64,000 nt of DNA. Source: Methyloversatilis sp. (lineage in GTDB: Bacteria > Pseudomonadota > Gammaproteobacteria > Burkholderiales > Rhodocyclaceae). The translations under genes were made by a program, and so were the position numbers. Below the pieces are notes generated by a model. That model worked only from the letters and a program-made list of their open reading frames with translations, was not told where the DNA came from and searched no databases. Positions 1-64,000 of the stretch are shown here, piece by piece. Position 1 is the first letter of the stretch; each line of letters opens with the position of its first letter. Where the stretch lies: NCBI GenBank assembly GCA_016791045.1, contig JAEUNO010000036.1, positions 27,620 through 91,619 of the forward strand. Reading direction: 5' to 3'.

Positions 1-800
1 TGCAGAAGGCAGAAGAAATCCTTCGCGTGAAGCTCGGCAACAAGGCCAGCAAGGCCGCGGCACGCGTGACGGCCGAAGGCATCGTCGGCCTCTACCTGTC
101 GGCCGACGGCAAAATCGCCGCGATGGTCGAAGTCAATTGCGAAACCGATTTCGTGGCGAAGAACGACGATTTCCTCGCACTGGTCAATGGCAGCGCAAAG
201 CTGATCGCCGAGCACAACCCGGCTGACGTCGCCGCGTTGTCGGCGCTGCCGATGGGCGAAGGCACGGTCGAGTCGACGCGCGCTGCGCTGGTCGGCAAGA
301 TCGGTGAAAACATGTCGATCCGCCGCTTCGTGCGCATCGCCGCCGAAGGCAAGGTCGCCAGCTACGTGCACGGCGGCTCGAAGATCGGTGTGCTGGTCGA
401 TGTCGTCGGGGGCGATGAAGCCCTCGCCAAGGATCTGGCGATGCACATTGCCGCTTCGAAGCCCAAGTCGCTCGACTCGAGTGGCGTGTCGGCCGACCTG
501 ATCGAAGCCGAACGTCGCGTCGCGATCGAAAAGGCACGCGAAGCGGGCAAGGCGGAAGAGATGATCACCAAGATCGCCGAAGGCTCGGTGCAGAAGTTCC
601 TGAAGGAAGTAACGCTGCTCGGCCAGGTTTTCGTCAAGGCCGAAGACGGCAAGCAGACCATCGAGCAGCTGCTGAAGGCGAAGTCGGCGAAGATCGCCGG
701 CTTCACGCTCTACCTGGTCGGCGAAGGCATCGAGAAGAAGACGACCGACTTCGCTGCCGAAGTGGCCGCACAGGCCGCTGCAGCCGCTGCAGCACGCTGA
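1..800 (+). CDS. tsf: Elongation factor Ts (5' truncated by the window edge)
   Basis: EF-Ts is the guanine-nucleotide exchange factor that recycles EF-Tu-GDP during translation in the cytoplasm. The reading frame is open from base 3 and begins in the middle of the N-terminal helical domain ([20 protein letters not shown]), so roughly 35 N-terminal residues lie outside the window. The conserved core stretch [12 protein letters not shown] is present, followed by the two central subdomains and an alanine-rich C-terminus. A GTG at 27 is an internal valine and not the start. rpsB would normally lie just upstream, off the window. pyrH follows 10 bp downstream with an AAGGAG ribosome-binding site at the tsf stop. 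Confidence 0.97.
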
Positions 801-810
801 AGGAGCCTGC

Positions 811-1524
811 ATGACTGTTGCCTACCGCCGGATACTGCTGAAACTGTCGGGTGAAGCCCTGATGGGCGACGACGACTACGGCATCAGCCGCGACATGCTT
901 GCCCGCATCGTTGCGGAGATCGCCGAAATCCGCGCCCTGGGCGTGGAAGTGGGTGTGGTGATCGGCGGTGGCAATATTTTCCGCGGTGTGGCGGGAGGCG
1001 CGGCCGGCATGGACCGCGCCACCGCCGACTACATGGGCATGCTGGCGACGGTGATGAATTCGCTGGCGCTGGGCGATGCAATGCGTCAGGCCGGTGTTGC
1101 CGCACGGGTTCAGTCGGCGCTGAGCATCGAGCCGGTCGTCGAGTTCTACATCCGCGGCAAGGCGATCCGCTATCTGGAAGAAGGCAAGGTCGTCATTTTC
1201 GCCGCCGGCACGGGCAACCCCTTCTTCACGACCGACACGGCGGCGGCGCTGCGCGGACGCGAAATCGAGGCGGAGATCGTGCTCAAGGCGACCAAGGTCG
1301 ACGGCGTGTACAGCGCGGACCCGATGAAGGTGCCCGATGCGACCCGCTACGAGCGCATCAGCTTCGACGAGGCGATCAGCCGCGACCTGAAGGTGATGGA
1401 CGCCACGGCGCTTGCCTTGTGCCGCGACCAGCAGCTGCCGATCAAGGTGTTCAGCATTTTCAAGCCGGGCGCACTCAAGCGCGTGGTGATGGGCGAAGAC
1501 GAGGGTACGCTGGTCCATATATAG
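811..1524 (+). CDS. pyrH: UMP kinase (uridylate kinase)
   Basis: PyrH phosphorylates UMP to UDP using ATP, a step in pyrimidine nucleotide synthesis. The 237-residue product is the usual bacterial size and belongs to the amino-acid-kinase fold. The N-terminal phosphate-binding segment ([13 protein letters not shown]), the glycine-rich loop [12 protein letters not shown] and the C-terminal [10 protein letters not shown] region are all visible. The ATG has an AAGGAG Shine-Dalgarno at 800-805. It sits in the conserved tsf-pyrH-frr order and probably shares a transcript with tsf. Confidence 0.97.
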
Positions 1525-1600
1525 TGGTGCGTGTTTTGCGCTCGCCATGGCTCAACAGGCTGCCGACGAGCGGCCGCAACTTCCAACAAGAGGCGACTTC

Positions 1601-2158
1601 ATGATCCCCGAGTTGAAGAAAACCACAGAACAGAAGATGCAGAAGACGCTGGAGTCGCTCAAGGCCGACTTCGGCAAGGTGCGCACCGGACGCGCCCACA
1701 CCGGCATCCTTGACCACATCCAGATCGATTACTACGGCTCCATGGTGCCGCTGACCCAGGTCGCCAATGTGACCCTGATCGACGCGCGCGCCATCGGCGT
1801 GCAGCCGTGGGAAAAGAAGCTGTTGCCGGTGGTCGAGAAGGCCATCCGCGATTCCGACCTGGGCCTGAACCCGTCGGCGATGGGCGATGTGGTGCGCGTG
1901 CCGATGCCTGCGCTGACCGAAGAGCGGCGCAAGGAACTGATCAAGGTGGTGCGTGGCGAAGCCGAAAACGGCCGCATCGCGGTGCGCAACCTGCGCCGTG
2001 ACGCAAACAGCGTGCTGAAGGACGCCGTAAAAGCCAAAACCATTTCGGAAGACGACGAGCGGCGCACGCAGGACGACATCCAGAAGCTGACCGACCGCTA
2101 CATTTCGGAGGTCGACAAGCTGCTCGCGCAGAAAGAACAAGACCTGATGGCGGTCTGA
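1601..2158 (+). CDS. frr: Ribosome recycling factor
   Basis: RRF, together with EF-G, splits the post-termination ribosome. The product from ATG 1601 is 185 residues, exactly the family norm, and begins [13 protein letters not shown]. An upstream in-frame ATG at 1547 would add 18 residues unlike the family and has no good ribosome-binding site, whereas 1601 is preceded by AAGAGG with about 7 bases of spacing. The conserved segments KVRTGRAH and VRNLRRDAN are present. The gene lies between pyrH and uppS in the standard order. Confidence 0.97.
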
Positions 2159-2173
2159 GCCCGAACCCGAATC

Positions 2174-2959
2174 GTGTCCTCGCGCTCCAGCAAGCCGGTC
2201 GATGGCGGCAACCTGCCGGTTCCGCAACACATCGCCATCATCATGGACGGCAATGGCCGGTGGGCGCGCCGCCGCTTCATGCCGCGGGTGGCCGGGCACC
2301 GCAAGGGCGTCGAAGCCGTGCGCTCGGTGGTGTCGCGTTGCGCCGAGCGCGGCGTGGGTTACCTCACGCTGTTTGCCTTCAGCTCGGAAAACTGGCGTCG
2401 CCCGCCGGAAGAGGTGAGCTTCCTGATGCAGCTGTTCATGCGCGCACTGGAAGAGGAGGTCGTCCGCCTGCACGAGAACTCGATTCGGCTGCGCGTCATC
2501 GGTGACCTGTCGCGCTTCGAACCCAAGCTGATCGACATGATCCGCAGCGCCGAAGCGCTGACCGCCGGCAATACCGGGCTCAACCTCACGGTTGCTGCAA
2601 ATTACGGCGGCCGCTGGGACATTCTGCAGGCGACCGAACGCATGTTGAAGGCGGATCCTGCGCGGCGGGAAGGTTTCGTCGAAAGCGATCTGACCCCGCA
2701 TCTGGCGATGGCCTATGCGCCGGAACCCGACCTGTTCATCCGCACCGGCGGCGAACAGCGCATCAGCAACTTCCTGCTCTGGCAACTGGCTTATACCGAG
2801 CTGTATTTCACCGACAAGCTGTGGCCCGAATTCAACGGGTCGGCGATCGATGAAGCGATCGCGTCCTTCCAGCAGCGCGAACGCCGTTTCGGACGCACCA
2901 GCGAACAGGTGCAGGCTGCCACCGCAGCCGCGCTCGGCGCGGTCGGCCGGCATGCTTAA
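2174..2959 (+). CDS. uppS: Undecaprenyl diphosphate synthase (cis-prenyltransferase)
   Basis: UppS condenses isopentenyl diphosphate onto farnesyl diphosphate to make the C55 carrier used for peptidoglycan and O-antigen synthesis. The 261-residue protein carries the signature [13 protein letters not shown], with the catalytic Asp, near residue 20, the substrate-binding [13 protein letters not shown], and the C-terminal [19 protein letters not shown]. The start is a GTG at 2174, the most upstream plausible start. The last 8 bases overlap cdsA, which supports translational coupling. Confidence 0.96.
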
Positions 2960-3788
2960 GCAGCGGGTACTGACCGCCATCGCATTGCTGGCAGGTCTGT
3001 ACGCTGCACTGACCCTGCTCGATCTGACCGCCTGGGGCTGGCTGGTGGCGGTCATCCTCGGTCTCGCCGGCTGGGAGTGGGGACGTCTGAGCGGTCTTGC
3101 CCCCGGCGGCGCCATCGGTTCCGGCGTGATCACCTTCCTGCTCGTTGCCGCCGCCGCGGCGTTCGCCTTCGGCCCGACCGGCGTGCTGCCGGATGCCATG
3201 CGTCCGCTCTCCGCCCTGCACGCGCTCGCCATCGCATTCTGGCTGGTGGTCGTCCCGGCGTGGATGTGGCGCGGCGGGCGCCCGTCGGGCTTCTGGATGG
3301 CGCTGACCGGTTTGGTCGTGTTGCTGCCGCCTGCGCTGGCGCTGATACAGCTGCGTGCACAGGGTCTCGTGCCGCTGCTGTTGCTGATGGCCGTGGTGTG
3401 GATCGCCGACATCGCCGCCTATTTCACCGGGCGGGCGTTCGGCCGGCACAAGCTTGCGCCGGCGATCAGTCCGGGCAAGACCTGGGAAGGCGCGTTCGGC
3501 GCGGTGATCGCCGTGCAATGCTACGGTCTGGCGATAAAGCCGCTACTGTTCACCGAAGCCGACATGCCCGCCTGGCTGGTCTGGTCGGTGATACTGCTGC
3601 TGCTGACCGCGGTCAGCATCGTCGGCGACCTGTTCGAGTCGATGATGAAGCGCCAGGCCGGCATCAAGGACAGCAGTCAGCTACTGCCCGGTCATGGCGG
3701 CGTACTCGATCGTGTCGACAGCCTGACCGCAACGCTGCCGCTGATCGGATTTGCCCTGCTCAACCTACTTCCCGGAGCGCAGACGTGA
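2952..3788 (+). CDS. cdsA: Phosphatidate cytidylyltransferase (CDP-diglyceride synthase)
   Basis: CdsA is an inner-membrane enzyme that converts phosphatidate and CTP to CDP-diacylglycerol, the branch-point precursor of phospholipids. The 278-residue product is highly hydrophobic with about eight predicted membrane spans and ends with the family signature around [20 protein letters not shown] and [14 protein letters not shown] 2952 overlaps the end of uppS by 8 bases, and its stop overlaps the dxr start by one base. The reading frame is open well upstream of 2952, but those residues shadow uppS and are not part of the protein. Confidence 0.96.
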
Positions 3789-4948
3789 TGCGCAGACTGA
3801 CCATACTCGGCGCCACCGGATCGATCGGCGTCAGCACGCTGGATGTCGTGGCGCGCCACCCCGATCGTTTCGAGGTGGTGGCGCTGTCGGGTCACCGCCA
3901 GATCGACAAGCTGGCCGAACAATGCCTGGCCTTTGCACCGAAAGTCGCCGTGGTCGCGGACGCCGATGCCGCCGGTAGCTTGCGCGACATGCTTGCCGGG
4001 CGGGTGCCGACCGAGGTGATGCATGGCAGCGATGCGCTCGAAATGATCGCCGCGCTGCCCGAGGTCGATACCGTCATGGCGGCCATCGTCGGTGCCGCCG
4101 GTCTGCGTCCGACGCTGGCCGCCGCGCGCTCGGGCAAGCGCATCCTGCTGGCCAACAAGGAAAGCCTGGTCATGTGCGGTGCGGTGTTCATGCACGAGGT
4201 GGCCTCGAACGGCGCCACGCTGCTGCCGATCGACAGCGAGCACAACGCGGTTTTCCAGTGCATGCCGACGCAGGGCCGGGCCGGTGTGCGCCGCATTCTG
4301 CTTACCGCATCGGGCGGCCCGTTCCGCTGCACGCCACTCGATCAGCTCGACCACGTGACGCCGGACCAGGCCTGTGCGCATCCGAACTGGGAAATGGGGC
4401 GCAAGATTTCCGTCGATTCGGCGACCATGATGAACAAGGGCCTTGAGGTGATCGAGGCGCACTGGCTGTTCGACACGCCGGCCGAACGCATCGATGTGGT
4501 GATCCATCCGCAGAGCATCGTGCATTCGATGGTGGAGTACGTCGACGGCTCGGTGCTGGCGCAGATGGGCAATCCGGACATGCGTACGCCGATTGCGCAT
4601 GCACTGGCCTGGCCGGAACGCATCGAGTCCGGGGTCGGCGCGCTCGATCTGGCCATGTCGGCCAATCTCGTGTTCGAACGCCCGGATCTGGACCGCTTTC
4701 CCTGCCTCCGGCTGGCGTTCGCCGCGCTGGCCGCCGGTCAGGGCACGCCGGCCGTGCTGAATGCGGCCAATGAAGTGGCGGTTGCGGCTTTCCTGGAACG
4801 TCGGCTCGGTTTCCGTGCCATAGCAGACGTGATTGCCGAAACACTGGATACGCTGCCCGACATGCCTGCCACCACACTCGACGACGTATTTGCCGCCGAC
4901 GCCGCTGCCCGCCAGACGGCGCAGCGCGCCATCAGGGCGCGCACTTGA
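3788..4948 (+). CDS. dxr: 1-deoxy-D-xylulose 5-phosphate reductoisomerase
   Basis: Dxr commits the MEP pathway of isoprenoid synthesis, turning DXP into MEP with NADPH. From ATG 3788 the protein has 386 residues and starts [20 protein letters not shown], a nucleotide-binding loop. The Mg2+/substrate region [14 protein letters not shown] and the conserved GGPFR and [13 protein letters not shown] are visible. The start overlaps the cdsA TGA. MEP-pathway flux feeds UppS two genes upstream, so the cluster links isoprenoid precursor and carrier lipid synthesis. Confidence 0.96.
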
Positions 4949-6303
4949 GCCCCTTCTTCTACGCCGGCGCCTTTGTTCTGGCGCTGGGCATCCTCATCAC
5001 GGTGCACGAGCTGGGTCACTACAGCATCGCCCGGCTGTGCGGCGTCAAGGTGCTGCGCTTTTCGGTCGGCTTTGGTCGGCCGCTGCTGTCGCGTCGCTTC
5101 GGGCCGGACCGTACCGAATGGGTGCTGGCGCTGTTTCCGCTCGGCGGTTACGTCAAGATGCTGGACGAACGCGAAGGCGAGGTCGCGGCATCGGAGCTCC
5201 CGCGTGCCTTCAACCGACAGAGCGTGGGACGCCGTTTCGCCATCGTGTCGGCCGGGCCGATCGCCAATTTCCTGCTGGCCATCCTGATCTACTGGGGCCT
5301 GTTCATCAACGGCATGGAAGAGCTTCGCCCGCTGCTCGCTGCACCGGCGGCCGGCACGCCGGCGGCGGTGGCCGGTGTGACCGAGGGCGAACTGGTGCGC
5401 TCGATCAACGGCAAGGATGTCGTGTCCGCCCAGGATCTGCGCTGGAGCGTCGCACAGGCGGCGCTGCACGGCGGCACGCTGGTGATGGAAACGATCAGCG
5501 AGCGCAACGAAATCAACAGCCGGCGCATCGACCTGTCGGGCATCGGTTCCGAGGTGGACGCCAGCCTGATGGATCGAGCCGGCCTCACGCTGTTCCGGCC
5601 GCGCATCGATCCGGTCGTCGCAACAGTGGCTGACGACAGCGCCGCCGGCAAGGCCGGCATGCGCGCGGGTGACCGCATCGTGGCGATCGACGGCAAGCCG
5701 GTCGATGACTGGGCGTCCATGGTCGGCATCGTCCGCGAACTGGGCGGCCGCCTGGTGGAGATCCAGGTGCTGCGCGAGGGCGTCGCAGTGGATCTGAAGG
5801 CCGACGTGGTCGCGGTGGAGGAGGGCGGCCAGCGTTTCGGCCGACTTGGCGTGACGCCCGAAACACCGGAAGGACTGCGCGAGCGGCTGTTCGTCACGGC
5901 GCAGCACGGCGTGATCGAATCGTTCGGCCTTGCGGTCACGCAGACCTGGGATACGGCGCTGTTCAGCCTCAAGGCGTTCGGCCGCATGATCACCGGCGAT
6001 CTGTCGTGGAAAAACCTCAGCGGACCGGTGACGATTGCCGACTATGCAGGCCAGTCTGCCGCCATGGGCGCGCTGCATTACATCAAGTTCATCGCCCTCA
6101 TCAGCATCAGTCTGGGCGTGCTGAACCTGCTGCCCGTGCCGCTGCTGGACGGTGGGCACTTGATGTACTATACGGTCGAATTTATCAAGGGCGGCCCGGT
6201 GTCTGAAAGAGTCATGGAAATCGGCCAGCAGATCGGTCTGGCCTTGCTGCTGATGCTCATGGCGTTCGCCTTCTACAACGATATCAATCGGCTTTTCGGT
6301 TGA
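4945..6303 (+). CDS. rseP: Site-2 zinc metalloprotease RseP (RIP protease)
   Basis: RseP cleaves transmembrane anti-sigma factors such as RseA in the inner membrane, releasing the envelope-stress sigma factor. The 452-residue protein shows the zinc motif HELGH near residue 22 in the first membrane span, two PDZ-like domains in the middle (the second carries [17 protein letters not shown]), and the second-site [11 protein letters not shown] motif in a C-terminal span. The start is a TTG at 4945 overlapping the dxr stop by 4 bases; no ATG or GTG fits better. It is immediately upstream of bamA, as in many proteobacteria. Confidence 0.95.
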
Positions 6304-6322
6304 CTGCCCGCTGAAATTCCCC

Positions 6323-8614
6323 ATGCGCAAGTTTTTGCTTCCCGCCCTGCTCGCGGGATTGTTGTCAGCCCATGCGTTCGCCTTCGAACCCTTCGTGGTG
6401 CGGGACATCCGGGTCGAAGGCATCCAGCGCACCGAAGCGGGTACGGTATTCAGCTACCTGCCGGTGAAGGTCGGCGAGACATTCACCGAAGACAAGGCGG
6501 CAGAGGCCATCAAGGCACTGTTCGCGACCGGCTTCTTCAAGGACGTGCGGGTCGAGGTCGAAGGTGATGTGCTGGTCGTGGTCGTGGACGAACGGCCGGC
6601 CATTGCGTCGCTCGAATTCGTCGGCATGAAGGAATTCGACAAGGACACGATCAAGAAGGCGATGCGGGACTTCGGTCTCGCCGAATCGCGCATTCTCGAC
6701 CGCAGCGTGCTCGAGCGGTCCGAGCAGGAAATGAAGCGGCAGTACCTGACGCGCGGGCTGTACTCGGTCGACGTCAAGACGACGACGACGCCGCTGGAAC
6801 GCAACCGCGTCGCGGTCACCTTCGAAATCAACGAGGGGGCTGCCGCCAAGATCAAGCAGATCAACATCGTCGGTGCGAAGTCCTTCAAGGAGAAGGATCT
6901 GCTGAAGCTGCTGAGCCAGAGCACCGGCGACTGGCTGAGCTGGTACAACAAGAACAACCAGTATTCACGGCAGAAGTTGAGCGCCGACGTCGAAACGCTG
7001 CGCAGCCACTACCTCGACCGTGGCTATCTCGAGTTCAACGTCGACTCGACGCAGGTGTCGATCACGCCGGACAAGCAGGACATCTACATCACGATTTCGA
7101 TCACCGAAGGCGAAAAGTACACCGTCGGCGGTGTCAAGCTTTCGGGCGAGTTGCTGATTCCCGAAGAGGAATTGCGCGGCCTGGTCAAGCTGAATGCCGG
7201 CGAGGATTTCTCGCGCAAGAAGCTGACCGAAACGACCAAGGCGATCAGCGATCGCCTGGGCAATGACGGCTACGCCTTCGCCAACGTCAATGCCGTACCG
7301 GAACCGGATCGCGAAAAGCGCACCGTGTCTTTCAACGTATTTGTCGATCCGGGCCGCCGGGTCTATGTGCGACGGATCAACGTTGCCGGCAACACCAAGA
7401 CGCGCGACGAGGCGGTGCGGCGGGAATTCCGCCAGATGGAAGGCGCGTGGTACGACGGCGAGCGGATCAACCGGTCGAAATCGCGGGTTGACCGTCTGGG
7501 CTACTTCGACGGTGTCACCGTCGAAACGCCTGCGGTTCCGGGAACCACCGATCAGGTCGACGTCAATCTGACGGTGAAGGAAAAGCCGACCGGCAATCTG
7601 GCGTTCGGCGCCGGCTTCTCCAGTTCGGAAAACCTGATCCTGTCCACTTCGGTGTCGCAGCAGAACCTGTTCGGCAGCGGCAAATCGCTGTCGCTGGGCC
7701 TGAACAGCGGCAGCATCAACAAGACCTATTCGCTGTCCTTCACGGATCCGTATTACACGCCGGACGGCATATCGCGCGGCTTCGACGTGTATCTGCGCAA
7801 CGTCGATCCGTCGCGTCTGCGCATCGGCAACTACCGCACGTCATCGGTCGGCGCCGGCCTGCGCTGGGGGTTTCCGATCCGCGAAGACGACCGGATCAAT
7901 TTCGGCCTCGCAGTCGATCAGACCAGTATCGACACCTTCAGCAACAGCCCGCAGCGCTACCTGAACTTCGTCAACGAGTTCGGCGATTCGAACACCTCGC
8001 TGGTGGGCACGATAGGCTGGGCGCGCGATACGCGCGACAGCGTGATCTACCCGACCAAGGGGTCGACGCAGCGGGTAAACGTCGAAGTGTCGCTGCCGCC
8101 CGGATCGCTGCGCTACTACAAGGCGTCCTACCAGCATCAGCGCTACTTTCCGCTGTTCTGGGATTTCGTCCTGATGCTCAACGGTGATGTGGGCTACGGC
8201 GATGGATACAGCGACAAGCCGCTGCCTTTCTACAAGAACTACTTCGCGGGCGGCATCGGCTCGGTGCGCGGTTTCCAGACCTCGTCACTCGGCGAACGGG
8301 ATCGCGACGCCGCCGGCAACATCCTGTTCAATACGGTGGGCGGCAATCGACGCATCGTCGGCAACGCCGAACTTCTGTTCCCGTTGCCCGGCTCGCAGGA
8401 CAAGACGCTGCGGCTGGGTACATTCATCGATGCAGGGCAGGTCTGGGCGTCCGGCGACTCGCTGAGCCTGGGCGATTTGCGCTATAGTGCGGGCCTTTCC
8501 GTGGCATGGAGTTCGCCCATGGGGCCGTTGAAGTTCAGCATTGCGCAACCTCTCAACAAGGAACCCACGGATCGCCTTCAGCGCTTCCAGTTCCAGCTCG
8601 GCAGTACTTTCTGA
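6323..8614 (+). CDS. bamA: Outer-membrane protein assembly factor BamA
   Basis: BamA is the central Omp85 beta-barrel of the BAM complex, which inserts outer-membrane proteins. The 763-residue precursor has a signal peptide ending near AHAFA, five POTRA domains (roughly residues 22-425) and a C-terminal 16-strand barrel with the VRGF lid-lock motif (GGIGSVRGFQTSSLG). The last residues, FQFQLGSTF, end in the Phe-terminated beta-signal. Placement between rseP and skp matches the standard envelope biogenesis cluster. Confidence 0.97.
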   Translation: MRKFLLPALLAGLLSAHAFAFEPFVVRDIRVEGIQRTEAGTVFSYLPVKVGETFTEDKAAEAIKALFATGFFKDVRVEVEGDVLVVVVDERPAIASLEFVGMKEFDKDTIKKAMRDFGLAESRILDRSVLERSEQEMKRQYLTRGLYSVDVKTTTTPLERNRVAVTFEINEGAAAKIKQINIVGAKSFKEKDLLKLLSQSTGDWLSWYNKNNQYSRQKLSADVETLRSHYLDRGYLEFNVDSTQVSITPDKQDIYITISITEGEKYTVGGVKLSGELLIPEEELRGLVKLNAGEDFSRKKLTETTKAISDRLGNDGYAFANVNAVPEPDREKRTVSFNVFVDPGRRVYVRRINVAGNTKTRDEAVRREFRQMEGAWYDGERINRSKSRVDRLGYFDGVTVETPAVPGTTDQVDVNLTVKEKPTGNLAFGAGFSSSENLILSTSVSQQNLFGSGKSLSLGLNSGSINKTYSLSFTDPYYTPDGISRGFDVYLRNVDPSRLRIGNYRTSSVGAGLRWGFPIREDDRINFGLAVDQTSIDTFSNSPQRYLNFVNEFGDSNTSLVGTIGWARDTRDSVIYPTKGSTQRVNVEVSLPPGSLRYYKASYQHQRYFPLFWDFVLMLNGDVGYGDGYSDKPLPFYKNYFAGGIGSVRGFQTSSLGERDRDAAGNILFNTVGGNRRIVGNAELLFPLPGSQDKTLRLGTFIDAGQVWASGDSLSLGDLRYSAGLSVAWSSPMGPLKFSIAQPLNKEPTDRLQRFQFQLGSTF

Positions 8615-8630
8615 ACCTCGACTACCACGA

Positions 8631-9167
8631 ATGAACAGGTCAAGCACTTTCTCACGTTTCGCCTTTATCGCATTGATTTCACTGGCGATGATGGGTTTGA
8701 CGCGGACCGCGCATTCCGAAACGGATGTGAAGATCGGCTTCGTGGATACGGAACGCATCCTGCGCGAAGCAGCGCCGGCCGTCCGTTCGCAGAAGAAGCT
8801 GGAAAAGGAATTCGAGAAGCGCAGCCAGGAACTTGAAAAGCTGGCGAAGCAGCTGCAGTCGATGCAGCAGACCATGGAAAAGAATGCGGTCACCTTGTCC
8901 GAGAGCGACAAGCGCGCGAAGGAACGCGAATTCAACGATCTCACCCGCGACATGCAGCGGCGCGAGCGCGAATACCGTGAAGACCTGAATCAGCGGCGCA
9001 ACGAAGAACTGGCCAGCGTTCTGGATCGCGCAAACAAGGCCATCAAGGTCATTGCAGAAGCCGAAAAGTACGACATCATCTTTCAGGAAGTGGTGTATCG
9101 CAGTCAGCGTATCGACATCACCGAAAAGGTGTTGAAGGCGCTTGCAGATCCCCCTCCGGGCAAGTAA
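8631..9167 (+). CDS. skp: Periplasmic chaperone Skp/OmpH
   Basis: Skp holds unfolded outer-membrane proteins in the periplasm and hands them to BAM. From ATG 8631 the product is 178 residues with a signal peptide (hydrophobic core FAFIALISLAMMGL, cleavage near AHS-ET), then a beta segment KIGFVDTERILREA and a long charged coiled coil typical of the Skp arms. An upstream in-frame start at 8541 would lie inside bamA and is unlikely. The gene begins 16 bases after the bamA stop. Confidence 0.95.
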   Translation: MNRSSTFSRFAFIALISLAMMGLTRTAHSETDVKIGFVDTERILREAAPAVRSQKKLEKEFEKRSQELEKLAKQLQSMQQTMEKNAVTLSESDKRAKEREFNDLTRDMQRREREYREDLNQRRNEELASVLDRANKAIKVIAEAEKYDIIFQEVVYRSQRIDITEKVLKALADPPPGK

Positions 9168-9173
9168 CGGCCC

Positions 9174-10214
9174 ATGCCAGCCCGACTTGGCGCCCTGGTC
9201 GAGCAACTTGGCGGCACGCTGCACGGTGACCCCGAGCTGTTGATCGAACAGGTCGCATCACTCGACACCGCGGGACCGCGGCAGATTGCCTTCATGGCCG
9301 GTGCGAAGTATCGCAGCGCGCTGGATTCGAGCCGCGGCGGTGCCTTCATCGTATCGCCGACCGATGGCGAAAGCCTCGATCGACCCCACATCCGTGTTCG
9401 CAATCCGGCGCTGTATTTTGCTCGCGTCGCGCAACTGCTGAACCCGGAACCCCCCGTGTGCGCAGGCATCCACCCCGATGCATCGGTCGACGTCACCGCG
9501 CACGTCGATGACAGCGCCGAGGTCGCCGCCGGGGCGGTGGTCGGAGCAGGCGCATTCATCGGTCCGGGCGTGTCCATCGGCGCAGGATCGGTGGTCGGCG
9601 AGTCCTGTTCGATCGGGGCCGGTACCCGGCTGCACGCGCGCGTCACGCTTTATCCGCGCACGGTCATCGGTCAGCGCTGCATCCTGCATTCCGGCGCGGT
9701 CATCGGCGCCGACGGTTTCGGGTTCGCGCGCGAGACCGACGCGAGCTGGGTCAAGATTCCGCAGATCGGGCGGGTGCTCATCGGCAATGATGTGGAAGTC
9801 GGCGCCAATACGACCATCGATCGCGGTGCGCTGGACGACACGGTGATCGGCGACGGCGTGAAGCTCGACAACCTGATCCAGATTGCACACAACGTACACA
9901 TCGGCGAGCACACGGCGATGGCGGCCTGTTCCGGCGTGGCCGGCAGCACGCACATCGGCAAGCGCTGCATGATAGGCGGCTCGTCGAACATCATGGGTCA
10001 CATCGACATCGTCGACGACGTGGTGGTGTCGGCGGTCAGCTTCGCCAGCAAGTCCATCGGCAAGCCGGGCGTCTACACCGGTTCGTTGCCGTCGATGGAA
10101 CATGCCGAGTGGTCGCGCAACTTCGTACGCATCCGCCAGCTCGACGCCATGGCCGACCGGCTGCGTGCGCTCGAGCGCCAGATCGAATCACTGCAAAGCA
10201 GCAAGGAAGACTGA
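9174..10214 (+). CDS. lpxD: UDP-3-O-(3-hydroxyacyl)glucosamine N-acyltransferase
   Basis: LpxD adds the second hydroxyacyl chain in lipid A synthesis. The 346-residue protein has an N-terminal uridine-binding domain, then many hexapeptide repeats (I/V-G-x-x-x patterns from about residue 105 to 270) forming a left-handed beta helix, and a C-terminal coiled segment. The core [17 protein letters not shown] contains the expected catalytic histidine region. It starts 6 bases after the skp stop and precedes fabZ, lpxA and lpxB. Confidence 0.97.
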
Positions 10215-10224
10215 CTTGAAATCC

Positions 10225-10659
10225 ATGGACATCCACGCGGTGCTGAAGTCGCTGCCGCACCGTTTCCCGTTCCTGCTGGTGGATCGGGTGCTCGCCGTCG
10301 AAGCGAACAAGTACATCCACGCGCTGAAGAACGTCACCATCAACGAGCCGTTCTTCCCGGGGCACTTTCCGAACCATCCGGTCATGCCGGGTGTGCTGAT
10401 CATCGAAGCGCTGGCCCAGGCTGCTGCCATCCTGTCTTTCGAAACGCTGGGCACGACGCCGGATGCCGACTCGGTCTATTACCTGTGCGGCGTCGACAAC
10501 ACGCGCTTCAAGAAGCCGGTCATGGCGGGCGACCAGCTCATCCTCGAAGTCGACCTGATCCGTCACTCGCGCGGCATCTGGAAGTACAACGCCCGCGCCA
10601 AGGTGGACGGCCAGGTCGTGACCGAATGCGAACTGCTCTGTGCGGTGCGGCCCAGCTGA
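10225..10659 (+). CDS. fabZ: 3-hydroxyacyl-ACP dehydratase FabZ
   Basis: FabZ dehydrates 3-hydroxyacyl-ACP in fatty acid elongation and competes with LpxA/LpxD for hydroxyacyl-ACP. The hot-dog-fold protein begins [23 protein letters not shown], and the catalytic segment [22 protein letters not shown] holds the active-site His and Glu. From ATG 10225 it has 144 residues. An in-frame TTG at 10216 has better spacing to the AAGGAAG at 10203-10209 and would add only three residues, so the true start could be either. The stop overlaps the lpxA start (TGATG). Confidence 0.95.
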
Positions 10660-11438
10660 TGGCTGTCACCGTACACCCGACCGCCATCGTCGATCCCGCA
10701 GCGCAGCTCGCTGACGGCGTCGACATCGGCGCCTACAGTGTGATCGGCCCGCATGTCGAAATCGGCGCGGGCACGCGGGTGCATCCGCATGTCGTGATTG
10801 CCGGCCATACCAGGATCGGGCGCGACAACCGGATTCATCCGTTCTGCTCGATCGGTGGCGATCCGCAGGACAAGAAGTACGCCGGCGAGCCGACGCGCCT
10901 CGAGATCGGCGACCGCAACACCCTGCGCGAGTATGTGACGATGAATTGCGGCACCACGCAGGATGTCGGCGTCACTCGGGTCGGCAACGACAACTGGATC
11001 ATGGCCTATGTGCATGTGGCGCACGACTGTCAGGTCGGCAGCCATACGATCATGGCCAACAACACCGCGCTCGCCGGTCACGTGCATGTGGGCGACTGGG
11101 TCATTCTCGGCGGCTTCACCGGCGTGCACCAGTTCGTGCGCGTGGGTGCACACAGCTTCTGCGGTGTGCATTCCAGCGTGCTGCAGGACGTGCCGCCCTT
11201 CGTGCTGGCCAACGGTGTGCCGGCGACGCCGCATGGCATCAACAGCGAAGGCCTGCGCCGCCGCGGCTACAGCAGTGACGCCATCTCGGCAATCAAGCGC
11301 GCCTACAAGACGCTTTACCGCGAGGGACTGAGCCTGGACGACGCCAAGGCGGCCATCGCCGAGGCGGCGAAAGTGACTCCCGAAGTCGCCTTGCTGTCCG
11401 ACTTCCTCGCTTCGGGCGGTCGCGGCATCATCCGATAA
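10659..11438 (+). CDS. lpxA: UDP-N-acetylglucosamine acyltransferase
   Basis: LpxA performs the first acylation of lipid A synthesis. The 259-residue protein is built of hexapeptide repeats from the first residues ([20 protein letters not shown]) through about residue 190 and ends with the helical C-terminal domain. The catalytic His region [13 protein letters not shown] and the [13 protein letters not shown] segment are present. ATG 10659 overlaps the fabZ stop and its own TAA overlaps the lpxB ATG, so translation is probably coupled. Confidence 0.97.
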
Positions 11439-12595
11439 TGTCCGGCCGCATCACGGTGGCCATGGTCGCTGGAGAGGCATCCGGTGACCAGCTGGCTGCG
11501 CACCTGATCAAGGCGCTGCGCGACGTCCGGCCGGATATCGATTTCGTCGGCATCGGCGGCCCGCGCATGAGTTCAGCCGGCTTCGACGCCTGGTGGCCTG
11601 CCGAAAAGCTGTCGGTGCGCGGCTATTTCGAAGTGCTGCGGCACTATCGCGAACTGTCGGGCATCCGCCGCGCGCTGCTCGCCCGCCTTCTCCAGACGCG
11701 GCCGGCCGCCTTCATCGGTGTCGATGCACCGGATTTCAACCTGTGGCTGGAGCGCCGCCTGCGCGATGCCGGGGTGCCGGCGATCCATTACGTCAGCCCG
11801 TCGATCTGGGCCTGGCGAGGCGGACGCATCAAGGGCATCGCGCGCAGCGTGTCGCGCATGCTGTGCCTGTTCCCGTTCGAGCCGGCGCTTTACGAAAAGG
11901 AGGGCGTGCCGGTGAGTTATGTCGGCCACCCCTTCGCCGACGAGATATCTCCGCTGCCACAGCGTTTCGACGCCCGCGAACGGCTTGCGCTGCCGCAGGA
12001 TGCCCGCATCGTCGCGTTGCTGCCGGGCAGCCGGCAGTCGGAGTTGCGCTATCACGCGACGGTCTGGATCGAGACTGCAAGGCTGCTGCACGAGCGCCAT
12101 CCGGAACTGCGCTTCCTTGTGCCGCTGGCCACACGCGAGACGCGTGCCCTGTTCGAACAGGCGCTGTGGACCTGCAAGGCCAGGGAGCTGCCGATCACCA
12201 TCCTGTTCGGTCACGCGCGCGACGCGCTGATGGCCTGCGACGCCGCACTGGTGGCCAGCGGCACCGCGACGCTCGAGGCGGCGCTTTGTCGCGCGCCGCA
12301 CGTGATGGCCTACCGCATGCACGCACTCAGCTGGCAGATCATGAAGCGCATGGCCTACCAGCCCTGGGGCAGCCTGCCCAACATCATGGCTGGGCGCTTC
12401 GTCGTGCCAGAACGTTTGCAGGACGCCGCCACGCCACGCGAACTGGCGGATGCGCTCGACAGCCTGCTGGACGACGAGGCGGCGCGCGACGCGCAGATTG
12501 CAGAGTTCGAACGCATCCATGCGGTGCTGAGGCAGGGTACGGCGGCGCGCGCAGCGGCGGCCATCCTGCCGCATCTGCCAGCGGCCGCGCCGTGA
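11438..12595 (+). CDS. lpxB: Lipid-A-disaccharide synthase
   Basis: LpxB, a peripheral inner-membrane GT19 glycosyltransferase, joins lipid X to UDP-diacylglucosamine. The 385-residue product shows the N-terminal [16 protein letters not shown], the segment [14 protein letters not shown] and the nucleotide-binding [10 protein letters not shown], followed by [14 protein letters not shown]. These are diagnostic for the family. It shares one base with lpxA and four with rnhB. Confidence 0.97.
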
Positions 12596-13191
12596 CGGGC
12601 ATCGACGGGTGGAAGGCTGCCGGCGTCGATGAAGCGGGTCGGGGACCGTTGTGCGGGCCGGTCTATGCAGCGGCGGTCATCCTCGACCCGACGCGGCCGA
12701 TCGATGGACTGAACGACTCCAAGAAGCTGTCCGAAAAGAAGCGCGAGGCGCTTGCACCACTGATCCGCGAGCGCGCGCTGGCCTGGGCAGTGGGCGTGGC
12801 GACGGTCGAGGAAATCGACCGCCTGAACATCCTGCACGCCTCGATGCTGGCCATGCGGCGAGCCGTCGAAGGGCTGGGCGTGCCGCCGGACGAAGTGCTG
12901 ATCGACGGCAATCGTGTGCCATCCGGACTGGTCGTGCCGGCGCGCGCCATCGTCGGGGGTGACGCCAGCGAGCCGGCGATTTCCGCCGCATCCATCCTCG
13001 CCAAGACCGGCCGCGATCACGAAATGATGGCGCTCGCGCTGCTCTACCCGCAATACGGCATCGCGCGCCACAAGGGCTATCCCACACCCGAACATCTGGC
13101 CGCGCTGCGCGAGCACGGGCCGTCGCCCATCCACCGTCGCAGCTTCGCGCCGGTGGCGCAAAGCGCGCTGGACTTCGGTTTGCCGGGCTGA
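12592..13191 (+). CDS. rnhB: Ribonuclease HII
   Basis: RNase HII removes ribonucleotides and RNA from RNA-DNA hybrids. From GTG 12592 the protein has 199 residues; motif [14 protein letters not shown] contains the first catalytic Asp-Glu pair, and the later acidic residues lie in LIDGN and in [17 protein letters not shown]. The GTG overlaps the lpxB TGA. In many betaproteobacteria the next gene is a SpoU/TrmH methyltransferase; here that gene lies 6.5 kb further on. Confidence 0.96.
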
Positions 13192-13394
13192 CCGAACGTT
13201 CGGTCTGAATGCCTCGTTGCGGATCGGGCACGACCGGCGCGCGCGGCCGGGACACGCTTGCCGGTGATGCGCTGCTGTGCGCGGGCCAAGTGACCCTCGT
13301 CGGCGCGCTCATCGCCCGGCGTCGGCGGATGCCGCTCGTCCGGGCAGGGAAACGCCACTGACTTCGTTCTGCGATCAGCGTGCTGCCGGGCCGC

Positions 13395-13727
13395 TCAGTC
13401 CGGCCGGGTCAGGTGCACGGCCAGCCAGACCGAGGCGACGTCGGCATCGGTCTGGTCCACACGGTGGCGGCGGTGCGCCAGGATGAAGATCCAGTCGCCC
13501 GGCCGCAGTATCCGTGGCGCGTCCTCGTCGGCAAAACGCAGTGTCGCGGCGCCACTCAGCAAGGCCACCCACTCATCGTCCGGCTGGTCGTACCAGAATC
13601 CGGGCGGGCTGCTCTGGCCGGTCGATACGATGCGCTCGATGCGCACGCCGGGCCGGCCACACAGCGTGTCGATGCGCTCCGCTTGCTGCGTGCCTGCAGG
13701 CAGGCGGTCGAACAGATTGCCGTTCAT
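13395..13727 (-). CDS. Small cupin-domain protein
   Basis: The product from ATG 13727 has 110 residues and reads as a single cupin barrel. Residues in FWYDQPDDEWVALLSGAAT and RPGDWIFILAHRRHRVDQT match the two cupin motifs, and the histidines and acidic residues could bind a metal. The start overlaps the stop of the upstream cupin gene by 4 bases (ATGA), so the two are probably cotranscribed. The frame is open further upstream, but that part shadows the neighbour. The substrate is not known; nothing in the sequence ties it to the arsenic genes except proximity. Confidence 0.75.
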   Translation of the reverse strand: MNGNLFDRLPAGTQQAERIDTLCGRPGVRIERIVSTGQSSPPGFWYDQPDDEWVALLSGAATLRFADEDAPRILRPGDWIFILAHRRHRVDQTDADVASVWLAVHLTRPD

Positions 13728-14095
13728 GGCAGGCTGCCTTCCAGCAGTTCGGTGTCGGCATGCGCGTACGCCGGACTGCAGCAGCACAGGATGACCAGCG
13801 CCCCGGCGCCGGTGGCTTCGATGCAATGCGGTGTGCCGGGCGCAATGAGTACGGTGTCGCCTGCCGCCACGTCGAAACGCGCGTCGCCCAGCGTCATGCA
13901 GCCCTGGCCAGCGGTCACGTGATACAGCTCTTCAGTCACGCCGTGTCGATGCAGCAGGGTGCGCGCACCGGCGGGGATGGTCGCTTCCGCGAGGCTTTGT
14001 GCGCGCCCGCCGTGCAGCGAAGGGTGCATCAGTTCGCGGATCTGCGAGCCGTCCTTGGTGATGTAGGCGTGAATGTCGGAGCGGGCGGTTTTCAT
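13724..14095 (-). CDS. Cupin-domain protein
   Basis: A one-domain cupin of about 123 residues from ATG 14095; an in-frame GTG at 14125 would add ten residues. Metal-binding motif 1 is visible as RTLLHRHGVTEELYHVTAG (His-x-His, Glu), and motif 2 as GDTVLIAPGTPHCIEATG with its His. Such proteins are often small metal-dependent oxygenases, isomerases or sensors; the function here is unknown. It is the first gene of a two-cupin minus-strand unit diverging from arsR, separated by about 160 bases that also hold the arsR operator. Confidence 0.8.
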   Translation of the reverse strand: MKTARSDIHAYITKDGSQIRELMHPSLHGGRAQSLAEATIPAGARTLLHRHGVTEELYHVTAGQGCMTLGDARFDVAAGDTVLIAPGTPHCIEATGAGALVILCCCSPAYAHADTELLEGSLP

Positions 14096-14236
14096 CGGAT
14101 CGTCATCGGTGTCGGGTGCGGTCACGCATCAGCGTGCAGTGTGCCTGCAGGCGGAGCAGGTGGGTACGACCGCGGCGGCACGACCGGCTTCGACCCGACG
14201 CAGCGTCTGCCTGACGCCGGCTTCTTGCTCGATTTG

Positions 14237-14260
14237 ATAATTCAAGTATTATTGAATTAT
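14237..14260 (+). promoter_or_regulatory. Candidate ArsR operator overlapping the arsR start
   Basis: A perfect 9-bp inverted repeat, ATAATTCAA (14237-14245) and TTGAATTAT (14252-14260), is separated by 6 bases. This half-site pattern and spacing is typical of ArsR/SmtB-family operators. It runs into the arsR ATG at 14259, so bound repressor would block either promoter clearance or the very start of the transcript. It is also the most AT-rich spot in the divergent cupin/arsR region. Confidence 0.65.
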
Positions 14261-14585
14261 GGAAGAACAGGATGTCATCCGCTCGCTGTCGGCGCTTGCG
14301 CAGGAAATCCGCCTGCGCGTCTTTCGCGCCCTCGTCGTCGCCGGTCCCGACGGCATGACGCCCGGTGCGCTGGGCGACGCACTGGGTGTCGCGCCGACCA
14401 CGCTGTCCTTCCACCTGAAGGAATTGAGCCGCGCGGGTCTGATCGTGCCGACGCGCGATGGCCGGCATCTGATCTACCGCGCCGACTATGCGCAGATGAA
14501 CGCGCTGCTTGGCTATCTGACCGAAAACTGCTGCCGTGGCGCGTCCTGTGCCGAACCGGCAGCGCCTGTCTGCAAAACCTGTTGA
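14259..14585 (+). CDS. arsR: ArsR-family metalloregulator
   Basis: A 108-residue winged-helix repressor of the ArsR/SmtB family. The helix-turn-helix reads PGALGDALGVAPTTLSFHLK, followed by the wing around VPTRDGRHLIYR. The C-terminus is cysteine-rich: C91, C92 and C97, then C105 and C108. A Cys-Cys-x4-Cys arrangement near the C-terminus resembles the arsenite site described for the Acidithiobacillus ferrooxidans ArsR, rather than the alpha-3 site of the E. coli plasmid protein. No clear Shine-Dalgarno precedes ATG 14259, which sits inside the operator, so leaderless or weak translation is possible. It leads arsI-arsC-acr3. Confidence 0.93.
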   Translation: MEEQDVIRSLSALAQEIRLRVFRALVVAGPDGMTPGALGDALGVAPTTLSFHLKELSRAGLIVPTRDGRHLIYRADYAQMNALLGYLTENCCRGASCAEPAAPVCKTC

Positions 14586-14597
14586 ACGGAGTCCGCC

Positions 14598-15089
14598 ATG
14601 AAGCGCTTTCACGTCCATCTGCACGTCGACAATCTCGATCGCAGCATCGCTTTCTATAACCAGCTCTTTTCCGCGCAACCCGCTCGCCACGAAGCGGACT
14701 ACGCGAAATGGATGCTGGAAGATCCGCCGGTCAACTTCGCGATTTCCACCCGCGGCAGCCAACCCGGGATCGACCATCTCGGCATCCAGACCGACGACCC
14801 GACCGAACTCGCAGCGATGAAGGCGAGCGCCGAGGCAGCCGACATGTCGCTGCTGGACGAAGGGGCCACCAGCTGCTGCTACGCGCGCAGCGAAAAACAC
14901 TGGATCACCGATCCGCAGGGCATTGCGTGGGAACACTTCCATACGCTGGGTGACATTCCGGTGTTCAACGAAGCACCGGCTGTGGTGGCCGCTGAAGCGG
15001 CGGCGGCCTGCTGTGCGCCCAAGGCGCCCGTCACGCGCGGCAAGCCGCTGACCATCGGCGTCAAATCATCCGGTTCGGGCTGTTGCTGA
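14598..15089 (+). CDS. arsI: ArsI/CadI-family protein, probable C-As lyase
   Basis: A 163-residue vicinal-oxygen-chelate dioxygenase. ArsI enzymes use Fe(II) and O2 to break the C-As bond of trivalent organoarsenicals such as methylarsenite. The predicted metal ligands are H5 (RFHVHLHVDNL), H60 (GIDHLGIQ) and E112 (WEHFH), and the vicinal cysteines C93-C94 (TSCCYARSEKHW) correspond to the substrate-binding pair of characterised ArsI. A second Cys-Cys (around 136-137) and a terminal Cys-Cys lie in a 50-residue tail beyond the core domain. It follows arsR by 12 bases and precedes arsC, which supports an arsenic role over cadmium. Confidence 0.88.
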   Translation: MKRFHVHLHVDNLDRSIAFYNQLFSAQPARHEADYAKWMLEDPPVNFAISTRGSQPGIDHLGIQTDDPTELAAMKASAEAADMSLLDEGATSCCYARSEKHWITDPQGIAWEHFHTLGDIPVFNEAPAVVAAEAAAACCAPKAPVTRGKPLTIGVKSSGSGCC

Positions 15090-15090
15090 C

Positions 15091-15582
15091 ATGGGTGCGC
15101 CATTGAACGTGCTGTTTCTATGCACCCACAATTCGGCGCGCAGCATACTGGCCGAATGCCTGCTGAATCATCTGGGTACGGGACGTTTCCGCGCGTTTTC
15201 GGCCGGCAGCCAGCCGTCAGGACGGGTGAATCCGTTTGCGCTCCAGGCGCTGACCGAAGCGGGCGTGGATACGACCGGTGTGCGCAGCAAGAGTTGGGAC
15301 AGCTTCGCCGAATCCGGTGCGCCGCAGATGGACCTCATCATCACGGTGTGCGACAGCGCAGCCGGCGAGCCGTGCCCGGTCTGGCCGGGCCATCCGGCAA
15401 CTGCCCACTGGGGCTATGCCGACCCGTCCTCCGCAACCGGTCCGGACGCAGCAAGACTGATGGCCTTCCGCGACACGATGGCACTGATCCGTCGTCGGCT
15501 CGAAATACTGGTCGCGCTCCCGGCCGAACGCCTGGATGCGCTTCGCCTTGAACACACCGCGCGCAGTCTGGCCGATCGCTGA
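15091..15582 (+). CDS. arsC: Arsenate reductase, low-molecular-weight phosphatase type
   Basis: The 163-residue protein belongs to the LMW tyrosine phosphatase fold used by thioredoxin- or mycothiol-dependent arsenate reductases. The P-loop CTHNSARS places the nucleophile at C11 with Arg at 17. Further cysteines at C87 (LIITVCDSA) and C95 sit where the thioredoxin-coupled enzymes carry their redox pair. It reduces As(V) to As(III), which Acr3 next door would export. The start is the ATG one base after the arsI stop. Confidence 0.92.
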   Translation: MGAPLNVLFLCTHNSARSILAECLLNHLGTGRFRAFSAGSQPSGRVNPFALQALTEAGVDTTGVRSKSWDSFAESGAPQMDLIITVCDSAAGEPCPVWPGHPATAHWGYADPSSATGPDAARLMAFRDTMALIRRRLEILVALPAERLDALRLEHTARSLADR

Positions 15583-15591
15583 GGCCATCCA

Positions 15592-16602
15592 ATGGGACTG
15601 TTCGAACGTTGGCTGAGCGTCTGGGTGGCGGCGTGCATCGCGGCGGGCGTGGGCCTCGGTCTGCTGGCGCCCCGTGCATTCGAGGCGGTTGCGGCGCTGG
15701 AATTCGCCCACGTGAATCTGGTGGTCGCGGTGCTCATCTGGGTGATGATCTACCCGATGATGATCCAGATCGACTTCGCGGCGGTGCGCGACGTCGGGCG
15801 CCGGCCGCAGGGTCTGGTGCTCACGCTGGTCATCAACTGGCTGGTCAAGCCCTTCACGATGGCGGCGCTCGGCGTGCTGTTCTTCCGCTATCTGTATGCG
15901 CCCTGGGTCGATCCGCAATCGGCCACCGAATACATCGCCGGCATGATCCTGCTCGGCGTCGCGCCCTGTACGGCAATGGTGTTCGTATGGAGCCAGCTGA
16001 CGAAAGGGGACCCCGCCTACACGCTGGTGCAGGTATCGGTGAATGATCTGGTCATGGTGGTCGCGTTCGCGCCCATTGCGGCCTTCCTGCTCGGTGTGAC
16101 CGATGTGGCGGTGCCCTGGGAAACGCTGCTGCTGTCGACGCTGCTGTATGTGGTGCTGCCGCTGGTCGCCGGCGTGCTGACGCGGCGCGTGCTGCGCGAC
16201 GGCGCTGCGCTGGCGCGTTTCGTGGTGCGACTGAAACCGGCGTCAATCGTCGGTCTGCTGGCCACGGTCGTGCTTCTTTTCGGTTTCCAGGCGGAGACGA
16301 TCTGGGCACAACCGCTGGTGATCGGTCTGATCGCGATTCCGCTGATCATCCAGACCTACGGCATCTTCGCCATTGCCTTCATTGCAGCGCGTCGCATGAA
16401 TTTATCGTATGGCGTGGCGGCGCCTGCCTGCCTGATCGGCACCTCGAATTTCTTCGAACTGGCGGTTGCAGTGGCGATTTCGCTGTTCGGCCTGCACTCC
16501 GGCGCTGCACTGGCCACGGTGGTGGGCGTGCTGGTCGAAGTTCCGGTCATGCTGTCGCTGGTGGCGTTCACCAACCGGAACAGACACTGCTTCCCGAGTT
16601 GA
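15592..16602 (+). CDS. acr3: Acr3-family arsenite efflux permease
   Basis: Acr3 (often annotated arsB) is an inner-membrane arsenite/proton antiporter of about ten spans. The 336-residue protein is strongly hydrophobic, with the conserved Cys of the fourth span ([11 protein letters not shown]) and the conserved Glu of the ninth or tenth span ([11 protein letters not shown]), the two residues considered essential in this family. It lies 9 bases after arsC and ends the arsenic operon. Confidence 0.93.
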
Positions 16603-16903
16603 ATCGTCACCTTGAACGGAACCCGATTTTCGCGGGGAGGTCTTGATTCGTGTCGGGCGTGCCCCCACGTGCGACGGTGGCGATGTGCGGATGAAGCTTT
16701 ACTGCACGCGTTGATATATTGGGTACAATCGAATCGTGGACGCGATCCGCAGTTCGGCCGGCATGTCATCCGTGGTGTCTGCAGGTGCTGATCCTGCCGG
16801 TGTGTGACGAGTGGAAAATTTTTTAGATTGAGTCTAAAATCCAGCCCGCTCGGTTAGAAAATAAGATGTTTTCCTCCACCCACGAAGAAAGAAAGGAATA
16901 CAG
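16603..16903. other. Intergenic region upstream of ahpC
   Basis: About 300 bases with no credible ORF on either strand. It is more AT-rich than its surroundings. It contains a promoter-like stretch near 16710-16730 (TTGATA, TACAAT, though too closely spaced to be a normal pair) and the 19-bp dyad described separately at 16821-16839. The ahpC ribosome-binding site (AAAGGAA) is at the end. No terminator for acr3 was recognised. Confidence 0.6.
16821..16839. promoter_or_regulatory. Inverted repeat in the ahpC promoter region
   Basis: TTTTAGA (16821-16827) and TCTAAAA (16833-16839) form a perfect 7-bp dyad around TTGAG, about 65 bases before the ahpC start. The position and the AT-rich half sites suit a regulator operator. 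It does not match the OxyR pattern I know, nor the PerR/Fur box, so the regulator is unassigned. Confidence 0.45.
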
Positions 16904-17467
16904 ATGTCCCTCGTCGGAACAACCGTTAAACCCTTCAAGGCAACCACTTACCACAACGGCAAGTTTGTAGACATCACCGAAGCTGACCTGAAGGGCAAGT
17001 GGTCGGCATTCGTGTTCTACCCGGCCGACTTCACATTCGTGTGCCCGACCGAACTGGGCGACCTGGCCGACATGTACGGCGAGTTCCAGAAGATCGGCTG
17101 CGAAATCTATTCGATTTCCACCGATACGCACTTTGTGCACAAGGGCTGGGCCGATGCGTCCGACACCATCCGCAAGATCAAGTACCCGATGATCGGTGAC
17201 CCGACCGGTGCGATCACCCGCAACTTCGACGTGATGATCGAAGAAGCCGGTCTGGCGCTGCGCGGCACGTTCGTGATCGACCCGGAAGGCAAGATCCGCA
17301 TGGCCGAAATCGTCGAACTCGGCATCGGTCGTGACGCCAAGGAACTGCTGCGCAAGGTGCAGGCTGCCCAGTACGTGACGTCGCATCCGGGCGAAGTCTG
17401 CCCCGCCAAGTGGACGCCGGGCGCGCAGTCGATGGTCCCGTCGCTTGACCTGGTCGGCAAGATCTAA
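16904..17467 (+). CDS. ahpC: Alkyl hydroperoxide reductase subunit C (2-Cys peroxiredoxin)
   Basis: AhpC reduces hydrogen peroxide and organic hydroperoxides in the cytoplasm and is re-reduced by AhpF. The 187-residue protein has the peroxidatic Cys in [17 protein letters not shown] and the resolving Cys in [13 protein letters not shown], both in the canonical AhpC1 context. The start is preceded by AAAGGAA. It is separated from ahpF by a hairpin terminator, which would let ahpC be made in excess of ahpF. Confidence 0.97.
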
Positions 17468-17484
17468 AGCTTCACCGTTGTACG

Positions 17485-17531
17485 CGCCCGGGCCCAGGAG
17501 TTTCATTCGCCTGGCCCGGGCGTTTCATTTT
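17485..17531 (+). terminator. Terminator or attenuator between ahpC and ahpF
   Basis: A GC-rich stem, CGCCCGGGCC-C-AGG (17485-17498, with one bulged C) pairing with CCTGGCCCGGGCG (17510-17522), has an 11-base loop and is followed by TTTCATTTT. The imperfect T-tract suggests partial termination, a common way to keep ahpC above ahpF. Confidence 0.7.
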
Positions 17532-17562
17532 GTCAGTCCGAAAACAGGAAGCTGAACAGACC

Positions 17563-19152
17563 ATGCTCGATGCCACCCTCAAGGGCCAGTTGCAGGCCTA
17601 CCTCACGAAGCTTGTCCACCCGATAGAGCTGGTGGCGTCGCTGGACGACAGCGATGCTTCGCGCGAACTGCAATCACTGCTGGCGGAAATCGCCGAACTG
17701 TCGAACCTGATCACGCTGGTCGAGAAGCGCGACGACGACGAGCGCAAGCCCTCGTTCTCGATCAACCGCAAGGGTGGCGACATGAAGCTGCGCTTCGCCG
17801 CCATTCCGCTCGGCCATGAATTCACCTCGCTGGTGCTGGCGCTGCTGCAGGCGGGCGGGCATCCGCCGAAGGTTGAACAGGAAGTGATCGACCAGATCAA
17901 GGCGCTCGACGCCGACTTCCACTTCGAAGTCTTCATGAGCCTGTCCTGCCACAACTGCCCGGATGTCGTTCAGGCGCTCAACCTGATGGCAGTGCTGAAC
18001 CCGCGCGTCAGCGCGGTCACGATCGACGGCGCGCTGTTCCAGAAGGAAGTCGAAGAGCGCCAGATCATGGCGGTGCCGATGATCTTCCTGAACGGTCAGC
18101 ACTTCGGTCAGGGCCGCATGACGATCGAGGAAATCCTTCCGAAGCTGGATACCAAGGTCGCCGAGCGCGAAGCCGAAAAGGTGTCGGCGCGCGCACCGTT
18201 CGACGTGCTGGTCGTCGGTGGCGGGCCAGCCGGCACGGCGGCGGCGATCTACGCCGCGCGCAAGGGCATCCGCACCGGGCTGGTCGCCGAGCGCTTCGGC
18301 GGTCAGGTGATGGATACACTGGGCATCGAGAACTTCATTTCGGTGAAGGAAACCGAAGGGCCCAAGCTGGTCGCCGCGCTGGAAGAGCACGTGAAGGCCT
18401 ACGACATCGACGTGATGAACCTGCAGCGGGTCGACAAGCTCGTGCCGGCAGCGGACGCCGGCGACGGCTACATCCATCTGACGCTGGCCAGCGGTGCCAC
18501 GCTGAAGAGCCGCTCGGTCATCCTGTCGACCGGTGCGCGCTGGCGCGAAATCAACGTGCCGGGCGAGCGCGAATACCGCAACCACGGCGTGGCCTACTGC
18601 CCGCATTGCGACGGTCCGCTGTTCAAGGGCAAGAATGTGGCCGTGATCGGCGGCGGCAATTCCGGCGTCGAGGCGGCGATCGATCTGGCCGGCGTGGTCG
18701 GTCACGTGACGCTGATTGAATTCGACAAGCAGCTGCGCGCCGACGCCGTGCTGCAGCGCAAGCTGCACAGCCTGCCGAACGTCAAGGTCATCACGCATGC
18801 GCAGACGAAGGACATCGTCGGTGACGGCAAGAAGGTCAATGGCCTGAACTACATCGATCGTACGAGCGGCGAGTTGAACCATGTCGATCTGGAAGGCGTA
18901 TTCATCCAGATCGGTCTGGTGCCGAACACCGAATGGTTGAAGGGTTCGTCCATGACGCTGACCAGGTACGGTGAGATCGACATCGATGCCCGCTGCGAAA
19001 CGTCGATTCCGGGCGTGTTCGCGGCCGGTGACGTGACCACCGTGCCGTACAAGCAGATCATCATCGCCATGGGTGAAGGATCGAAGGCCGCCATCAGCGC
19101 ATTCGATTACCTGATCCGGCACTCGGCGCCGGAAGCGGCTGCTGCGGCCTGA
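17563..19152 (+). CDS. ahpF: Alkyl hydroperoxide reductase subunit F
   Basis: AhpF is the NADH- and FAD-dependent disulfide reductase of AhpC. From ATG 17563 the protein has 529 residues, starting [14 protein letters not shown] like known AhpF; an in-frame TTG-type extension to 17530 is not supported. It has an N-terminal double thioredoxin fold with CHNC, an FAD-binding [12 protein letters not shown] near residue 210, the redox CPHC ([10 protein letters not shown]), an NADH-binding [12 protein letters not shown], and a C-terminal [12 protein letters not shown]. The arrangement is complete. Confidence 0.96.
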
Positions 19153-19243
19153 CGCCGCGGGCGACATGGACCGGCGGCGGTAAGATACCGCCTGTCCGTC
19201 CGCGGCATTGCGCCGCGGCGGACGGTTACCGGAATCCTCTGCC

Positions 19244-19711
19244 ATGTCGCCCACACCCCTGTTGCTGTTCTTCCACATCGCGGCCGTCTCGATCTGGGTC
19301 GGCGGCATGTTCTTCGCCTATGTCTGCCTGCGCCCGGTCGCGGCGGTCCAGCTTGAGCCGCCGGCCAGGCTGCGTCTGTGGCGCGCGGTGTTCGGCCGCT
19401 TCTTCCCGTGGGTATGGGCGGCCGTCGCACTCATCCTTGGCAGTGGTCTGACCATGATGCTGGCGGTTGGCATGAAGGATGCGCCGCTGCACTGGCATCT
19501 GATGCTGGCCGCGGGTCTGGTCATGATGGCCGTATTCATGCACGTCTTCTTCGCGCCGTACCGGCGGCTTCTGCGTGCGGTCGACGCATCCGACTGGCCG
19601 GCCGGCGGCGCCGCGCTGGCGCAGATCCGCAAGCTGGTCGGCTTCAACACCGTGCTCGGTTTCGTCACCATCGCGACGGCGACGCTGGGACGCTGGCTGG
19701 TTGCCGGATGA
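19244..19711 (+). CDS. CopD-like four-span membrane protein
   Basis: A 155-residue integral membrane protein from ATG 19244 with four predicted spans. The first reads LLLFFHIAAVSIWVGGMFFAY, with the His and the WVGG pattern typical of the CopD/DUF family. The third span begins with HWHLML. CopD homologues have been linked to copper uptake or haem-containing membrane complexes, but no copper genes lie nearby. Its stop overlaps the ATG of the methyltransferase gene by 4 bases. Confidence 0.75.
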   Translation: MSPTPLLLFFHIAAVSIWVGGMFFAYVCLRPVAAVQLEPPARLRLWRAVFGRFFPWVWAAVALILGSGLTMMLAVGMKDAPLHWHLMLAAGLVMMAVFMHVFFAPYRRLLRAVDASDWPAGGAALAQIRKLVGFNTVLGFVTIATATLGRWLVAG

Positions 19712-20484
19712 AGCACATCCAGTCACGCGACAACGCGCAGTTCAAGCAGCTGCGAAAGCTCGCCACGTCGTCGAAGGAGCGGCGTGACACCTCGAGCACG
19801 CTGATCGACGGCCTGCACCTGTTCCGCAGTGCGCTGGACGCCGGGCACCGCCCGTCGCTCGCCATCGTTGCCGAACGCGCCCTGCATCATCCCGATGTGT
19901 CCGCGCTGCTGGCGGAGCATGGCGACGCAGTGCTGTTGCTGGCCGACGGCCTGTTCGACGAACTGAGTCCGACCGACACGCCGACCGGTCTGCTCGGCCT
20001 GATCGATATTCCCGGCGCAGCGTCCGGACCGGTGCGCGGTGACTGTCTGGTGCTCGACGCGGTGCAGGACAGCGGCAACCTCGGCACGCTGCTGCGCGCG
20101 GCCTGGGCGACCGGTGTCGCCGACGTGCTGCTGACCACCGGTTGCGCCCAGGCCTGGAGTCCGAAAGTGCTGCGCGCCGGCCAGGGCGCCCATTTCAGCC
20201 TGCGCATCCGGGAGCACTGCGACGTGGCCGGGCTACTGCAAGGCTTCGCAGGCAAGATCGTCGCGACGCGGCTGGATGCGCAGACCTCGCCCTATGCCCT
20301 GGACCTGCGCGGACCGGTCGCCTGGCTGTTCGGCAATGAGGGCGCAGGGCTGTCGCCGGCGATCAGCGCGCTGGCCAGTGATGCGATACGGATTCCGATG
20401 CCCGGCGCAGCCGAGTCGCTGAACGTGGCCATGGCGGCAACGGTCTGCCTGTTCGAACAGGTGCGTCAGCGCCAGATGAGCTGA
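19708..20484 (+). CDS. TrmH/SpoU-family RNA 2'-O-methyltransferase
   Basis: A 258-residue SPOUT methyltransferase. It has an N-terminal substrate-binding domain (MKHIQSRDNAQFKQLRKLA), then the SpoU motifs: LVLDAVQDSGNLGTLLRAA (motif 1), VAWLFGNEGAGLSP (motif 2) and IPMPGAAESLNVAMAATVCL (motif 3, the knotted AdoMet site). It probably modifies rRNA, but the target nucleotide cannot be read from sequence. In related genomes this gene commonly follows rnhB directly; here the arsenic and ahp genes intervene. Confidence 0.9.
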   Translation: MKHIQSRDNAQFKQLRKLATSSKERRDTSSTLIDGLHLFRSALDAGHRPSLAIVAERALHHPDVSALLAEHGDAVLLLADGLFDELSPTDTPTGLLGLIDIPGAASGPVRGDCLVLDAVQDSGNLGTLLRAAWATGVADVLLTTGCAQAWSPKVLRAGQGAHFSLRIREHCDVAGLLQGFAGKIVATRLDAQTSPYALDLRGPVAWLFGNEGAGLSPAISALASDAIRIPMPGAAESLNVAMAATVCLFEQVRQRQMS

Positions 20485-20504
20485 CCGCACACTGTCAGCT
20501 CATC
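20475..20504. terminator. Hairpin between convergent genes
   Basis: A perfect 11-bp inverted repeat, GATGAGCTGAC (20475-20485) and GTCAGCTCATC (20494-20504), has an 8-base loop. It overlaps the stop of the methyltransferase and lies 7 bases before the stop of the response regulator on the other strand. There is no U-tract, so termination efficiency is uncertain; a shared bidirectional terminator is the simplest reading. Confidence 0.5.
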
Positions 20505-20510
20505 GTCCGC

Positions 20511-21194
20511 TCATTGCCCGAAGTCGCCGGCTGCGTCTGGTCGCGCCGCCCACGGCACCAGTCCGGCGGCCGTCGCCAGACGCACCAGTTCGACATCGCT
20601 GCGCACGTCGAGCTTCTGGCGGATTTCGCTCATGCGGTTCGATATCGTCTTAGGGCTGAGCTTGAGTGCGTCGGCGATCTCGTCGACCGACATGCCGGCC
20701 AGCAGCAGGCGGCAGATCTCGAATTCGCGTGGAGTCAGCACGTCAAGCCGCTTTTCGTCCGGCATGACATTGTCCAGCGCCAGCTGCTCGGCCACGCGCG
20801 GGCTGAGCGTGCGTCGCCCCTGCGCCGCGGCGAGCACGGCCTGCACCAGCGCTTCGGGTTCGGTGTCCTTGGTCAGGAAGCCGATCGCGCCGGCTTCCAG
20901 TGCCTGGCGCGCAAACGCAGGCTGCGCATGCATCGAGAACATCAGCACGCGGGCGCGGTTGTCCAGCGCCAGCATGCGGCGCGTCGCTTCGATGCCGCTG
21001 GCACCGGGCAGCGAAATGTCCATCACCACCACGTCCGGCTTGAGCATGCGGAACAGCTGATAGGCCTCGTCCGAGGTACCGGCTTCGCCGACCACCTCCA
21101 TGGCGCGGTTGTGTTCGAGAAAGCGACGGTAGCCGGCGCGCACGACGGCATGGTCGTCGACGAGCAGAACGCGGATCGGGCTGTGAAGACTCAT
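20511..21194 (-). CDS. NarL/FixJ-family response regulator
   Basis: A 227-residue two-domain regulator: a receiver domain (acidic pair D13-D14, phospho-acceptor D59 in VVVMDISLPG, Lys in FLTKD) and a LuxR-type helix-turn-helix (LTPREFEICRLLLAGMSVDEIADALKLS, split across two helices). It overlaps the histidine kinase gene upstream by 4 bases, so they form a pair. It is the last gene on this minus-strand run. The target genes are unknown. Confidence 0.93.
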   Translation of the reverse strand: MSLHSPIRVLLVDDHAVVRAGYRRFLEHNRAMEVVGEAGTSDEAYQLFRMLKPDVVVMDISLPGASGIEATRRMLALDNRARVLMFSMHAQPAFARQALEAGAIGFLTKDTEPEALVQAVLAAAQGRRTLSPRVAEQLALDNVMPDEKRLDVLTPREFEICRLLLAGMSVDEIADALKLSPKTISNRMSEIRQKLDVRSDVELVRLATAAGLVPWAARPDAAGDFGQ

Positions 21195-22546
21195 GTTTTT
21201 TCCTGTAGCGAAGTTTTCAGCGGCAACCAGGCATCGACCTGCCAGCCACCTTCGGGGCGCGGGCCGGCGCGGCAGTCACCGCCCAGCGCCAGTGCGCGTT
21301 CGCGCATGCCGACCAGACCGAAGCCACTTTCGGGTGTGGCATGCGGTCGCGGTTCGCCATCGTCACGCACGCGCAGCGACACCCGACCGGCGGCAGGATC
21401 GATGTCGAGCAGGATGTCGATGCGGGTGCAGCGCGCGTGCTTGACGGTATTGGTCATGCACTCCTGCACGATGCGGTACAGCGTGATGTCGTGCATCGCC
21501 GACAACTGGCCCAGATCCTCGTGCAGATCGAAATTCACCTGGGCCGAATCGGCGCAGCGGCTGCGCTGCTTGCCCAGTTCGCGCAACGCATGCCCCAGAC
21601 CCAGCTCTTCGATGTCGGGCGGGCGGAGGTGTTCGAGCAGGTTGCGCACCAGACGCAGCATGTGGCCGACCTGTTCCGACATCCAGCGTGCCGATTCGCG
21701 ATGCTCCGCCAGTTCCGGCCGGCCTTCGCAGGCGTCCGCCAGCAGCCGTGCATGCGGGTGGATCGCCACCAGATACGGACTCAGCTCGTCGTGCAGGTCG
21801 CGCGCCAGCGCATGGCGGATCTCCTCCTCGTGCGTGATCAGCTTGCGCAGCAGCCGCGCGCGTTCGTCGACCGCCGCTTCAAGGGTGGATGCCATGCTGT
21901 TGAACGATTCCGACAGCGGTGCCAGATCGCCCGGCCCGACGTTTTCCAGCCGCGCGTCGAGCCGTCCTTCGCCGATCGCCGACAGCGCACGCATCACGCT
22001 GCCCAGCGGATGCAGCGCCCGTCCGACCGCCCAGAACACCATCAGGCAGGCGATCAGCCCGATCGCGGCGACCATCGATGTCTGCTTGACGTAGTCGTCC
22101 CAGATCTCGCGCAGTTCGTCGTCGGCATTGGGCACCAGCAGGTAGTAGCCGATGACCTGCCGGCCCACCAGGATGTCCTTGCGCAGCGGCGAGCGGCTGC
22201 GCAGCCGCTCACCCATCCAGCCCAGCGCAAAGGGCGCCGATTGCTGCGGGCCGCTGCGCGAGCTCAAGATCAGCTGACCGCTGGCCGCCCGCACTTCCAC
22301 CGTCAGGTGGCGCAGGCTCCTCAGTTCGCGCGTGAGCTGGATGCTGGCGAGCAGGGCTTCTGCGCTGACGCCGACCGGCGGCGGCGACAGCGCGCTGGGC
22401 AGCAGCGCGTGCGCCAGCCGGGCCACCGATTCCATCTCGGCGACGGCGTCATCGTGGGCGTCGTACAGCCTGCGCACGCTGTCGGCAACGACCAGCAGGG
22501 TCATCAGCGACGCAATGATGAGGGTGAGTCTGATGCGCAGACTCAT
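21191..22546 (-). CDS. HisKA_3-type sensor histidine kinase
   Basis: A 451-residue membrane kinase with spans near residues 7-22 and 156-175 bracketing a periplasmic sensor of about 130 residues. A HAMP domain follows (around 176-230), then the HisKA_3 dimerisation box with the phospho-acceptor H252 (LARDLHDELSPYLV) and an HATPase domain with an N-box (ECMTNTVKHA) and a G-box (GFGLVGMRERALALGG). This kinase class partners NarL-type regulators, which agrees with the next gene. It starts 102 bases after the SLOG-like gene, so cotranscription with the TIR/CHAT locus is possible but unproven. Confidence 0.93.
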   Translation of the reverse strand: MSLRIRLTLIIASLMTLLVVADSVRRLYDAHDDAVAEMESVARLAHALLPSALSPPPVGVSAEALLASIQLTRELRSLRHLTVEVRAASGQLILSSRSGPQQSAPFALGWMGERLRSRSPLRKDILVGRQVIGYYLLVPNADDELREIWDDYVKQTSMVAAIGLIACLMVFWAVGRALHPLGSVMRALSAIGEGRLDARLENVGPGDLAPLSESFNSMASTLEAAVDERARLLRKLITHEEEIRHALARDLHDELSPYLVAIHPHARLLADACEGRPELAEHRESARWMSEQVGHMLRLVRNLLEHLRPPDIEELGLGHALRELGKQRSRCADSAQVNFDLHEDLGQLSAMHDITLYRIVQECMTNTVKHARCTRIDILLDIDPAAGRVSLRVRDDGEPRPHATPESGFGLVGMRERALALGGDCRAGPRPEGGWQVDAWLPLKTSLQEKT

Positions 22547-22648
22547 GCGGGTAATCCGGTCGGGGCAGGGCTTGCATGCTAATGCGAAGGTCGCCGGGAA
22601 ATGTTCCCGCTTGTTTCCCTTGCGCCCGCCCGGATTCGCGGATCCGCG

Positions 22649-23212
22649 TCAGGCGAGCAGACGCGTGTCGATGTGCTCGATCAGGCCGCCGTGCGCGCCG
22701 ACCTCGGCCACCATGTGAGCCGTACCGCCCGGACCCTCCGGACCGTCGCCATTCCACAGGCAGACGAAGCACAGCGCGCCGCCGGCATGCGCGAACGCTT
22801 CGTCGACCAGCCACCGATTGCAGGCTTCGTAGGGATCGCGGCCGTCGGCCAGCGGACCCAGCGCTGTCGGCATGTCCAGCACCGTTGCGCCGGGTGCCGA
22901 AAGCGCCCGGCGATAGCGTTCGACCCAGCGTTCGCCGTGCAGAGACGGTCTGACCGAGGTCTGCTCGAAGGTGGCGATGTCGAAGGGCAGCAGGATGTGG
23001 CGTCTCACCCCGCGTTCGAGGCACGCCTCCAGGAACAGCAGGTCACCGCCCGACGCGGCCTGACTGAACGCGATGTCGCCGGCACCTGCGCCGTGCCGAT
23101 CGAGTGCGGCGGCGATCGCCGCCGCCGCCGCAGGCTCCATTGCCGGCGGAAAGCGCGGCGTGGCGCGGTCGGGACGGTCCATCAGGTGACCGCTGAACAG
23201 GAAAGTCGTCAT
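22649..23212 (-). CDS. Small SLOG-like Rossmann protein of the TIR/CHAT locus
   Basis: A 187-residue single-domain protein. It opens with a beta strand and glycine turn (TFLFSGHL), has a GG-D motif in QAASGGDLLFLEACLERG near residue 55, a strand HILLPF, and a C-terminal WNGDGPEGPGGTAHMV. That pattern resembles the SLOG (Smf/DprA-LOG) nucleotide-binding fold found in TIR- and CHAT-linked proteins; this is my reading of motifs and not a database result. There is no signal peptide or membrane span. It lies 40 bases downstream of the M15 peptidase gene and closes the set. If the fold is right, it could sense a nucleotide made by the TIR protein. Confidence 0.6.
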   Translation of the reverse strand: MTTFLFSGHLMDRPDRATPRFPPAMEPAAAAAIAAALDRHGAGAGDIAFSQAASGGDLLFLEACLERGVRRHILLPFDIATFEQTSVRPSLHGERWVERYRRALSAPGATVLDMPTALGPLADGRDPYEACNRWLVDEAFAHAGGALCFVCLWNGDGPEGPGGTAHMVAEVGAHGGLIEHIDTRLLA

Positions 23213-23252
23213 GGCACGCAGTGCAGCAGCAAAGCAGGTTCGATCCGCCGCA

Positions 23253-23828
23253 TCATGCCGTATCGCTGGTCAGTCCCGGTACGTAACGATAGGCGCCGGA
23301 GCGCGGATCACGCACGTAGCTCAACAGTTGCCGACGGTTCGGTGCGCCGCCCGGGGGGCGGAGCGACACGTGCACCCAACCCGAATTCGGGCCCTTGGCC
23401 GGGTCGTAGCACTCGCAGATGATCTGGTCGAATACCTTGACGTGCGCCGCCACCCACTCAGCGAGCGCGATCGTGGCGACACCGACGATTTCGATGTCGC
23501 ATGCCTCACCGCGCGCATGCTGGCTGCTGCTGACCCAGCTCGACGGCTTGCGCTTCAGGGCGCGTTCTAGGGCCTGGCTGCGGAACACGCTGTTCGGCGA
23601 GAAGCTGCCGAACTTCGTGCGCACCGGCTCGAGCACCTCGCGCGCCAGATGTACTGCGGCGCGCAGCTCGGCATCCGACGGAAAGGCGTTCGGAATGCCC
23701 TGGCGCGATGCAATGTCGGAGCGGGTCAGTTCGTACAGCCGGAAGTGCGGCGACACCTTGTCCCGCGGCTGGCAGCCGGCGATGTGCAGCGCGCCGAGCG
23801 CCACCTTTGCCAGATCGCGGTCGCTCAT
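23253..23828 (-). CDS. M15-type zinc peptidase (D,D-carboxypeptidase-like)
   Basis: A 191-residue protein resembling the peptidase M15A C-terminal domain, common in phage endolysins and cell-wall carboxypeptidases. The expected zinc ligands are H104 and D111 (SSQHARGEACDIEI) and H153 (SGWVHVSL). The N-terminal HFRLYELTRSD and VLEPVRTKFG segments also match the family. No signal peptide is visible, so it should be cytoplasmic unless another factor exports it. Its ATG overlaps the stop of the giant CHAT gene by 4 bases, showing tight linkage. The substrate is unknown. Confidence 0.78.
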   Translation of the reverse strand: MSDRDLAKVALGALHIAGCQPRDKVSPHFRLYELTRSDIASRQGIPNAFPSDAELRAAVHLAREVLEPVRTKFGSFSPNSVFRSQALERALKRKPSSWVSSSQHARGEACDIEIVGVATIALAEWVAAHVKVFDQIICECYDPAKGPNSGWVHVSLRPPGGAPNRRQLLSYVRDPRSGAYRYVPGLTSDTA

Positions 23829-26800
23829 GGCAGCTCCCGGAAGCGGTTGCGCATGCTGACCAGCGCCGAAATCACCGGCTTCAGTCCGCCGTCTTCACGG
23901 CTCGATGGCGCAGCATCTCCGGCATCGAGCAGTGCGACCATGAAATCGAAGTTTTCGGTGATCGATGCGCGCTCCCGAGGGCTGGCGCCGCGGCGAAATG
24001 CGTTCAGGTATTCGTTCAGCACGCGGTCGAATCTTTCATCGATGACGTCGTTGCGGACTGGCGCGCGCTTCGCCGGCTTGCGGGCCGGCGCGCGAGAACG
24101 TTTGCCGGCGGGTTTGTCGGGCGGCGCCGGCAGCGCTTCGGTGATCATCGCCAGCAGCCGGCAATTGGCGATGCCGGTCGCCAGCCACAGGCCGGGCTCG
24201 TCGCAATATTCGGCCTCGCACGCGACGCGGATGCGTTCCGCCTCGCTGAGCAACGTGTCACGTGCCCACAGCGGTGTGTAGTCCGGATCGCCCGCCGTGG
24301 CGAACAGGTCGGCCAGTGCGCTGTTGACGAACGGGTAGGCGCTGCTGTGGCCCTCCATTTCGAACGCGTCGCGATAGTAGGTGGCCATGTTGACCAGTGA
24401 CTCCTGGCGCTCCTGCCCGGTGGTCACCAGCGCAAGCCGCTTGCATGCGGCACCCATCATGTTCAGGCGCTCCGGTGTGCGGGCGCGCTGGATCAGCAGA
24501 TCCAGCTCCATGATGGCCGCGATGATCGAGGTGCGCAGCGCTTCGCGCAGGGCTTCGTCCGGCGCGCCGCCGGCGAGCGAGTCCAGCCAGCGTCGTCCCG
24601 CCAGGCGAACGCGGAAATTGGCGCACTGTTCGACCACCCGGATCGGGCAATCGCCCTTGCTGGCCGACAGCGCAGCGTCGAGATGTTCGATCGCCCGTGC
24701 GTAGTCACCGATCTCGCCCCACAGGAAGCCGAGCGCGGCGCGCACATCGGCGCGGGCCAGCCACCTTTCGCGGCTGGCGTCGGGCACGCGGTCGAACAGT
24801 GCGTCGACGCTGCCCTGCAGCCACCTGCCGTCGGTTGCGGACGACTGCATGCGCACCGACTCGCGCATGTTGTCGAGATGGCTGACCAGCTCGGCATGCG
24901 AGTGCAGCGGTCCGGCCGGCCGGGCGGTCGAGCGCGCGCCGTCACCCTGTGCGCGCAGCAGGCGGAAGCCCGGATCACCGTAGCACTGGTAGGCGCCGAA
25001 TGTATTCGACTGCGGATGCTGCTGCACGCAGGCGCGTCGCGCCGCCCGCACGGACTCGCCGAAGGTGTCGCCGGCCAGCATGCGCTGATAGAACGTGGCG
25101 GCAAAGGTCTTGGCCGCATCGTCATCGACCGCCCAGCCGGCGGCCACCACCGCCTTCACGCCCATGCGGATGAACTGCACCCCCAGATTGGCAGCCAGCG
25201 CGGGGAAGGCCTGCTTGTCCTGCGAGCGTGTCTTGCCGAGGTGACAGCAGTTGATGAACACCAGTTCGGGTACATAGCGCATCTGTTCGACATCGCCCGG
25301 CGTGAGCAGCACGCCGTGGCCGATCACCATCCCCGACAGCGGCTTGTCACCCGCCGACGTCGGTGCGCCGTGGTGGCCCTCGACCCGATAGTCGTGTTCG
25401 CCGTGACCGGCCAGATGCAGGATGCGCCAGCGGCGACGGTGCAGGCTTTCGAGAATGTCGGTATGGGTCGCGTCGATGCACGCATCGGTCTGGTAACCCA
25501 GTTCGGTCAGGCATTCGGCAACGTGCTGCGCTTCGTCGCGCGCGCCCGGCAGGTCGATGAACTTGTCCCAGCCTTCCAGATCCGGGTGGCCGATGACCAG
25601 TGCCGACAGTTCGGTGCCGTGCACCGGCTGCGCCCGGAATTCCGGCGTCCTGAGGGCGCGCAGCAGGCCGCTGCGGGCGGCCGGCGGCAGCGGATTGGTC
25701 GCCCAGCGGTCTTCCAGCAACTCCCATGGATAGGCGGCCGATTTTTCGTCGAGCACCAGCAGCAGGTTGTGATTTTCCGGTGCCAGCTCCTTGAGCCGGT
25801 TGGGCAGCAGCATGTCGAACAGCGTGCGCGCCGCTTCGCGATTGCGACCGGGTTGCGTGCACGCGCGTTCGATGAACCTGGCGGCCAGCGACAACTGGCC
25901 CAGGCCGATGGTTTCCTCGGCACGCGCACGGTTGGTCGATGACACGAAGCGCAACCGCGTGTCTTCCGGGTCGGTGCATATTTCCAGCCGGTGCCACCAG
26001 TCGCCGTCGCTGTCGAAGCTGACCCGGCGGCGCCCGCCGTCGCCCGCGTGCACGGTCTGCTCCGGCCAGCGCACGTCGGCGCCGAAATCGACCGATGCCA
26101 GCACGTCATCCAGCGCGTCGGCGGCATTGATGGTCACGTCCTGGAACAGTTCGATCAGTTGCAGTTTCGACAGGTAGATGCGGTCCCCCAGACCTGCGTC
26201 GATCAGCCGGCGATTGGTGTTCACGACCGCGCGCAGCAGCGCCTCGATCGAATCGCGCAAGGTCATGCCGCCGGCACCGCTGCCGATCAATACCGTGCTC
26301 AGCCCCATCGAACGCATGTCGGCGGCGCGGATCGGACGTTTTCCCTCCGGCATCTGCACCAGTTCGAAACAGTAGGTCAGCAGTGCGTCCGACACCGTGG
26401 ATTCGAGCCGTCCGGGCGACAAGGTGCCCAGTTCGCCCAGGCCGACCACGATGGCTGCGACCGGACGCGCCTCGGGCGTGTCGTTGTAGAACAGGGCGCT
26501 GCTGCCGATCTGCCCTGGATACAGGCCCAGATCCATGCGTTGCGTCAGCGGCCCGACCTGCTCGCCGGGACGAGTCAGCTGCTTGTCGAGCGCGCGTTCG
26601 GCGCTGACGATGCTGTCGCCCAGATAGTGGCCCACCATCAGCGGATGCTTCACGTAGCTCAGGTCGCCATGGGTGAGCTGCACCTCGAGTCCGGGCAGTG
26701 CAGGCGCTTCGGTGGGCTGCGGACTGCCCGGACCGAAGCCCAGACGCTCGACCTCGGCCGCCGTCGGGATGGCATCGAGCACGGGGGACGATGTGCCGTG

Positions 26801-29470
26801 CACGCCGCCTGCGACCGCCGCACGCGCACCGCGCGCCGTGCCCACGCTGCGCGGCAGCCGCGTGGTCAAGCCCTTGAGCAGCAGATCGGTATAGCCGGCG
26901 AAGGTCTTGCGGCCGAAGTCGTAAGAACACAGCGCGTCGTGCGCGGTGTCCTCGGCGAAATACATCGGCACGCCGGGCAGTCGGCCGGACGCCCAGGTGA
27001 CCGTGCCGTCGCCTTCCGGTGTGTGCGGAAAAACCAGCTTGCGACGGTTGAAGCGGAAGGCGCCGTCGTCGTCGATCAGCTCGTGGCCGCACACGGTTTC
27101 GGGCTGCACGCCGGCGACATAGATCATGTGCTGCGCATCGACCGCGCCGGCCAGCGCGTCCCAGGTGCGTCGCGCACCGCGCAGCACGCCCGCATCGGCC
27201 AGTTTCCAGCGCTCGCCCAGGCCGTCGCGCAGGCCGGCCCACAGTGCAGGATCGTCGTAACGCGGCGTCGATCCGTCGGCAGGGAAGGGCAGCAGTTCGA
27301 CCAGCCCGGGGTAGCGCCGGACGATGTCGATGATGCCGTCGCGGCTGTTCAACAGATCGAGCAGCATCAGCTTGAACTGCGTCGGGTTGCGTCCGGTCAG
27401 CCAGCGCACCGCTTCGTGCGAGCCATGATTGGGCGTGCCCAGCATCAGCAGGCGGCTGTTCGGCAGCTCGCAGACGCGCCGCCACACTTCCGCGCCCTTG
27501 CGGTCGGCGATCATGGCGCGCACCACGAGACCGCCCATCGAATGCGCCACGATGTGCAGCGCCTGCTTCTGCGCCTGCAGGTCAGGCAGCCACAGCGTGA
27601 GCTGTTCGGCCAGCTGCGCCGCCGCCACCTGCACCGAATTGCGCCAGTCATAGGCGAAGAACTCGACCCGGTGGGTCTGCGCCAGATGCATCAGCAATGG
27701 CGCGTAGAAACTGTCGACCAGACCATCGACCTCGATCTGCGCCGCATCAATGCCGATCTTTTCCAGTCCGCCGAACGCCAGCGATTTGTAGTCCAGCCAC
27801 ACGCGATCGCCATCGGCCTTCAGCGAACTGCCCATCGTGCCGGGCAGCACGACGGCCAGCGGTTTCGGCAGCCCGCCGGCGCGGCTGCGCGCAATCGCGC
27901 TGCGCCAGGCCGGTGGCGTCGGCGGCCGCTCGCTGATCGGGCGAAAGCCCGCGTCGGAGCCGTCGGCGCGGGTCAGACCCTGCAGCAGCCAGTCGACCGA
28001 GCGGGCATTGTGGAAGTAGCTGAAGTGATCGACCGCGTCGCCCTTGTCCATCTGCTGCCGGGCACCGTGTTCCGGGCGCGTGATGCCGCCGAACATCGAT
28101 CCGGTATTCACCACAAGATCGTGTTCGCCCTTGTAGAACCAGTCGGTCACGAACACCTTCAGCGCCGAAAGGATGGAGTGGCCACGTTCGATGTCGCCGG
28201 CGATCACCGTCAGATCCGACTCGGTGCGGGTCTCCGGATGGTTCAGCAGGCGCACGACGGCCGAGCCGGGCATCATCGCTTCCAGGCCGGGCAGCACGCG
28301 CGGGTCGGTGCGCTCGCGCAGCACGGCCGCCATGAAGTCGAGCGCCTCGGGTGCCAGCGGCACATGCTGCAGACCGGCGATGCGGCTGGCGTTGAGCAGC
28401 AGCGAAAACCAGCGGTCCAGCCGGCCGGAGGCGAGCGTGGTACCCATGGCCGGGCAGGCGACGCGCACGAAGCGCGTGATCCGGAACTGCTTCGCATCGA
28501 GTACTTCGGCCAGCTTCAGCAGCGCGTCCCGATCGGCGGCGTAGTCTTCCTTCAGCCGCTTTTCGCCGGCTTCGTCCAGCGGTTCGATGTTCAGCTGCTG
28601 CGCGATCGACACGTCGCCGACGAACAGCCGCTTCAGCACCTCGGCGCGCAACGGGTCGCTGCTGCGCAGTCGTTGCCCCAGACACAGCAACTCGCCGACC
28701 AGGCCACCGCGCGAGTGGCTGACCAGATGCAGCGTGGCGCCCTGCGGCATCGATTCGGCCAGTTCGAGCGCGTTCTGGATCGGACTGACGGTGAGTGTGC
28801 GGTGTTCGAAGGCATAAATGCCTTCGCCATAGATACCCGCCAGTCGCGCGCAGGCGGCGTTGCCGCGCGGGTTGTCGTCCGCCGCCAGCTTGCCGAAACT
28901 GCCGTCGAAGCTCGATGCCGTGCCATGCAGGAACACCAGCAGCGGCGTGTCGTCCGTCGCCTGGACCTGGTCGATCTTCGCGCCGAGCGCTGCGTTCTCG
29001 ATATCGCAGCGATACAGACCCGGCTCGCGCCCGAGGATTTTCCGCTCGAAGCGCGTCGCGAGCCGGCGGGCGACGAATTCCTGCGCCTTGTCCTTCAGGT
29101 CGATGCCGAAGAATTCGATCACCCGGGTCGCCAGACCGAGCGCACTGCCCAGTCCGCGGCTGCCCGGGGTGTGTGCGTTCAGGTCGCCGATGTCCCACAA
29201 CACCTCGCCATCGCTGCGCGTTTCGGCCTTCGAACCCGCCTCCTGCATCAGGTCGTCGGCGCGTATCCAGAGCTCGAAGCCGTTGTCGAGCGTGACCCGG
29301 GCAATCGCATCAGCCGGTATGACGGCCGGTTCGGCCGCTGCGGCGGCACGACTCCCGCCGGGTTGCACCGAGCCCAGCGGTGTGAACGTGACTTCCGACC
29401 CGGATGGTGTGCTGATCGGCGCACCCTTGCGCGCGCGAATGCTGAAACGCTCGTATTTCGACTGTTTCAT
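23825..29470 (-). CDS. Giant protein: two alpha/beta hydrolases plus CHAT protease
   Basis: The start is ATG 29470 with an AGGAGG about 6 bases upstream, giving 1,881 residues; the frame stays open to 29575 but without a good start. Domains in order: a lipase-like alpha/beta hydrolase (about 170-500) with nucleophile S253 in LVSHSRGGLV; a second, LCAT/PGAP1-like hydrolase (about 535-870) with S644 in IVAHSMGGLVVRAM; an unrecognised middle region (about 900-1220); a CHAT caspase-like domain (about 1235-1505) with His1356 in ILHLAGHGEHD and Cys1409 in ELVFINCCHLG; and a helical, TPR-like C-terminus with a basic linker near 1785-1805. No signal peptide or membrane span. It lies between the TIR gene (52-bp gap) and the M15 peptidase (4-bp overlap). 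It combines potential lipid and protein cleavage in one chain; the substrate and trigger are unknown. Confidence 0.85.
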   Translation of the reverse strand: MKQSKYERFSIRARKGAPISTPSGSEVTFTPLGSVQPGGSRAAAAAEPAVIPADAIARVTLDNGFELWIRADDLMQEAGSKAETRSDGEVLWDIGDLNAHTPGSRGLGSALGLATRVIEFFGIDLKDKAQEFVARRLATRFERKILGREPGLYRCDIENAALGAKIDQVQATDDTPLLVFLHGTASSFDGSFGKLAADDNPRGNAACARLAGIYGEGIYAFEHRTLTVSPIQNALELAESMPQGATLHLVSHSRGGLVGELLCLGQRLRSSDPLRAEVLKRLFVGDVSIAQQLNIEPLDEAGEKRLKEDYAADRDALLKLAEVLDAKQFRITRFVRVACPAMGTTLASGRLDRWFSLLLNASRIAGLQHVPLAPEALDFMAAVLRERTDPRVLPGLEAMMPGSAVVRLLNHPETRTESDLTVIAGDIERGHSILSALKVFVTDWFYKGEHDLVVNTGSMFGGITRPEHGARQQMDKGDAVDHFSYFHNARSVDWLLQGLTRADGSDAGFRPISERPPTPPAWRSAIARSRAGGLPKPLAVVLPGTMGSSLKADGDRVWLDYKSLAFGGLEKIGIDAAQIEVDGLVDSFYAPLLMHLAQTHRVEFFAYDWRNSVQVAAAQLAEQLTLWLPDLQAQKQALHIVAHSMGGLVVRAMIADRKGAEVWRRVCELPNSRLLMLGTPNHGSHEAVRWLTGRNPTQFKLMLLDLLNSRDGIIDIVRRYPGLVELLPFPADGSTPRYDDPALWAGLRDGLGERWKLADAGVLRGARRTWDALAGAVDAQHMIYVAGVQPETVCGHELIDDDGAFRFNRRKLVFPHTPEGDGTVTWASGRLPGVPMYFAEDTAHDALCSYDFGRKTFAGYTDLLLKGLTTRLPRSVGTARGARAAVAGGVHGTSSPVLDAIPTAAEVERLGFGPGSPQPTEAPALPGLEVQLTHGDLSYVKHPLMVGHYLGDSIVSAERALDKQLTRPGEQVGPLTQRMDLGLYPGQIGSSALFYNDTPEARPVAAIVVGLGELGTLSPGRLESTVSDALLTYCFELVQMPEGKRPIRAADMRSMGLSTVLIGSGAGGMTLRDSIEALLRAVVNTNRRLIDAGLGDRIYLSKLQLIELFQDVTINAADALDDVLASVDFGADVRWPEQTVHAGDGGRRRVSFDSDGDWWHRLEICTDPEDTRLRFVSSTNRARAEETIGLGQLSLAARFIERACTQPGRNREAARTLFDMLLPNRLKELAPENHNLLLVLDEKSAAYPWELLEDRWATNPLPPAARSGLLRALRTPEFRAQPVHGTELSALVIGHPDLEGWDKFIDLPGARDEAQHVAECLTELGYQTDACIDATHTDILESLHRRRWRILHLAGHGEHDYRVEGHHGAPTSAGDKPLSGMVIGHGVLLTPGDVEQMRYVPELVFINCCHLGKTRSQDKQAFPALAANLGVQFIRMGVKAVVAAGWAVDDDAAKTFAATFYQRMLAGDTFGESVRAARRACVQQHPQSNTFGAYQCYGDPGFRLLRAQGDGARSTARPAGPLHSHAELVSHLDNMRESVRMQSSATDGRWLQGSVDALFDRVPDASRERWLARADVRAALGFLWGEIGDYARAIEHLDAALSASKGDCPIRVVEQCANFRVRLAGRRWLDSLAGGAPDEALREALRTSIIAAIMELDLLIQRARTPERLNMMGAACKRLALVTTGQERQESLVNMATYYRDAFEMEGHSSAYPFVNSALADLFATAGDPDYTPLWARDTLLSEAERIRVACEAEYCDEPGLWLATGIANCRLLAMITEALPAPPDKPAGKRSRAPARKPAKRAPVRNDVIDERFDRVLNEYLNAFRRGASPRERASITENFDFMVALLDAGDAAPSSREDGGLKPVISALVSMRNRFRELP

Positions 29471-29522
29471 GCCCTGACCTCCTGCTGTTGTTCTTGTGTC
29501 GCGCGCTGCCGTCGCCAGGCGC

Positions 29523-30710
29523 TCAGTTCGCGGCCGCCCCGGATGATCGGGACAGGGTGACGACCGACGTTTCACCGCTGTTGTAGCGCAGCGTGCCGGT
29601 CATCGTGCTGCTGTTGGCGACGCGCAGGCTGAGGCTGCCGGTGTTGATCATCACGTTGCCGTTGGCAAAGATGTTCAGCGCGAAATTCACGTCGCGCTCG
29701 TACGCCTCGCCCGCACCTTCGAAATGGATGTCGTTCACGCCCTGGCCGTAGGTCTGGATCAGCACGGCGTTGTACACCTGCCACACCGGGTGCTGCGTGA
29801 CGTTGATGCGCGGGCTGCGCAACGTCAGGTCGTTGCCCTGTCGGGTCAGCGTCAGCGGAATGCGCTCGCCCTGTGCATCGACCATGGTCCAGTTGCCGGT
29901 CAGGTCGCGCTCGGGTTCCGGTGCGGGTGCGGCGGGGACTGGGGTAGGGGTGGGCAGGCTGGCGACCGCAACCGGCGCGACGGGTGCCGGAGCCGGGTCA
30001 TCGGCGACGAACGGCGCCGGCGCCGGGGCGGGTTCGGGCGTGGTCTCCTGCTCGCCGACGAATACCGCGACGATGAGGATGAAGGTGAAGAAAATCCCGA
30101 CTCCCCAGACCACCTTGCGCGCGGCACCGATGACGCGGCCGACCGGCTTCTTCAAGCTGTCCGGGAGCGGCAGATCGTCGTCGCCGGTGGTACTCCGGTG
30201 CGAGGTGGACTGGGTCGTGCTGTCCGTCGCCGCACTGCGCATCGGCATGCCGGGCAGCTTCTCAAGCACGCCGCACAACTCGCCGAAGTCATACTGCCAG
30301 CGTTTGTCGGTCATTTCGTGCGCATTGCGCCGGCCGAGCGCCGACAGCTCTTCCGGCAGTTCGGCTGCGTCGGGCATGACGGCACCGCCAACCAGCACGG
30401 GAATGACGCGCACGCCGCGCCGGGTCAGTGCGCGGGCAATCTCCATGCGTACCGGGTCATTCGGATTGTCGAGCCGGCGCTTGCCCTGGGCGTCGGTCAT
30501 CGACAGCCAGTGCGGACCGACCAGCACGAGCACGACATTGCACCGGTCGAGCTCGCGCTCGATGGCGTCGACGAAGTCCTCACCGGCCGCGATGCTTTCG
30601 AGGTCGCGGAAAACCTCCATGCCCGGGAACGCCTGCAGCAGATCCTCATGCAGCGTCTGTGCGTAGCCGCTGCTGTCCTTGCGTCGATACGAGATGAAAA
30701 GGCGTGCCAT
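29523..30710 (-). CDS. Membrane-anchored TIR-domain protein
   Basis: A 395-residue protein. Residues 1-150 form a TIR domain (ARLFISYRRKDS, then EVFRDLESIAAGEDF, then VVLVLVGPHW); E90 in PVRMEIARAL is in the position of the catalytic Glu of NAD-consuming TIRs. One membrane span follows at about 200-218, then a Pro/Ala-rich linker to about 270, and a beta-rich C-terminal domain of about 120 residues (DLTGNWTMVDAQGER onward). The likely topology is cytoplasmic TIR and periplasmic C-terminus. It leads the CHAT gene and may act as the sensor or trigger of the set. Whether it hydrolyses NAD is not shown by sequence alone. Confidence 0.85.
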   Translation of the reverse strand: MARLFISYRRKDSSGYAQTLHEDLLQAFPGMEVFRDLESIAAGEDFVDAIERELDRCNVVLVLVGPHWLSMTDAQGKRRLDNPNDPVRMEIARALTRRGVRVIPVLVGGAVMPDAAELPEELSALGRRNAHEMTDKRWQYDFGELCGVLEKLPGMPMRSAATDSTTQSTSHRSTTGDDDLPLPDSLKKPVGRVIGAARKVVWGVGIFFTFILIVAVFVGEQETTPEPAPAPAPFVADDPAPAPVAPVAVASLPTPTPVPAAPAPEPERDLTGNWTMVDAQGERIPLTLTRQGNDLTLRSPRINVTQHPVWQVYNAVLIQTYGQGVNDIHFEGAGEAYERDVNFALNIFANGNVMINTGSLSLRVANSSTMTGTLRYNSGETSVVTLSRSSGAAAN

Positions 30711-30721
30711 GCGTTATGGCC

Positions 30722-30850
30722 TCAGTGCGCGATGCAGGGGATGAAGGCCATGCGGCACACCCTCACGGTGTCAGCATCCGCGCAACTGCCTGGCGCCGTG
30801 CCATTGACGGAACGGTACTTGATGCCGATGCGCGAGGCGACGCTGCTCAT
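30722..30850 (-). CDS. Candidate 42-residue small protein at the head of the TIR/CHAT genes
   Basis: An ATG at 30850 with GGAG six bases upstream opens a 42-codon frame ending 11 bases before the TIR start. Third codon positions are about 88% G or C, like the real genes around it, which supports coding. The peptide starts MSSVASRIGIKYRSVN and ends CRMAFIPCIAH, with three cysteines and no membrane span. I do not recognise it. It could be a small regulator, a leader peptide or a protease substrate; those are guesses. Confidence 0.5.
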   Translation of the reverse strand: MSSVASRIGIKYRSVNGTAPGSCADADTVRVCRMAFIPCIAH

Positions 30851-30919
30851 GGTGTGCTCCACGGGACCTGCGCGGCATCACGGACGTCCGTGCAGGGTCG
30901 GTTTTCGGGCGACGTCGGC

Positions 30920-30948
30920 AGTCTAGGCGCTTGCAATCGCCTTGAAAA
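30920..30948 (-). promoter_or_regulatory. Possible sigma-70 promoter for the TIR/CHAT genes
   Basis: On the minus strand, TTTTCA (30943-30948) and TAGACT (30920-30925) are separated by exactly 17 bases, about 70 bases before the 42-codon ORF. It is a reasonable but non-consensus pair in a 225-base region that also holds the upstream side of the divergent histone-deacetylase-like gene. Confidence 0.35.
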
Positions 30949-31075
30949 CCCGGAAACCGGATGCCCAGCGTGTCGTAGGTCATGAGGACGATGCTTGCCG
31001 CTATCATCCGGCCTGTTTACATACATCTTCGCGCCGGATGTGGCCTGGAACGGGCTGCCCGCCGCTCCGTGCTGC

Positions 31076-32002
31076 ATGGACTGCATACTGCTGACCCACG
31101 CCGATTGTCTCGGTCACCAACCCGGCGAGCGTCACCCGGAAGCACCGGCGCGGCTGACGGCAGTGCTCGATGGCATCGCCGCAGCCGGTCTGTTGCGCAC
31201 CTGGCAGCGCATCGATGCGCCCAGGGTCACCCGCGAGCAGCTCGAACGTGTGCATCACCCGGCGTATCTGGATGAGGTGGAGAGCGTCGCGCCCGCGTCC
31301 GGCCTGCACAAACTCGATCCGGATACCGTCATGTCGCCCGGTTCGCTCGCGGCCGCGTCGCGCGCAGCCGGCGCCGTGGTGCATGCGGTTGATCTCGTGA
31401 TGAGTGGCCGCACGCGCAGCGTGTTCTGCGCCACGCGCCCGCCCGGACATCACGCCCGCGCCGGCGATGCGATGGGTTTCTGCCTCTACGGGAACGTGGC
31501 GGTCGGCATGGCGCATGCGCTGGCGGCACATGGGATCGAGCGCGTCGCGGTGGCCGATTTCGACGTCCATCGCGGCAACGGCACCGAAAGCATGTTCCGG
31601 CGCGAGCCGCGCGTGCTGATGGCCGACAGCTTCCAGCATCCGTATTACCCGCAGGGCAACTTTCCGGAACGGCCCGGTTATCTGCCCATGCGTCTGGCGG
31701 CAGGTGACGGCAGCGACGCTTTTCGCCGACACTGGACACAGACCGCGCTGCCTGCGCTGCGCGCCTTCAGGCCGCAGATCGTGTTCATTTCGGCCGGTTT
31801 CGACGCCCACCGCGACGATCCGCTGGCCAACCTCCAGCTCGAAGCGGCCGATTACCGCTGGCTCACGCACGAGTTGCGCGACATCGCCGAAGCGTCGGGC
31901 AAGGGCCGCATCATTTCGACGCTGGAAGGCGGCTACGGTCTGGGCAATATCGGCGCCGCCGTGGCGGCGCACCTGATGGCGCTTGGTGATTGCAGCCGCT
32001 GA
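31076..32002 (+). CDS. Histone-deacetylase-family zinc hydrolase
   Basis: A 308-residue arginase/deacetylase-fold enzyme from ATG 31076. It shows RPPGHHARAGDAMGFC (tandem active-site His), VAVADFDVHRGNGTE (zinc ligands Asp and His), the segment ISAGFDAHRDDPL and a C-terminal LEGGYGLGNIG. Bacterial members act on acetylated small molecules such as polyamines, or on proteins; the substrate here cannot be told. The frame is open upstream to 30995, but the family start aligns with 31076. It is divergent from the TIR/CHAT set. Confidence 0.9.
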   Translation: MDCILLTHADCLGHQPGERHPEAPARLTAVLDGIAAAGLLRTWQRIDAPRVTREQLERVHHPAYLDEVESVAPASGLHKLDPDTVMSPGSLAAASRAAGAVVHAVDLVMSGRTRSVFCATRPPGHHARAGDAMGFCLYGNVAVGMAHALAAHGIERVAVADFDVHRGNGTESMFRREPRVLMADSFQHPYYPQGNFPERPGYLPMRLAAGDGSDAFRRHWTQTALPALRAFRPQIVFISAGFDAHRDDPLANLQLEAADYRWLTHELRDIAEASGKGRIISTLEGGYGLGNIGAAVAAHLMALGDCSR

Positions 32003-32042
32003 GCCGCTACACTGGCCGTTGCAACGGAGATGGACTGACGGC

Positions 32043-32504
32043 ATGAATATCGAATGGTGGCACTGGCTGGTCGCGGGTCTGGCGCTGATCCTGTTCGAAC
32101 TGGCAGTGCCCGGCATGGTGCTGGTGTGGTTCGGCGTGGCCGCCGTGGCGATCGGCCTGCTGGTGGCCGCCGTGCCGGCGCTCTCGCTGACCGTGCTGCT
32201 CGGAGTGTGGACGGCACTGTCCTGCATGCTGGTGTTTGTCTGGTTCAGGGTGTTCCGCACCGATCAGCACAAGACGCACGCCGGCATGTCGGATGGCGAG
32301 CAGATCGGCGAGGTCGGTCTGCTGGTCGGCGAGGTGACGCCTTATGGTCGCGGCAAGGTGCGCTTCCAGAAGCCGCTGCTCGGCAGCGACGTGTGGGAGT
32401 GCATCGCCGACGACACCATCGCGGCCGGTGAACGGGTGAAGGTGCTGTCGGTGGAAGGGTCGCTGCTCAAGGTGGGGCTGATCAACAAGGGAGTTTCTGC
32501 ATGA
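32043..32504 (+). CDS. NfeD-family membrane protein
   Basis: A 153-residue protein with an N-terminal membrane region of two to three spans (WWHWLVAGLALILFELAVPG and following) and a C-terminal OB-fold domain (GLLVGEVTPYGRGKVRFQ). NfeD-like proteins are nearly always next to SPFH/stomatin genes and are thought to work with them in membrane microdomain or protein quality control. The next gene overlaps by 4 bases and is exactly such an SPFH gene. Confidence 0.9.
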   Translation: MNIEWWHWLVAGLALILFELAVPGMVLVWFGVAAVAIGLLVAAVPALSLTVLLGVWTALSCMLVFVWFRVFRTDQHKTHAGMSDGEQIGEVGLLVGEVTPYGRGKVRFQKPLLGSDVWECIADDTIAAGERVKVLSVEGSLLKVGLINKGVSA

Positions 32505-33361
32505 GTTCGGGCATCGTCGTCGCCATCGCGATACTGGTTTTTGCTTTCGTCACGCTGGCCAAGGGGCTGCGCATCGTGCCGCAGGGCGAGGAGTGGATCG
32601 TGCAGCGGCTCGGCAAGTACCAGAGCACGCTGTTGCCGGGGCTGAACATCATCATTCCCTACCTCGATGACGTGGCCTACAAGGTGATCACGAAGGACAT
32701 CATCCTCGATGTGCAGGAACAGGAGGTGATCACGCGCGACAACGCGGTGATCCGCACCAATGCCGTCGCGTTCATCAAGGTGACCGACCCGGTCAAGGCG
32801 GTCTATGGCGTGACCGACTTTTCAGAAGCCATCCGCAACCTGATCATGACCACGCTGCGCTCCATCGTCGGCGAAATGGATCTCGACCAGGCGCTGTCGA
32901 GCCGCGACAAGATCAAGATCCGGTTGCGCGAAAGCATCGCCGACGAGGCGATCGACTGGGGTCTGACCGTGAAATCGGTGGAGATCCAGGACATCAATCC
33001 GTCGGATTCGATGCAGCGCGCGATGGAACAGCAGGCCAGTGCGGAGCGCGAACGCAAGGCCATGGTGACCCGCTCGGAAGGGCAGAAGCAGTCGATGATC
33101 CTGGAAGCCGAAGCGCGCCTTGAATCGGCCAAGCGGGATGCCGCGGCGCAGGTCACGCTGGCCGAGGCCAGTGCCGAATCGATCCGTCGCGTCACCGTGT
33201 CGCTCGGCGAACAGCAACTGCCGATGATGTATCTGCTGGGCGAAAAATACGTGGCCGCGCTTGGCAAGCTGGGCGAGTCGCCGAATGCCAAGATCGTCGT
33301 GCTGCCGGCCGACCTGCAGGATGCGGTGGCCGGCATCTTTGCGCGGGCACAGGGCAAATAG
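32501..33361 (+). CDS. SPFH/band-7 protein, QmcA-like
   Basis: A 286-residue stomatin-type protein with an N-terminal membrane anchor (VVAIAILVFAFVTLAKG), a band-7 domain (RIVPQGEEWIVQRLGKY through about residue 190) and a C-terminal coiled coil rich in Ala, Glu and Arg. The C-terminus ends in a short hydrophobic segment. It forms oligomeric scaffolds at the membrane, in partnership with the NfeD protein just upstream. Confidence 0.92.
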   Translation: MSSGIVVAIAILVFAFVTLAKGLRIVPQGEEWIVQRLGKYQSTLLPGLNIIIPYLDDVAYKVITKDIILDVQEQEVITRDNAVIRTNAVAFIKVTDPVKAVYGVTDFSEAIRNLIMTTLRSIVGEMDLDQALSSRDKIKIRLRESIADEAIDWGLTVKSVEIQDINPSDSMQRAMEQQASAERERKAMVTRSEGQKQSMILEAEARLESAKRDAAAQVTLAEASAESIRRVTVSLGEQQLPMMYLLGEKYVAALGKLGESPNAKIVVLPADLQDAVAGIFARAQGK

Positions 33362-33507
33362 CCTTCGACGCGACGGACACAGGGCGAACGGATCGGGCAC
33401 ATCGGGTCGCCCGGGCGTTCGAAACAACGTTTCTGAGCGCTGCCCGGGCATGCAGCGTTTGACTGATCCGCATTGATCGACGGTTCAGCTTTCCGGAAGG
33501 CTTCACC

Positions 33508-35154
33508 ATGTCGGACATCGAACGCGAATCCATGGACTTCGACCTGCTGGTCGTCGGCGCAGGTCCGGCCGGGCTGGCGGCGGCGATACGGGCGAAGCAG
33601 AGGGCCAGCGCGGCGGGCCAGGAGCTGTCGGTCTGCGTCATCGACAAGGCGGCCGAAGTCGGCGCGCACATCCTGTCCGGCGCGGTCATGGACCCGCGCG
33701 CGCTGACCGAACTGCTGCCCGACTGGCAGGCGCTGGGCGCGCCGCTGCACACGCCGGTGACACAGGACAGGATGTACTTCCTGTCCGAAACCGGCGCGCG
33801 CGCGGTGCCCGGCGGCTTGCTGCCGCAAAGCTTCCACAACGATGGCAATTACATCGTGCGGCTGGGTCATGTCGTGAAGTGGCTGGGCGAACAGGCCGAA
33901 GCGCTGGGCGTGGACATCTTCCCCGGCTTTGCCGGCAGTGCGCTGCTGTTCGATGACGACAACCGGGTGGCCGGCGTCATCACCGGCGACATGGGCGTCG
34001 GACGGGACGGGACGCCGGGCGGCGCCTACCAGCCCGGCATGGCGTTGCGCGCGAAATACACGCTGTTCGCCGAAGGCTGCCGCGGTCATCTGGGCAAGCA
34101 GCTGGAGGCGCGCTACCACCTGCGCGACGGTGTCGATCCGCAGACTTACGGGCTGGGCATCAAGGAATTGTGGGAAGTGCCCGCAGCGCAGAGCCAGCCC
34201 GGGCTGGTCGTCCACACCGCCGGCTGGCCGCTCGACAACGACACCTACGGCGGCGGCTTCATCTACCACCTGAAGGACAATCTGGTCGCCATCGGTTACG
34301 TGGTCGGCCTCAATTACAGCAACCCGTGGCTGTCGCCGTACGAGGAATTTCAGCGCTACAAGACCCACCCGGCTATCCGCAGTCACATCGAAGGCGGCAC
34401 GCGGCTGGCGTACGGCGCGCGCGCCATCGCGGCCGGCGGCCTGCAGAGCCTGCCGAAGCTGGTGTTCCCGGGTGGCGCGCTGATCGGCGACGATGCCGGC
34501 TTCCTGAACGCGGCACGCATCAAGGGCAGCCATGCTGCGATCAAGAGCGGCATGCTGGCCGCCGATGCCGCGGTCGACGCGCTTGTGGCGGGTCGTGCGC
34601 AGGATGCGCTGGACGCCTTTCCGGCCGCATTCCGTATCAGCTGGCTGAGGGAAGAGCTGCACCAGACCCGCAACTTCAAGCCTTACATGAAGAAGGGACT
34701 GTGGCTGGGGTCCTTCCTGTTCGGCGCCGAGCAATTGCTGTTCAAGGGCAATGTGCCGTGGACGCTGCGCAACGAAGCCGACCACACCACGCTGGCGCCG
34801 GCGGCGACCCGCACACCGATCGACTACCCGAAACCCGATGGCGTGCTGACCTTCGACCGCCTGTCGTCGGTCTTCCTGTCCAGCACCCACCACGAAGAGA
34901 ACCAGCCCTGTCATCTGACGCTGAAGGACGCCGGCGTGGCCATCACCGTCAATCTGGCGGCCTACGAGTCACCCGAGCAGCGCTATTGCCCGGCCGGCGT
35001 GTATGAAATCGTGCGCGAAGCCGGCGGGCCGCGACTCCAGATCAACGCGCAGAACTGCGTCCACTGCAAGAGTTGCGACATCAAGGATCCGACACAGAAC
35101 ATCCACTGGGTGACGCCGCAGGGCGGCGAAGGACCGATCTACAACGGGATGTGA
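33508..35154 (+). CDS. Electron-transfer flavoprotein:ubiquinone oxidoreductase
   Basis: ETF-QO passes electrons from acyl-CoA and amine dehydrogenases, via ETF, to the ubiquinone pool at the inner membrane. The 548-residue protein has an N-terminal FAD-binding VVGAGPAGLAAAIRAKQ, the conserved EVGAHILSGAVMDPRAL region, and a C-terminal 4Fe-4S site starting INAQNCVHCKSCDIKDP. ATG 33508 has GGAAGG upstream. etfA/etfB are not in the window. Confidence 0.95.
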   Translation: MSDIERESMDFDLLVVGAGPAGLAAAIRAKQRASAAGQELSVCVIDKAAEVGAHILSGAVMDPRALTELLPDWQALGAPLHTPVTQDRMYFLSETGARAVPGGLLPQSFHNDGNYIVRLGHVVKWLGEQAEALGVDIFPGFAGSALLFDDDNRVAGVITGDMGVGRDGTPGGAYQPGMALRAKYTLFAEGCRGHLGKQLEARYHLRDGVDPQTYGLGIKELWEVPAAQSQPGLVVHTAGWPLDNDTYGGGFIYHLKDNLVAIGYVVGLNYSNPWLSPYEEFQRYKTHPAIRSHIEGGTRLAYGARAIAAGGLQSLPKLVFPGGALIGDDAGFLNAARIKGSHAAIKSGMLAADAAVDALVAGRAQDALDAFPAAFRISWLREELHQTRNFKPYMKKGLWLGSFLFGAEQLLFKGNVPWTLRNEADHTTLAPAATRTPIDYPKPDGVLTFDRLSSVFLSSTHHEENQPCHLTLKDAGVAITVNLAAYESPEQRYCPAGVYEIVREAGGPRLQINAQNCVHCKSCDIKDPTQNIHWVTPQGGEGPIYNGM

Positions 35155-35170
35155 GTGCGTCGAGACCGTT

Positions 35171-35208
35171 GTCGGGCATCGCTGCGCTCGCCCCGACCTG
35201 CGTTTTTT
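35171..35208 (+). terminator. Terminator after the ETF-QO gene
   Basis: GTCGGGC (35171-35177) pairs, with one bulged base, with CCCCGAC (35191-35197), followed within 6 bases by a run of six T. It lies 17 bases after the stop codon and separates the gene from nitronate monooxygenase. Confidence 0.6.
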
Positions 35209-35343
35209 CACGTGCTCGACAGGTAGGTTGGAGTGAGCGCTGCGATGCCGAACGATTCAGGCCTCCACAGCGTTTCAAACGCCCTGTTCACAACTCGCGC
35301 AGGCATCATCCCGGCTCGTGGACCACGATCGTCAGGAGCTTGA

Positions 35344-36324
<981 letters not shown>

Positions 36325-36335
36325 ACGGGGCGACG

Positions 36336-36384
36336 GACCCCGTCCGGGGTCGCGTCGCGGCGGGCGCTGATCCGCACGTGCGGA
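36336..36384. terminator. Hairpins between convergent genes
   Basis: GACCCCG (36336-36342) pairs with CGGGGTC (36345-36351). A second element is a perfect 14-bp palindrome, TCCGCACGTGCGGA (36371-36384), just before the aminotransferase stop at 36398. Neither has a T-tract. They may act as a weak shared terminator. Confidence 0.35.
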
Positions 36385-36397
36385 CCGGCGGCAGCGC

Positions 36398-37603
36398 TTA
36401 CTTCAGGATGGTTGCGAGCGAATCGGCCACGTAGTCGATGTTCTTCGAATTCAGCGCAGCCAGGCAGATGCGGCCGGTGCCGACGGCGTAGATGCCGAAT
36501 TCGTCGCGCAGGCGATCGACCTGTGCAGCGCTCAGGCCGGTATAGCTGAACATGCCGCGCTGACGCACGACGAAGGAGAAGTCGCGCGCCACGCCGCGTG
36601 CGGCGAGCTTGTCGACCAGACCGGTGCGCATCGCACGGATGCGGTCGCGCATTTCGCCCAGTTCCTGTTCCCACATGGCACGCAGCTCCGGCGTCGACAG
36701 CACGGCCGCGACCACCGCGCCACCGTGTGTCGGCGGGTTCGAGTAGTTGGTGCGGATGGTGCGCTTCAGCTGGCTCAGCACGCGGCCGGCTTCGTCCTTG
36801 CTCGCGGTCACGATGGACAGCGCGCCGACGCGCTCGCCGTACAGCGAGAACGACTTCGAGAACGAGCTGGAAATGACGAAGCTCAGACCCGACTGCACGA
36901 ACAGGCGCACCGCGACGGCATCCTTTTCGATGTCGTCGGCGAAGCCCTGATAAGCCATGTCGAGGAAGGGCACCAGGTTGCGCGACTTGCACACCTCCAC
37001 CACTTCGCCCCACTGCGCATCGGTCAGGTCGGCGCCGGTCGGGTTGTGGCAGCAGGCGTGCAGCAGCACGATGGCGTGGGCCGGCAGCGCCTTCAGGTGG
37101 GCGATCATCGCGTCGAACCGCACGCCGCGCGTGTCGGCGTCGAAATACGGATAGGTGTCGACCTCGAACCCGGCGGCCTCGAACAGCGCGCGATGGTTTT
37201 CCCAGCTCGGATCGCTGATATAGACCTTGGCCTGAGGCAGCAGGCGCTTCAGGAAGTCGGCGCCGATCTTCAGCGCGCCGGTACCGCCCAGCGCCTGGGC
37301 CGTGACCACGCGGCCGTCGGCTGTCAGTGCGGCGCCCGCGCCGAACAGCAGGTCCTGCACCGCCTTGTTGTAGGCCGGCGAACCTTCGATCGGCTGGTAG
37401 CCGCGCGGCGGCGCATTCTTCATGCGTGCTTCTTCGGCCGTACGCACTGCGCGCAGCAGCGGCAGCTTGCCTGCGTCGTCGTAATACACGCCGACGCCCA
37501 GATTGACCTTGGTCGTGCGGGTGTCGGTGTTGAAAGCTTCGGTCAGACCCAGGATGGGGTCGCGCGGTGCCATGTCGACGGACGAGAAGACAGACGGGTT
37601 CAT
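36398..37603 (-). CDS. Aspartate/aromatic amino acid aminotransferase (class I)
   Basis: A PLP-dependent transaminase of 401 residues starting MNPSVFSSVDMAPRDPILGL at ATG 37603; the frame is open further up to 37810, but those residues do not belong to the family. Conserved features are NLGVGVYYDD, HACCHNPTGADLT (binding Asn and Pro), the PLP lysine in SSSFSKSFSLYGERVGAL, and the C-terminal FGIYAVGTGRICLAALN with the carboxylate-binding Arg. It is closest in layout to AspC/TyrB. It is divergent from uvrB. Confidence 0.94.
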   Translation of the reverse strand: MNPSVFSSVDMAPRDPILGLTEAFNTDTRTTKVNLGVGVYYDDAGKLPLLRAVRTAEEARMKNAPPRGYQPIEGSPAYNKAVQDLLFGAGAALTADGRVVTAQALGGTGALKIGADFLKRLLPQAKVYISDPSWENHRALFEAAGFEVDTYPYFDADTRGVRFDAMIAHLKALPAHAIVLLHACCHNPTGADLTDAQWGEVVEVCKSRNLVPFLDMAYQGFADDIEKDAVAVRLFVQSGLSFVISSSFSKSFSLYGERVGALSIVTASKDEAGRVLSQLKRTIRTNYSNPPTHGGAVVAAVLSTPELRAMWEQELGEMRDRIRAMRTGLVDKLAARGVARDFSFVVRQRGMFSYTGLSAAQVDRLRDEFGIYAVGTGRICLAALNSKNIDYVADSLATILK

Positions 37604-37766
37604 GCGTGGTGCTCCGGAGTGCGTGAGGTGGATGCCTCGAACTGAGGCGGATGCGTCATGTGCTTGAAAGATAGGCGTGAAACGGCGTGCTGTCTGCAGG
37701 CTTGCGAACTCGTGCGATGCTTCTGCAGTCCTTGTCAGTACGTCTTGTGCAACGCAAAATTCTAAC

Positions 37767-39806
<2,040 letters not shown>

Positions 39807-39870
39807 TGCGGATGCATCCGCCAGCCGTCGGCGCGGGTAACCGGATCATTCGACCGACCGCCTTCGCCAC

Positions 39871-40749
39871 ATGAAAAGACGCACCTTGCTGGGCCTGCTG
39901 TCCGGGCTGCCGCTGCTCGCCGGCTGTTCCGCCACCGGTCTGCTGAATCTGCTGGCGCCGTCGGCGCACCGGCGCGAAGCGGGCATCGCCTACGGCGCGC
40001 ACCCGCGCATGAAGCTGGATGTCTATCGTCCGCTCGATACGTCAGGCCCGGCGCCGATCGTCGTGTTCTTCTACGGCGGCAGCTGGAACGCCGGTCGGCG
40101 TGAGGACTACCTGTTCGTCGGCGCCGCGCTGGCCGAGCGCGGCATCGTCACGGTGATTCCCGATTACCGGCTGTACCCGGAAGTGGTGTATCCGGCTTTT
40201 CTCGACGACTGTGCCGCAGCCGTTGCGTGGGCGATGGACAACGCGGCGGCGCAGGGCGCCGATCCCGGTCGGCTGTATGTGGCCGGACACAGCGCGGGCG
40301 CTTACAACGCCGCCATGCTGGCGCTGGACGCGCGCTGGCTGGGCAGGCTCGGTCGCAGGACAGACCGGCTGGCGGGACTGGTCGGTCTGGCAGGGCCTTA
40401 CGATTTCCTGCCCATCGTCAATCCGGACGTCAAACCCGTATTCAATCGCCCGGGCGTCGAAGATCCGGCACCCGCCGACTCGCAACCGCTGCGGCATGTG
40501 TCGGCCGCGGCGCCGCGCAGCCTGCTGATCGCCGCGCGGGACGACGCGCTCGTCAATCCGCAACGCAACACCGGCGGTCTGGCGCGGGCCTTGCGCGATT
40601 CGGGTGTCGCGGTCGATGAGCGCTACTACGACGGGGTGAATCACCTGACCCTGGTGGGCGCCTTCGGCCGCCCGCTGCGCGGGCTGGCACCGGTCATCGA
40701 TGACGTGGCGGCCTTCGTCGGCAAGGGGGTGGCGCAGCCGCTGACCTGA
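39871..40749 (+). CDS. Lipoprotein alpha/beta hydrolase (esterase)
   Basis: A 292-residue esterase with a lipoprotein signal (hydrophobic stretch, lipobox LLAGC near residue 19), so it should be membrane-anchored in the envelope. The oxyanion segment VVFFYGGSWNAGRREDY replaces the HGGG of the BD-FAE/HSL group, the nucleophile is in VAGHSAGAYNAAM, and the later acid and His lie in LIAARDDALVNP and DGVNHLTLV. The substrate is unknown. Confidence 0.88.
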   Translation: MKRRTLLGLLSGLPLLAGCSATGLLNLLAPSAHRREAGIAYGAHPRMKLDVYRPLDTSGPAPIVVFFYGGSWNAGRREDYLFVGAALAERGIVTVIPDYRLYPEVVYPAFLDDCAAAVAWAMDNAAAQGADPGRLYVAGHSAGAYNAAMLALDARWLGRLGRRTDRLAGLVGLAGPYDFLPIVNPDVKPVFNRPGVEDPAPADSQPLRHVSAAAPRSLLIAARDDALVNPQRNTGGLARALRDSGVAVDERYYDGVNHLTLVGAFGRPLRGLAPVIDDVAAFVGKGVAQPLT

Positions 40750-40756
40750 TGCCTGC

Positions 40757-42250
40757 TCAAAGGCTCAGCGGGAGCGCGAGACACAGTCGTGTGCCACCGT
40801 TTCCGGCCGGCAACGGCCGCAGACTTCCGCCGTGCAGATCGGCCACTCGCTGGGCGATTGCCAGGCCGAGCCCGCCGATGCCGCCGCTTTTTCGTTGCAG
40901 CGGCGGATCACGCAAGGACTGTCCGCGTTCGAGTCGTTCGATCAGATCTTCAGGCAGTCCGGGGCCGGCATCTTCGACGACGATCTGCGCCAGCACACCG
41001 TTGCGACTCAGGCTGACATGCACCGGCCCGGCGCCGGGTGCGTGACGCATGGCATTGTCGATCAGGTTGGTCAGGGCGCGCTCGATCAGTTGCAGGTCGC
41101 CGTCAAGCTCAAGTCTTCCGGGTGGCGGCCCCTGAAGCATGACGGGCGGCCGGGCGCTGTCGGTCAGATCGAATTTCTGCACGGCGTCGGTCACCAGCTC
41201 GTCGAGCCGGAAACGCTCCCGGTTGAGCGACTGACCGCTCGACTGCAACGCGCACAGTTCGAACAGCTGTTGCGACAGCCGGCGCACCTTGTCGCTTTGC
41301 GCCAGCGCAGTCGACAGGATGCGATCGAAGGTTGCCGGCGGCGACGAGCGGTGTCCGGCAAGTGCTTCGAGCTGACCGTGCAGTGCCGTGAGGGGCGAGC
41401 GCAGATCATGCGCCACGCCCGCCATCATTTCGCGGTGTGCGTCGCTTTGCTGCTGTTCCCGCGTGCCCTGTTCCCGCAGCCTTTCCGTCATGTCCTCGAA
41501 AGCGCGTTCTATCGCCTGCACTTCGTCACCGTGCTGCATCGCGACGACGTCGCTGATGCCCGCGGTACCGGCGTCGTCCTTGCCGAAGCGGCGCATGCGG
41601 TGCGCGATGCGATGCAGGGGCCGGGTCAGCCGATGGAATGCGATGACCCCGCTCGCCACGGCGAGCAGGAGCCCCAGCGTGGCCGCGAGCGCAGCGCCCT
41701 GCCAGACGCGCTGCAGGCTGGATTGACCGGCAACAAGCGTGCGCGCCTGACCGTCGAGCACGATGTAGAGGTAACCGGGCGGCTTCGGGTCGTCGGGTCG
41801 CGGTGCAAACATCGCAACGCTGAAAATGCGGGACACGCCGGCGTCCATCGGATCGGTGCCGAACAGCGGCAAGGGCGCGCCTTCGAGAAATTGCCGGACC
41901 GGCGCCAGATCGACCTGCGGCTGCCGCACCATGCCGGGCTCGCCGATGTAATGGGCGACGCGTCCGTCGGCGTCCAGCACATAGACCTGAACACCCGGAT
42001 TGACGACCATCAGCATCGACAGCAGAGTTTCGCGGGCCGACCGGTCGGCAGCGTCCGGATCGGTCCGTGCAATCTCCGGCCAGTGTTCGATGATGTGACG
42101 GGCCAGGCCGTGCGACAGGCGTTGCAGCGACTCCTTTTCGTGCTGTGCCGCGACCTGCCGTCCGAGCAGGCCGACAAATGCGCCGTAGGCGAGCAGCAGC
42201 ACCGCCATGGTGACGATGAGGCGAGTTGCGAAGGAGGGCGAACGGATCAC
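40757..42250 (-). CDS. HisKA-type sensor histidine kinase
   Basis: A 497-residue membrane kinase with spans at about 12-30 and 185-205 around a 150-residue periplasmic sensor, then HAMP, and the HisKA box with H281 (MMAGVAHDLRSPLTALHG). The HATPase domain shows an N-box (NLIDNAMRHAPGAG) and EDAGPGLPE, and ends near LPLSL. It overlaps the OmpR-type regulator upstream by 4 bases. The ligand is unknown. Confidence 0.93.
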   Translation of the reverse strand: MIRSPSFATRLIVTMAVLLLAYGAFVGLLGRQVAAQHEKESLQRLSHGLARHIIEHWPEIARTDPDAADRSARETLLSMLMVVNPGVQVYVLDADGRVAHYIGEPGMVRQPQVDLAPVRQFLEGAPLPLFGTDPMDAGVSRIFSVAMFAPRPDDPKPPGYLYIVLDGQARTLVAGQSSLQRVWQGAALAATLGLLLAVASGVIAFHRLTRPLHRIAHRMRRFGKDDAGTAGISDVVAMQHGDEVQAIERAFEDMTERLREQGTREQQQSDAHREMMAGVAHDLRSPLTALHGQLEALAGHRSSPPATFDRILSTALAQSDKVRRLSQQLFELCALQSSGQSLNRERFRLDELVTDAVQKFDLTDSARPPVMLQGPPPGRLELDGDLQLIERALTNLIDNAMRHAPGAGPVHVSLSRNGVLAQIVVEDAGPGLPEDLIERLERGQSLRDPPLQRKSGGIGGLGLAIAQRVADLHGGSLRPLPAGNGGTRLCLALPLSL

Positions 42251-42948
42251 GGTACCGTGTCCTCGAACCGGTAGCCCACGCCCCAGACCGTCACGATGCG
42301 CTGCGGGTTTCTCGGGTCGTCCTCGATCTTGTTGCGCAAGCGGTTGATGTGCGAATTGACGGTGTGTTCGTAGCCATCGAAGCCGGTGCCCCAGACGCGC
42401 TGCAACAGACTGCCGCGACTGAAAGCCTGCCCGGGATGCCGTGCCAGAAAGTGCAGCAGATCGAATTCGCGCAGGGTGAGCGGGATCAGCACGTCATCGC
42501 GCGCCAGTTCGCGTCGCTGCGTATCAAGTCGGAACGACCCGAAGCGCACGTCAGCGGCGACCGACGGTGCGCTGCGCAACTGTTCGACGCGGCGCAGCAG
42601 CGCGCGAACCCGCGCGACCAGTTCGAGCATGGAGAATGGTTTGGCCAGGTAGTCGTCGGCGCCGAGTTCGAGCCCGAGAACGCGGTGAGCCTCCGCCGAG
42701 CGGGCACTCAGCATGATGACCGGAATATCGGCGTGCCGTGCCTTGAGGTGGCGACAGACGTCCCAGCCGTCCGCCCCCGGCAACATCAGGTCGAGCAGCA
42801 CCAGATCCCAGCGTTTGCGATCGATGGCGGCGATGGCCTGCAGACCGTCCGATTCGCGGTGCAGGCGGTACCCTGCGCCTTCCAGATGGAGATGCAGGGT
42901 ACCCGCGATGGCATTGTCGTCCTCGACCAGCAACACATGCTCGTTCAT
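42247..42948 (-). CDS. OmpR/PhoB-family response regulator
   Basis: A 233-residue regulator with receiver domain (acidic D10-D11, phospho-acceptor D53 in LVLLDLMLPGADGW, Lys in YLAKPFS) and C-terminal winged helix (LTLREFDLLHFLARHPGQAFS, WGTGFDGYEHTVNSHI). It is the first gene of the pair and probably controls itself, though no operator was identified in the 88 bases upstream toward the PEP-CTERM gene. Confidence 0.93.
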   Translation of the reverse strand: MNEHVLLVEDDNAIAGTLHLHLEGAGYRLHRESDGLQAIAAIDRKRWDLVLLDLMLPGADGWDVCRHLKARHADIPVIMLSARSAEAHRVLGLELGADDYLAKPFSMLELVARVRALLRRVEQLRSAPSVAADVRFGSFRLDTQRRELARDDVLIPLTLREFDLLHFLARHPGQAFSRGSLLQRVWGTGFDGYEHTVNSHINRLRNKIEDDPRNPQRIVTVWGVGYRFEDTVP

Positions 42949-43036
42949 CGGTTTGGCGCCCGACAGGCTGAAAAATCGAGACTAGCAGGTCTGCCGGCGA
43001 CTGACTTCACGCCCGCGTGAAGCTTGTCGACTGCGT

Positions 43037-43822
43037 TCAGCCAAGTCGCCGGCGCGCAATGCTGCCGATCATGAGCAGGCCGGCCAGCATCATGGCGTAG
43101 GTTTCCGGCTCCGGTACCGGTGCGACGGCGAACGAAATGCGATAGATGCCGGTGTCGGCCGCGAGTGTGCTGTCGAGCGTGTAGCCGGTCGCCGTCGTGA
43201 GGCCGTTGTAGGCCGCGAGCTCGGCGAAATTGAATGCCACCACCGAATTCTGCGGCGCGCGCAGGTCGTTGTTGCCGACAAACGCCGACGCGGCGGGGTC
43301 GAATACCTCGGAGCCGGCATCCCAGATCTGTCGGGCGGTCTGGTTGATCGAACTGATGACCAGATTGCCTGCGGCGTCGAACAGCTGGTAGCGCATCGGC
43401 GAGTCGTTGCCGATGAAGAAATCGTTGCTCGGCACGACCATGGCCGCGAACGTGAAGAACCGGTTCAGCGAGCTATCGACGGTGAAGGTGGCGCTGCTCG
43501 TGCCGCCCGGCTGCAGCAGGCCGCCCAGCGTGCCGCGGGTGGCCGTCGGGTCGGCTGCGGCGAAGGCCGCCTGCCATGCGCCACCCGCACCGCCCTCGGC
43601 GACTGAAACGATGGCTTCGGTCGCGACGCTGCCCAGATTGAAGGCGTCGAAGCTGCCGTTGTTGAATCCGAAGTGCAGTGGGGCGAAGCTGATGCCGTTT
43701 GCGGGTACGAGGTTTTCCACGGTGACCGTGATGTCGACGAGCGCCGCCTGGGCCGACGAAGCGAGACCGACCAGCGCCAGGGCGGCGGCCAGGCGGGAAA
43801 TACGCAGTGAAGTAGGGAACAT
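43037..43822 (-). CDS. Spondin-like PEP-CTERM surface protein
   Basis: A 261-residue exported protein with a signal peptide ending near SSAQA, a spondin_N-like beta domain (ITVTVENLVPANGISFAPLH onward) and a C-terminal PEP-CTERM sorting tail (VPEPETYAMMLAGL, a hydrophobic span, then RRRLG). PEP-CTERM tails are processed by an exosortase in exopolysaccharide-forming bacteria; no exosortase gene is in the window. Role at the cell surface or matrix is inferred only. Confidence 0.88.
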   Translation of the reverse strand: MFPTSLRISRLAAALALVGLASSAQAALVDITVTVENLVPANGISFAPLHFGFNNGSFDAFNLGSVATEAIVSVAEGGAGGAWQAAFAAADPTATRGTLGGLLQPGGTSSATFTVDSSLNRFFTFAAMVVPSNDFFIGNDSPMRYQLFDAAGNLVISSINQTARQIWDAGSEVFDPAASAFVGNNDLRAPQNSVVAFNFAELAAYNGLTTATGYTLDSTLAADTGIYRISFAVAPVPEPETYAMMLAGLLMIGSIARRRLG

Positions 43823-44026
43823 GTGGATACTCCGGGATAGGTGGGATGAGCCGGACCACGAACTGCTGACCGGTGTCCGGATGCTAGGCAGCCCGTATCA
43901 CCGAGTCCTCACGCAAACTTCACCGGGACGGGATGCATGCCTTTCTGCCGCGGTGACGGCTTTTACTCTGCAGGCGGCACACCGCTTCAGGAACCGACGA
44001 CTCTGAAAACGATCCCTTGCTTGACC

Positions 44027-46144
44027 ATGCGCGCCACGTTCATCCGTCTGTTGCTGCTTCTCACCGTGCTCATCCAGTCGCCCGCATCGGCACTGGAGAG
44101 CGGAGCGGTCGTCAGCCCGCGCGCCACCGTCACGATGCTGTCGGCACAGGATGCTGCGCGTGCCGGCGATACGGTCGATCTCGCCTTGCATCTGCGCCTG
44201 GCCGAAGGTTGGCACATCTACTGGATGAACTCGGGCGATGCCGGGCAGCCGCCGCGCATCGAGCTGCATGCGCCGGCCGGCAGCAGCGTGAGCGATCTGC
44301 GCTGGCCGGCGCCGAAGCGACATGTCGACGGGCCAGTGACCACCTTCATTCACGAAGGTGAAGTGCTGTTGCCGTTCAGCGTGACACTGCCGGCAGGTCT
44401 TGAAGGTCCGCAGACGCTGACGGCGAAAGCCGGCTGGCTGGTGTGCAAGGACATCTGCATTCCCGAAGAGGGTGTGTTCAGGCTGACCTTGCCGGCCGGT
44501 GTGGCGACCCGCAGCGCGGAGGCGCTTCAGTTCGATACGGCACGCGATGCGGTTCCCGCAAAGGCTGACTGGAAGGCGTCGGTCAGCGCGGATGGCGTGC
44601 TGACACTGAGCGGGTCGGGCGCGGATGCCATCGTCACGGCTGACTTTCTGCCGGCAGACTGGGGCCAGGTCGAACATGGTGCGGCGCAGACGCTGACGGT
44701 TGCCGACGGCCGCGCCGCACTCGCATTCCAGCCGGGCGCTGCGTTCGATCCGGCGCGCGCGCTGTCCGGCGTGCTCCATGTGCGCGACCGCGATGGCGTC
44801 GCTCGCGCACTCTGGGTGACGACGCCCGGATCAGCCACCGAACGCGCGCCTGCGGTGGTGCTTGCGGCCGGCGACGCGCCCTTGCCGGCGCCAGCCGGGT
44901 TGGCCTCCGCGGCAGCGCCGGCGGTCGATGGTCTCGGTCTCGCCTGGGCCGTGCTGTTCGCGCTGGCCGGTGGTCTGCTGCTCAACCTGATGCCCTGCGT
45001 GTTCCCGGTGCTGGCGATCAAGGCGCTGTCGTTCGCCAGGCTCGGCGGACATGCACAGCGCACGGTGCGTGCGCAGTCGCTCGCCTACTGCGCCGGTGTC
45101 GTGACCACTTTCCTGCTGCTGGCCGGTGTGCTGCTCGCACTTCGCACAGCCGGGTTGCACGCAGGTTGGGGCTTCCAGTTCCAGTCACCGGTGTTCGTGA
45201 CCGCCATGGCGGCCCTGCTGTTCGTCATCGGACTGAATCTGTCCGGCGTGTTCGGCTTCGGCAGCGGATTCGCGTCCGCCGGGGATGCGCTGGCATCACG
45301 GCCGGGCCTGTCCGGCAGCTTCTTCACCGGCGCCCTGGCGGTCGTCGTCGCCACACCATGCACCGCGCCCTTCATGGGCGGGGCGCTGGCGTTCGCGCTC
45401 GCAGCGCCGGCGGCACAGACCGTTGCGGTGTTCGTCGCCATGGGTGTCGGGCTGGCGCTGCCCTATGCGCTGCTCGCCTTCGTGCCGGGTCTGGCGCGCC
45501 GCATGCCCCGACCCGGTCCGTGGATGGACCGCCTGAAGCAGGCGCTGGCCTTTCCGATGTATGCAGCGGCCGCCTGGCTGGTGTGGGTGCTGAGCCAGCA
45601 ATCCGGCGCCGATGGCGTGCTGATGGCGCTGGTCGTGCTGTTGTTGCTGGCGCTGGCCGGCTGGTTGCTGGGGGTTGCGCAGGGTGGCGCGTCAAACGCA
45701 GGCACGTGGCGTAGCGGCGCACTGTTGGTGGCACTGCTTGCGGCCGTCGGCATTGCGCGCGCGCCGGAGCCTGCCGGCAGCGCACCGTCCGCCGGCATTG
45801 CATCGGCCGGGGCGGAACCCTATGTGCCCGCGCGCCTCGGCGAACTGCGCGCAGCCGGCAGGCCGGTATTCATCAACATGACGGCGGCCTGGTGCGTCAC
45901 CTGTCTGGTGAACGAGAAGATGGCGCTGTCGACGACCGGCGTACAGCAGGCGTTCGCGACGCGCGGCATCACGTACATGAAGGGTGACTGGACGCGCAGC
46001 GATCCGCTGATCACTGATTTTCTGCGTCAGCACGGCCGCGACGGCGTGCCGCTCTACGTCTATTTCCCGCCGGATGGCGCACCGCCGGCGGTGCTTCCGC
46101 AGATCCTGACCGAGCAGATCGTGCTCGACCGGATCGGTTCCTGA
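44027..46144 (+). CDS. ScsB/DsbD-like thiol:disulfide interchange protein
   Basis: A 705-residue inner-membrane protein from ATG 44027 with a signal peptide (cleavage near ASA-LE). The N-terminal periplasmic domain matches the ScsB/COG4233 pattern (GWHIYWMNSGDAGQPP) and carries C140 and C144 in LVCKDICIPEEG. About eight spans follow, with redox Cys in LNLMPCVFPVLAIK and VATPCTAPFMGG, then a C-terminal thioredoxin domain with TAAWCVTCLVNEK. It moves electrons from cytoplasmic thioredoxin to periplasmic partners. Copper tolerance is a known role of ScsB, not shown here. The redoxin gene follows 21 bases later. Confidence 0.9.
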   Translation: MRATFIRLLLLLTVLIQSPASALESGAVVSPRATVTMLSAQDAARAGDTVDLALHLRLAEGWHIYWMNSGDAGQPPRIELHAPAGSSVSDLRWPAPKRHVDGPVTTFIHEGEVLLPFSVTLPAGLEGPQTLTAKAGWLVCKDICIPEEGVFRLTLPAGVATRSAEALQFDTARDAVPAKADWKASVSADGVLTLSGSGADAIVTADFLPADWGQVEHGAAQTLTVADGRAALAFQPGAAFDPARALSGVLHVRDRDGVARALWVTTPGSATERAPAVVLAAGDAPLPAPAGLASAAAPAVDGLGLAWAVLFALAGGLLLNLMPCVFPVLAIKALSFARLGGHAQRTVRAQSLAYCAGVVTTFLLLAGVLLALRTAGLHAGWGFQFQSPVFVTAMAALLFVIGLNLSGVFGFGSGFASAGDALASRPGLSGSFFTGALAVVVATPCTAPFMGGALAFALAAPAAQTVAVFVAMGVGLALPYALLAFVPGLARRMPRPGPWMDRLKQALAFPMYAAAAWLVWVLSQQSGADGVLMALVVLLLLALAGWLLGVAQGGASNAGTWRSGALLVALLAAVGIARAPEPAGSAPSAGIASAGAEPYVPARLGELRAAGRPVFINMTAAWCVTCLVNEKMALSTTGVQQAFATRGITYMKGDWTRSDPLITDFLRQHGRDGVPLYVYFPPDGAPPAVLPQILTEQIVLDRIGS

Positions 46145-46165
46145 TCCTTTCACGGAGGAATGACC

Positions 46166-46786
46166 ATGCTCTTCAGTTCCCGAACGTCCCGCCTGCTGAT
46201 GTCGGCGGTGGTTGCACTGCTGCCGGCGGCTGCGCTCGCCGCGCCGAAGGTCGGCGAACCTGCACCTGCCTTCACGGGTGTGGATGCCCACGGCAAGACC
46301 GTCACGCTGTCCGGACTCGCCGGCAAGACCGTGGTGCTGGAGTGGATGAACGACGGTTGCCCGTATGTCGTCAAGTGGTACAAGAGCGGCGAAATGCAGA
46401 AGCTGCAGCGCGACGCGACCACGAAGGGCGCCGTATGGCTGACCGTCGCCAGCTCGGCGCCGGGCGAGCAGGGCCATGTCGACGGCGAAACGGCGCTAAA
46501 GCAGACGGCGGACAGAAATGCGTCACCGACCCATTTCGTGCTCGACCCCAAAGGTGTCATCGGGCGTGCCTACGGTGCCCAGGTCACGCCGCACATGTAC
46601 GTGATCGCGCCGGACGGCAAGCTGGCCTACATGGGGGGGATCGACAGCATCGCATCGACCGACCCGGCCGACATTCCGAAGGCCGAACCGCTGGCGCGGC
46701 TGGCCATCAATCAGGTGCTGGATGGCAAGCCGGTCACCAAGCCGGTGACGCGCGCCTACGGGTGCTCGGTGAAATACGCGAACTGA
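46166..46786 (+). CDS. Periplasmic thioredoxin-like (redoxin) protein
   Basis: A 206-residue exported redoxin. Of two ATGs, 46166 is preferred because GGAGG lies 7 bases upstream, while 46160 is only one base from it. A signal peptide (LLMSAVVALLPAAALA) is followed by a peroxiredoxin-like fold with a single catalytic-position Cys in EWMNDGCPYVVKWYKS and HFVLDPKGVIGRAYGAQVTPHMYVI. A second Cys is close to the C-terminus. It is probably a client of the ScsB-like protein just upstream. Confidence 0.85.
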   Translation: MLFSSRTSRLLMSAVVALLPAAALAAPKVGEPAPAFTGVDAHGKTVTLSGLAGKTVVLEWMNDGCPYVVKWYKSGEMQKLQRDATTKGAVWLTVASSAPGEQGHVDGETALKQTADRNASPTHFVLDPKGVIGRAYGAQVTPHMYVIAPDGKLAYMGGIDSIASTDPADIPKAEPLARLAINQVLDGKPVTKPVTRAYGCSVKYAN

Positions 46787-46879
46787 GGGGTTTCATGGGG
46801 CGGGATCCGGTGCGCCTGCCCTGCCACGCACCGCGAATGGAGAGCGACCAGAGCACGTCGGTGCCCTGGTGATCAATCG

Positions 46880-47914
46880 TCAGGCGCTGACGATTTCCTG
46901 TCCCGCGTGCAGCCGGTTCTGTGCCTTGACCAAGCGTTCCATCGTACGCAGGTCGCGCCGGTCGAGCTTCATTGCGCCACGCACCCACTCACGCACCACG
47001 TCTTCCAGTTCCTGGTAGGTCAGGCGGATGAAGGCGTGCATCTTTGCGCGCTGGAAGGCACGGAAGCCCTTGAGCTGGGAACTCATGGAGCGCATGACAT
47101 CGCGCGCCACCTGCTCTCCGGTACCGGGCTCGGCCAGATGGTCGACGAGACCGAGCGCATGCATTTCTTCGGCACTCATGATGCGGGCGTTCAGGATGAG
47201 ATCCTCGGCGATCCGCGGCCCGACCTTGCGCGCCACGAGACTGTAGGCGCCCATGCCCGGGAACAGGTTGAACATCATTTCCGGAAAGCCGAGCTTGCTG
47301 CCGCGCTCGGCAATGACCACGTGGCAGGACAGCGCAGCCTCGAAACCGCCGCCGAGCGCATCCCCCTGGATGACCGCCATCGACACAGCATCGGCATGCA
47401 GGCCGGATACATTGTTGTTGATGGCGCGGATGCAGGCTTGGGCATAACGCATCAGCGCCTGCTGGTCACCGGCTTCGACCAGCCGGCGGAACAGGTCAAG
47501 GTCGCCGCCCAAGTTGTATACGCCCGGAACGGATGAGCAGTTCAGGAAGAAATCCACCGTGCCGGGCGCCAGTTCCACCTCTTGCTGCTGGGCAACGACA
47601 TCCGCCAGCAGTTCCGGCGTGAAGCAGGGGCGGCCGACCGGATGCGCGTACATCCACAGCGCACGGGTGTCGGTGTCGTAGCGCGAGGTGATCAGCGGTG
47701 TCGACAGCAGACGCGGCCCGCGTGGGGCGGCACCGAACTGCACGACATTGTCGACATGCACACGGTGTTTTTCATGCGACTGCAAAGGCGTTTCTGCCTT
47801 GGTGATGCAGACAGGCAACGCCGCGCCGGCGGATGAATCCGCCGCGCTCAGAATCGAAGCTTCGGACAGCGCGCGCGAAGGGCGCACCGTATTGCACGGG
47901 GTCAACAGATCCAT
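46880..47914 (-). CDS. rpfF: RpfF-like DSF synthase (crotonase family)
   Basis: A 344-residue crotonase-fold enzyme from ATG 47914, which has GGAGG five bases upstream; a longer TTG frame to 47941 is less likely. The core SMAVIQGDALGGGFEAALSC and ERGSKLGFPEMMFNLFPGMGAY match DSF synthases. The two candidate catalytic glutamates, E192 and E212, are 20 residues apart, as in Xanthomonas RpfF (E141/E161). About 50 extra N-terminal residues are present. RpfF makes cis-2-unsaturated fatty acid signals from acyl-ACP. No rpfC, rpfG or rpfR gene is adjacent, so it is an orphan here. Confidence 0.85.
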   Translation of the reverse strand: MDLLTPCNTVRPSRALSEASILSAADSSAGAALPVCITKAETPLQSHEKHRVHVDNVVQFGAAPRGPRLLSTPLITSRYDTDTRALWMYAHPVGRPCFTPELLADVVAQQQEVELAPGTVDFFLNCSSVPGVYNLGGDLDLFRRLVEAGDQQALMRYAQACIRAINNNVSGLHADAVSMAVIQGDALGGGFEAALSCHVVIAERGSKLGFPEMMFNLFPGMGAYSLVARKVGPRIAEDLILNARIMSAEEMHALGLVDHLAEPGTGEQVARDVMRSMSSQLKGFRAFQRAKMHAFIRLTYQELEDVVREWVRGAMKLDRRDLRTMERLVKAQNRLHAGQEIVSA

Positions 47915-48008
47915 TTCAGCCTCCGTCGGAATAGCCGACAAAAAAGCATGCTGAAAAACGTCGCCAATCAGGCGAACTGGAGAGGCATTTATTTGCCTTT
48001 TATTCCTG

Positions 48009-48033
48009 CTGTCTGGTGCACGATTCCAGACAG
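48009..48033. promoter_or_regulatory. Inverted repeat between rpfF and the GspE-type gene
   Basis: CTGTCTGG (48009-48016) and CCAGACAG (48026-48033) form a perfect 8-bp dyad with a 9-base spacer. It lies about 95 bases upstream of rpfF and 120 upstream of the divergent ATPase gene, in a region of otherwise AT-rich sequence. It could be an operator for either gene. Confidence 0.4.
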
Positions 48034-48152
48034 AGTCTGACCCTGTAAGTGCATGTTACGACAACACGAGAATTTTTTGCTTGAAATTTTGATTGCACCC
48101 GACGGGGATCAATCTGCTGCTCGGCTATAGTCGGACGCAACAGGAGGAATCG

Positions 48153-49943
48153 ATGACAGCAGCCGCATCCGGCACCGAGCAACGCGAACACAAACTGACC
48201 CTGCAGGAGCTTGTTGACGCCATGGTGGCCGACGGCCTGCTGGGCGATGCGGTGGCGCGTACCTTCATGCACGACCGCCGCTACTGGCGAGGCGGCGAGC
48301 ATCCGCTCGTCGTGCTGGCACAGCAGAAATGGCGCTCGCTGCATCCGCCGCACCGTCCGCTCAATCTGGATGCGCTGACCGAATGGATGGCCGGCTGGAG
48401 CGGTCACGAGTACTACCACATCGACCCGCTGAAGGTTGATTTTGCGGCCGTGACCGAGGTGGTGTCGAGCGCCTACGCCAACCGGTTCCGCATCCTGCCG
48501 GTCCAGGCTTCGGCGCGCGAGGTGGTGATCGCGACCGCCGAGCCCTTCATGAACGAATGGGAAAAGGAACTGGCGCCCATCCTGCGCCGGCCGATCCGGC
48601 GCGTCATCGCCAACCCGGACGATATCGCCCGCTACGTGGTCGAGTTCTACAGTCTGGCGAAATCGGTCAAGGGGGCGGCCAAGCGGGGTGACGTCAGCGG
48701 TGTCGGCGCATCGAATTTCGAACAGCTGGTCGAACTGGGCCGCAGCAACCGGCCGCTCGATGCCAATGACCAGCACATCGTCACCATCGTCGACTGGCTG
48801 TGGCAATACGCTTTCGAGCAGCGCGCCAGCGACATCCACATCGAACCGCGGCGCGACTTCGGCGTCGTGCGCTTCCGGATCGATGGCGTGCTGCATCAGG
48901 TCTATCAGATTCCGATGCCGGTACTGGGCGCGATGACCTCGCGCATCAAGATACTGGGCCGCATGGACGTGGTGGAAAAGCGCCGGCCGCAGGACGGGCG
49001 GATCAAGACGCGCGCACCCGACGGCCAGGAAATCGAACTGCGTCTGTCCACGCTGCCGACCGCCTTCGGCGAAAAGCTGGTGATGCGGGTGTTCGACCCG
49101 GAAGTGCTGGTGCGCGACTTCCGCGATCTGGGCTTTTCCGACGAGGACGCGCGACGCTGGAAGAACATGACGACGCAGCCGAACGGCATCGTGCTGGTGA
49201 CCGGTCCGACCGGCTCGGGCAAGACCACCACGCTGTACTCGACACTGAAGAACCTCGCAACACCCGAGGTCAATGTCTGCACGCTCGAAGACCCGATCGA
49301 AATGATCGAGCCGTCGTTCAATCAGGTGCAGGTGTCGGCCGACATCGGCGTCACCTTTTCGGCCGGCATCCGGTCGCTGATGCGACAGGACCCGGACATC
49401 ATCATGGTGGGCGAGATACGCGACCTCGAAACGGCCGAAATGGCGATCCAGGCGGCGCTGACCGGTCACCTCGTGCTGTCGACGCTGCATACCAACGATG
49501 CGCCGTCGGCGATTACCCGCCTGATGGATCTGGGCGTACCCAGCTATCTGCTGAACGCCACGGTGCTGGGCGTGATGGCGCAGCGGCTGGTCCGCACGCT
49601 GTGTCCGCACTGCCGCAAGCCGGCCACGCCGCAGGAAACCGATCCGCAAGCCTGGAACGAACTGGTGTCGCCGTGGAAGGCGAGCCGTCCGGATCGTTTC
49701 ATGCAGTCGGTCGGTTGCCTGGAATGCCGCATGACGGGCTACGCGGGCCGCATCGGCATCTACGAAATCCTGCTGATGTCGCCGGAAATCAAGAACCTGA
49801 TTTCGGCCAGCGCCGACATCGCCGCGCTGCGCGAACAGGCTTATCGCGAAGGCATGTATCCGCTGCGGGTGTCCGGTGCCCTGAAGATCGCCCAGGGCGT
49901 GACCACACTGGGCGAAGTCATGAAGGTGGCGCCGCCGGCCTGA
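48153..49943 (+). CDS. GspE/PilB-family secretion or pilus ATPase
   Basis: A 596-residue AAA ATPase for a type II secretion or type IV pilus-like system. ATG 48153 has AGGAGG five bases upstream. It has an N-terminal regulatory domain, an N2 domain (ASDIHIEPRRDFGVVRFRID), Walker A GPTGSGKT at 351-358, a Walker B region DIIMVGEIRD at 415-424, a His box, and a zinc-type tetracysteine (LCPHCRKP and VGCLECRMTGY). No other pilus or secretion gene is next to it; pseudopilins lie 8 kb away. Confidence 0.93.
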   Translation: MTAAASGTEQREHKLTLQELVDAMVADGLLGDAVARTFMHDRRYWRGGEHPLVVLAQQKWRSLHPPHRPLNLDALTEWMAGWSGHEYYHIDPLKVDFAAVTEVVSSAYANRFRILPVQASAREVVIATAEPFMNEWEKELAPILRRPIRRVIANPDDIARYVVEFYSLAKSVKGAAKRGDVSGVGASNFEQLVELGRSNRPLDANDQHIVTIVDWLWQYAFEQRASDIHIEPRRDFGVVRFRIDGVLHQVYQIPMPVLGAMTSRIKILGRMDVVEKRRPQDGRIKTRAPDGQEIELRLSTLPTAFGEKLVMRVFDPEVLVRDFRDLGFSDEDARRWKNMTTQPNGIVLVTGPTGSGKTTTLYSTLKNLATPEVNVCTLEDPIEMIEPSFNQVQVSADIGVTFSAGIRSLMRQDPDIIMVGEIRDLETAEMAIQAALTGHLVLSTLHTNDAPSAITRLMDLGVPSYLLNATVLGVMAQRLVRTLCPHCRKPATPQETDPQAWNELVSPWKASRPDRFMQSVGCLECRMTGYAGRIGIYEILLMSPEIKNLISASADIAALREQAYREGMYPLRVSGALKIAQGVTTLGEVMKVAPPA

Positions 49944-49965
49944 AGCCGGTTGTGCGCCGCCGTCC

Positions 49966-50628
49966 TCAGTACCCTTCGCCCGGTGGCCAGCCAACCCCGA
50001 CGAAGGGCGGCTTGCGGCCGACCAGTCCTTCGAGCAGCGTCAGTTCCGCATCCGTGTGGTTGATCAGCCGGGCGGCCGACATCATGTCGCCGCCCGGCTT
50101 GTCGCGCAGCCACATCGGCTTGTCGTGATGGCGGGTCTGGATGGTTTCGGTCTGCCCCGGATCACCGTTGCGCGCGATGACCGCTTCGCCGTAGCACAGA
50201 CAGAAGTAGGTCTGCTCCTCGGCCGTTTCGATGTAGCAGCCGGTACCCCGGATACCGATGGTGGCCGCCGGGGTCGCGATGCGCCGCTGGCCGCGGTCGA
50301 ACACCGACAGCAGGCGCCCGGTGATGACGCGCATCAGGTCGGCGGCAACGCCGCTGCCAAAGGCGACATGCGAATCGCCACGCTGCATGAACGCGTCGCG
50401 GCCTATCACGTAGATCGCTTCCGACCCCGCGCCGGTGCGCACCGTGTCGCCCGGATGCACCGGCATGCCGAATTTCGCCGGCACGCCGTTGATCGTCACG
50501 TTGCCACGGAAACCGCGCAGCCCGGGGCGGTCGTCACGGGCCAGCGCATCGCGCACCAGCGTGTCCAGTGCCAGCGGGGCGGCACTGCCGGCCACCAGCA
50601 AGCGCGTGAGCATGCGTCGTCTGTCCAT
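49966..50628 (-). CDS. FecR-domain exported protein
   Basis: A 220-residue protein with a Tat-like signal (RRRMLTRLLVAGSAAPLAL) and a FecR domain (GMPVHPGDTVRTGAGSEAIY, then ATPAATIGIRGTGCYIE). It is probably periplasmic. The FecR domain is shared by anti-sigma factors and by surface or filamentous assembly proteins; no sigma factor gene is adjacent. Two cysteines appear close together in YFCLCYG. Confidence 0.8.
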   Translation of the reverse strand: MDRRRMLTRLLVAGSAAPLALDTLVRDALARDDRPGLRGFRGNVTINGVPAKFGMPVHPGDTVRTGAGSEAIYVIGRDAFMQRGDSHVAFGSGVAADLMRVITGRLLSVFDRGQRRIATPAATIGIRGTGCYIETAEEQTYFCLCYGEAVIARNGDPGQTETIQTRHHDKPMWLRDKPGGDMMSAARLINHTDAELTLLEGLVGRKPPFVGVGWPPGEGY

Positions 50629-50772
50629 CCGGCTGTCTCCCTGTTGTGTTGGGGCGGATTATGGCCTGCGCGGCAGACTGCCGGACGCATTCATCCTGAA
50701 AACCTCGGCCGACCGCTTGCCTTATCCCCCGCCAATTCTGCTCGCTGCGCCGATCACCTGCGGCTGCCAGGA

Positions 50773-51255
50773 TCATTCGTCGCCGGCAAGCACGGCGTCA
50801 CCCAGACCGACACGACCGCTGCGCAGCACCCGCGCGGTGATGCCGCCATGTCCGCGCATCGCGTTGTAGCCGCCACGGCCCAGATTGCTTTCCATGCGCG
50901 AGCAGGGGTCGCAGGTGCCGGTGTATTCCAGCAGCGCTTCGCCCAGCTGGAAGCGTCGGCCCTTCAGCGCCAGCAGATTGATGCCGCTGACCACGATGTT
51001 GCGTCGCACCTGTTCCGGGCTGACGACATCCGTACCGAGCAGGCCGGCCACCGTCTGCAGGTGTTCGGCCTGTATCAGCGTGACCTGGCGCTTGCCGCCC
51101 GGGCTGGCGTAATGGTCGCCTTCAAGCCCGAGCGCCTCGATGGCCTGTACCGATTCGACCGGCTGCAGCGGCTTCAGCCGCGCCGGCCGTACCCCGATCC
51201 AGGTCACGCAGCCCGGCTGGGCGAAGGTGGATTTCAATGATTCAAGGGTATTCAT
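50773..51255 (-). CDS. MOSC-domain protein
   Basis: A 160-residue protein with a MOSC (molybdenum-cofactor sulfurase C-terminal) domain: GLEGDHYASPGGKRQVTLIQ, the motif RRNIVVSGINL, and the conserved Cys in YTGTCDPCSRME. Such proteins bind or transfer Moco-linked sulfur, or act in detoxifying N-hydroxylated compounds as in YiiM. It starts 38 bases after the imuB stop on the same strand. Confidence 0.85.
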   Translation of the reverse strand: MNTLESLKSTFAQPGCVTWIGVRPARLKPLQPVESVQAIEALGLEGDHYASPGGKRQVTLIQAEHLQTVAGLLGTDVVSPEQVRRNIVVSGINLLALKGRRFQLGEALLEYTGTCDPCSRMESNLGRGGYNAMRGHGGITARVLRSGRVGLGDAVLAGDE

Positions 51256-51293
51256 GTGCGCTCGCGATATCGGTCATCCAGGCGGATGCTACT

Positions 51294-52751
51294 TCACGCG
51301 AACAGCCCGTGCAGATACCAGCGGTGTGGCGGCAGGTGCTCGCGGTAGATCCACAACTGAGCGTGATCGGTGCTCAGCGCGACGAAATAGTCGCGCAGCG
51401 CGTCGCCCGGACTGGCTTCCCCATCGGTGTCCCACCAGCCGGACTCGATGCGTTCGGGGCCGCTGACCAGTTCGAGCGGTCCGCCGCGCCACGGCTGGTT
51501 GCGGAGGGTCTGCAGCAACCGGGGTTCGGGCAGCAGCCAGAGCGGGCGTCTGCCGCCTTGCGCAGCGGCGGTCGTGCCCGGGCCGGGTTCGACCTGCTGC
51601 TGAGATCGTTCCGGCCGGTGGTCGGCGCAGGCGGACAGTGCGTACACCCGGTCCGGTCCGAGCCGGGCGCGCAGGTGTTCGATCAGCAGCCTGCCGGCTT
51701 CCTGCCGCCGGGCGGGCGAGGGGGCCTGCGGACCGAACAGGTCTTCGCTGCGCCCTGCCAGTTCGATCCAGTGCGCAGCCTTCAGGCGCAGCGCGCCGAC
51801 GGCTTCGGGCAAGGCAAGCCGTGCCAGGTGTTCGCGCGTCAGCAGCGCCATGCGATGGGCGTCGCGTGACGGCGTGCCCAGTGTCAGCGTCAGTACGGTC
51901 GGCGGATGGTGTTCGTGTTCCAGTTCAAGCCGACAGCTTTCGATGCCGGCATGCACGGCGGCCAGCTGCGTGCAGCAGGCGTTGAACAGCCGGTTGGCTG
52001 CGAACAGCAGCACGTCGCTGTCGTGTCGTGGTACCGGCAGTTCGAGCCGGCTGTCGATCTGCGGTGGTGCCTCGAAAAAGGGCCGCGGGTCAGGTCGCTG
52101 GCCAAGCGCCTGGTCGAGCAGGCGACGCAGTCCGGCGGCATCGCGTCGCGCCAGGGCATCGCGCGGCAGCTTCATCACTTCACCCACGGTACGCAGGCCG
52201 CTGTCGGCAAGCAGGGCGAGCAGGGACGCATCGGCTTCCATCGCACGCAGCGGCAAGGCGGCCAGTGCTTCGGCCAGGGCTTGATCATCGTCTGCGACGC
52301 ATTGACCTGGCGTGGCGCGTGCCAGCCAGCGGGCCGCGCGTGGGGTGGGTGCGCAGGCGCTCAGCGCCCGGAAACCGGCCGCAGCCAGATCGCTGCGCAG
52401 ATGGCGCAGCAGGGCGTCCAGCCCGCCGAACAGCCGCGTGCTGCCGGCAATGTCGAGCAGCAGGCCGTCATCTTCCAGCACGACCCGCGGCGTGTAGCGC
52501 AGTGCACAGCCCGCGGCTTCACGCAGTGCAGAGCGCTCGGCCTCGGGGGATTTCGGTCGTGCGAGCAGATCCGGGGCTATTGCCAGTGCGTCGGCCACAC
52601 CCTGTCCGGGGCGCACGCCCTGTGCCAGTGCCGTTGCGTCCAGCGCACACACGCGCTGCCGATGCGCCACAGCCAGCGGACGGGTGTGCGAGGGGTTGCG
52701 GAACAGGGCCTGCAGGGGCCAGTCGGGAAAGACGAGTGCCAGCCAGCGCAT
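51294..52751 (-). CDS. imuB: ImuB, Y-family polymerase-like SOS mutagenesis protein
   Basis: A 485-residue DinB/UmuC-related protein starting MRWLALVFPDWPLQALFRN. Bacterial ImuB proteins lack the catalytic acidic residues and act as a hub linking the beta clamp, ImuA and DnaE2 in damage-induced mutagenesis. A helix-hairpin-helix region (LLADSGLRTVGEVMKLP) and little-finger region are visible. The C-terminal part ends YREHLPPHRWYLHGLFA, typical for the family. AGGA lies just before the ATG. It lies 241 bases downstream of imuA. No dnaE2 follows. Confidence 0.92.
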   Translation of the reverse strand: MRWLALVFPDWPLQALFRNPSHTRPLAVAHRQRVCALDATALAQGVRPGQGVADALAIAPDLLARPKSPEAERSALREAAGCALRYTPRVVLEDDGLLLDIAGSTRLFGGLDALLRHLRSDLAAAGFRALSACAPTPRAARWLARATPGQCVADDDQALAEALAALPLRAMEADASLLALLADSGLRTVGEVMKLPRDALARRDAAGLRRLLDQALGQRPDPRPFFEAPPQIDSRLELPVPRHDSDVLLFAANRLFNACCTQLAAVHAGIESCRLELEHEHHPPTVLTLTLGTPSRDAHRMALLTREHLARLALPEAVGALRLKAAHWIELAGRSEDLFGPQAPSPARRQEAGRLLIEHLRARLGPDRVYALSACADHRPERSQQQVEPGPGTTAAAQGGRRPLWLLPEPRLLQTLRNQPWRGGPLELVSGPERIESGWWDTDGEASPGDALRDYFVALSTDHAQLWIYREHLPPHRWYLHGLFA

Positions 52752-52992
52752 GATCCTGAAAACCTCATTTGACTGCTCACCAGGTTATTGAATTGAAAAT
52801 CTTCGCCAGCGACACTGTCGTCGCATTCCGGAGCATCACCCCGCAGATGAGCGCGCTTCGCCACCGCGTGCACGGCTGGCGGGGCGCCCGGCCGCGTTGC
52901 GCGTCCCTGCCGTACGCATCGCCAACCATGCCCATGACACCGATCAATCGAGGTCTTCAGGTGATTTGTCGACGTTCATCTTCGGCAGGGCT

Positions 52993-53682
52993 TCATGCGA
53001 TCAGCGCCAGCGCGGGCGGTGCTGCGCGGCGCACCACTGCTGTGGCCAGCGGTGCATCAAAACCCGCACCCTGCAGGTAGAGCGGCTGGTTCGCCGGCGC
53101 ACCTCGCCGTTTCAGGATGTCGATGCGCAGCACGCCGGCTGCGCGAGCCGACAACTGCAGACGCAGCACCGCAGGCGAGGCGTGCCGTGCCTGCTGCAGC
53201 GGACGGAACAGGATCAGCGGAATCGCCGCTTCGCGTACTGCCAGCTGCAGCCGTCGCAGCAGTGCATTGTCGACACGGTCGAGCCAGCCGACGACTACCG
53301 AACAGACGCCTGAGCGCAATGCCTGGCGAATTGCCCACACCCGCTCGCCCGCTGTGTCTGCCCGTACCACGATCAATTGCCGGGTCCGTACGCCGGCTGC
53401 CGCCAGCGCGGACACACCGGGCAGATGGGGTGGCGCCACCCAGATACGCCAGTGGCTTTCTGCTTCGGCTCCGGCCAGCAAAGGCATCAGCAGCGACAGT
53501 TCGCCGTGGCCGCTGCAATCGGTCAGCAGTTCGGTCATTTCGCCGATTGGCCAGCCTCGGCCGGGCAGGGCTGCATCCAGCATGGCGTGACCGGTCGGGA
53601 TGCCGTTCGGCACGCTCGGTGACACGTCGCCGGCCCGCCAGAGGGACGGGTGCCGCAAGAGGCTGAACGCTTGCGTGGTCAT
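52993..53682 (-). CDS. imuA: ImuA, RecA/SulA-like SOS mutagenesis protein
   Basis: A 229-residue RecA-fold protein with a degenerate P-loop region (WPIGEMTELLTDCSGHGELS) and the segment RIWVAPPHLPGVSALAAAGV. It starts 4 bases after the lexA stop, so the two genes are surely cotranscribed and LexA-controlled. ImuA works with ImuB and DnaE2 in SOS mutagenesis. Confidence 0.9.
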   Translation of the reverse strand: MTTQAFSLLRHPSLWRAGDVSPSVPNGIPTGHAMLDAALPGRGWPIGEMTELLTDCSGHGELSLLMPLLAGAEAESHWRIWVAPPHLPGVSALAAAGVRTRQLIVVRADTAGERVWAIRQALRSGVCSVVVGWLDRVDNALLRRLQLAVREAAIPLILFRPLQQARHASPAVLRLQLSARAAGVLRIDILKRRGAPANQPLYLQGAGFDAPLATAVVRRAAPPALALIA

Positions 53683-53686
53683 TGCG

Positions 53687-54295
53687 TCAGACCGGACTGC
53701 CGTTGCGGATCAGACCCACCACCAGGCCCTCGATCACCAGCGGGTCACGCTGCGTATCGATCACGATGGGCTGGAACTCCGGATTTTCGGGCAGCAGTTC
53801 GACGTGTGAGCCAAGCCGTTTCAAACGCTTCACAGTCACTTCTTCGCTCAGGCGGGCAACGATGATCTGGCCATTCACCGCTTCGTTCGTGGCGTGGATG
53901 GCGAGCAGGTCGCCATCGAGGATGCCGGCGTCACGCATGCTCTGGCCACGCACCCGCAGCAGGTAGTCGGCACGGGGTGAAAACATGGCCGGATCAAGCT
54001 GGTAGCGCCCCTGTACATGTGCATCGGCCAGTATCGGACTGCCCGCCGCGACCCGGCCGATCAGCGGGATGCCGGGAGATTCGGTCAGCCGGATGCCGCG
54101 TGCACGACCTTCGTCCAGACTGATGACACCCTTGCGCGCCAGCGCCCGCAGATGGCTTTCTGCGGCATTGGGGGAACGGAAACCGAAGGCCTGTGCGATT
54201 TCCGCCCGGGTGGGCGGGCTGCCGCGCTCGCTGACGGCATCGCGTATCAGTTGCAGGATCTGTTGCTGACGGGCTGTCAGGACGCTTGAGACCAT
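53687..54295 (-). CDS. lexA: LexA repressor
   Basis: LexA represses SOS genes and cleaves itself when bound to RecA filaments. The 202-residue protein has the DNA-binding helix [20 protein letters not shown], the A84-G85 scissile bond (RVAAGSP), the catalytic S119 ([12 protein letters not shown]) and K156 (EVTVKRL). It heads the lexA-imuA-imuB operon under a perfect LexA box. The ATG lies 25 bases from that box. Confidence 0.97.
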
Positions 54296-54320
54296 GATTC
54301 GGTACAGGAGTGTTCGTTGG

Positions 54321-54354
54321 CTGTATTTTTATACAGTTATCGATCGCCCTGCAA
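54321..54354 (-). promoter_or_regulatory. LexA (SOS) box and promoter of lexA-imuA-imuB
   Basis: CTGTATTTTTATACAG (54321-54336) fits the CTGT-N8-ACAG consensus perfectly. On the minus strand a -35-like TTGCAG lies at 54349-54354, and the -10 region (TATAAA/TAAAAA) sits inside the box, so bound LexA would block the polymerase. This is autoregulation of the SOS cassette. Confidence 0.9.
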
Positions 54355-54604
54355 GCGCTTTGCACCGCGGAAAACGAAATGTCGAGATTTGTTACACGTC
54401 AAAATCTGTGATCAGAGGCACAGAACGAGGTTCTGTCGAAACGAGATTAATTTCAAGCCTATGAAATAAAACGATTTTATAATTTATATGGAGGGTTTCA
54501 GCACTTTGTGACGGTCTGTGCCCTAAGACTTAGGTCATGCACCCGCGCGTCGACGTTTCTGACAGTGCTGCGTTGCAGCGAACTTTCGGGGCTTGCCCGG
54601 ACAA

Positions 54605-54628
54605 CAAAAAAGCACCCGAAGGTGCTTT
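54605..54628 (-). terminator. Rho-independent terminator of the PEP-CTERM gene
   Basis: On the minus strand AAAGCACC-TTCG-GGTGCTTT forms an 8-bp stem with a stable UUCG tetraloop, and the T-run continues directly after it (54605-54610 as A on the plus strand). It is 23 bases after the stop of the PEP-CTERM gene and separates it from the lexA promoter. Confidence 0.92.
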
Positions 54629-54650
54629 CTTGTTGAACGGCTGAAGCCGA

Positions 54651-55340
54651 TCAGCTCATGCGACGCTTTGCCATCAGACCGATCATGCCCAGGCCTGCAA
54701 GCATCATCAGGTAGGTATCGGCTTCCGGCACTGCACTGACTGCGATGGTCAGATCCACGTTCTTCTTCTCGATGAATGCAGCAGTCGGGAAGGAGTTGGG
54801 CGGATTGTAGGCAGCCAAGATGTTCTGAATCGTGAACGTGGCCGACTTCGAAGACTCGTCCAGTGTCACGAGTGCTGTAGCAGTCCAGTCGGTGGTGGCA
54901 AAATCGAACAGCGCATTGGCGGCGAAGCCGCCAGCCGCGATCGATGTTGTCGAGATCGGCGAGCCGGCCGTATCAAGGCTGCGGCCGCGCAACTGACCTG
55001 TTGCGCTTACACCGGACCCGTCGCCGAAGAAGAAGTAATCGCCGCTTTCCCACAGGGAAGCGCCATTGATTAGATAATTATCCTTTGCGGTGACTGTCAC
55101 GGCAAACGTCGAATTGGTGACATTGATGCCCTGGCCGTAGCTCGCGGCAGTGAAACCGGGACTGCCGGAGGGCGCCCAGGACAGCGTGTCTCCTACCAGC
55201 GTTGGCGTACCGAACAGGCCAGTCAGTGCATCATCGTAAGTGACATCAAAAAACGAGCCACTCAGCGTGACGCTGGCCGCTTGAGCACTGCCGAAGGCAA
55301 ACATGCTGCCCAATGCAACTGCCAATAAAGATTTCTTCAT
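54651..55340 (-). CDS. PEP-CTERM protein with variant sorting motif
   Basis: A 229-residue exported protein from ATG 55340, beginning MKKSLLAVALGSMFAFGSAQA (a signal peptide cleaved after AQA). A beta-rich middle domain has no family I recognise. The C-terminus carries VPEADTYLMMLAGLGMIGL and a basic end (AKRRMS), a PEP-CTERM tail with Ala in place of the second Pro. It has its own strong terminator. The surface or matrix role is inferred from the tail. Confidence 0.85.
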   Translation of the reverse strand: MKKSLLAVALGSMFAFGSAQAASVTLSGSFFDVTYDDALTGLFGTPTLVGDTLSWAPSGSPGFTAASYGQGINVTNSTFAVTVTAKDNYLINGASLWESGDYFFFGDGSGVSATGQLRGRSLDTAGSPISTTSIAAGGFAANALFDFATTDWTATALVTLDESSKSATFTIQNILAAYNPPNSFPTAAFIEKKNVDLTIAVSAVPEADTYLMMLAGLGMIGLMAKRRMS

Positions 55341-55761
55341 TTCCGTACCTTTCAAGAAAGTGACAGATCGCAAACAAATTTTTGCAAGAACGACTGTCTG
55401 ACACAACCATTCGAACCGCTTTCAATTGCAACTGCATGAAACCGGACTCTCTGTGATTGCCTCGGGTGACAGGCGGTCGATCCCGAAGAATGATAAGCAA
55501 GCAGCGTGCCGTCAGGAGTCAGCGAAAATCCGGATTCGGGATTGCTTCCCAAGCCCATGAAATGAAAAGGTTTGCCTTTCTTTATACTGGCTCGATGAGC
55601 CTGCGGCCCTGTACCTGATCCGTGCCTCATGCCCTTTTTTGTGCACAGCAGCGTCAGCTTTTCTTACAGCGCCTTCATGACTTGTCGGCGAGTAGCGCTG
55701 GTAGAATCCGCCGCATCATCCGGGAGCCGTTATGCGCGCCGTGCGCGGCTGGGAGGAGTGC
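55341..55761. other. Divergent promoter region, PEP-CTERM gene and bcp
   Basis: About 420 bases with no credible gene. It holds a TAGAAT -10-like box at 55702-55707, about 55 bases before the bcp start, without a well-spaced -35. The PEP-CTERM ribosome-binding area (TTCCGTACCTTTC on the plus strand) is at its left end. Short ORFs here have poor starts and no coding-type codon use. Confidence 0.45.
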
Positions 55762-56277
55762 ATGCTGAATGCAGGACAACCCGCTCCGCTGTTCGAGCTG
55801 CCGGACGCCGATTTCGAACTGTTCGATCTGCGCGAACAGATGGCGCGGCATCTGACAGTGCTCTATTTCTATATCAAGGACGATACGCCGGGATGCACCG
55901 CCCAGGCGATCGAATTCAGCGATCTCGAAGAACATTTCCGGAACTGCGACTGCACCATCGTGGGGATCAGTCGCGATGAATTGTTCACTCATGCAGAATT
56001 CCGCGACAGGCACGGACTGGCGTTCAGGCTGCTGTCAGATGTCGACGCCGAGGTCAGCCGGCGCTATGGTGCGTGGCGCGAACGCGAGGTCGAAGGCCGG
56101 TCACGTTTCTGCATGACCCGCTCGACCTTCATCATCGACCGGAAAGGTGTCATACGTTACGCGCAATACGGCGTGAATCCGCGCGGGCACGCAGGAGAAA
56201 TCCTCGAATGCGTGCGCGCACTCCATACGAAAGGAATCAGGAATGCTCATCACCAAGGACTCGGTCGTCACTCTTAA
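55762..56277 (+). CDS. bcp: Bcp/PrxQ-family peroxiredoxin
   Basis: A 171-residue thiol peroxidase from ATG 55762, preceded by GGGAGGAG. The peroxidatic Cys is in FYIKDDTPGCTAQAIEFSD, followed by the EHFRNCDCTIVGISRD region, where the paired Cys may act in resolution, and STFIIDRKGVIRYA. The last 12 residues (from [10 protein letters not shown] on) are encoded in sequence that overlaps slyD by 35 bases. It defends against peroxides. Confidence 0.9.
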   Translation: MLNAGQPAPLFELPDADFELFDLREQMARHLTVLYFYIKDDTPGCTAQAIEFSDLEEHFRNCDCTIVGISRDELFTHAEFRDRHGLAFRLLSDVDAEVSRRYGAWREREVEGRSRFCMTRSTFIIDRKGVIRYAQYGVNPRGHAGEILECVRALHTKGIRNAHHQGLGRHS

Positions 56278-56722
56278 ATACAGCGTGACCGATCCGGACG
56301 GAAATCTGGTCGATTCGGGTGCTGCGCCGCTCGCCTATCTGCATGGCGGTTATGGCGGCATCTTCCAGCCGATCGAGGAAGCGCTCGAAGGCCAGGCCGT
56401 CGGCTTTGAAGTGGTCGTCAAGCTGCAGCCGGAAGATGCGTTCGGCGAGTACGACGAAGAACTGGTGGAGATCGAGTCACGCTCGAACTTCCCGGAAAAC
56501 ATCGAAGTCGGCATGCAGTTCGAGCGCGTCAGCCCGGATGGCGAGGAAGAAGGTCTGTACACCGTCACCGACATCACCGATGATCGCATCGTGATCGACG
56601 GCAATCATCCGCTCGCCGGCACCGCACTGGTGTTTTCCTGCACCGTGGCCGAAATCCGCAAGGCGTCTGCGGAAGAACTGACGCACGGTCACGTGCACGG
56701 CGAGCACGGTCACCAGCACTGA
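56243..56722 (+). CDS. slyD: FKBP-type peptidyl-prolyl isomerase SlyD
   Basis: A 159-residue FKBP-fold isomerase/chaperone: [19 protein letters not shown], the conserved [21 protein letters not shown], the insert-in-flap domain (about 70-130), and a His-rich tail ([12 protein letters not shown]) suited to nickel binding. The start overlaps bcp, with AGGAA about 6 bases upstream. SlyD helps protein folding and hydrogenase maturation; no hydrogenase gene is nearby. Confidence 0.94.
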
Positions 56723-56731
56723 TCCGTCCCC

Positions 56732-56787
56732 GACGGGCGGCCGTTGCGCGGCCCGTCTCCCCCACTCCGTCACGGAGTGCCAGTTTT
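56732..56787 (+). terminator. Tandem hairpins after slyD
   Basis: A first stem GACGGGC (56732-56738) with GCCCGTC (56751-56757) is followed by CACTCCG-TCA-CGGAGTG (56763-56779) and then TTTT at 56784-56787. The second hairpin with its T-run is a probable terminator between slyD and galE. Confidence 0.55.
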
Positions 56788-56804
56788 CCTTTCCGGGAGC
56801 ATTC

Positions 56805-57821
56805 ATGTCGCGCGTGCTGGTCACCGGGGGTGCGGGCTATATCGGCTCGCATACCTGCATCGAACTCATGTCGGCCGGCCACGATGTGGTCGTGGTCGAC
56901 AACCTGTGCAACAGCAAGTACGAGTCGCTGCGGCGCGTCGGACAGATTGCCGGTCGCCCGGTCGAGGCGTTCGTGCAGGCCGATGTCCGTGATCGCGCTG
57001 CGCTGCGGGCGGTGTTCTCGGCACACGCGATTGACGCGGTCATCCATTTCGCCGGCTTGAAGGCGGTCGGCGAGTCGGTTGCCAAACCGCTCGAGTACTA
57101 CGACAACAATGTCAGCGGCACCGTGGCGTTGTGCGAGGTGATGGCCGAAGCGGGCGTGAAGACGCTGGCCTTCTCGTCCTCGGCCACGGTCTATGGCGAT
57201 CCGGCATCGGTGCCGATCCGTGAGGACTTTCCGACCGGCCCGACCAACCCTTACGGATGTTCCAAGTGGATGGTCGAACACGTGCTGCGCGACCTCAGTG
57301 CAGCCGATCCTTCGTGGCGCATCGCGCTGCTGCGCTACTTCAACCCGGTCGGTGCGCATGAATCCGGCCTGATCGGCGAAGACCCGAACGGCCTGCCCAA
57401 CAATCTGATGCCCTTCGTGAGCCAGGTGGCCGTCGGCAAGCTGGCGCGGCTGCGCGTGTTCGGCGGCGACTGGCCGACGCCTGACGGCACCGGCGTGCGC
57501 GACTACATCCACGTGCTTGATCTGGCTCAAGGCCATGTGCGGGCCATTGACTATCTTCTGAAACAGACTGGCCTGCTGACGGTGAATCTGGGTACCGGGC
57601 GAGGCTACAGCGTGCTTGACGTGGTACGTGCCTTCGAAATTGCCAGCGGCCGGCCGGTGCCGTACGACATCGTCGAGCGCAGGCCGGGTGACATCGCCCA
57701 GTGCTACGCCGAACCCGGCCTCGCAAACCGGCTTCTGGGCTGGGTTGCAGCGCGGGATCTGACGCAGATGTGCGCCGATGCCTGGAACTGGCAGCGCAAC
57801 AACCCGGAGGGCTACGCCTGA
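56805..57821 (+). CDS. galE: UDP-glucose 4-epimerase
   Basis: A 338-residue short-chain dehydrogenase-type enzyme that interconverts UDP-glucose and UDP-galactose for surface glycans. It has the NAD-binding [16 protein letters not shown] at the N-terminus, the catalytic Ser in [11 protein letters not shown], and the Tyr-x3-Lys in [13 protein letters not shown] 56805 follows TCCGGGAG. The product is the normal family size. Confidence 0.95.
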
Positions 57822-57945
57822 CAAGGCTTTGCCGGAACCGGGTCGAAAACGGGGTCGCGGCGCGATAGATGGCCGCCGAAAATTAGTGTTAGATCGCGCT
57901 GTAACCGTATTGCCATCTTCACCCAATCGACCCGGGAGAGCGTTC

Positions 57946-58188
57946 ATGCACCTGCAAGCCGTGTTCGAAAAAGCCCACGCCACAGTCAACGAATCCAGTG
58001 CGGACATCTTCCGCCAGTTGCTCGACGCACTCGAACACGACGCGCCTTTCGACCTGCAGCAGTTGTACCGGCTGTCCTACGGCGACTTCGACATCGCGCT
58101 CAATGCACTGCGCGAGTGGCGTTCCCAGCGTTACGTCTGGATGCTCGAACACGAGGGCGTCCAGCCCTGGCGCAGCCACCTGAGCTGA
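57946..58188 (+). CDS. Small conserved hypothetical protein
   Basis: An 80-residue soluble protein from ATG 57946, with GGGAG about 7 bases upstream. It is rich in acidic and aromatic residues (FDLQQLYRLSYGDFDIAL, ending GVQPWRSHLS) and looks all-helical. No signal peptide or known motif. Codon use matches its neighbours, so it is probably a real gene. It lies 124 bases after galE and 58 before the first pseudopilin gene. Confidence 0.7.
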   Translation: MHLQAVFEKAHATVNESSADIFRQLLDALEHDAPFDLQQLYRLSYGDFDIALNALREWRSQRYVWMLEHEGVQPWRSHLS

Positions 58189-58246
58189 GCCCCGCCTGCG
58201 CGGGACCTGTCACGGCATCGTGATGGGGCTGTGTTAACCTCGGCTC

Positions 58247-58732
58247 ATGCTTCGCTGTTCACGTCTTTCCCGCGGTTTCACATTGATCGAGCTGATGGTG
58301 GTGATCGCCATCATCGGCGTGCTCGCCACCATGGCCATGCCGATGGTGGAACTGGCACGCGTGCGTGCCGATGAATCCGAACTGCGCACCGCGCTGCGCC
58401 AGATCCGCACTGCGCTCGACGACTACCGCAAGGCATGGGATGAAGGCCGCATCGAGAAGAAGGTGGGGGCCAGCGGTTACCCGCCCAGCCTCGATGTGCT
58501 GGTCAACGGCGTGAAGGACGTCAAACAGCCGAACGACGTCAGGATCTACTTCCTGCGGCGCATCCCGCGCGACCCCTTCCACACCGACAAGAGCACGCCG
58601 GCGGAACAGACCTGGGGGCTGCGCAGCTACGCCAGCCCGCCGGACGAGCCGATGCCGGGCGCCGATGTGTTCGACGTGTTCTCGCTGTCCGGCCGCACCG
58701 GCCTGAACGGCATTGCCTACCGGAACTGGTGA
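58247..58732 (+). CDS. Type II secretion/type IV pseudopilin (GspG-like)
   Basis: A 161-residue protein with a prepilin leader and cleavage motif RG-FTLIELMVVIAIIGVL, including the Glu at position 5 of the mature helix. The rest has the GspG-like PRDPFHTD region. It is probably cleaved by prepilin peptidase (gene not in the window). It ends directly at the start of the next pseudopilin gene. Confidence 0.88.
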   Translation: MLRCSRLSRGFTLIELMVVIAIIGVLATMAMPMVELARVRADESELRTALRQIRTALDDYRKAWDEGRIEKKVGASGYPPSLDVLVNGVKDVKQPNDVRIYFLRRIPRDPFHTDKSTPAEQTWGLRSYASPPDEPMPGADVFDVFSLSGRTGLNGIAYRNW

Positions 58733-59119
58733 ATGCGCAAGCCCTTGTTTTCACGCGGTTTCACGCTGATCGAACTGCTGGTCGTCATGGCCATCATCGC
58801 GGTGCTGCTGACGCTGGCCGCGCCGCGCTACTTCGAACATCTCGACCGCTCGCGCGAAGCCACGTTGAAGCAGACGCTGGCCGTTACGCGCGACGCGATC
58901 GACAAGTTCCGCGGCGATCGCGGCGCGTATCCGCAAAGCCTGCAGGAACTGGTCGAACGCCAGTATCTGCGCAAGTTGCCGTTCGACCCGGTGACCGACA
59001 GCGCCGACACCTGGATCGTCGTGCCGCCGCGTGACACCGCGACCGACAGCGGCGTGGCCGACCTGAAGAGCGGGGCAGAAGGCACGTCGCGCGACGGCAC
59101 GGCCTTTTCCGAGCTGTGA
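58733..59119 (+). CDS. Type II secretion/type IV pseudopilin (GspG-like)
   Basis: A 128-residue pseudopilin with leader and motif RG-FTLIELLVVMAIIAVL (Glu5 present) and a C-terminal LRKLPFDPVTDSADTW segment typical of GspG-like subunits. It begins at the base after the previous stop and precedes a third, divergent pseudopilin by 4 bases, so the three form an operon. Confidence 0.88.
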   Translation: MRKPLFSRGFTLIELLVVMAIIAVLLTLAAPRYFEHLDRSREATLKQTLAVTRDAIDKFRGDRGAYPQSLQELVERQYLRKLPFDPVTDSADTWIVVPPRDTATDSGVADLKSGAEGTSRDGTAFSEL

Positions 59120-59123
59120 GCCG

Positions 59124-59867
59124 ATGAGCGGGTGCGTGCGCCGGTCGACGTCGCAGCGGGGGTTTTCCTATCTGCTGCTGCTGTTTGCCGTCGCCGCCCT
59201 CGGTATTGCCAGCGCCGGCAGTGCGCTGATGTGGAGCACGCTCGCGCAGACCGAACGCGAACGCGAGCTGCTGTTCATCGGCGGCGAGTTTTCGCGTGCG
59301 TTGCAGCGCTATTTCGACGCGTCGCCTGCCGAACCCAAGCGCTATCCCGCCACCCTGCAGGATCTGCTGGAAGACAAGCGTCAGCCGACGCCGCTGCGCC
59401 ATCTGCGCAAGCTCTATTTCGACCCGATGACGCGCAGTCAGGACTGGGGTCTGGTCATCAGCGGCGGGCAGATCCGCGCGGTCTACAGCAAGTCGGAACA
59501 ACCGGCCCGCATCACGCTGCTGCCGGTCTGGGTCGATGCCACCGGCGACAAGGTCGCCAGTTCGCTGAAAAATGCCGCACCGGTACCGGGTGCCGTCGTG
59601 TCGCCCACCGCGCTCAATGCCGCGCCGGTGGCGCGCGGCAAGCCCGGTGAGCGCCGCCATGCCGACTGGTTGTTCGTACCGATGCCCAGCGGCGGCACGG
59701 CGGCGAATGCCGCTGCAGGTGGAACCGGAGCGGGCGGGCCCGCAGGCGGTTCGTCCGATGCCGGGTCGCTGACCGACCCGGCCAGCCCGTCAGCCACGTC
59801 GGGACGTTCGCTGCAGGAAATCTATACCGGCGGCGGCGCAGCGCCGGCCGGCGACGGGCCGCAGTGA
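59124..59867 (+). CDS. Atypical pseudopilin-like secretion protein
   Basis: A 247-residue protein with an N-terminal QRG-FSYLLLLFAVAALG. It resembles a prepilin site, but position 5 is Leu and not Glu; tip pseudopilins such as GspK also lack Glu5. The body has a RYPATLQDLLEDKR and LRKLYFDPMTRSQDWG region shared with its neighbours, then a long Gly/Ala/Ser/Pro-rich tail. It probably caps the structure made with the two upstream pseudopilins. Confidence 0.75.
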   Translation: MSGCVRRSTSQRGFSYLLLLFAVAALGIASAGSALMWSTLAQTERERELLFIGGEFSRALQRYFDASPAEPKRYPATLQDLLEDKRQPTPLRHLRKLYFDPMTRSQDWGLVISGGQIRAVYSKSEQPARITLLPVWVDATGDKVASSLKNAAPVPGAVVSPTALNAAPVARGKPGERRHADWLFVPMPSGGTAANAAAGGTGAGGPAGGSSDAGSLTDPASPSATSGRSLQEIYTGGGAAPAGDGPQ

Positions 59868-59886
59868 GCGAAGCCCGTTCGGTGCA

Positions 59887-60375
59887 TCAGAACAGCCAGG
59901 CGGCCAGCGCGATGCCCAGCATCATGAAGGCGATGGCCACCTTGGCGACGGCGGCCAGCAGCATGCCCAGCCAGGTGGCCAGCCCGACGCGCGCCGCCTG
60001 AAGCGCGTCTCGACGGGCGATGAATTCGCCGATCGCCGCGCCCGCCAGCGGCGCGAACAGCAGTCCGATCAATCCGCCGAACAACCCGACTACGGTGCCG
60101 ATGGCTGCGCCGACGAGTGCCAGCGGACTGGCGCCGACCCGCTGGGCGCCGATCACGCTGGCCGCGAAGTCGATCAGCCAGGCCAGTACGGCGAGGGCGC
60201 CGAGCACGGCGAGAGTCACGCCGCCGATGCGCTGGAAATCGTCCAGCCAGGCCACCATCAGCAGGCCGCCGAACACCAGCGGAATGCCGGGCAGGGCGGG
60301 CAGCAGGACGCCAGCCAACCCGACCAGCACCAGCAAGCCGGCGATCAGCCACAACAGCAGATCGGCCGCGTTCAT
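59887..60375 (-). CDS. DUF456 membrane protein
   Basis: A 162-residue protein with five or more membrane spans and the DUF456 pattern: [20 protein letters not shown] near the N-terminus and the glycine-rich [16 protein letters not shown] later. The ATG at 60375 overlaps the end of the YbdK-like gene by 4 bases. The frame is open far upstream, but that part shadows the neighbour. Function unknown. Confidence 0.85.
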
Positions 60376-61490
60376 TGCGCGAAGGCTGCGACGGCGTCGT
60401 CGACCACGGCCAGCAGATTGCGCGATCGGGCATGGACTGCGCGCAGGCGGGTGGAATCGTTTCCGCCGCCCCTGACCATGCGGTGCAGGGAATCCAGCGC
60501 GGCGCGGCTGCCCAGGGCGTCGGCTGCCGGGGCAAGGCGCTCGAGCGTCTGTGCGATGTCGTCCCGCAGCGGCAGCGCGGCATGGCTGCGCGGATGCACC
60601 ATCAGGCCATCCAGCCCGAAGCGGCAGGCCTGGAAGCGGTTGTAGGTGTACACGAGGTAGTCGTCCTCCTGTGGATCGGGTTCGTCGCCGGCCAGGATGC
60701 TGCAGCACAGCGCCTGCAGATAGACCGCAATCGCGGCGGCACGCTCCACGGTCAGCGGCGTGTCGCACACGCGCAGCTCGATCGTGCCGTATTCCGGCTT
60801 GGGCCGGATGTCCCAGTAGAAATCCTTCATGCTGCGCACGATGCCGGTGTCTTCCATCTTCGAGAAGTAATCGCGCTCGAAGCGTGCCCAGTCGAGAACG
60901 AAGGGCGCGCGGCCGCTGAGCGGGAAGGCGAACACGGAATTGAGTCGGGCCGAATCGAACAGCGTGTCGCTGCCCTGCGAGAACGGCGACGACGCCGACA
61001 GCGCGATGAAGTGCGGCACATAGCGGTTCAGCGCATGCAGCACGTGCAGCGCGCTGTCGGCGTCGGGCATGCCGATATGTACATGCTGGCCGAACACGGT
61101 GAACTGCTTGGCCAGATAGCCGTACAGCCCCGACAGATGCTGGAAGCGTGGCGTCGAGAAGATGCGCCGCTCGGTCCAGTGCTGGAAGGGGTGTGTGCCA
61201 CCGCCGCACAGCGACACATTCAGCCGGGCCGACGCGGCGAGCAGCGCATCGCGCATCGCTTCGAGCTGCTTCAGCAGACCGGCGTGATGGTCCTGGATAT
61301 CGGTTGCAATCTCGATCATGCAGTCGGTCATTTCCGGCTTGATGTCACCGGGAAAGCGGGTGCGTTGCGCCAGTTCAAGCAGGTCGGTGGCCGCCGAAGC
61401 GAGGTCGCGATCATGTTCGCCGACCAGCTGCAGTTCGAGTTCGACGCCCATGCTGAGCGCCGACGAGGCATGGAAGGTCTCCAGTGACAT
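60372..61490 (-). CDS. YbdK-like carboxylate-amine ligase (GCS2 family)
   Basis: A 372-residue member of the glutamate-cysteine ligase type 2 superfamily. It starts with [19 protein letters not shown] (the acidic metal/ATP residues), has GGTHPF, then [10 protein letters not shown] and [16 protein letters not shown]. coli YbdK has weak glutamate-cysteine ligase activity. It shares one base with the antiporter gene upstream and four with DUF456 downstream. Confidence 0.9.
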
Positions 61491-62683
61491 CAGGCGCGCT
61501 CCTCATGCTGCGTTTCGCCAGCCAGCATCAGTGCCCACTGGGCGAACAGCGGGCCGACGAATTCCATCACGATGACCATGCCGGCAATCGCCGACAGGGC
61601 GCCTTCGGCAAGACCGAAGCCGGCGCTGCGACTGTATTCGAGCAGCAGCAGCGCAAAGGTCGACAGCGGTGCCAGCGCCAAGCCGGTCAGCGCACCCTTG
61701 CGCGTGCTGGTGCCACTGACATGGGCGAACGCAGCGGTCGCCGCCACCTTGGCGGCGATGCGCCCGGCGGACATCAGCACCGCCAGCGCCAGCGCGGTTG
61801 CGGTGGTGGGCCAGGTTGCCATCCCTGCGACGAACACGAACAGGAATACCGTCAGCAGATCGCCCAGCACCCCGAAATTGCGTTGCGCCGGCGTCAGCAG
61901 CAGCTTGCGGCGGCGGATCAGCACGCCCAGCGTCAGGGCGGCGAGCAGCGGCGACACATTGACGCCCTGCGTCAGCAGGGTCACCAGCATGACCGCCAGC
62001 GCGAACACCGTCGTCACGCCGCGTTCGTCGGCGCGCAGCCGGCGCAGCAGCCAGGGCAGCGGAATGCCTATCAGGATGCCGCAGCCGACCGAGACCGCGA
62101 GGATGGCCGCACTGTTCCACAGCGCATTGACCAGGCTGCCCGACGCCAGAAGTTGCCAGTAGCCGATGGCGCCCTTCATCAGCAGCACCGAAATAAGGCA
62201 GTTGATCGCGCACAGGTGCAGCGCGCGTTCAGTCACCTGACCGGAGCAGCGCAGGTCATTCACCACCCGCACCAGTGCGGCGGGCGACGTCGCGACCGAC
62301 AGGGCGCCCAGCACCATGGCGATATCGTCCGGTTGCCCCATGGCGAGCGCGATGCCGCGCACCACGAAGAAGGTCAGCAGCGATTCCGCGATGCCGCTGA
62401 CCAGCAGCCAGGGGTTATTGACCAGCCAGCGCAGATTGATGCGGTGACCCAGCTCGAACAGGAACAGGCCGAGCGCGAAATTGGCGAGGAAAGACAGCGC
62501 AGCAGTGGTTTGCGCGTCAGCCTGAACGGTGTTGAGCGCGCTGCTGACGATGCCGGCCAGCGAGTAGGCGCACACCCGCGGCACACCCAGGCCGCGATGC
62601 GCCAGTTCGCCCGCCAGCCATGCGGCCAGCAGCACCGCCGGCCAGCCGACCAGCTCGAAAATGCGTCCGGCTTCGAATATCAA
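61490..62683 (-). CDS. CPA-type cation/proton antiporter
   Basis: A 397-residue inner-membrane protein of about 12 spans resembling the NhaP/KefB-type Na+/H+ exchanger fold. The central motif [16 protein letters not shown] is where this family carries its ion-binding acidic residue. The C-terminus lacks a TrkA or CBS regulatory domain. The cation is not predictable. It is the first gene of the antiporter-ybdK-DUF456 unit, and the stretch upstream of it holds several hairpins. Confidence 0.85.
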
Positions 62684-62763
62684 GGCGTTCCTCCTGTCTG
62701 CCGCGACGGCCTACAAGTGAAAGAACCCGCATCTCGCAGGATGCGGCGGCGGACTTGCAGCGC

Positions 62764-62804
62764 CTGTTCAGGCGAAGTCGTGGATCACGACCAGGCCTGA
62801 ACAG
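62764..62804. other. Nested hairpin upstream of the antiporter gene
   Basis: CTGTTCAGGC (62764-62773) pairs perfectly with GCCTGAACAG (62795-62804). Inside is a second stem, GTCGTG (62777-62782) with CACGAC (62786-62791). There is no T-run on either strand, so it is not a standard terminator. It lies 81-121 bases before the antiporter start, within its probable leader. Confidence 0.6.
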
Positions 62805-62865
62805 ACACCGGGGAGGAAGGACGGGCCGCTTGAGTCGCGGCCTCTCGTACGATTCGGCTCAACAC

Positions 62866-62920
62866 CTGACCGGCAGGCACCGGTCAGTCATGCACCCGCA
62901 AGGTCGCCTGACGGGCGACC
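62866..62920 (-). terminator. Hairpins after the fumarase gene
   Basis: GGTCGCC (62902-62908) pairs with GGCGACC (62914-62920), starting three bases beyond the fumarase stop. A second stem CTGACCGG (62866-62873) pairs with CCGGTCAG (62880-62887). U-tracts are weak or missing. They probably end fumarase transcription or protect its 3' end. Confidence 0.45.
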
Positions 62921-62923
62921 GCA

Positions 62924-64000
62924 TCACATCGTGGCGACCGGAATCTTGCCGATCCGCGTCTGCCATTCCTTCGGTCCGGTCTCGTGCACCGAGGTACCGC
63001 CTGCATCGACCGCCACGGTGACCGGCATGTCGACCACGTCGAATTCGTAGATCGCTTCCATGCCCATGTCCGCAAACCCGAGCACGCGCGCGCCCTTGAT
63101 CGCCTTCGACACCAGGTACGCAGCGCCGCCCACCGCCATCAGGTAGGCGCTCTTGTGCTTGCGGATGGCCTCGATCGCGACCGGGCCGCGCTCGGCCTTG
63201 CCGACCATCGCGATCAGACCGGTCTGCGCCAGCATCATTTCGGTGAACTTGTCCATGCGCGTCGCCGTCGTCGGTCCAGCCGGTCCGACCACTTCGTCGC
63301 GCACCGGATCGACCGGACCGACGTAGTAGATGACGCGGTTGCTGAAATCGACCGGCAGCTTTTCGCCCTTCGCCAGCATGTCGGCGATGCGCTTGTGCGC
63401 GGCATCGCGGCCGGTCAGCATCTTGCCGTTCAGCAGCAGGGTCTGGCCCGGCTTCCACGACGCGACCTCCGCCGGCGTCAGCGTGTTCAGGTCGACCCGC
63501 TTCGAATTCTTCGTGTCCGGCTGCCAGGTGACGTCCGGCCAGTCCTCCAGGCGCGGCGCTTCGAGCACGGCCGGGCCGGAGCCATCAAGATGGAAATGTA
63601 CGTGGCGGGTCGCGGCGCAGTTCGGAATCATCGCCACCGGCAGCGACGCGGCGTGCGTCGGGTAGTCGAGAATCTTCACGTCGAGCACGGTGGCCAGGCC
63701 GCCCAGGCCCTGGGCGCCGATGCCCAGCGCGTTCACCTTCTCCATCAGTTCCAGACGCAGTTCTTCGACGCGCGTCAGCTTTTCGCCGCGCGCCGCCTTC
63801 TCCGCCAGGAACTGGATGTTGATCGGCTCCATCAGCGATTCCTTCGCCAGCAGCATGGTCTTTTCCGGCGTGCCGCCGATGCCGATGCCCAGCATGCCCG
63901 GCGGGCACCAGCCGGCGCCCATGGTCGGCACCGTCTTGAGCACCCAGTCCACGATGGAATCGGACGGGTTCAGCATGACCATCTTGGACTTGTTTTCCGA
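62924..64000 (-). CDS. Class I fumarate hydratase (5' end beyond the window)
   Basis: An iron-sulfur fumarase interconverting fumarate and malate in the TCA cycle. About 358 C-terminal residues are present; the frame is open through base 64000 (SENKSKMVMLNPSDS), so the N-terminus lies outside. A cluster-type Cys is in TMGAGWCPPGMLGIGIGG, and the C-terminal beta domain is present (YYVGPVDPVRDEVVGPAGPT, TRMDKFTEMMLAQTG), so this is the single-chain form, not the split alpha/beta pair. It ends GKIPVATM. Confidence 0.94.
   Translation of the reverse strand, partial: SENKSKMVMLNPSDSIVDWVLKTVPTMGAGWCPPGMLGIGIGGTPEKTMLLAKESLMEPINIQFLAEKAARGEKLTRVEELRLELMEKVNALGIGAQGLGGLATVLDVKILDYPTHAASLPVAMIPNCAATRHVHFHLDGSGPAVLEAPRLEDWPDVTWQPDTKNSKRVDLNTLTPAEVASWKPGQTLLLNGKMLTGRDAAHKRIADMLAKGEKLPVDFSNRVIYYVGPVDPVRDEVVGPAGPTTATRMDKFTEMMLAQTGLIAMVGKAERGPVAIEAIRKHKSAYLMAVGGAAYLVSKAIKGARVLGFADMGMEAIYEFDVVDMPVTVAVDAGGTSVHETGPKEWQTRIGKIPVATM

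What the first reader, a model, noticed from the sequence alone, without database searches (positions are those of the whole stretch)
22649..30850. Unnamed five-gene TIR / double-hydrolase-CHAT / M15 / SLOG-like locus
One strand carries, in order, a 42-codon ORF, a membrane-anchored TIR protein, a giant two-hydrolase-plus-CHAT protein, an M15-type peptidase and a SLOG-like protein. The CHAT and M15 genes overlap and other gaps are 11-52 bases. TIR enzymes that make NAD-derived signals, SLOG receptors of such signals (as in Thoeris) and CHAT proteases are each known in antiviral or cell-death systems, but I know no described system with this combination. A model in which the TIR senses an envelope event, makes a nucleotide, and the SLOG-like protein relays it to the hydrolase/CHAT effector is inference.
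Basis: partly seen in the sequence, partly recalled or inferred. Interest (0 to 1): 0.87.

Follow-up and report, generated by a model that had tools for sequence, protein, structure and literature searches.

The report
Predicted TIR-triggered bacterial self-lysis cassette
An environmental bacterium carries a gene set that looks like a self-destruct switch: an alarm enzyme, standing where relatives have a caspase-like one, sits beside a giant fat- and protein-cutting enzyme and a virus-like wall-dissolving enzyme.

Summary
In detail: coordinates, order, gaps, domains and the named residues. The interpretation needs changing.
(1) The unit is not five genes. Homologues show a modular cassette around the giant protein (two alpha/beta hydrolases, M17_N/macro-like region, CHAT, TPR-S), in the near clade often with a metacaspase in front and a phage-type peptidoglycan hydrolase behind. 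The M15 gene is an endolysin relative (PHROG 894).
(2) In Methyloversatilis a membrane TIR stands where the metacaspase stands elsewhere; the "42-codon ORF" is most likely a decaying metacaspase start (dN/dS near 1).
(3) TIR-CHAT pairing apparently arose more than once; these TIRs share a C-terminal domain found only in CHAT-linked TIRs or their orthologues.
(4) The SLOG-like gene is not linked in six sister species; the downstream kinase pair is not part of the unit.
(5) All 13 genomes of the genus have one giant CHAT gene of this family; the seven without one behind the second TIR each have another.
Best model: TIR-made NAD-derived signal, TPR-S/CHAT activation, membrane attack, endolysin access, lysis. 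Mechanism and any antiphage role are inference. New variant of known TIR/caspase, TPR-S and gasdermin-endolysin logic.

The parts
30722..30850 (-). 42-codon ORF: most likely a relic of the N-terminus of a metacaspase (CASP) gene, not a working gene
   Evidence: Against a metacaspase N-terminal matrix, orthologous ORFs of four sister genomes fill the five top places of 5,451 ATG starts (L273 and L099 are one contig) and the window's own is ninth; dN/dS 0.88-1.44 in 9 of 10 pairs, 0.42 in one
29523..30710 (-). TIR (1-140) - TM (200-218) - Pro-rich linker - C-terminal domain; predicted NAD-consuming signal enzyme with an extracytoplasmic sensor (topology inferred)
   Evidence: PF13676; SARM1 TIR phmmer match E 6e-5; E90 43/43; TM; C-terminal domain in 2 of 300 order genomes, own and CHAT-linked G049
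23825..29470 (-). Giant effector: alpha/beta hydrolase 1 (S253/D451/H482), LCAT/PLA2G15-like hydrolase 2 (S644/D821/H844), M17_N macro-like region (~930-1130), CHAT protease (H1356/C1409), TPR-S (1589-1718)
   Evidence: triads inferred from conservation
23253..23828 (-). M15_3 peptidase of phage-endolysin type, no signal peptide or TM seen
   Evidence: PF08291; PHROG 894 lysis/endolysin E 2.9e-25; zinc-ligand motif in 30 of 31 rows, one gap; hydropathy
22649..23212 (-). SLOG-like (YAcAr-related) stand-alone domain; elsewhere often the C-terminus of ~660 aa proteins with TPR-S; accessory (inference)
   Evidence: not in the ~18 kb around site 2 in six sister species
20511..22546 (-). Histidine kinase and NarL-type response regulator: neighbours, not part of the cassette
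   Evidence: Kinase orthologues in all 13 genus genomes; kinase and regulator found without the cassette in the six such sites fetched

Best explanation
A TIR-controlled, membrane-linked cell-death cassette that works like a phage holin-endolysin pair. Inferred steps: (a) the extracytoplasmic C-terminal domain of the TIR protein reports an envelope event; (b) its cytoplasmic TIR domain cleaves NAD+ and makes an ADP-ribose-type signal; (c) the giant protein binds the signal through TPR-S and/or its M17_N macro-like region, so no SLOG relay is needed; (d) CHAT proteolysis and the two lipase-like hydrolases attack proteins and the inner membrane, and CHAT may activate the hydrolases or the M15 enzyme by cleavage; (e) the cytoplasmic endolysin-type M15 enzyme reaches the peptidoglycan and the cell lyses. 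The SLOG-like protein is an accessory nucleotide-binding modulator. In many relatives a metacaspase takes the position of the TIR. Shown here: gene content, conserved active sites, recurrent linkage, different front genes before the same effector, relic-like ORF, purifying selection. Not shown: any activity, signal, trigger or phenotype.
For: Catalytic residues of both hydrolases and CHAT are near-invariant in 97 rows. The giant-protein profile matches group XV phospholipase A2 and LCAT structures over hydrolase 2, E 7e-7 to 3e-5. TPR-S and CHAT are present; M17_N hits 38 of 58 middle regions at E up to 1, best 1.9e-8. In 85 loci (CHAT <=90% identical, window included) the metacaspase is at -1 in 31, M15 at +1 in 20 and a VanY-type M15_4 at +1 (either strand) in 4. 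Beside other CHAT genes stand Amidase_2 (L065, L142), GH108 (L061) and CHAP (L272) enzymes, which match PHROG lysis families, as does the window's M15. The +4 control genes show no peptidoglycan hydrolase among the 25 of 90 families listed. TIR_2 hits 5 of 57 non-M15 +1 neighbours. TIR-CHAT stands at two sites in 12 of 13 genus genomes. The TIR C-terminal domain was found only in CHAT-linked TIRs or TIR2 orthologues.
Against: No activity or phenotype is known. TIR at -1 was seen in only 3 of 85 loci, all in Methyloversatilis (window, L099, L110), so the TIR-in-front form is a genus feature; elsewhere TIRs lie at +1. Of the 84 non-window loci, the 46 with <42% identity to the window CHAT have M15 at +1 in none and the metacaspase at -1 in 7, so the cassette form belongs to one large clade. 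Of the four VanY genes at +1, three are on the opposite strand, as is the CHAP gene, 663 bases away. The 381-aa protein that replaces M15 at site 2 could not be assigned: no Pfam match, hhalign probability 6 to M15. The two hydrolases could act on other esters. TIR2 is kept under purifying selection without a linked CHAT in the five such genomes tested, so it may have another job. Macro-like is a fold inference; no structure could be predicted.
Confidence: 0.5

Rival explanations
1. Type IV Thoeris-like antiphage system: the TIR makes a cyclic ADP-ribose isomer that activates CHAT as a caspase-like protease which degrades host proteins. The hydrolases and M15 are auxiliary and lysis is not the aim.
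For: Type IV Thoeris pairs a TIR with a caspase-like protease activated by N7-cADPR (PMC12847820, passages). TIR-metacaspase gene pairs occur in the order: adjacent in G224 (L187/L227) and G254 (L188/L228), near each other in G026 (L207). CHAT is a caspase-fold protease with C1409 97/97.
Against: Known-system models match the TIR domain only in part (PADLOC ThsB 67 residues; NCBIfam ThcB4 45.8 bits against a cut-off of 220) and none matches the giant protein. The genus has the gene in 13 of 13 genomes, unlike the patchy spread I recall for antiphage systems. The recurrent endolysins are left unexplained. No scan of the flanks for defence genes was made; by eye they look like housekeeping genes.
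Confidence: 0.25
2. Envelope stress or maintenance system: lipases, protease and M15 remodel lipid and wall under stress; no cell death.
For: Present as one copy in 13 of 13 genomes of the genus, in two recurrent chromosomal places between genes that look like housekeeping genes by eye. TIR has a predicted TM and outside domain.
Against: M15 and CHAT protein show no export signal. The family is patchy outside the genus: 20 of 300 order genomes, own included, have a CHAT match over 400 bits (my count). Partners (caspase, TIR, TPR-S) are conflict-system domains.
Confidence: 0.13
3. Producer-cell lysis module used to release contractile injection particles or other cytoplasmic goods; the Methyloversatilis version is a relative without such cargo.
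For: Six CASP-CHAT-M15 loci (L054, L085, L089, L094, L098, L113) sit divergently beside full-length tail sheath, Pvc16-like and ~330-aa genes (named by Pfam in L054, by sequence cluster in the rest); three more have partial or variant sheaths. Such particles are released by suicidal lysis of the producer (PMC10598620, passages).
Against: No sheath gene in the window's genome. Most loci have no sheath neighbour: 7 of 85 have one within five genes.
Confidence: 0.08
4. Chance juxtaposition of unrelated genes.
For: TIR-domain, SLOG and M15 relatives also occur without CHAT; no SLOG-like gene near site 2.
Against: 4-base overlap, same order in six genus genomes, recurrence of TIR-CHAT and CHAT-M15 in other loci, TIR C-terminal domain found only in CHAT-linked TIRs and TIR2 orthologues.
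Confidence: 0.03

Closest known systems
Type IV Thoeris (TIR plus caspase-like protease, N7-cADPR; Rousset et al. 2025, seen only through passages of PMC12847820)
   Same: TIR enzyme beside a caspase-fold protease; NAD-derived signal plausible
   Different: Protease here is CHAT inside a 1,881-aa protein with two lipase-like hydrolases, macro-like region and TPR-S; endolysin partner; TIR is membrane-anchored with an outside domain; product unknown
TPR-S-centred conflict systems (Burroughs and Aravind 2020, J Bacteriol; recalled, paper not held; Pfam TPR-S PF20308)
   Same: TPR-S in the effector; proteins with TPR-S plus SLOG-like, and TPR-S plus patatin, occur in related loci
   Different: I do not recall, and could not check, that this TIR/metacaspase - double hydrolase-CHAT-TPR-S - endolysin arrangement is described there
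Bacterial gasdermin operons with caspase/CHAT proteases and nearby lysozymes or amidases (PMC9612521, passages)
   Same: Protease plus membrane attack plus endolysin-like enzyme; holin-endolysin mimicry proposed there
   Different: No gasdermin found by sequence; the membrane-attack part here would be lipase-like hydrolases fused to the protease
Caspase with alpha/beta-hydrolase pairing in VMAP ternary systems (PMC7159879, passages)
   Same: Caspase-type protease and alpha/beta hydrolase as a functional pair
   Different: Here fused in one protein; no VMAP, vWA or MoxR match among the cassette proteins
Phage M15 endolysins (PHROG 894)
   Same: M15_3 fold and zinc motif; phage relatives, best listed 42% identical
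   Different: Chromosomal, overlapping the CHAT gene by 4 bases, no holin or spanin recognised among the cassette proteins

Membership tests
Thoeris | TIR enzyme with catalytic glutamate | tested here: met
   E90 conserved in 43 of 43 distinct TIR matches that cover it; PF13676; that E90 is the catalytic one is inference
Thoeris | Type I receptor: SLOG fused to SIR2 (ThsA) | tested here: not met
   SLOG-like gene is stand-alone, no SIR2 match in locus proteins
Thoeris | Type II receptor: TM-macro effector | tested here: not met
   Macro-like M17_N lies inside the CHAT protein, which has no TM segment by hydropathy
Thoeris | Type IV: caspase-like protease activated by a TIR-made N7-cADPR | tested here: inconclusive
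   CHAT H1356/C1409 97/97; no model of the type IV effector was compared and the signal is not testable here
Thoeris | TIR passes curated Thoeris model cut-off | tested here: not met
   NCBIfam ThcB4 45.8 bits, cut-off 220
TPR-S conflict systems | TPR-S domain in the effector | tested here: met
   PF20308 E 3.4e-12; 14 of 17 rows of A1, one of which was a wrong-strand row
TPR-S conflict systems | Linked NAD/nucleotide-signal domain (TIR, DRHyd, SLOG) | tested here: met
   TIR upstream, SLOG-like downstream
TPR-S conflict systems | TPR-S binds an NAD-derived signal | not testable with these tools
   Prediction in the literature (recalled)
Gasdermin-protease systems | Gasdermin pore former | tested here: not met
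   No gasdermin family among sequence-profile matches of the locus proteins; folds were not compared
Gasdermin-protease systems | Neighbouring caspase/CHAT protease and endolysin-like enzyme | tested here: met
   CHAT, M15 endolysin PHROG 894
Type III-E CRISPR Craspase (TPR-CHAT) | Cas7-11 and CRISPR partner | tested here: not met
   Among the six proteins scanned, only the response regulator hit Cas-associated models, by its receiver/HTH parts; the rest of the window was not scanned for cas genes
Phage M15 endolysin family | M15 zinc motif SxHxxGxAxD...WxH and no export signal | tested here: met
   Motif in 30 of 31 rows, one gap; N-terminal hydropathy 1.19 or lower in 29 of 30 neighbours, 1.75 in one

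The most novel reading that the evidence does not exclude
A host-encoded holin-endolysin analogue in which a single giant lipase-protease takes the holin's place, a phage-type endolysin finishes the wall, and the trigger enzyme is an exchangeable plug (caspase or TIR). Two TIR lineages plugged into it separately, one leaving a caspase fossil. Each Methyloversatilis species keeps one effector copy, and the same cassette beside contractile-injection operons is their missing lysis module.
Probability: 0.27. Interest if true: 0.88.

Novelty: new variant of a known kind. Interest (0 to 1): 0.74.

Why it matters
If true, it links TIR signalling, caspase-type proteolysis, lipase attack and phage-type wall lysis in one bacterial death cassette. 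It gives a natural experiment in which one upstream enzyme class (caspase) was replaced by another (TIR) in front of the same effector family. That makes a long-standing question, how TIR and caspase modules became interchangeable in cell death, testable in an environmental genus. It also gives a candidate for the lysis step of some contractile injection systems.

Tried and rejected
SLOG as an essential relay: not supported; no SLOG-like gene in the ~18 kb around the site-2 loci (those genomes were not searched whole for it). Histidine kinase pair as part of the unit: rejected; kinase orthologues in all 13 genomes, and in the six cassette-free sites fetched the pair stands without the cassette. 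The HDAC gene is next to it in five of the six, with no ORF, two small ORFs or one 456-aa gene between; G306 is rearranged (G302 not fetched there). 42-codon ORF as a functional peptide: rejected. 381-aa site-2 protein as an M15 relative: suspected by eye, not supported. Viral carriage: a pattern scan of viral contigs confirmed no CHAT relative. Plasmid carriage: residues 1-1225 of the giant protein match 12 of 72,556 records; two looked at, one beside restriction-modification and Fic genes, one not.

Errors of mine: one of the 17 rows of A1 (L067) was taken on the wrong strand; it entered, the pattern choice, the PDB profile, and the tallies. It was corrected for the 97-row alignment. Some gene calls are on the wrong strand (L218, L220, L224, L225, L226, judged by eye); for L225, L226 and for the TIR loci L197-L199 tblastn was used. 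Several loci are the same contig in two collections (L110=L270, L057=L124, L058=L133, L099=L273; by coordinates L073=G307, L074=G309, L075=G308), so raw counts are not independent; one search gives counts at <=90% identity. My neighbour cluster 'SLOG' is single-linkage and also holds DRHyd-like/TPR-S proteins without the SLOG part, so its count is an upper bound. Rows dropped: one search left out 10 near-duplicate or fragment loci; of its 59 listed +1 neighbours 56 went into A4 (L062 = CASP, L065 = TIR, L144 = 5-kb gap left out) plus L272; of 67 controls 62 went into A5. Tree: 40 of 102 rows, chosen by me.

Full report
Observation. The five ORFs are on the minus strand at the stated places: 42-codon ORF 30850-30722, TIR 30710-29523, giant protein 29470-23825, M15 23828-23253, SLOG-like 23212-22649. 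Gaps are 11, 52, -4 and 40 bases. The window lies in a genome of 3.54 Mb in 47 contigs; its nearest named loci are Methyloversatilis (L073-L075, 93-95% identical), so I take it as that genus. It sits between a histone-deacetylase-like gene and a histidine kinase/response regulator pair.

The giant protein. Pfam finds DUF7379, an LCAT-like hydrolase, CHAT and TPR-S. Among 97 rows (window plus 96 loci, near-duplicates included) these residues are conserved: S253, D451 and H482 97/97; S644 93/97, D821 and H844 97/97; CHAT H1356 and C1409 97/97. That D451/H482 and D821/H844 complete the triads is inference from position and conservation. The second hydrolase matches group XV phospholipase A2 and LCAT structures (E 7e-7 to 3e-5). 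The region between hydrolase 2 and CHAT matches Peptidase_M17_N in 38 of 58 homologues at E up to 1 (best 1.9e-8; not in the window protein itself) and an aminopeptidase N-terminus in the PDB (E 0.0017). That this domain has a macro-like fold is recalled, not from a call. No TM segment shows by hydropathy.

The M15 protein. It is an endolysin relative: PHROG 894 (lysis) E 2.9e-25, with 92 phage records matching, all under 60% identity. The zinc motif is kept in 30 of 31 rows, the other being a gap. It has no evident signal peptide or TM segment.

Neighbourhoods. From 20 order regions and 80 named loci (the scan reported 531 relatives and kept the best 80), neighbours were called with my own gene caller. 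At <=90% CHAT identity 85 loci remain, window included: metacaspase (PF00656 in L054; the rest by sequence cluster) at -1 in 31, TIR at -1 in 3 (all Methyloversatilis), M15 at +1 in 20, VanY-type M15_4 at +1 in 4; 80 loci had an upstream and 80 a downstream gene. A cluster of SLOG-like and DRHyd-like/TPR-S proteins lies within five genes in 25 loci besides the window. The cassette form belongs to the near clade: with >=42% identity to the window CHAT, 19 of 38 have M15 at +1 and 24 of 38 the metacaspase at -1; below that, 0 of 46 and 7 of 46. Other wall hydrolases stand beside CHAT: Amidase_2 (L065 at -1, L142 at +1), GH108 (L061), CHAP (L272, opposite strand). They match PHROG lysis families. 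Of 57 non-M15 +1 neighbours, TIR_2 hits 5 and M15_4 hits 4 (25 of 77 families listed); 62 control genes at +4 show no wall hydrolase among the 25 of 90 families listed.

The genus as a natural experiment. All 13 genomes have one giant CHAT gene of this family; G303 has a further weak match at E 2e-4 in another protein and G310's gene is matched in two pieces. Six (G000, G303, G304, G307, G308, G309) have the window-type CHAT beside the kinase, with TIR-CHAT-M15-SLOG in order in all six (window; L280 = G303; L273 = G304; L073-L075, which by coordinates are G307, G309 and G308). Six (G300, G301, G302, G305, G306, G311) have TIR-CHAT-381aa downstream of a gltX-like gene, with a 47-48% identical CHAT and no SLOG-like gene in the ~18 kb fetched (gltX and flhA are my labels from the sequences). 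G310 has metacaspase-CHAT with a CHAP enzyme downstream on the other strand. The second-site TIR (TIR2) exists in all 13. In G304 it is followed directly by the 381-aa gene with no CHAT between. In G000, G303, G307, G308 and G309 it stands between the gltX-like gene and flhA without CHAT or the 381-aa gene; in G310 no CHAT follows within 1.5 kb. So the seven genomes without CHAT at TIR2 each have another CHAT, and the six with it have no other. Loss is the simplest reading (the G304 remnant), but direction is inferred, and shared ancestry makes this perhaps two events, not seven. TIR2 without CHAT is under purifying selection in the five genomes tested (dN/dS 0.12-0.27).

TIR in place of a caspase. 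The two TIR-CHAT clades are separate in a tree of 40 of 102 CHAT rows (both 100 SH-aLRT); holding them together is disfavoured (AU p 0.023; the group was named after seeing a first tree). The TIR/CASP label needs two changes; direction is not given by the tree. The only Pfam caspase match in the window's genome is inside the CHAT gene. At site 1 the 42-codon ORF resembles the metacaspase N-terminus (typical MAKKALCIGINNYPGT; sister ORFs MSNVAxCIGINDGPVTG). In a scan of 5,451 ATG starts from the window and 11 loci the sister ORFs fill the top five places (four genomes; L273 and L099 are one contig) and the window's is ninth. Its dN/dS is 0.88-1.44 in 9 of 10 pairs, 0.42 in one, against 0.055-0.12 for the real genes against G303. 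I read it as a fossil of a metacaspase gene that TIR replaced; no such fossil was seen at site 2.

What ties TIR to CHAT. The C-terminal, predicted extracytoplasmic domain of the TIR was found in 2 of 300 order genomes and the same 2 of 274 class genomes: in the window's genome (both TIRs) and in G049, where the TIR gene overlaps a CHAT gene (L065). It is also in the site-2 TIRs of six sister genomes. The nearest TIR-domain relatives (54-59% identical) gave no match to it; the G049 match is weak (E 3e-5), so more distant copies may be missed. TIR-metacaspase neighbours (adjacent in G224 and G254, ~0.7 kb apart in G026) and TIR beside SLOG or DRHyd-like/TPR-S/SLOG proteins (G016, G039, G144, G212, G272) show that these parts share a wider network. 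DRHyd is my name for the N-terminal part by resemblance; Pfam shows TPR-S there but no DRHyd model.

SLOG-like and M15 elsewhere. The SLOG-like protein has no Pfam match of its own; PF10686 (a SLOG family) hits 3 of 20 relatives. In many relatives the domain is the C-terminus of a ~660 aa protein with TPR-S. The M15 search matched 24 of 300 genomes, five strongly (own included): three beside CHAT; one (G170) two genes away, on the other strand, from genes that resemble DRHyd-like/TPR-S and TPR-S-patatin proteins by eye; one at a contig end.

Literature. Searches listed no paper that I recognised as describing this combination; subscription papers are mostly missing and I read passages only. 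Passages: caspase always with alpha/beta hydrolase in VMAP systems (PMC7159879); TIR, DRHyd and SLOG as one Rossmannoid class (PMC9503650); bacterial death domains (PMC8195603, nothing on this locus); gasdermin operons with lysozymes or amidases and CHAT/C14 proteases (PMC9612521); type IV Thoeris (PMC12847820); caspase homologues in defence (PMC12799240); injection particles released by suicidal lysis (PMC10598620). The TPR-S paper (J Bacteriol 2020) is recalled only.

Mechanism and verdict. The anatomy fits a triggered lysis cassette: membrane TIR, signal-sensing lipase-protease, cytoplasmic endolysin. Every functional step is inferred. Antiphage use is possible but untested; the one-copy presence in all 13 genus genomes argues for caution, and no search for a surrounding defence island was made.

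Noticed in passing
L054:1577-5579, and upstream of CHAT in L085, L089, L094, L098, L113: Divergent contractile-injection genes (tail sheath, Pvc16_N, T4 gp19-like tube by Pfam in L054; same clusters in the others, the tube gene seen in four of the six) lie beside metacaspase-CHAT-M15 loci; a possible producer-lysis module.
   Followed up: partly
L290 (G304), L214 (G000 contig 4), L292-L297: TIR2 with CHAT and the 381-aa gene in six genomes, with the 381-aa gene alone in one, and without CHAT in the other six; TIR2 is under purifying selection in the five CHAT-less cases tested.
   Followed up: yes
L054:13380-14939 and cluster C4, within five genes in 16 of 85 loci: A ~518 aa membrane-like protein with no Pfam match often follows M15; its C-terminus looks like a TIR/DRHyd-type domain by eye only.
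   Followed up: partly
L266:11909-13054, L119:11615-12760: 381-aa protein in the M15 position with a strongly conserved FETSGDP...QVTGNFDGAGLSFGPLQ stretch in 5 of 5; L266's matches only PHROG 30036 of unknown function.
   Followed up: partly
L180 (G170): An M15 relative of the same family lies near genes that resemble DRHyd-like/TPR-S and TPR-S-patatin proteins; no CHAT match was listed for this genome, so the endolysin may travel with other lipase effectors.
   Followed up: partly
window 13395-16602 and 51294-54295: An arsenic-resistance-like cluster and an ImuA/ImuB/LexA-like mutagenesis cassette, by eye from the translations; ordinary.
   Followed up: no
L281 (Azotobacter chroococcum plasmid): A CHAT homologue beside restriction-modification, Fic and transposase genes on a mobilizable plasmid.
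   Followed up: no
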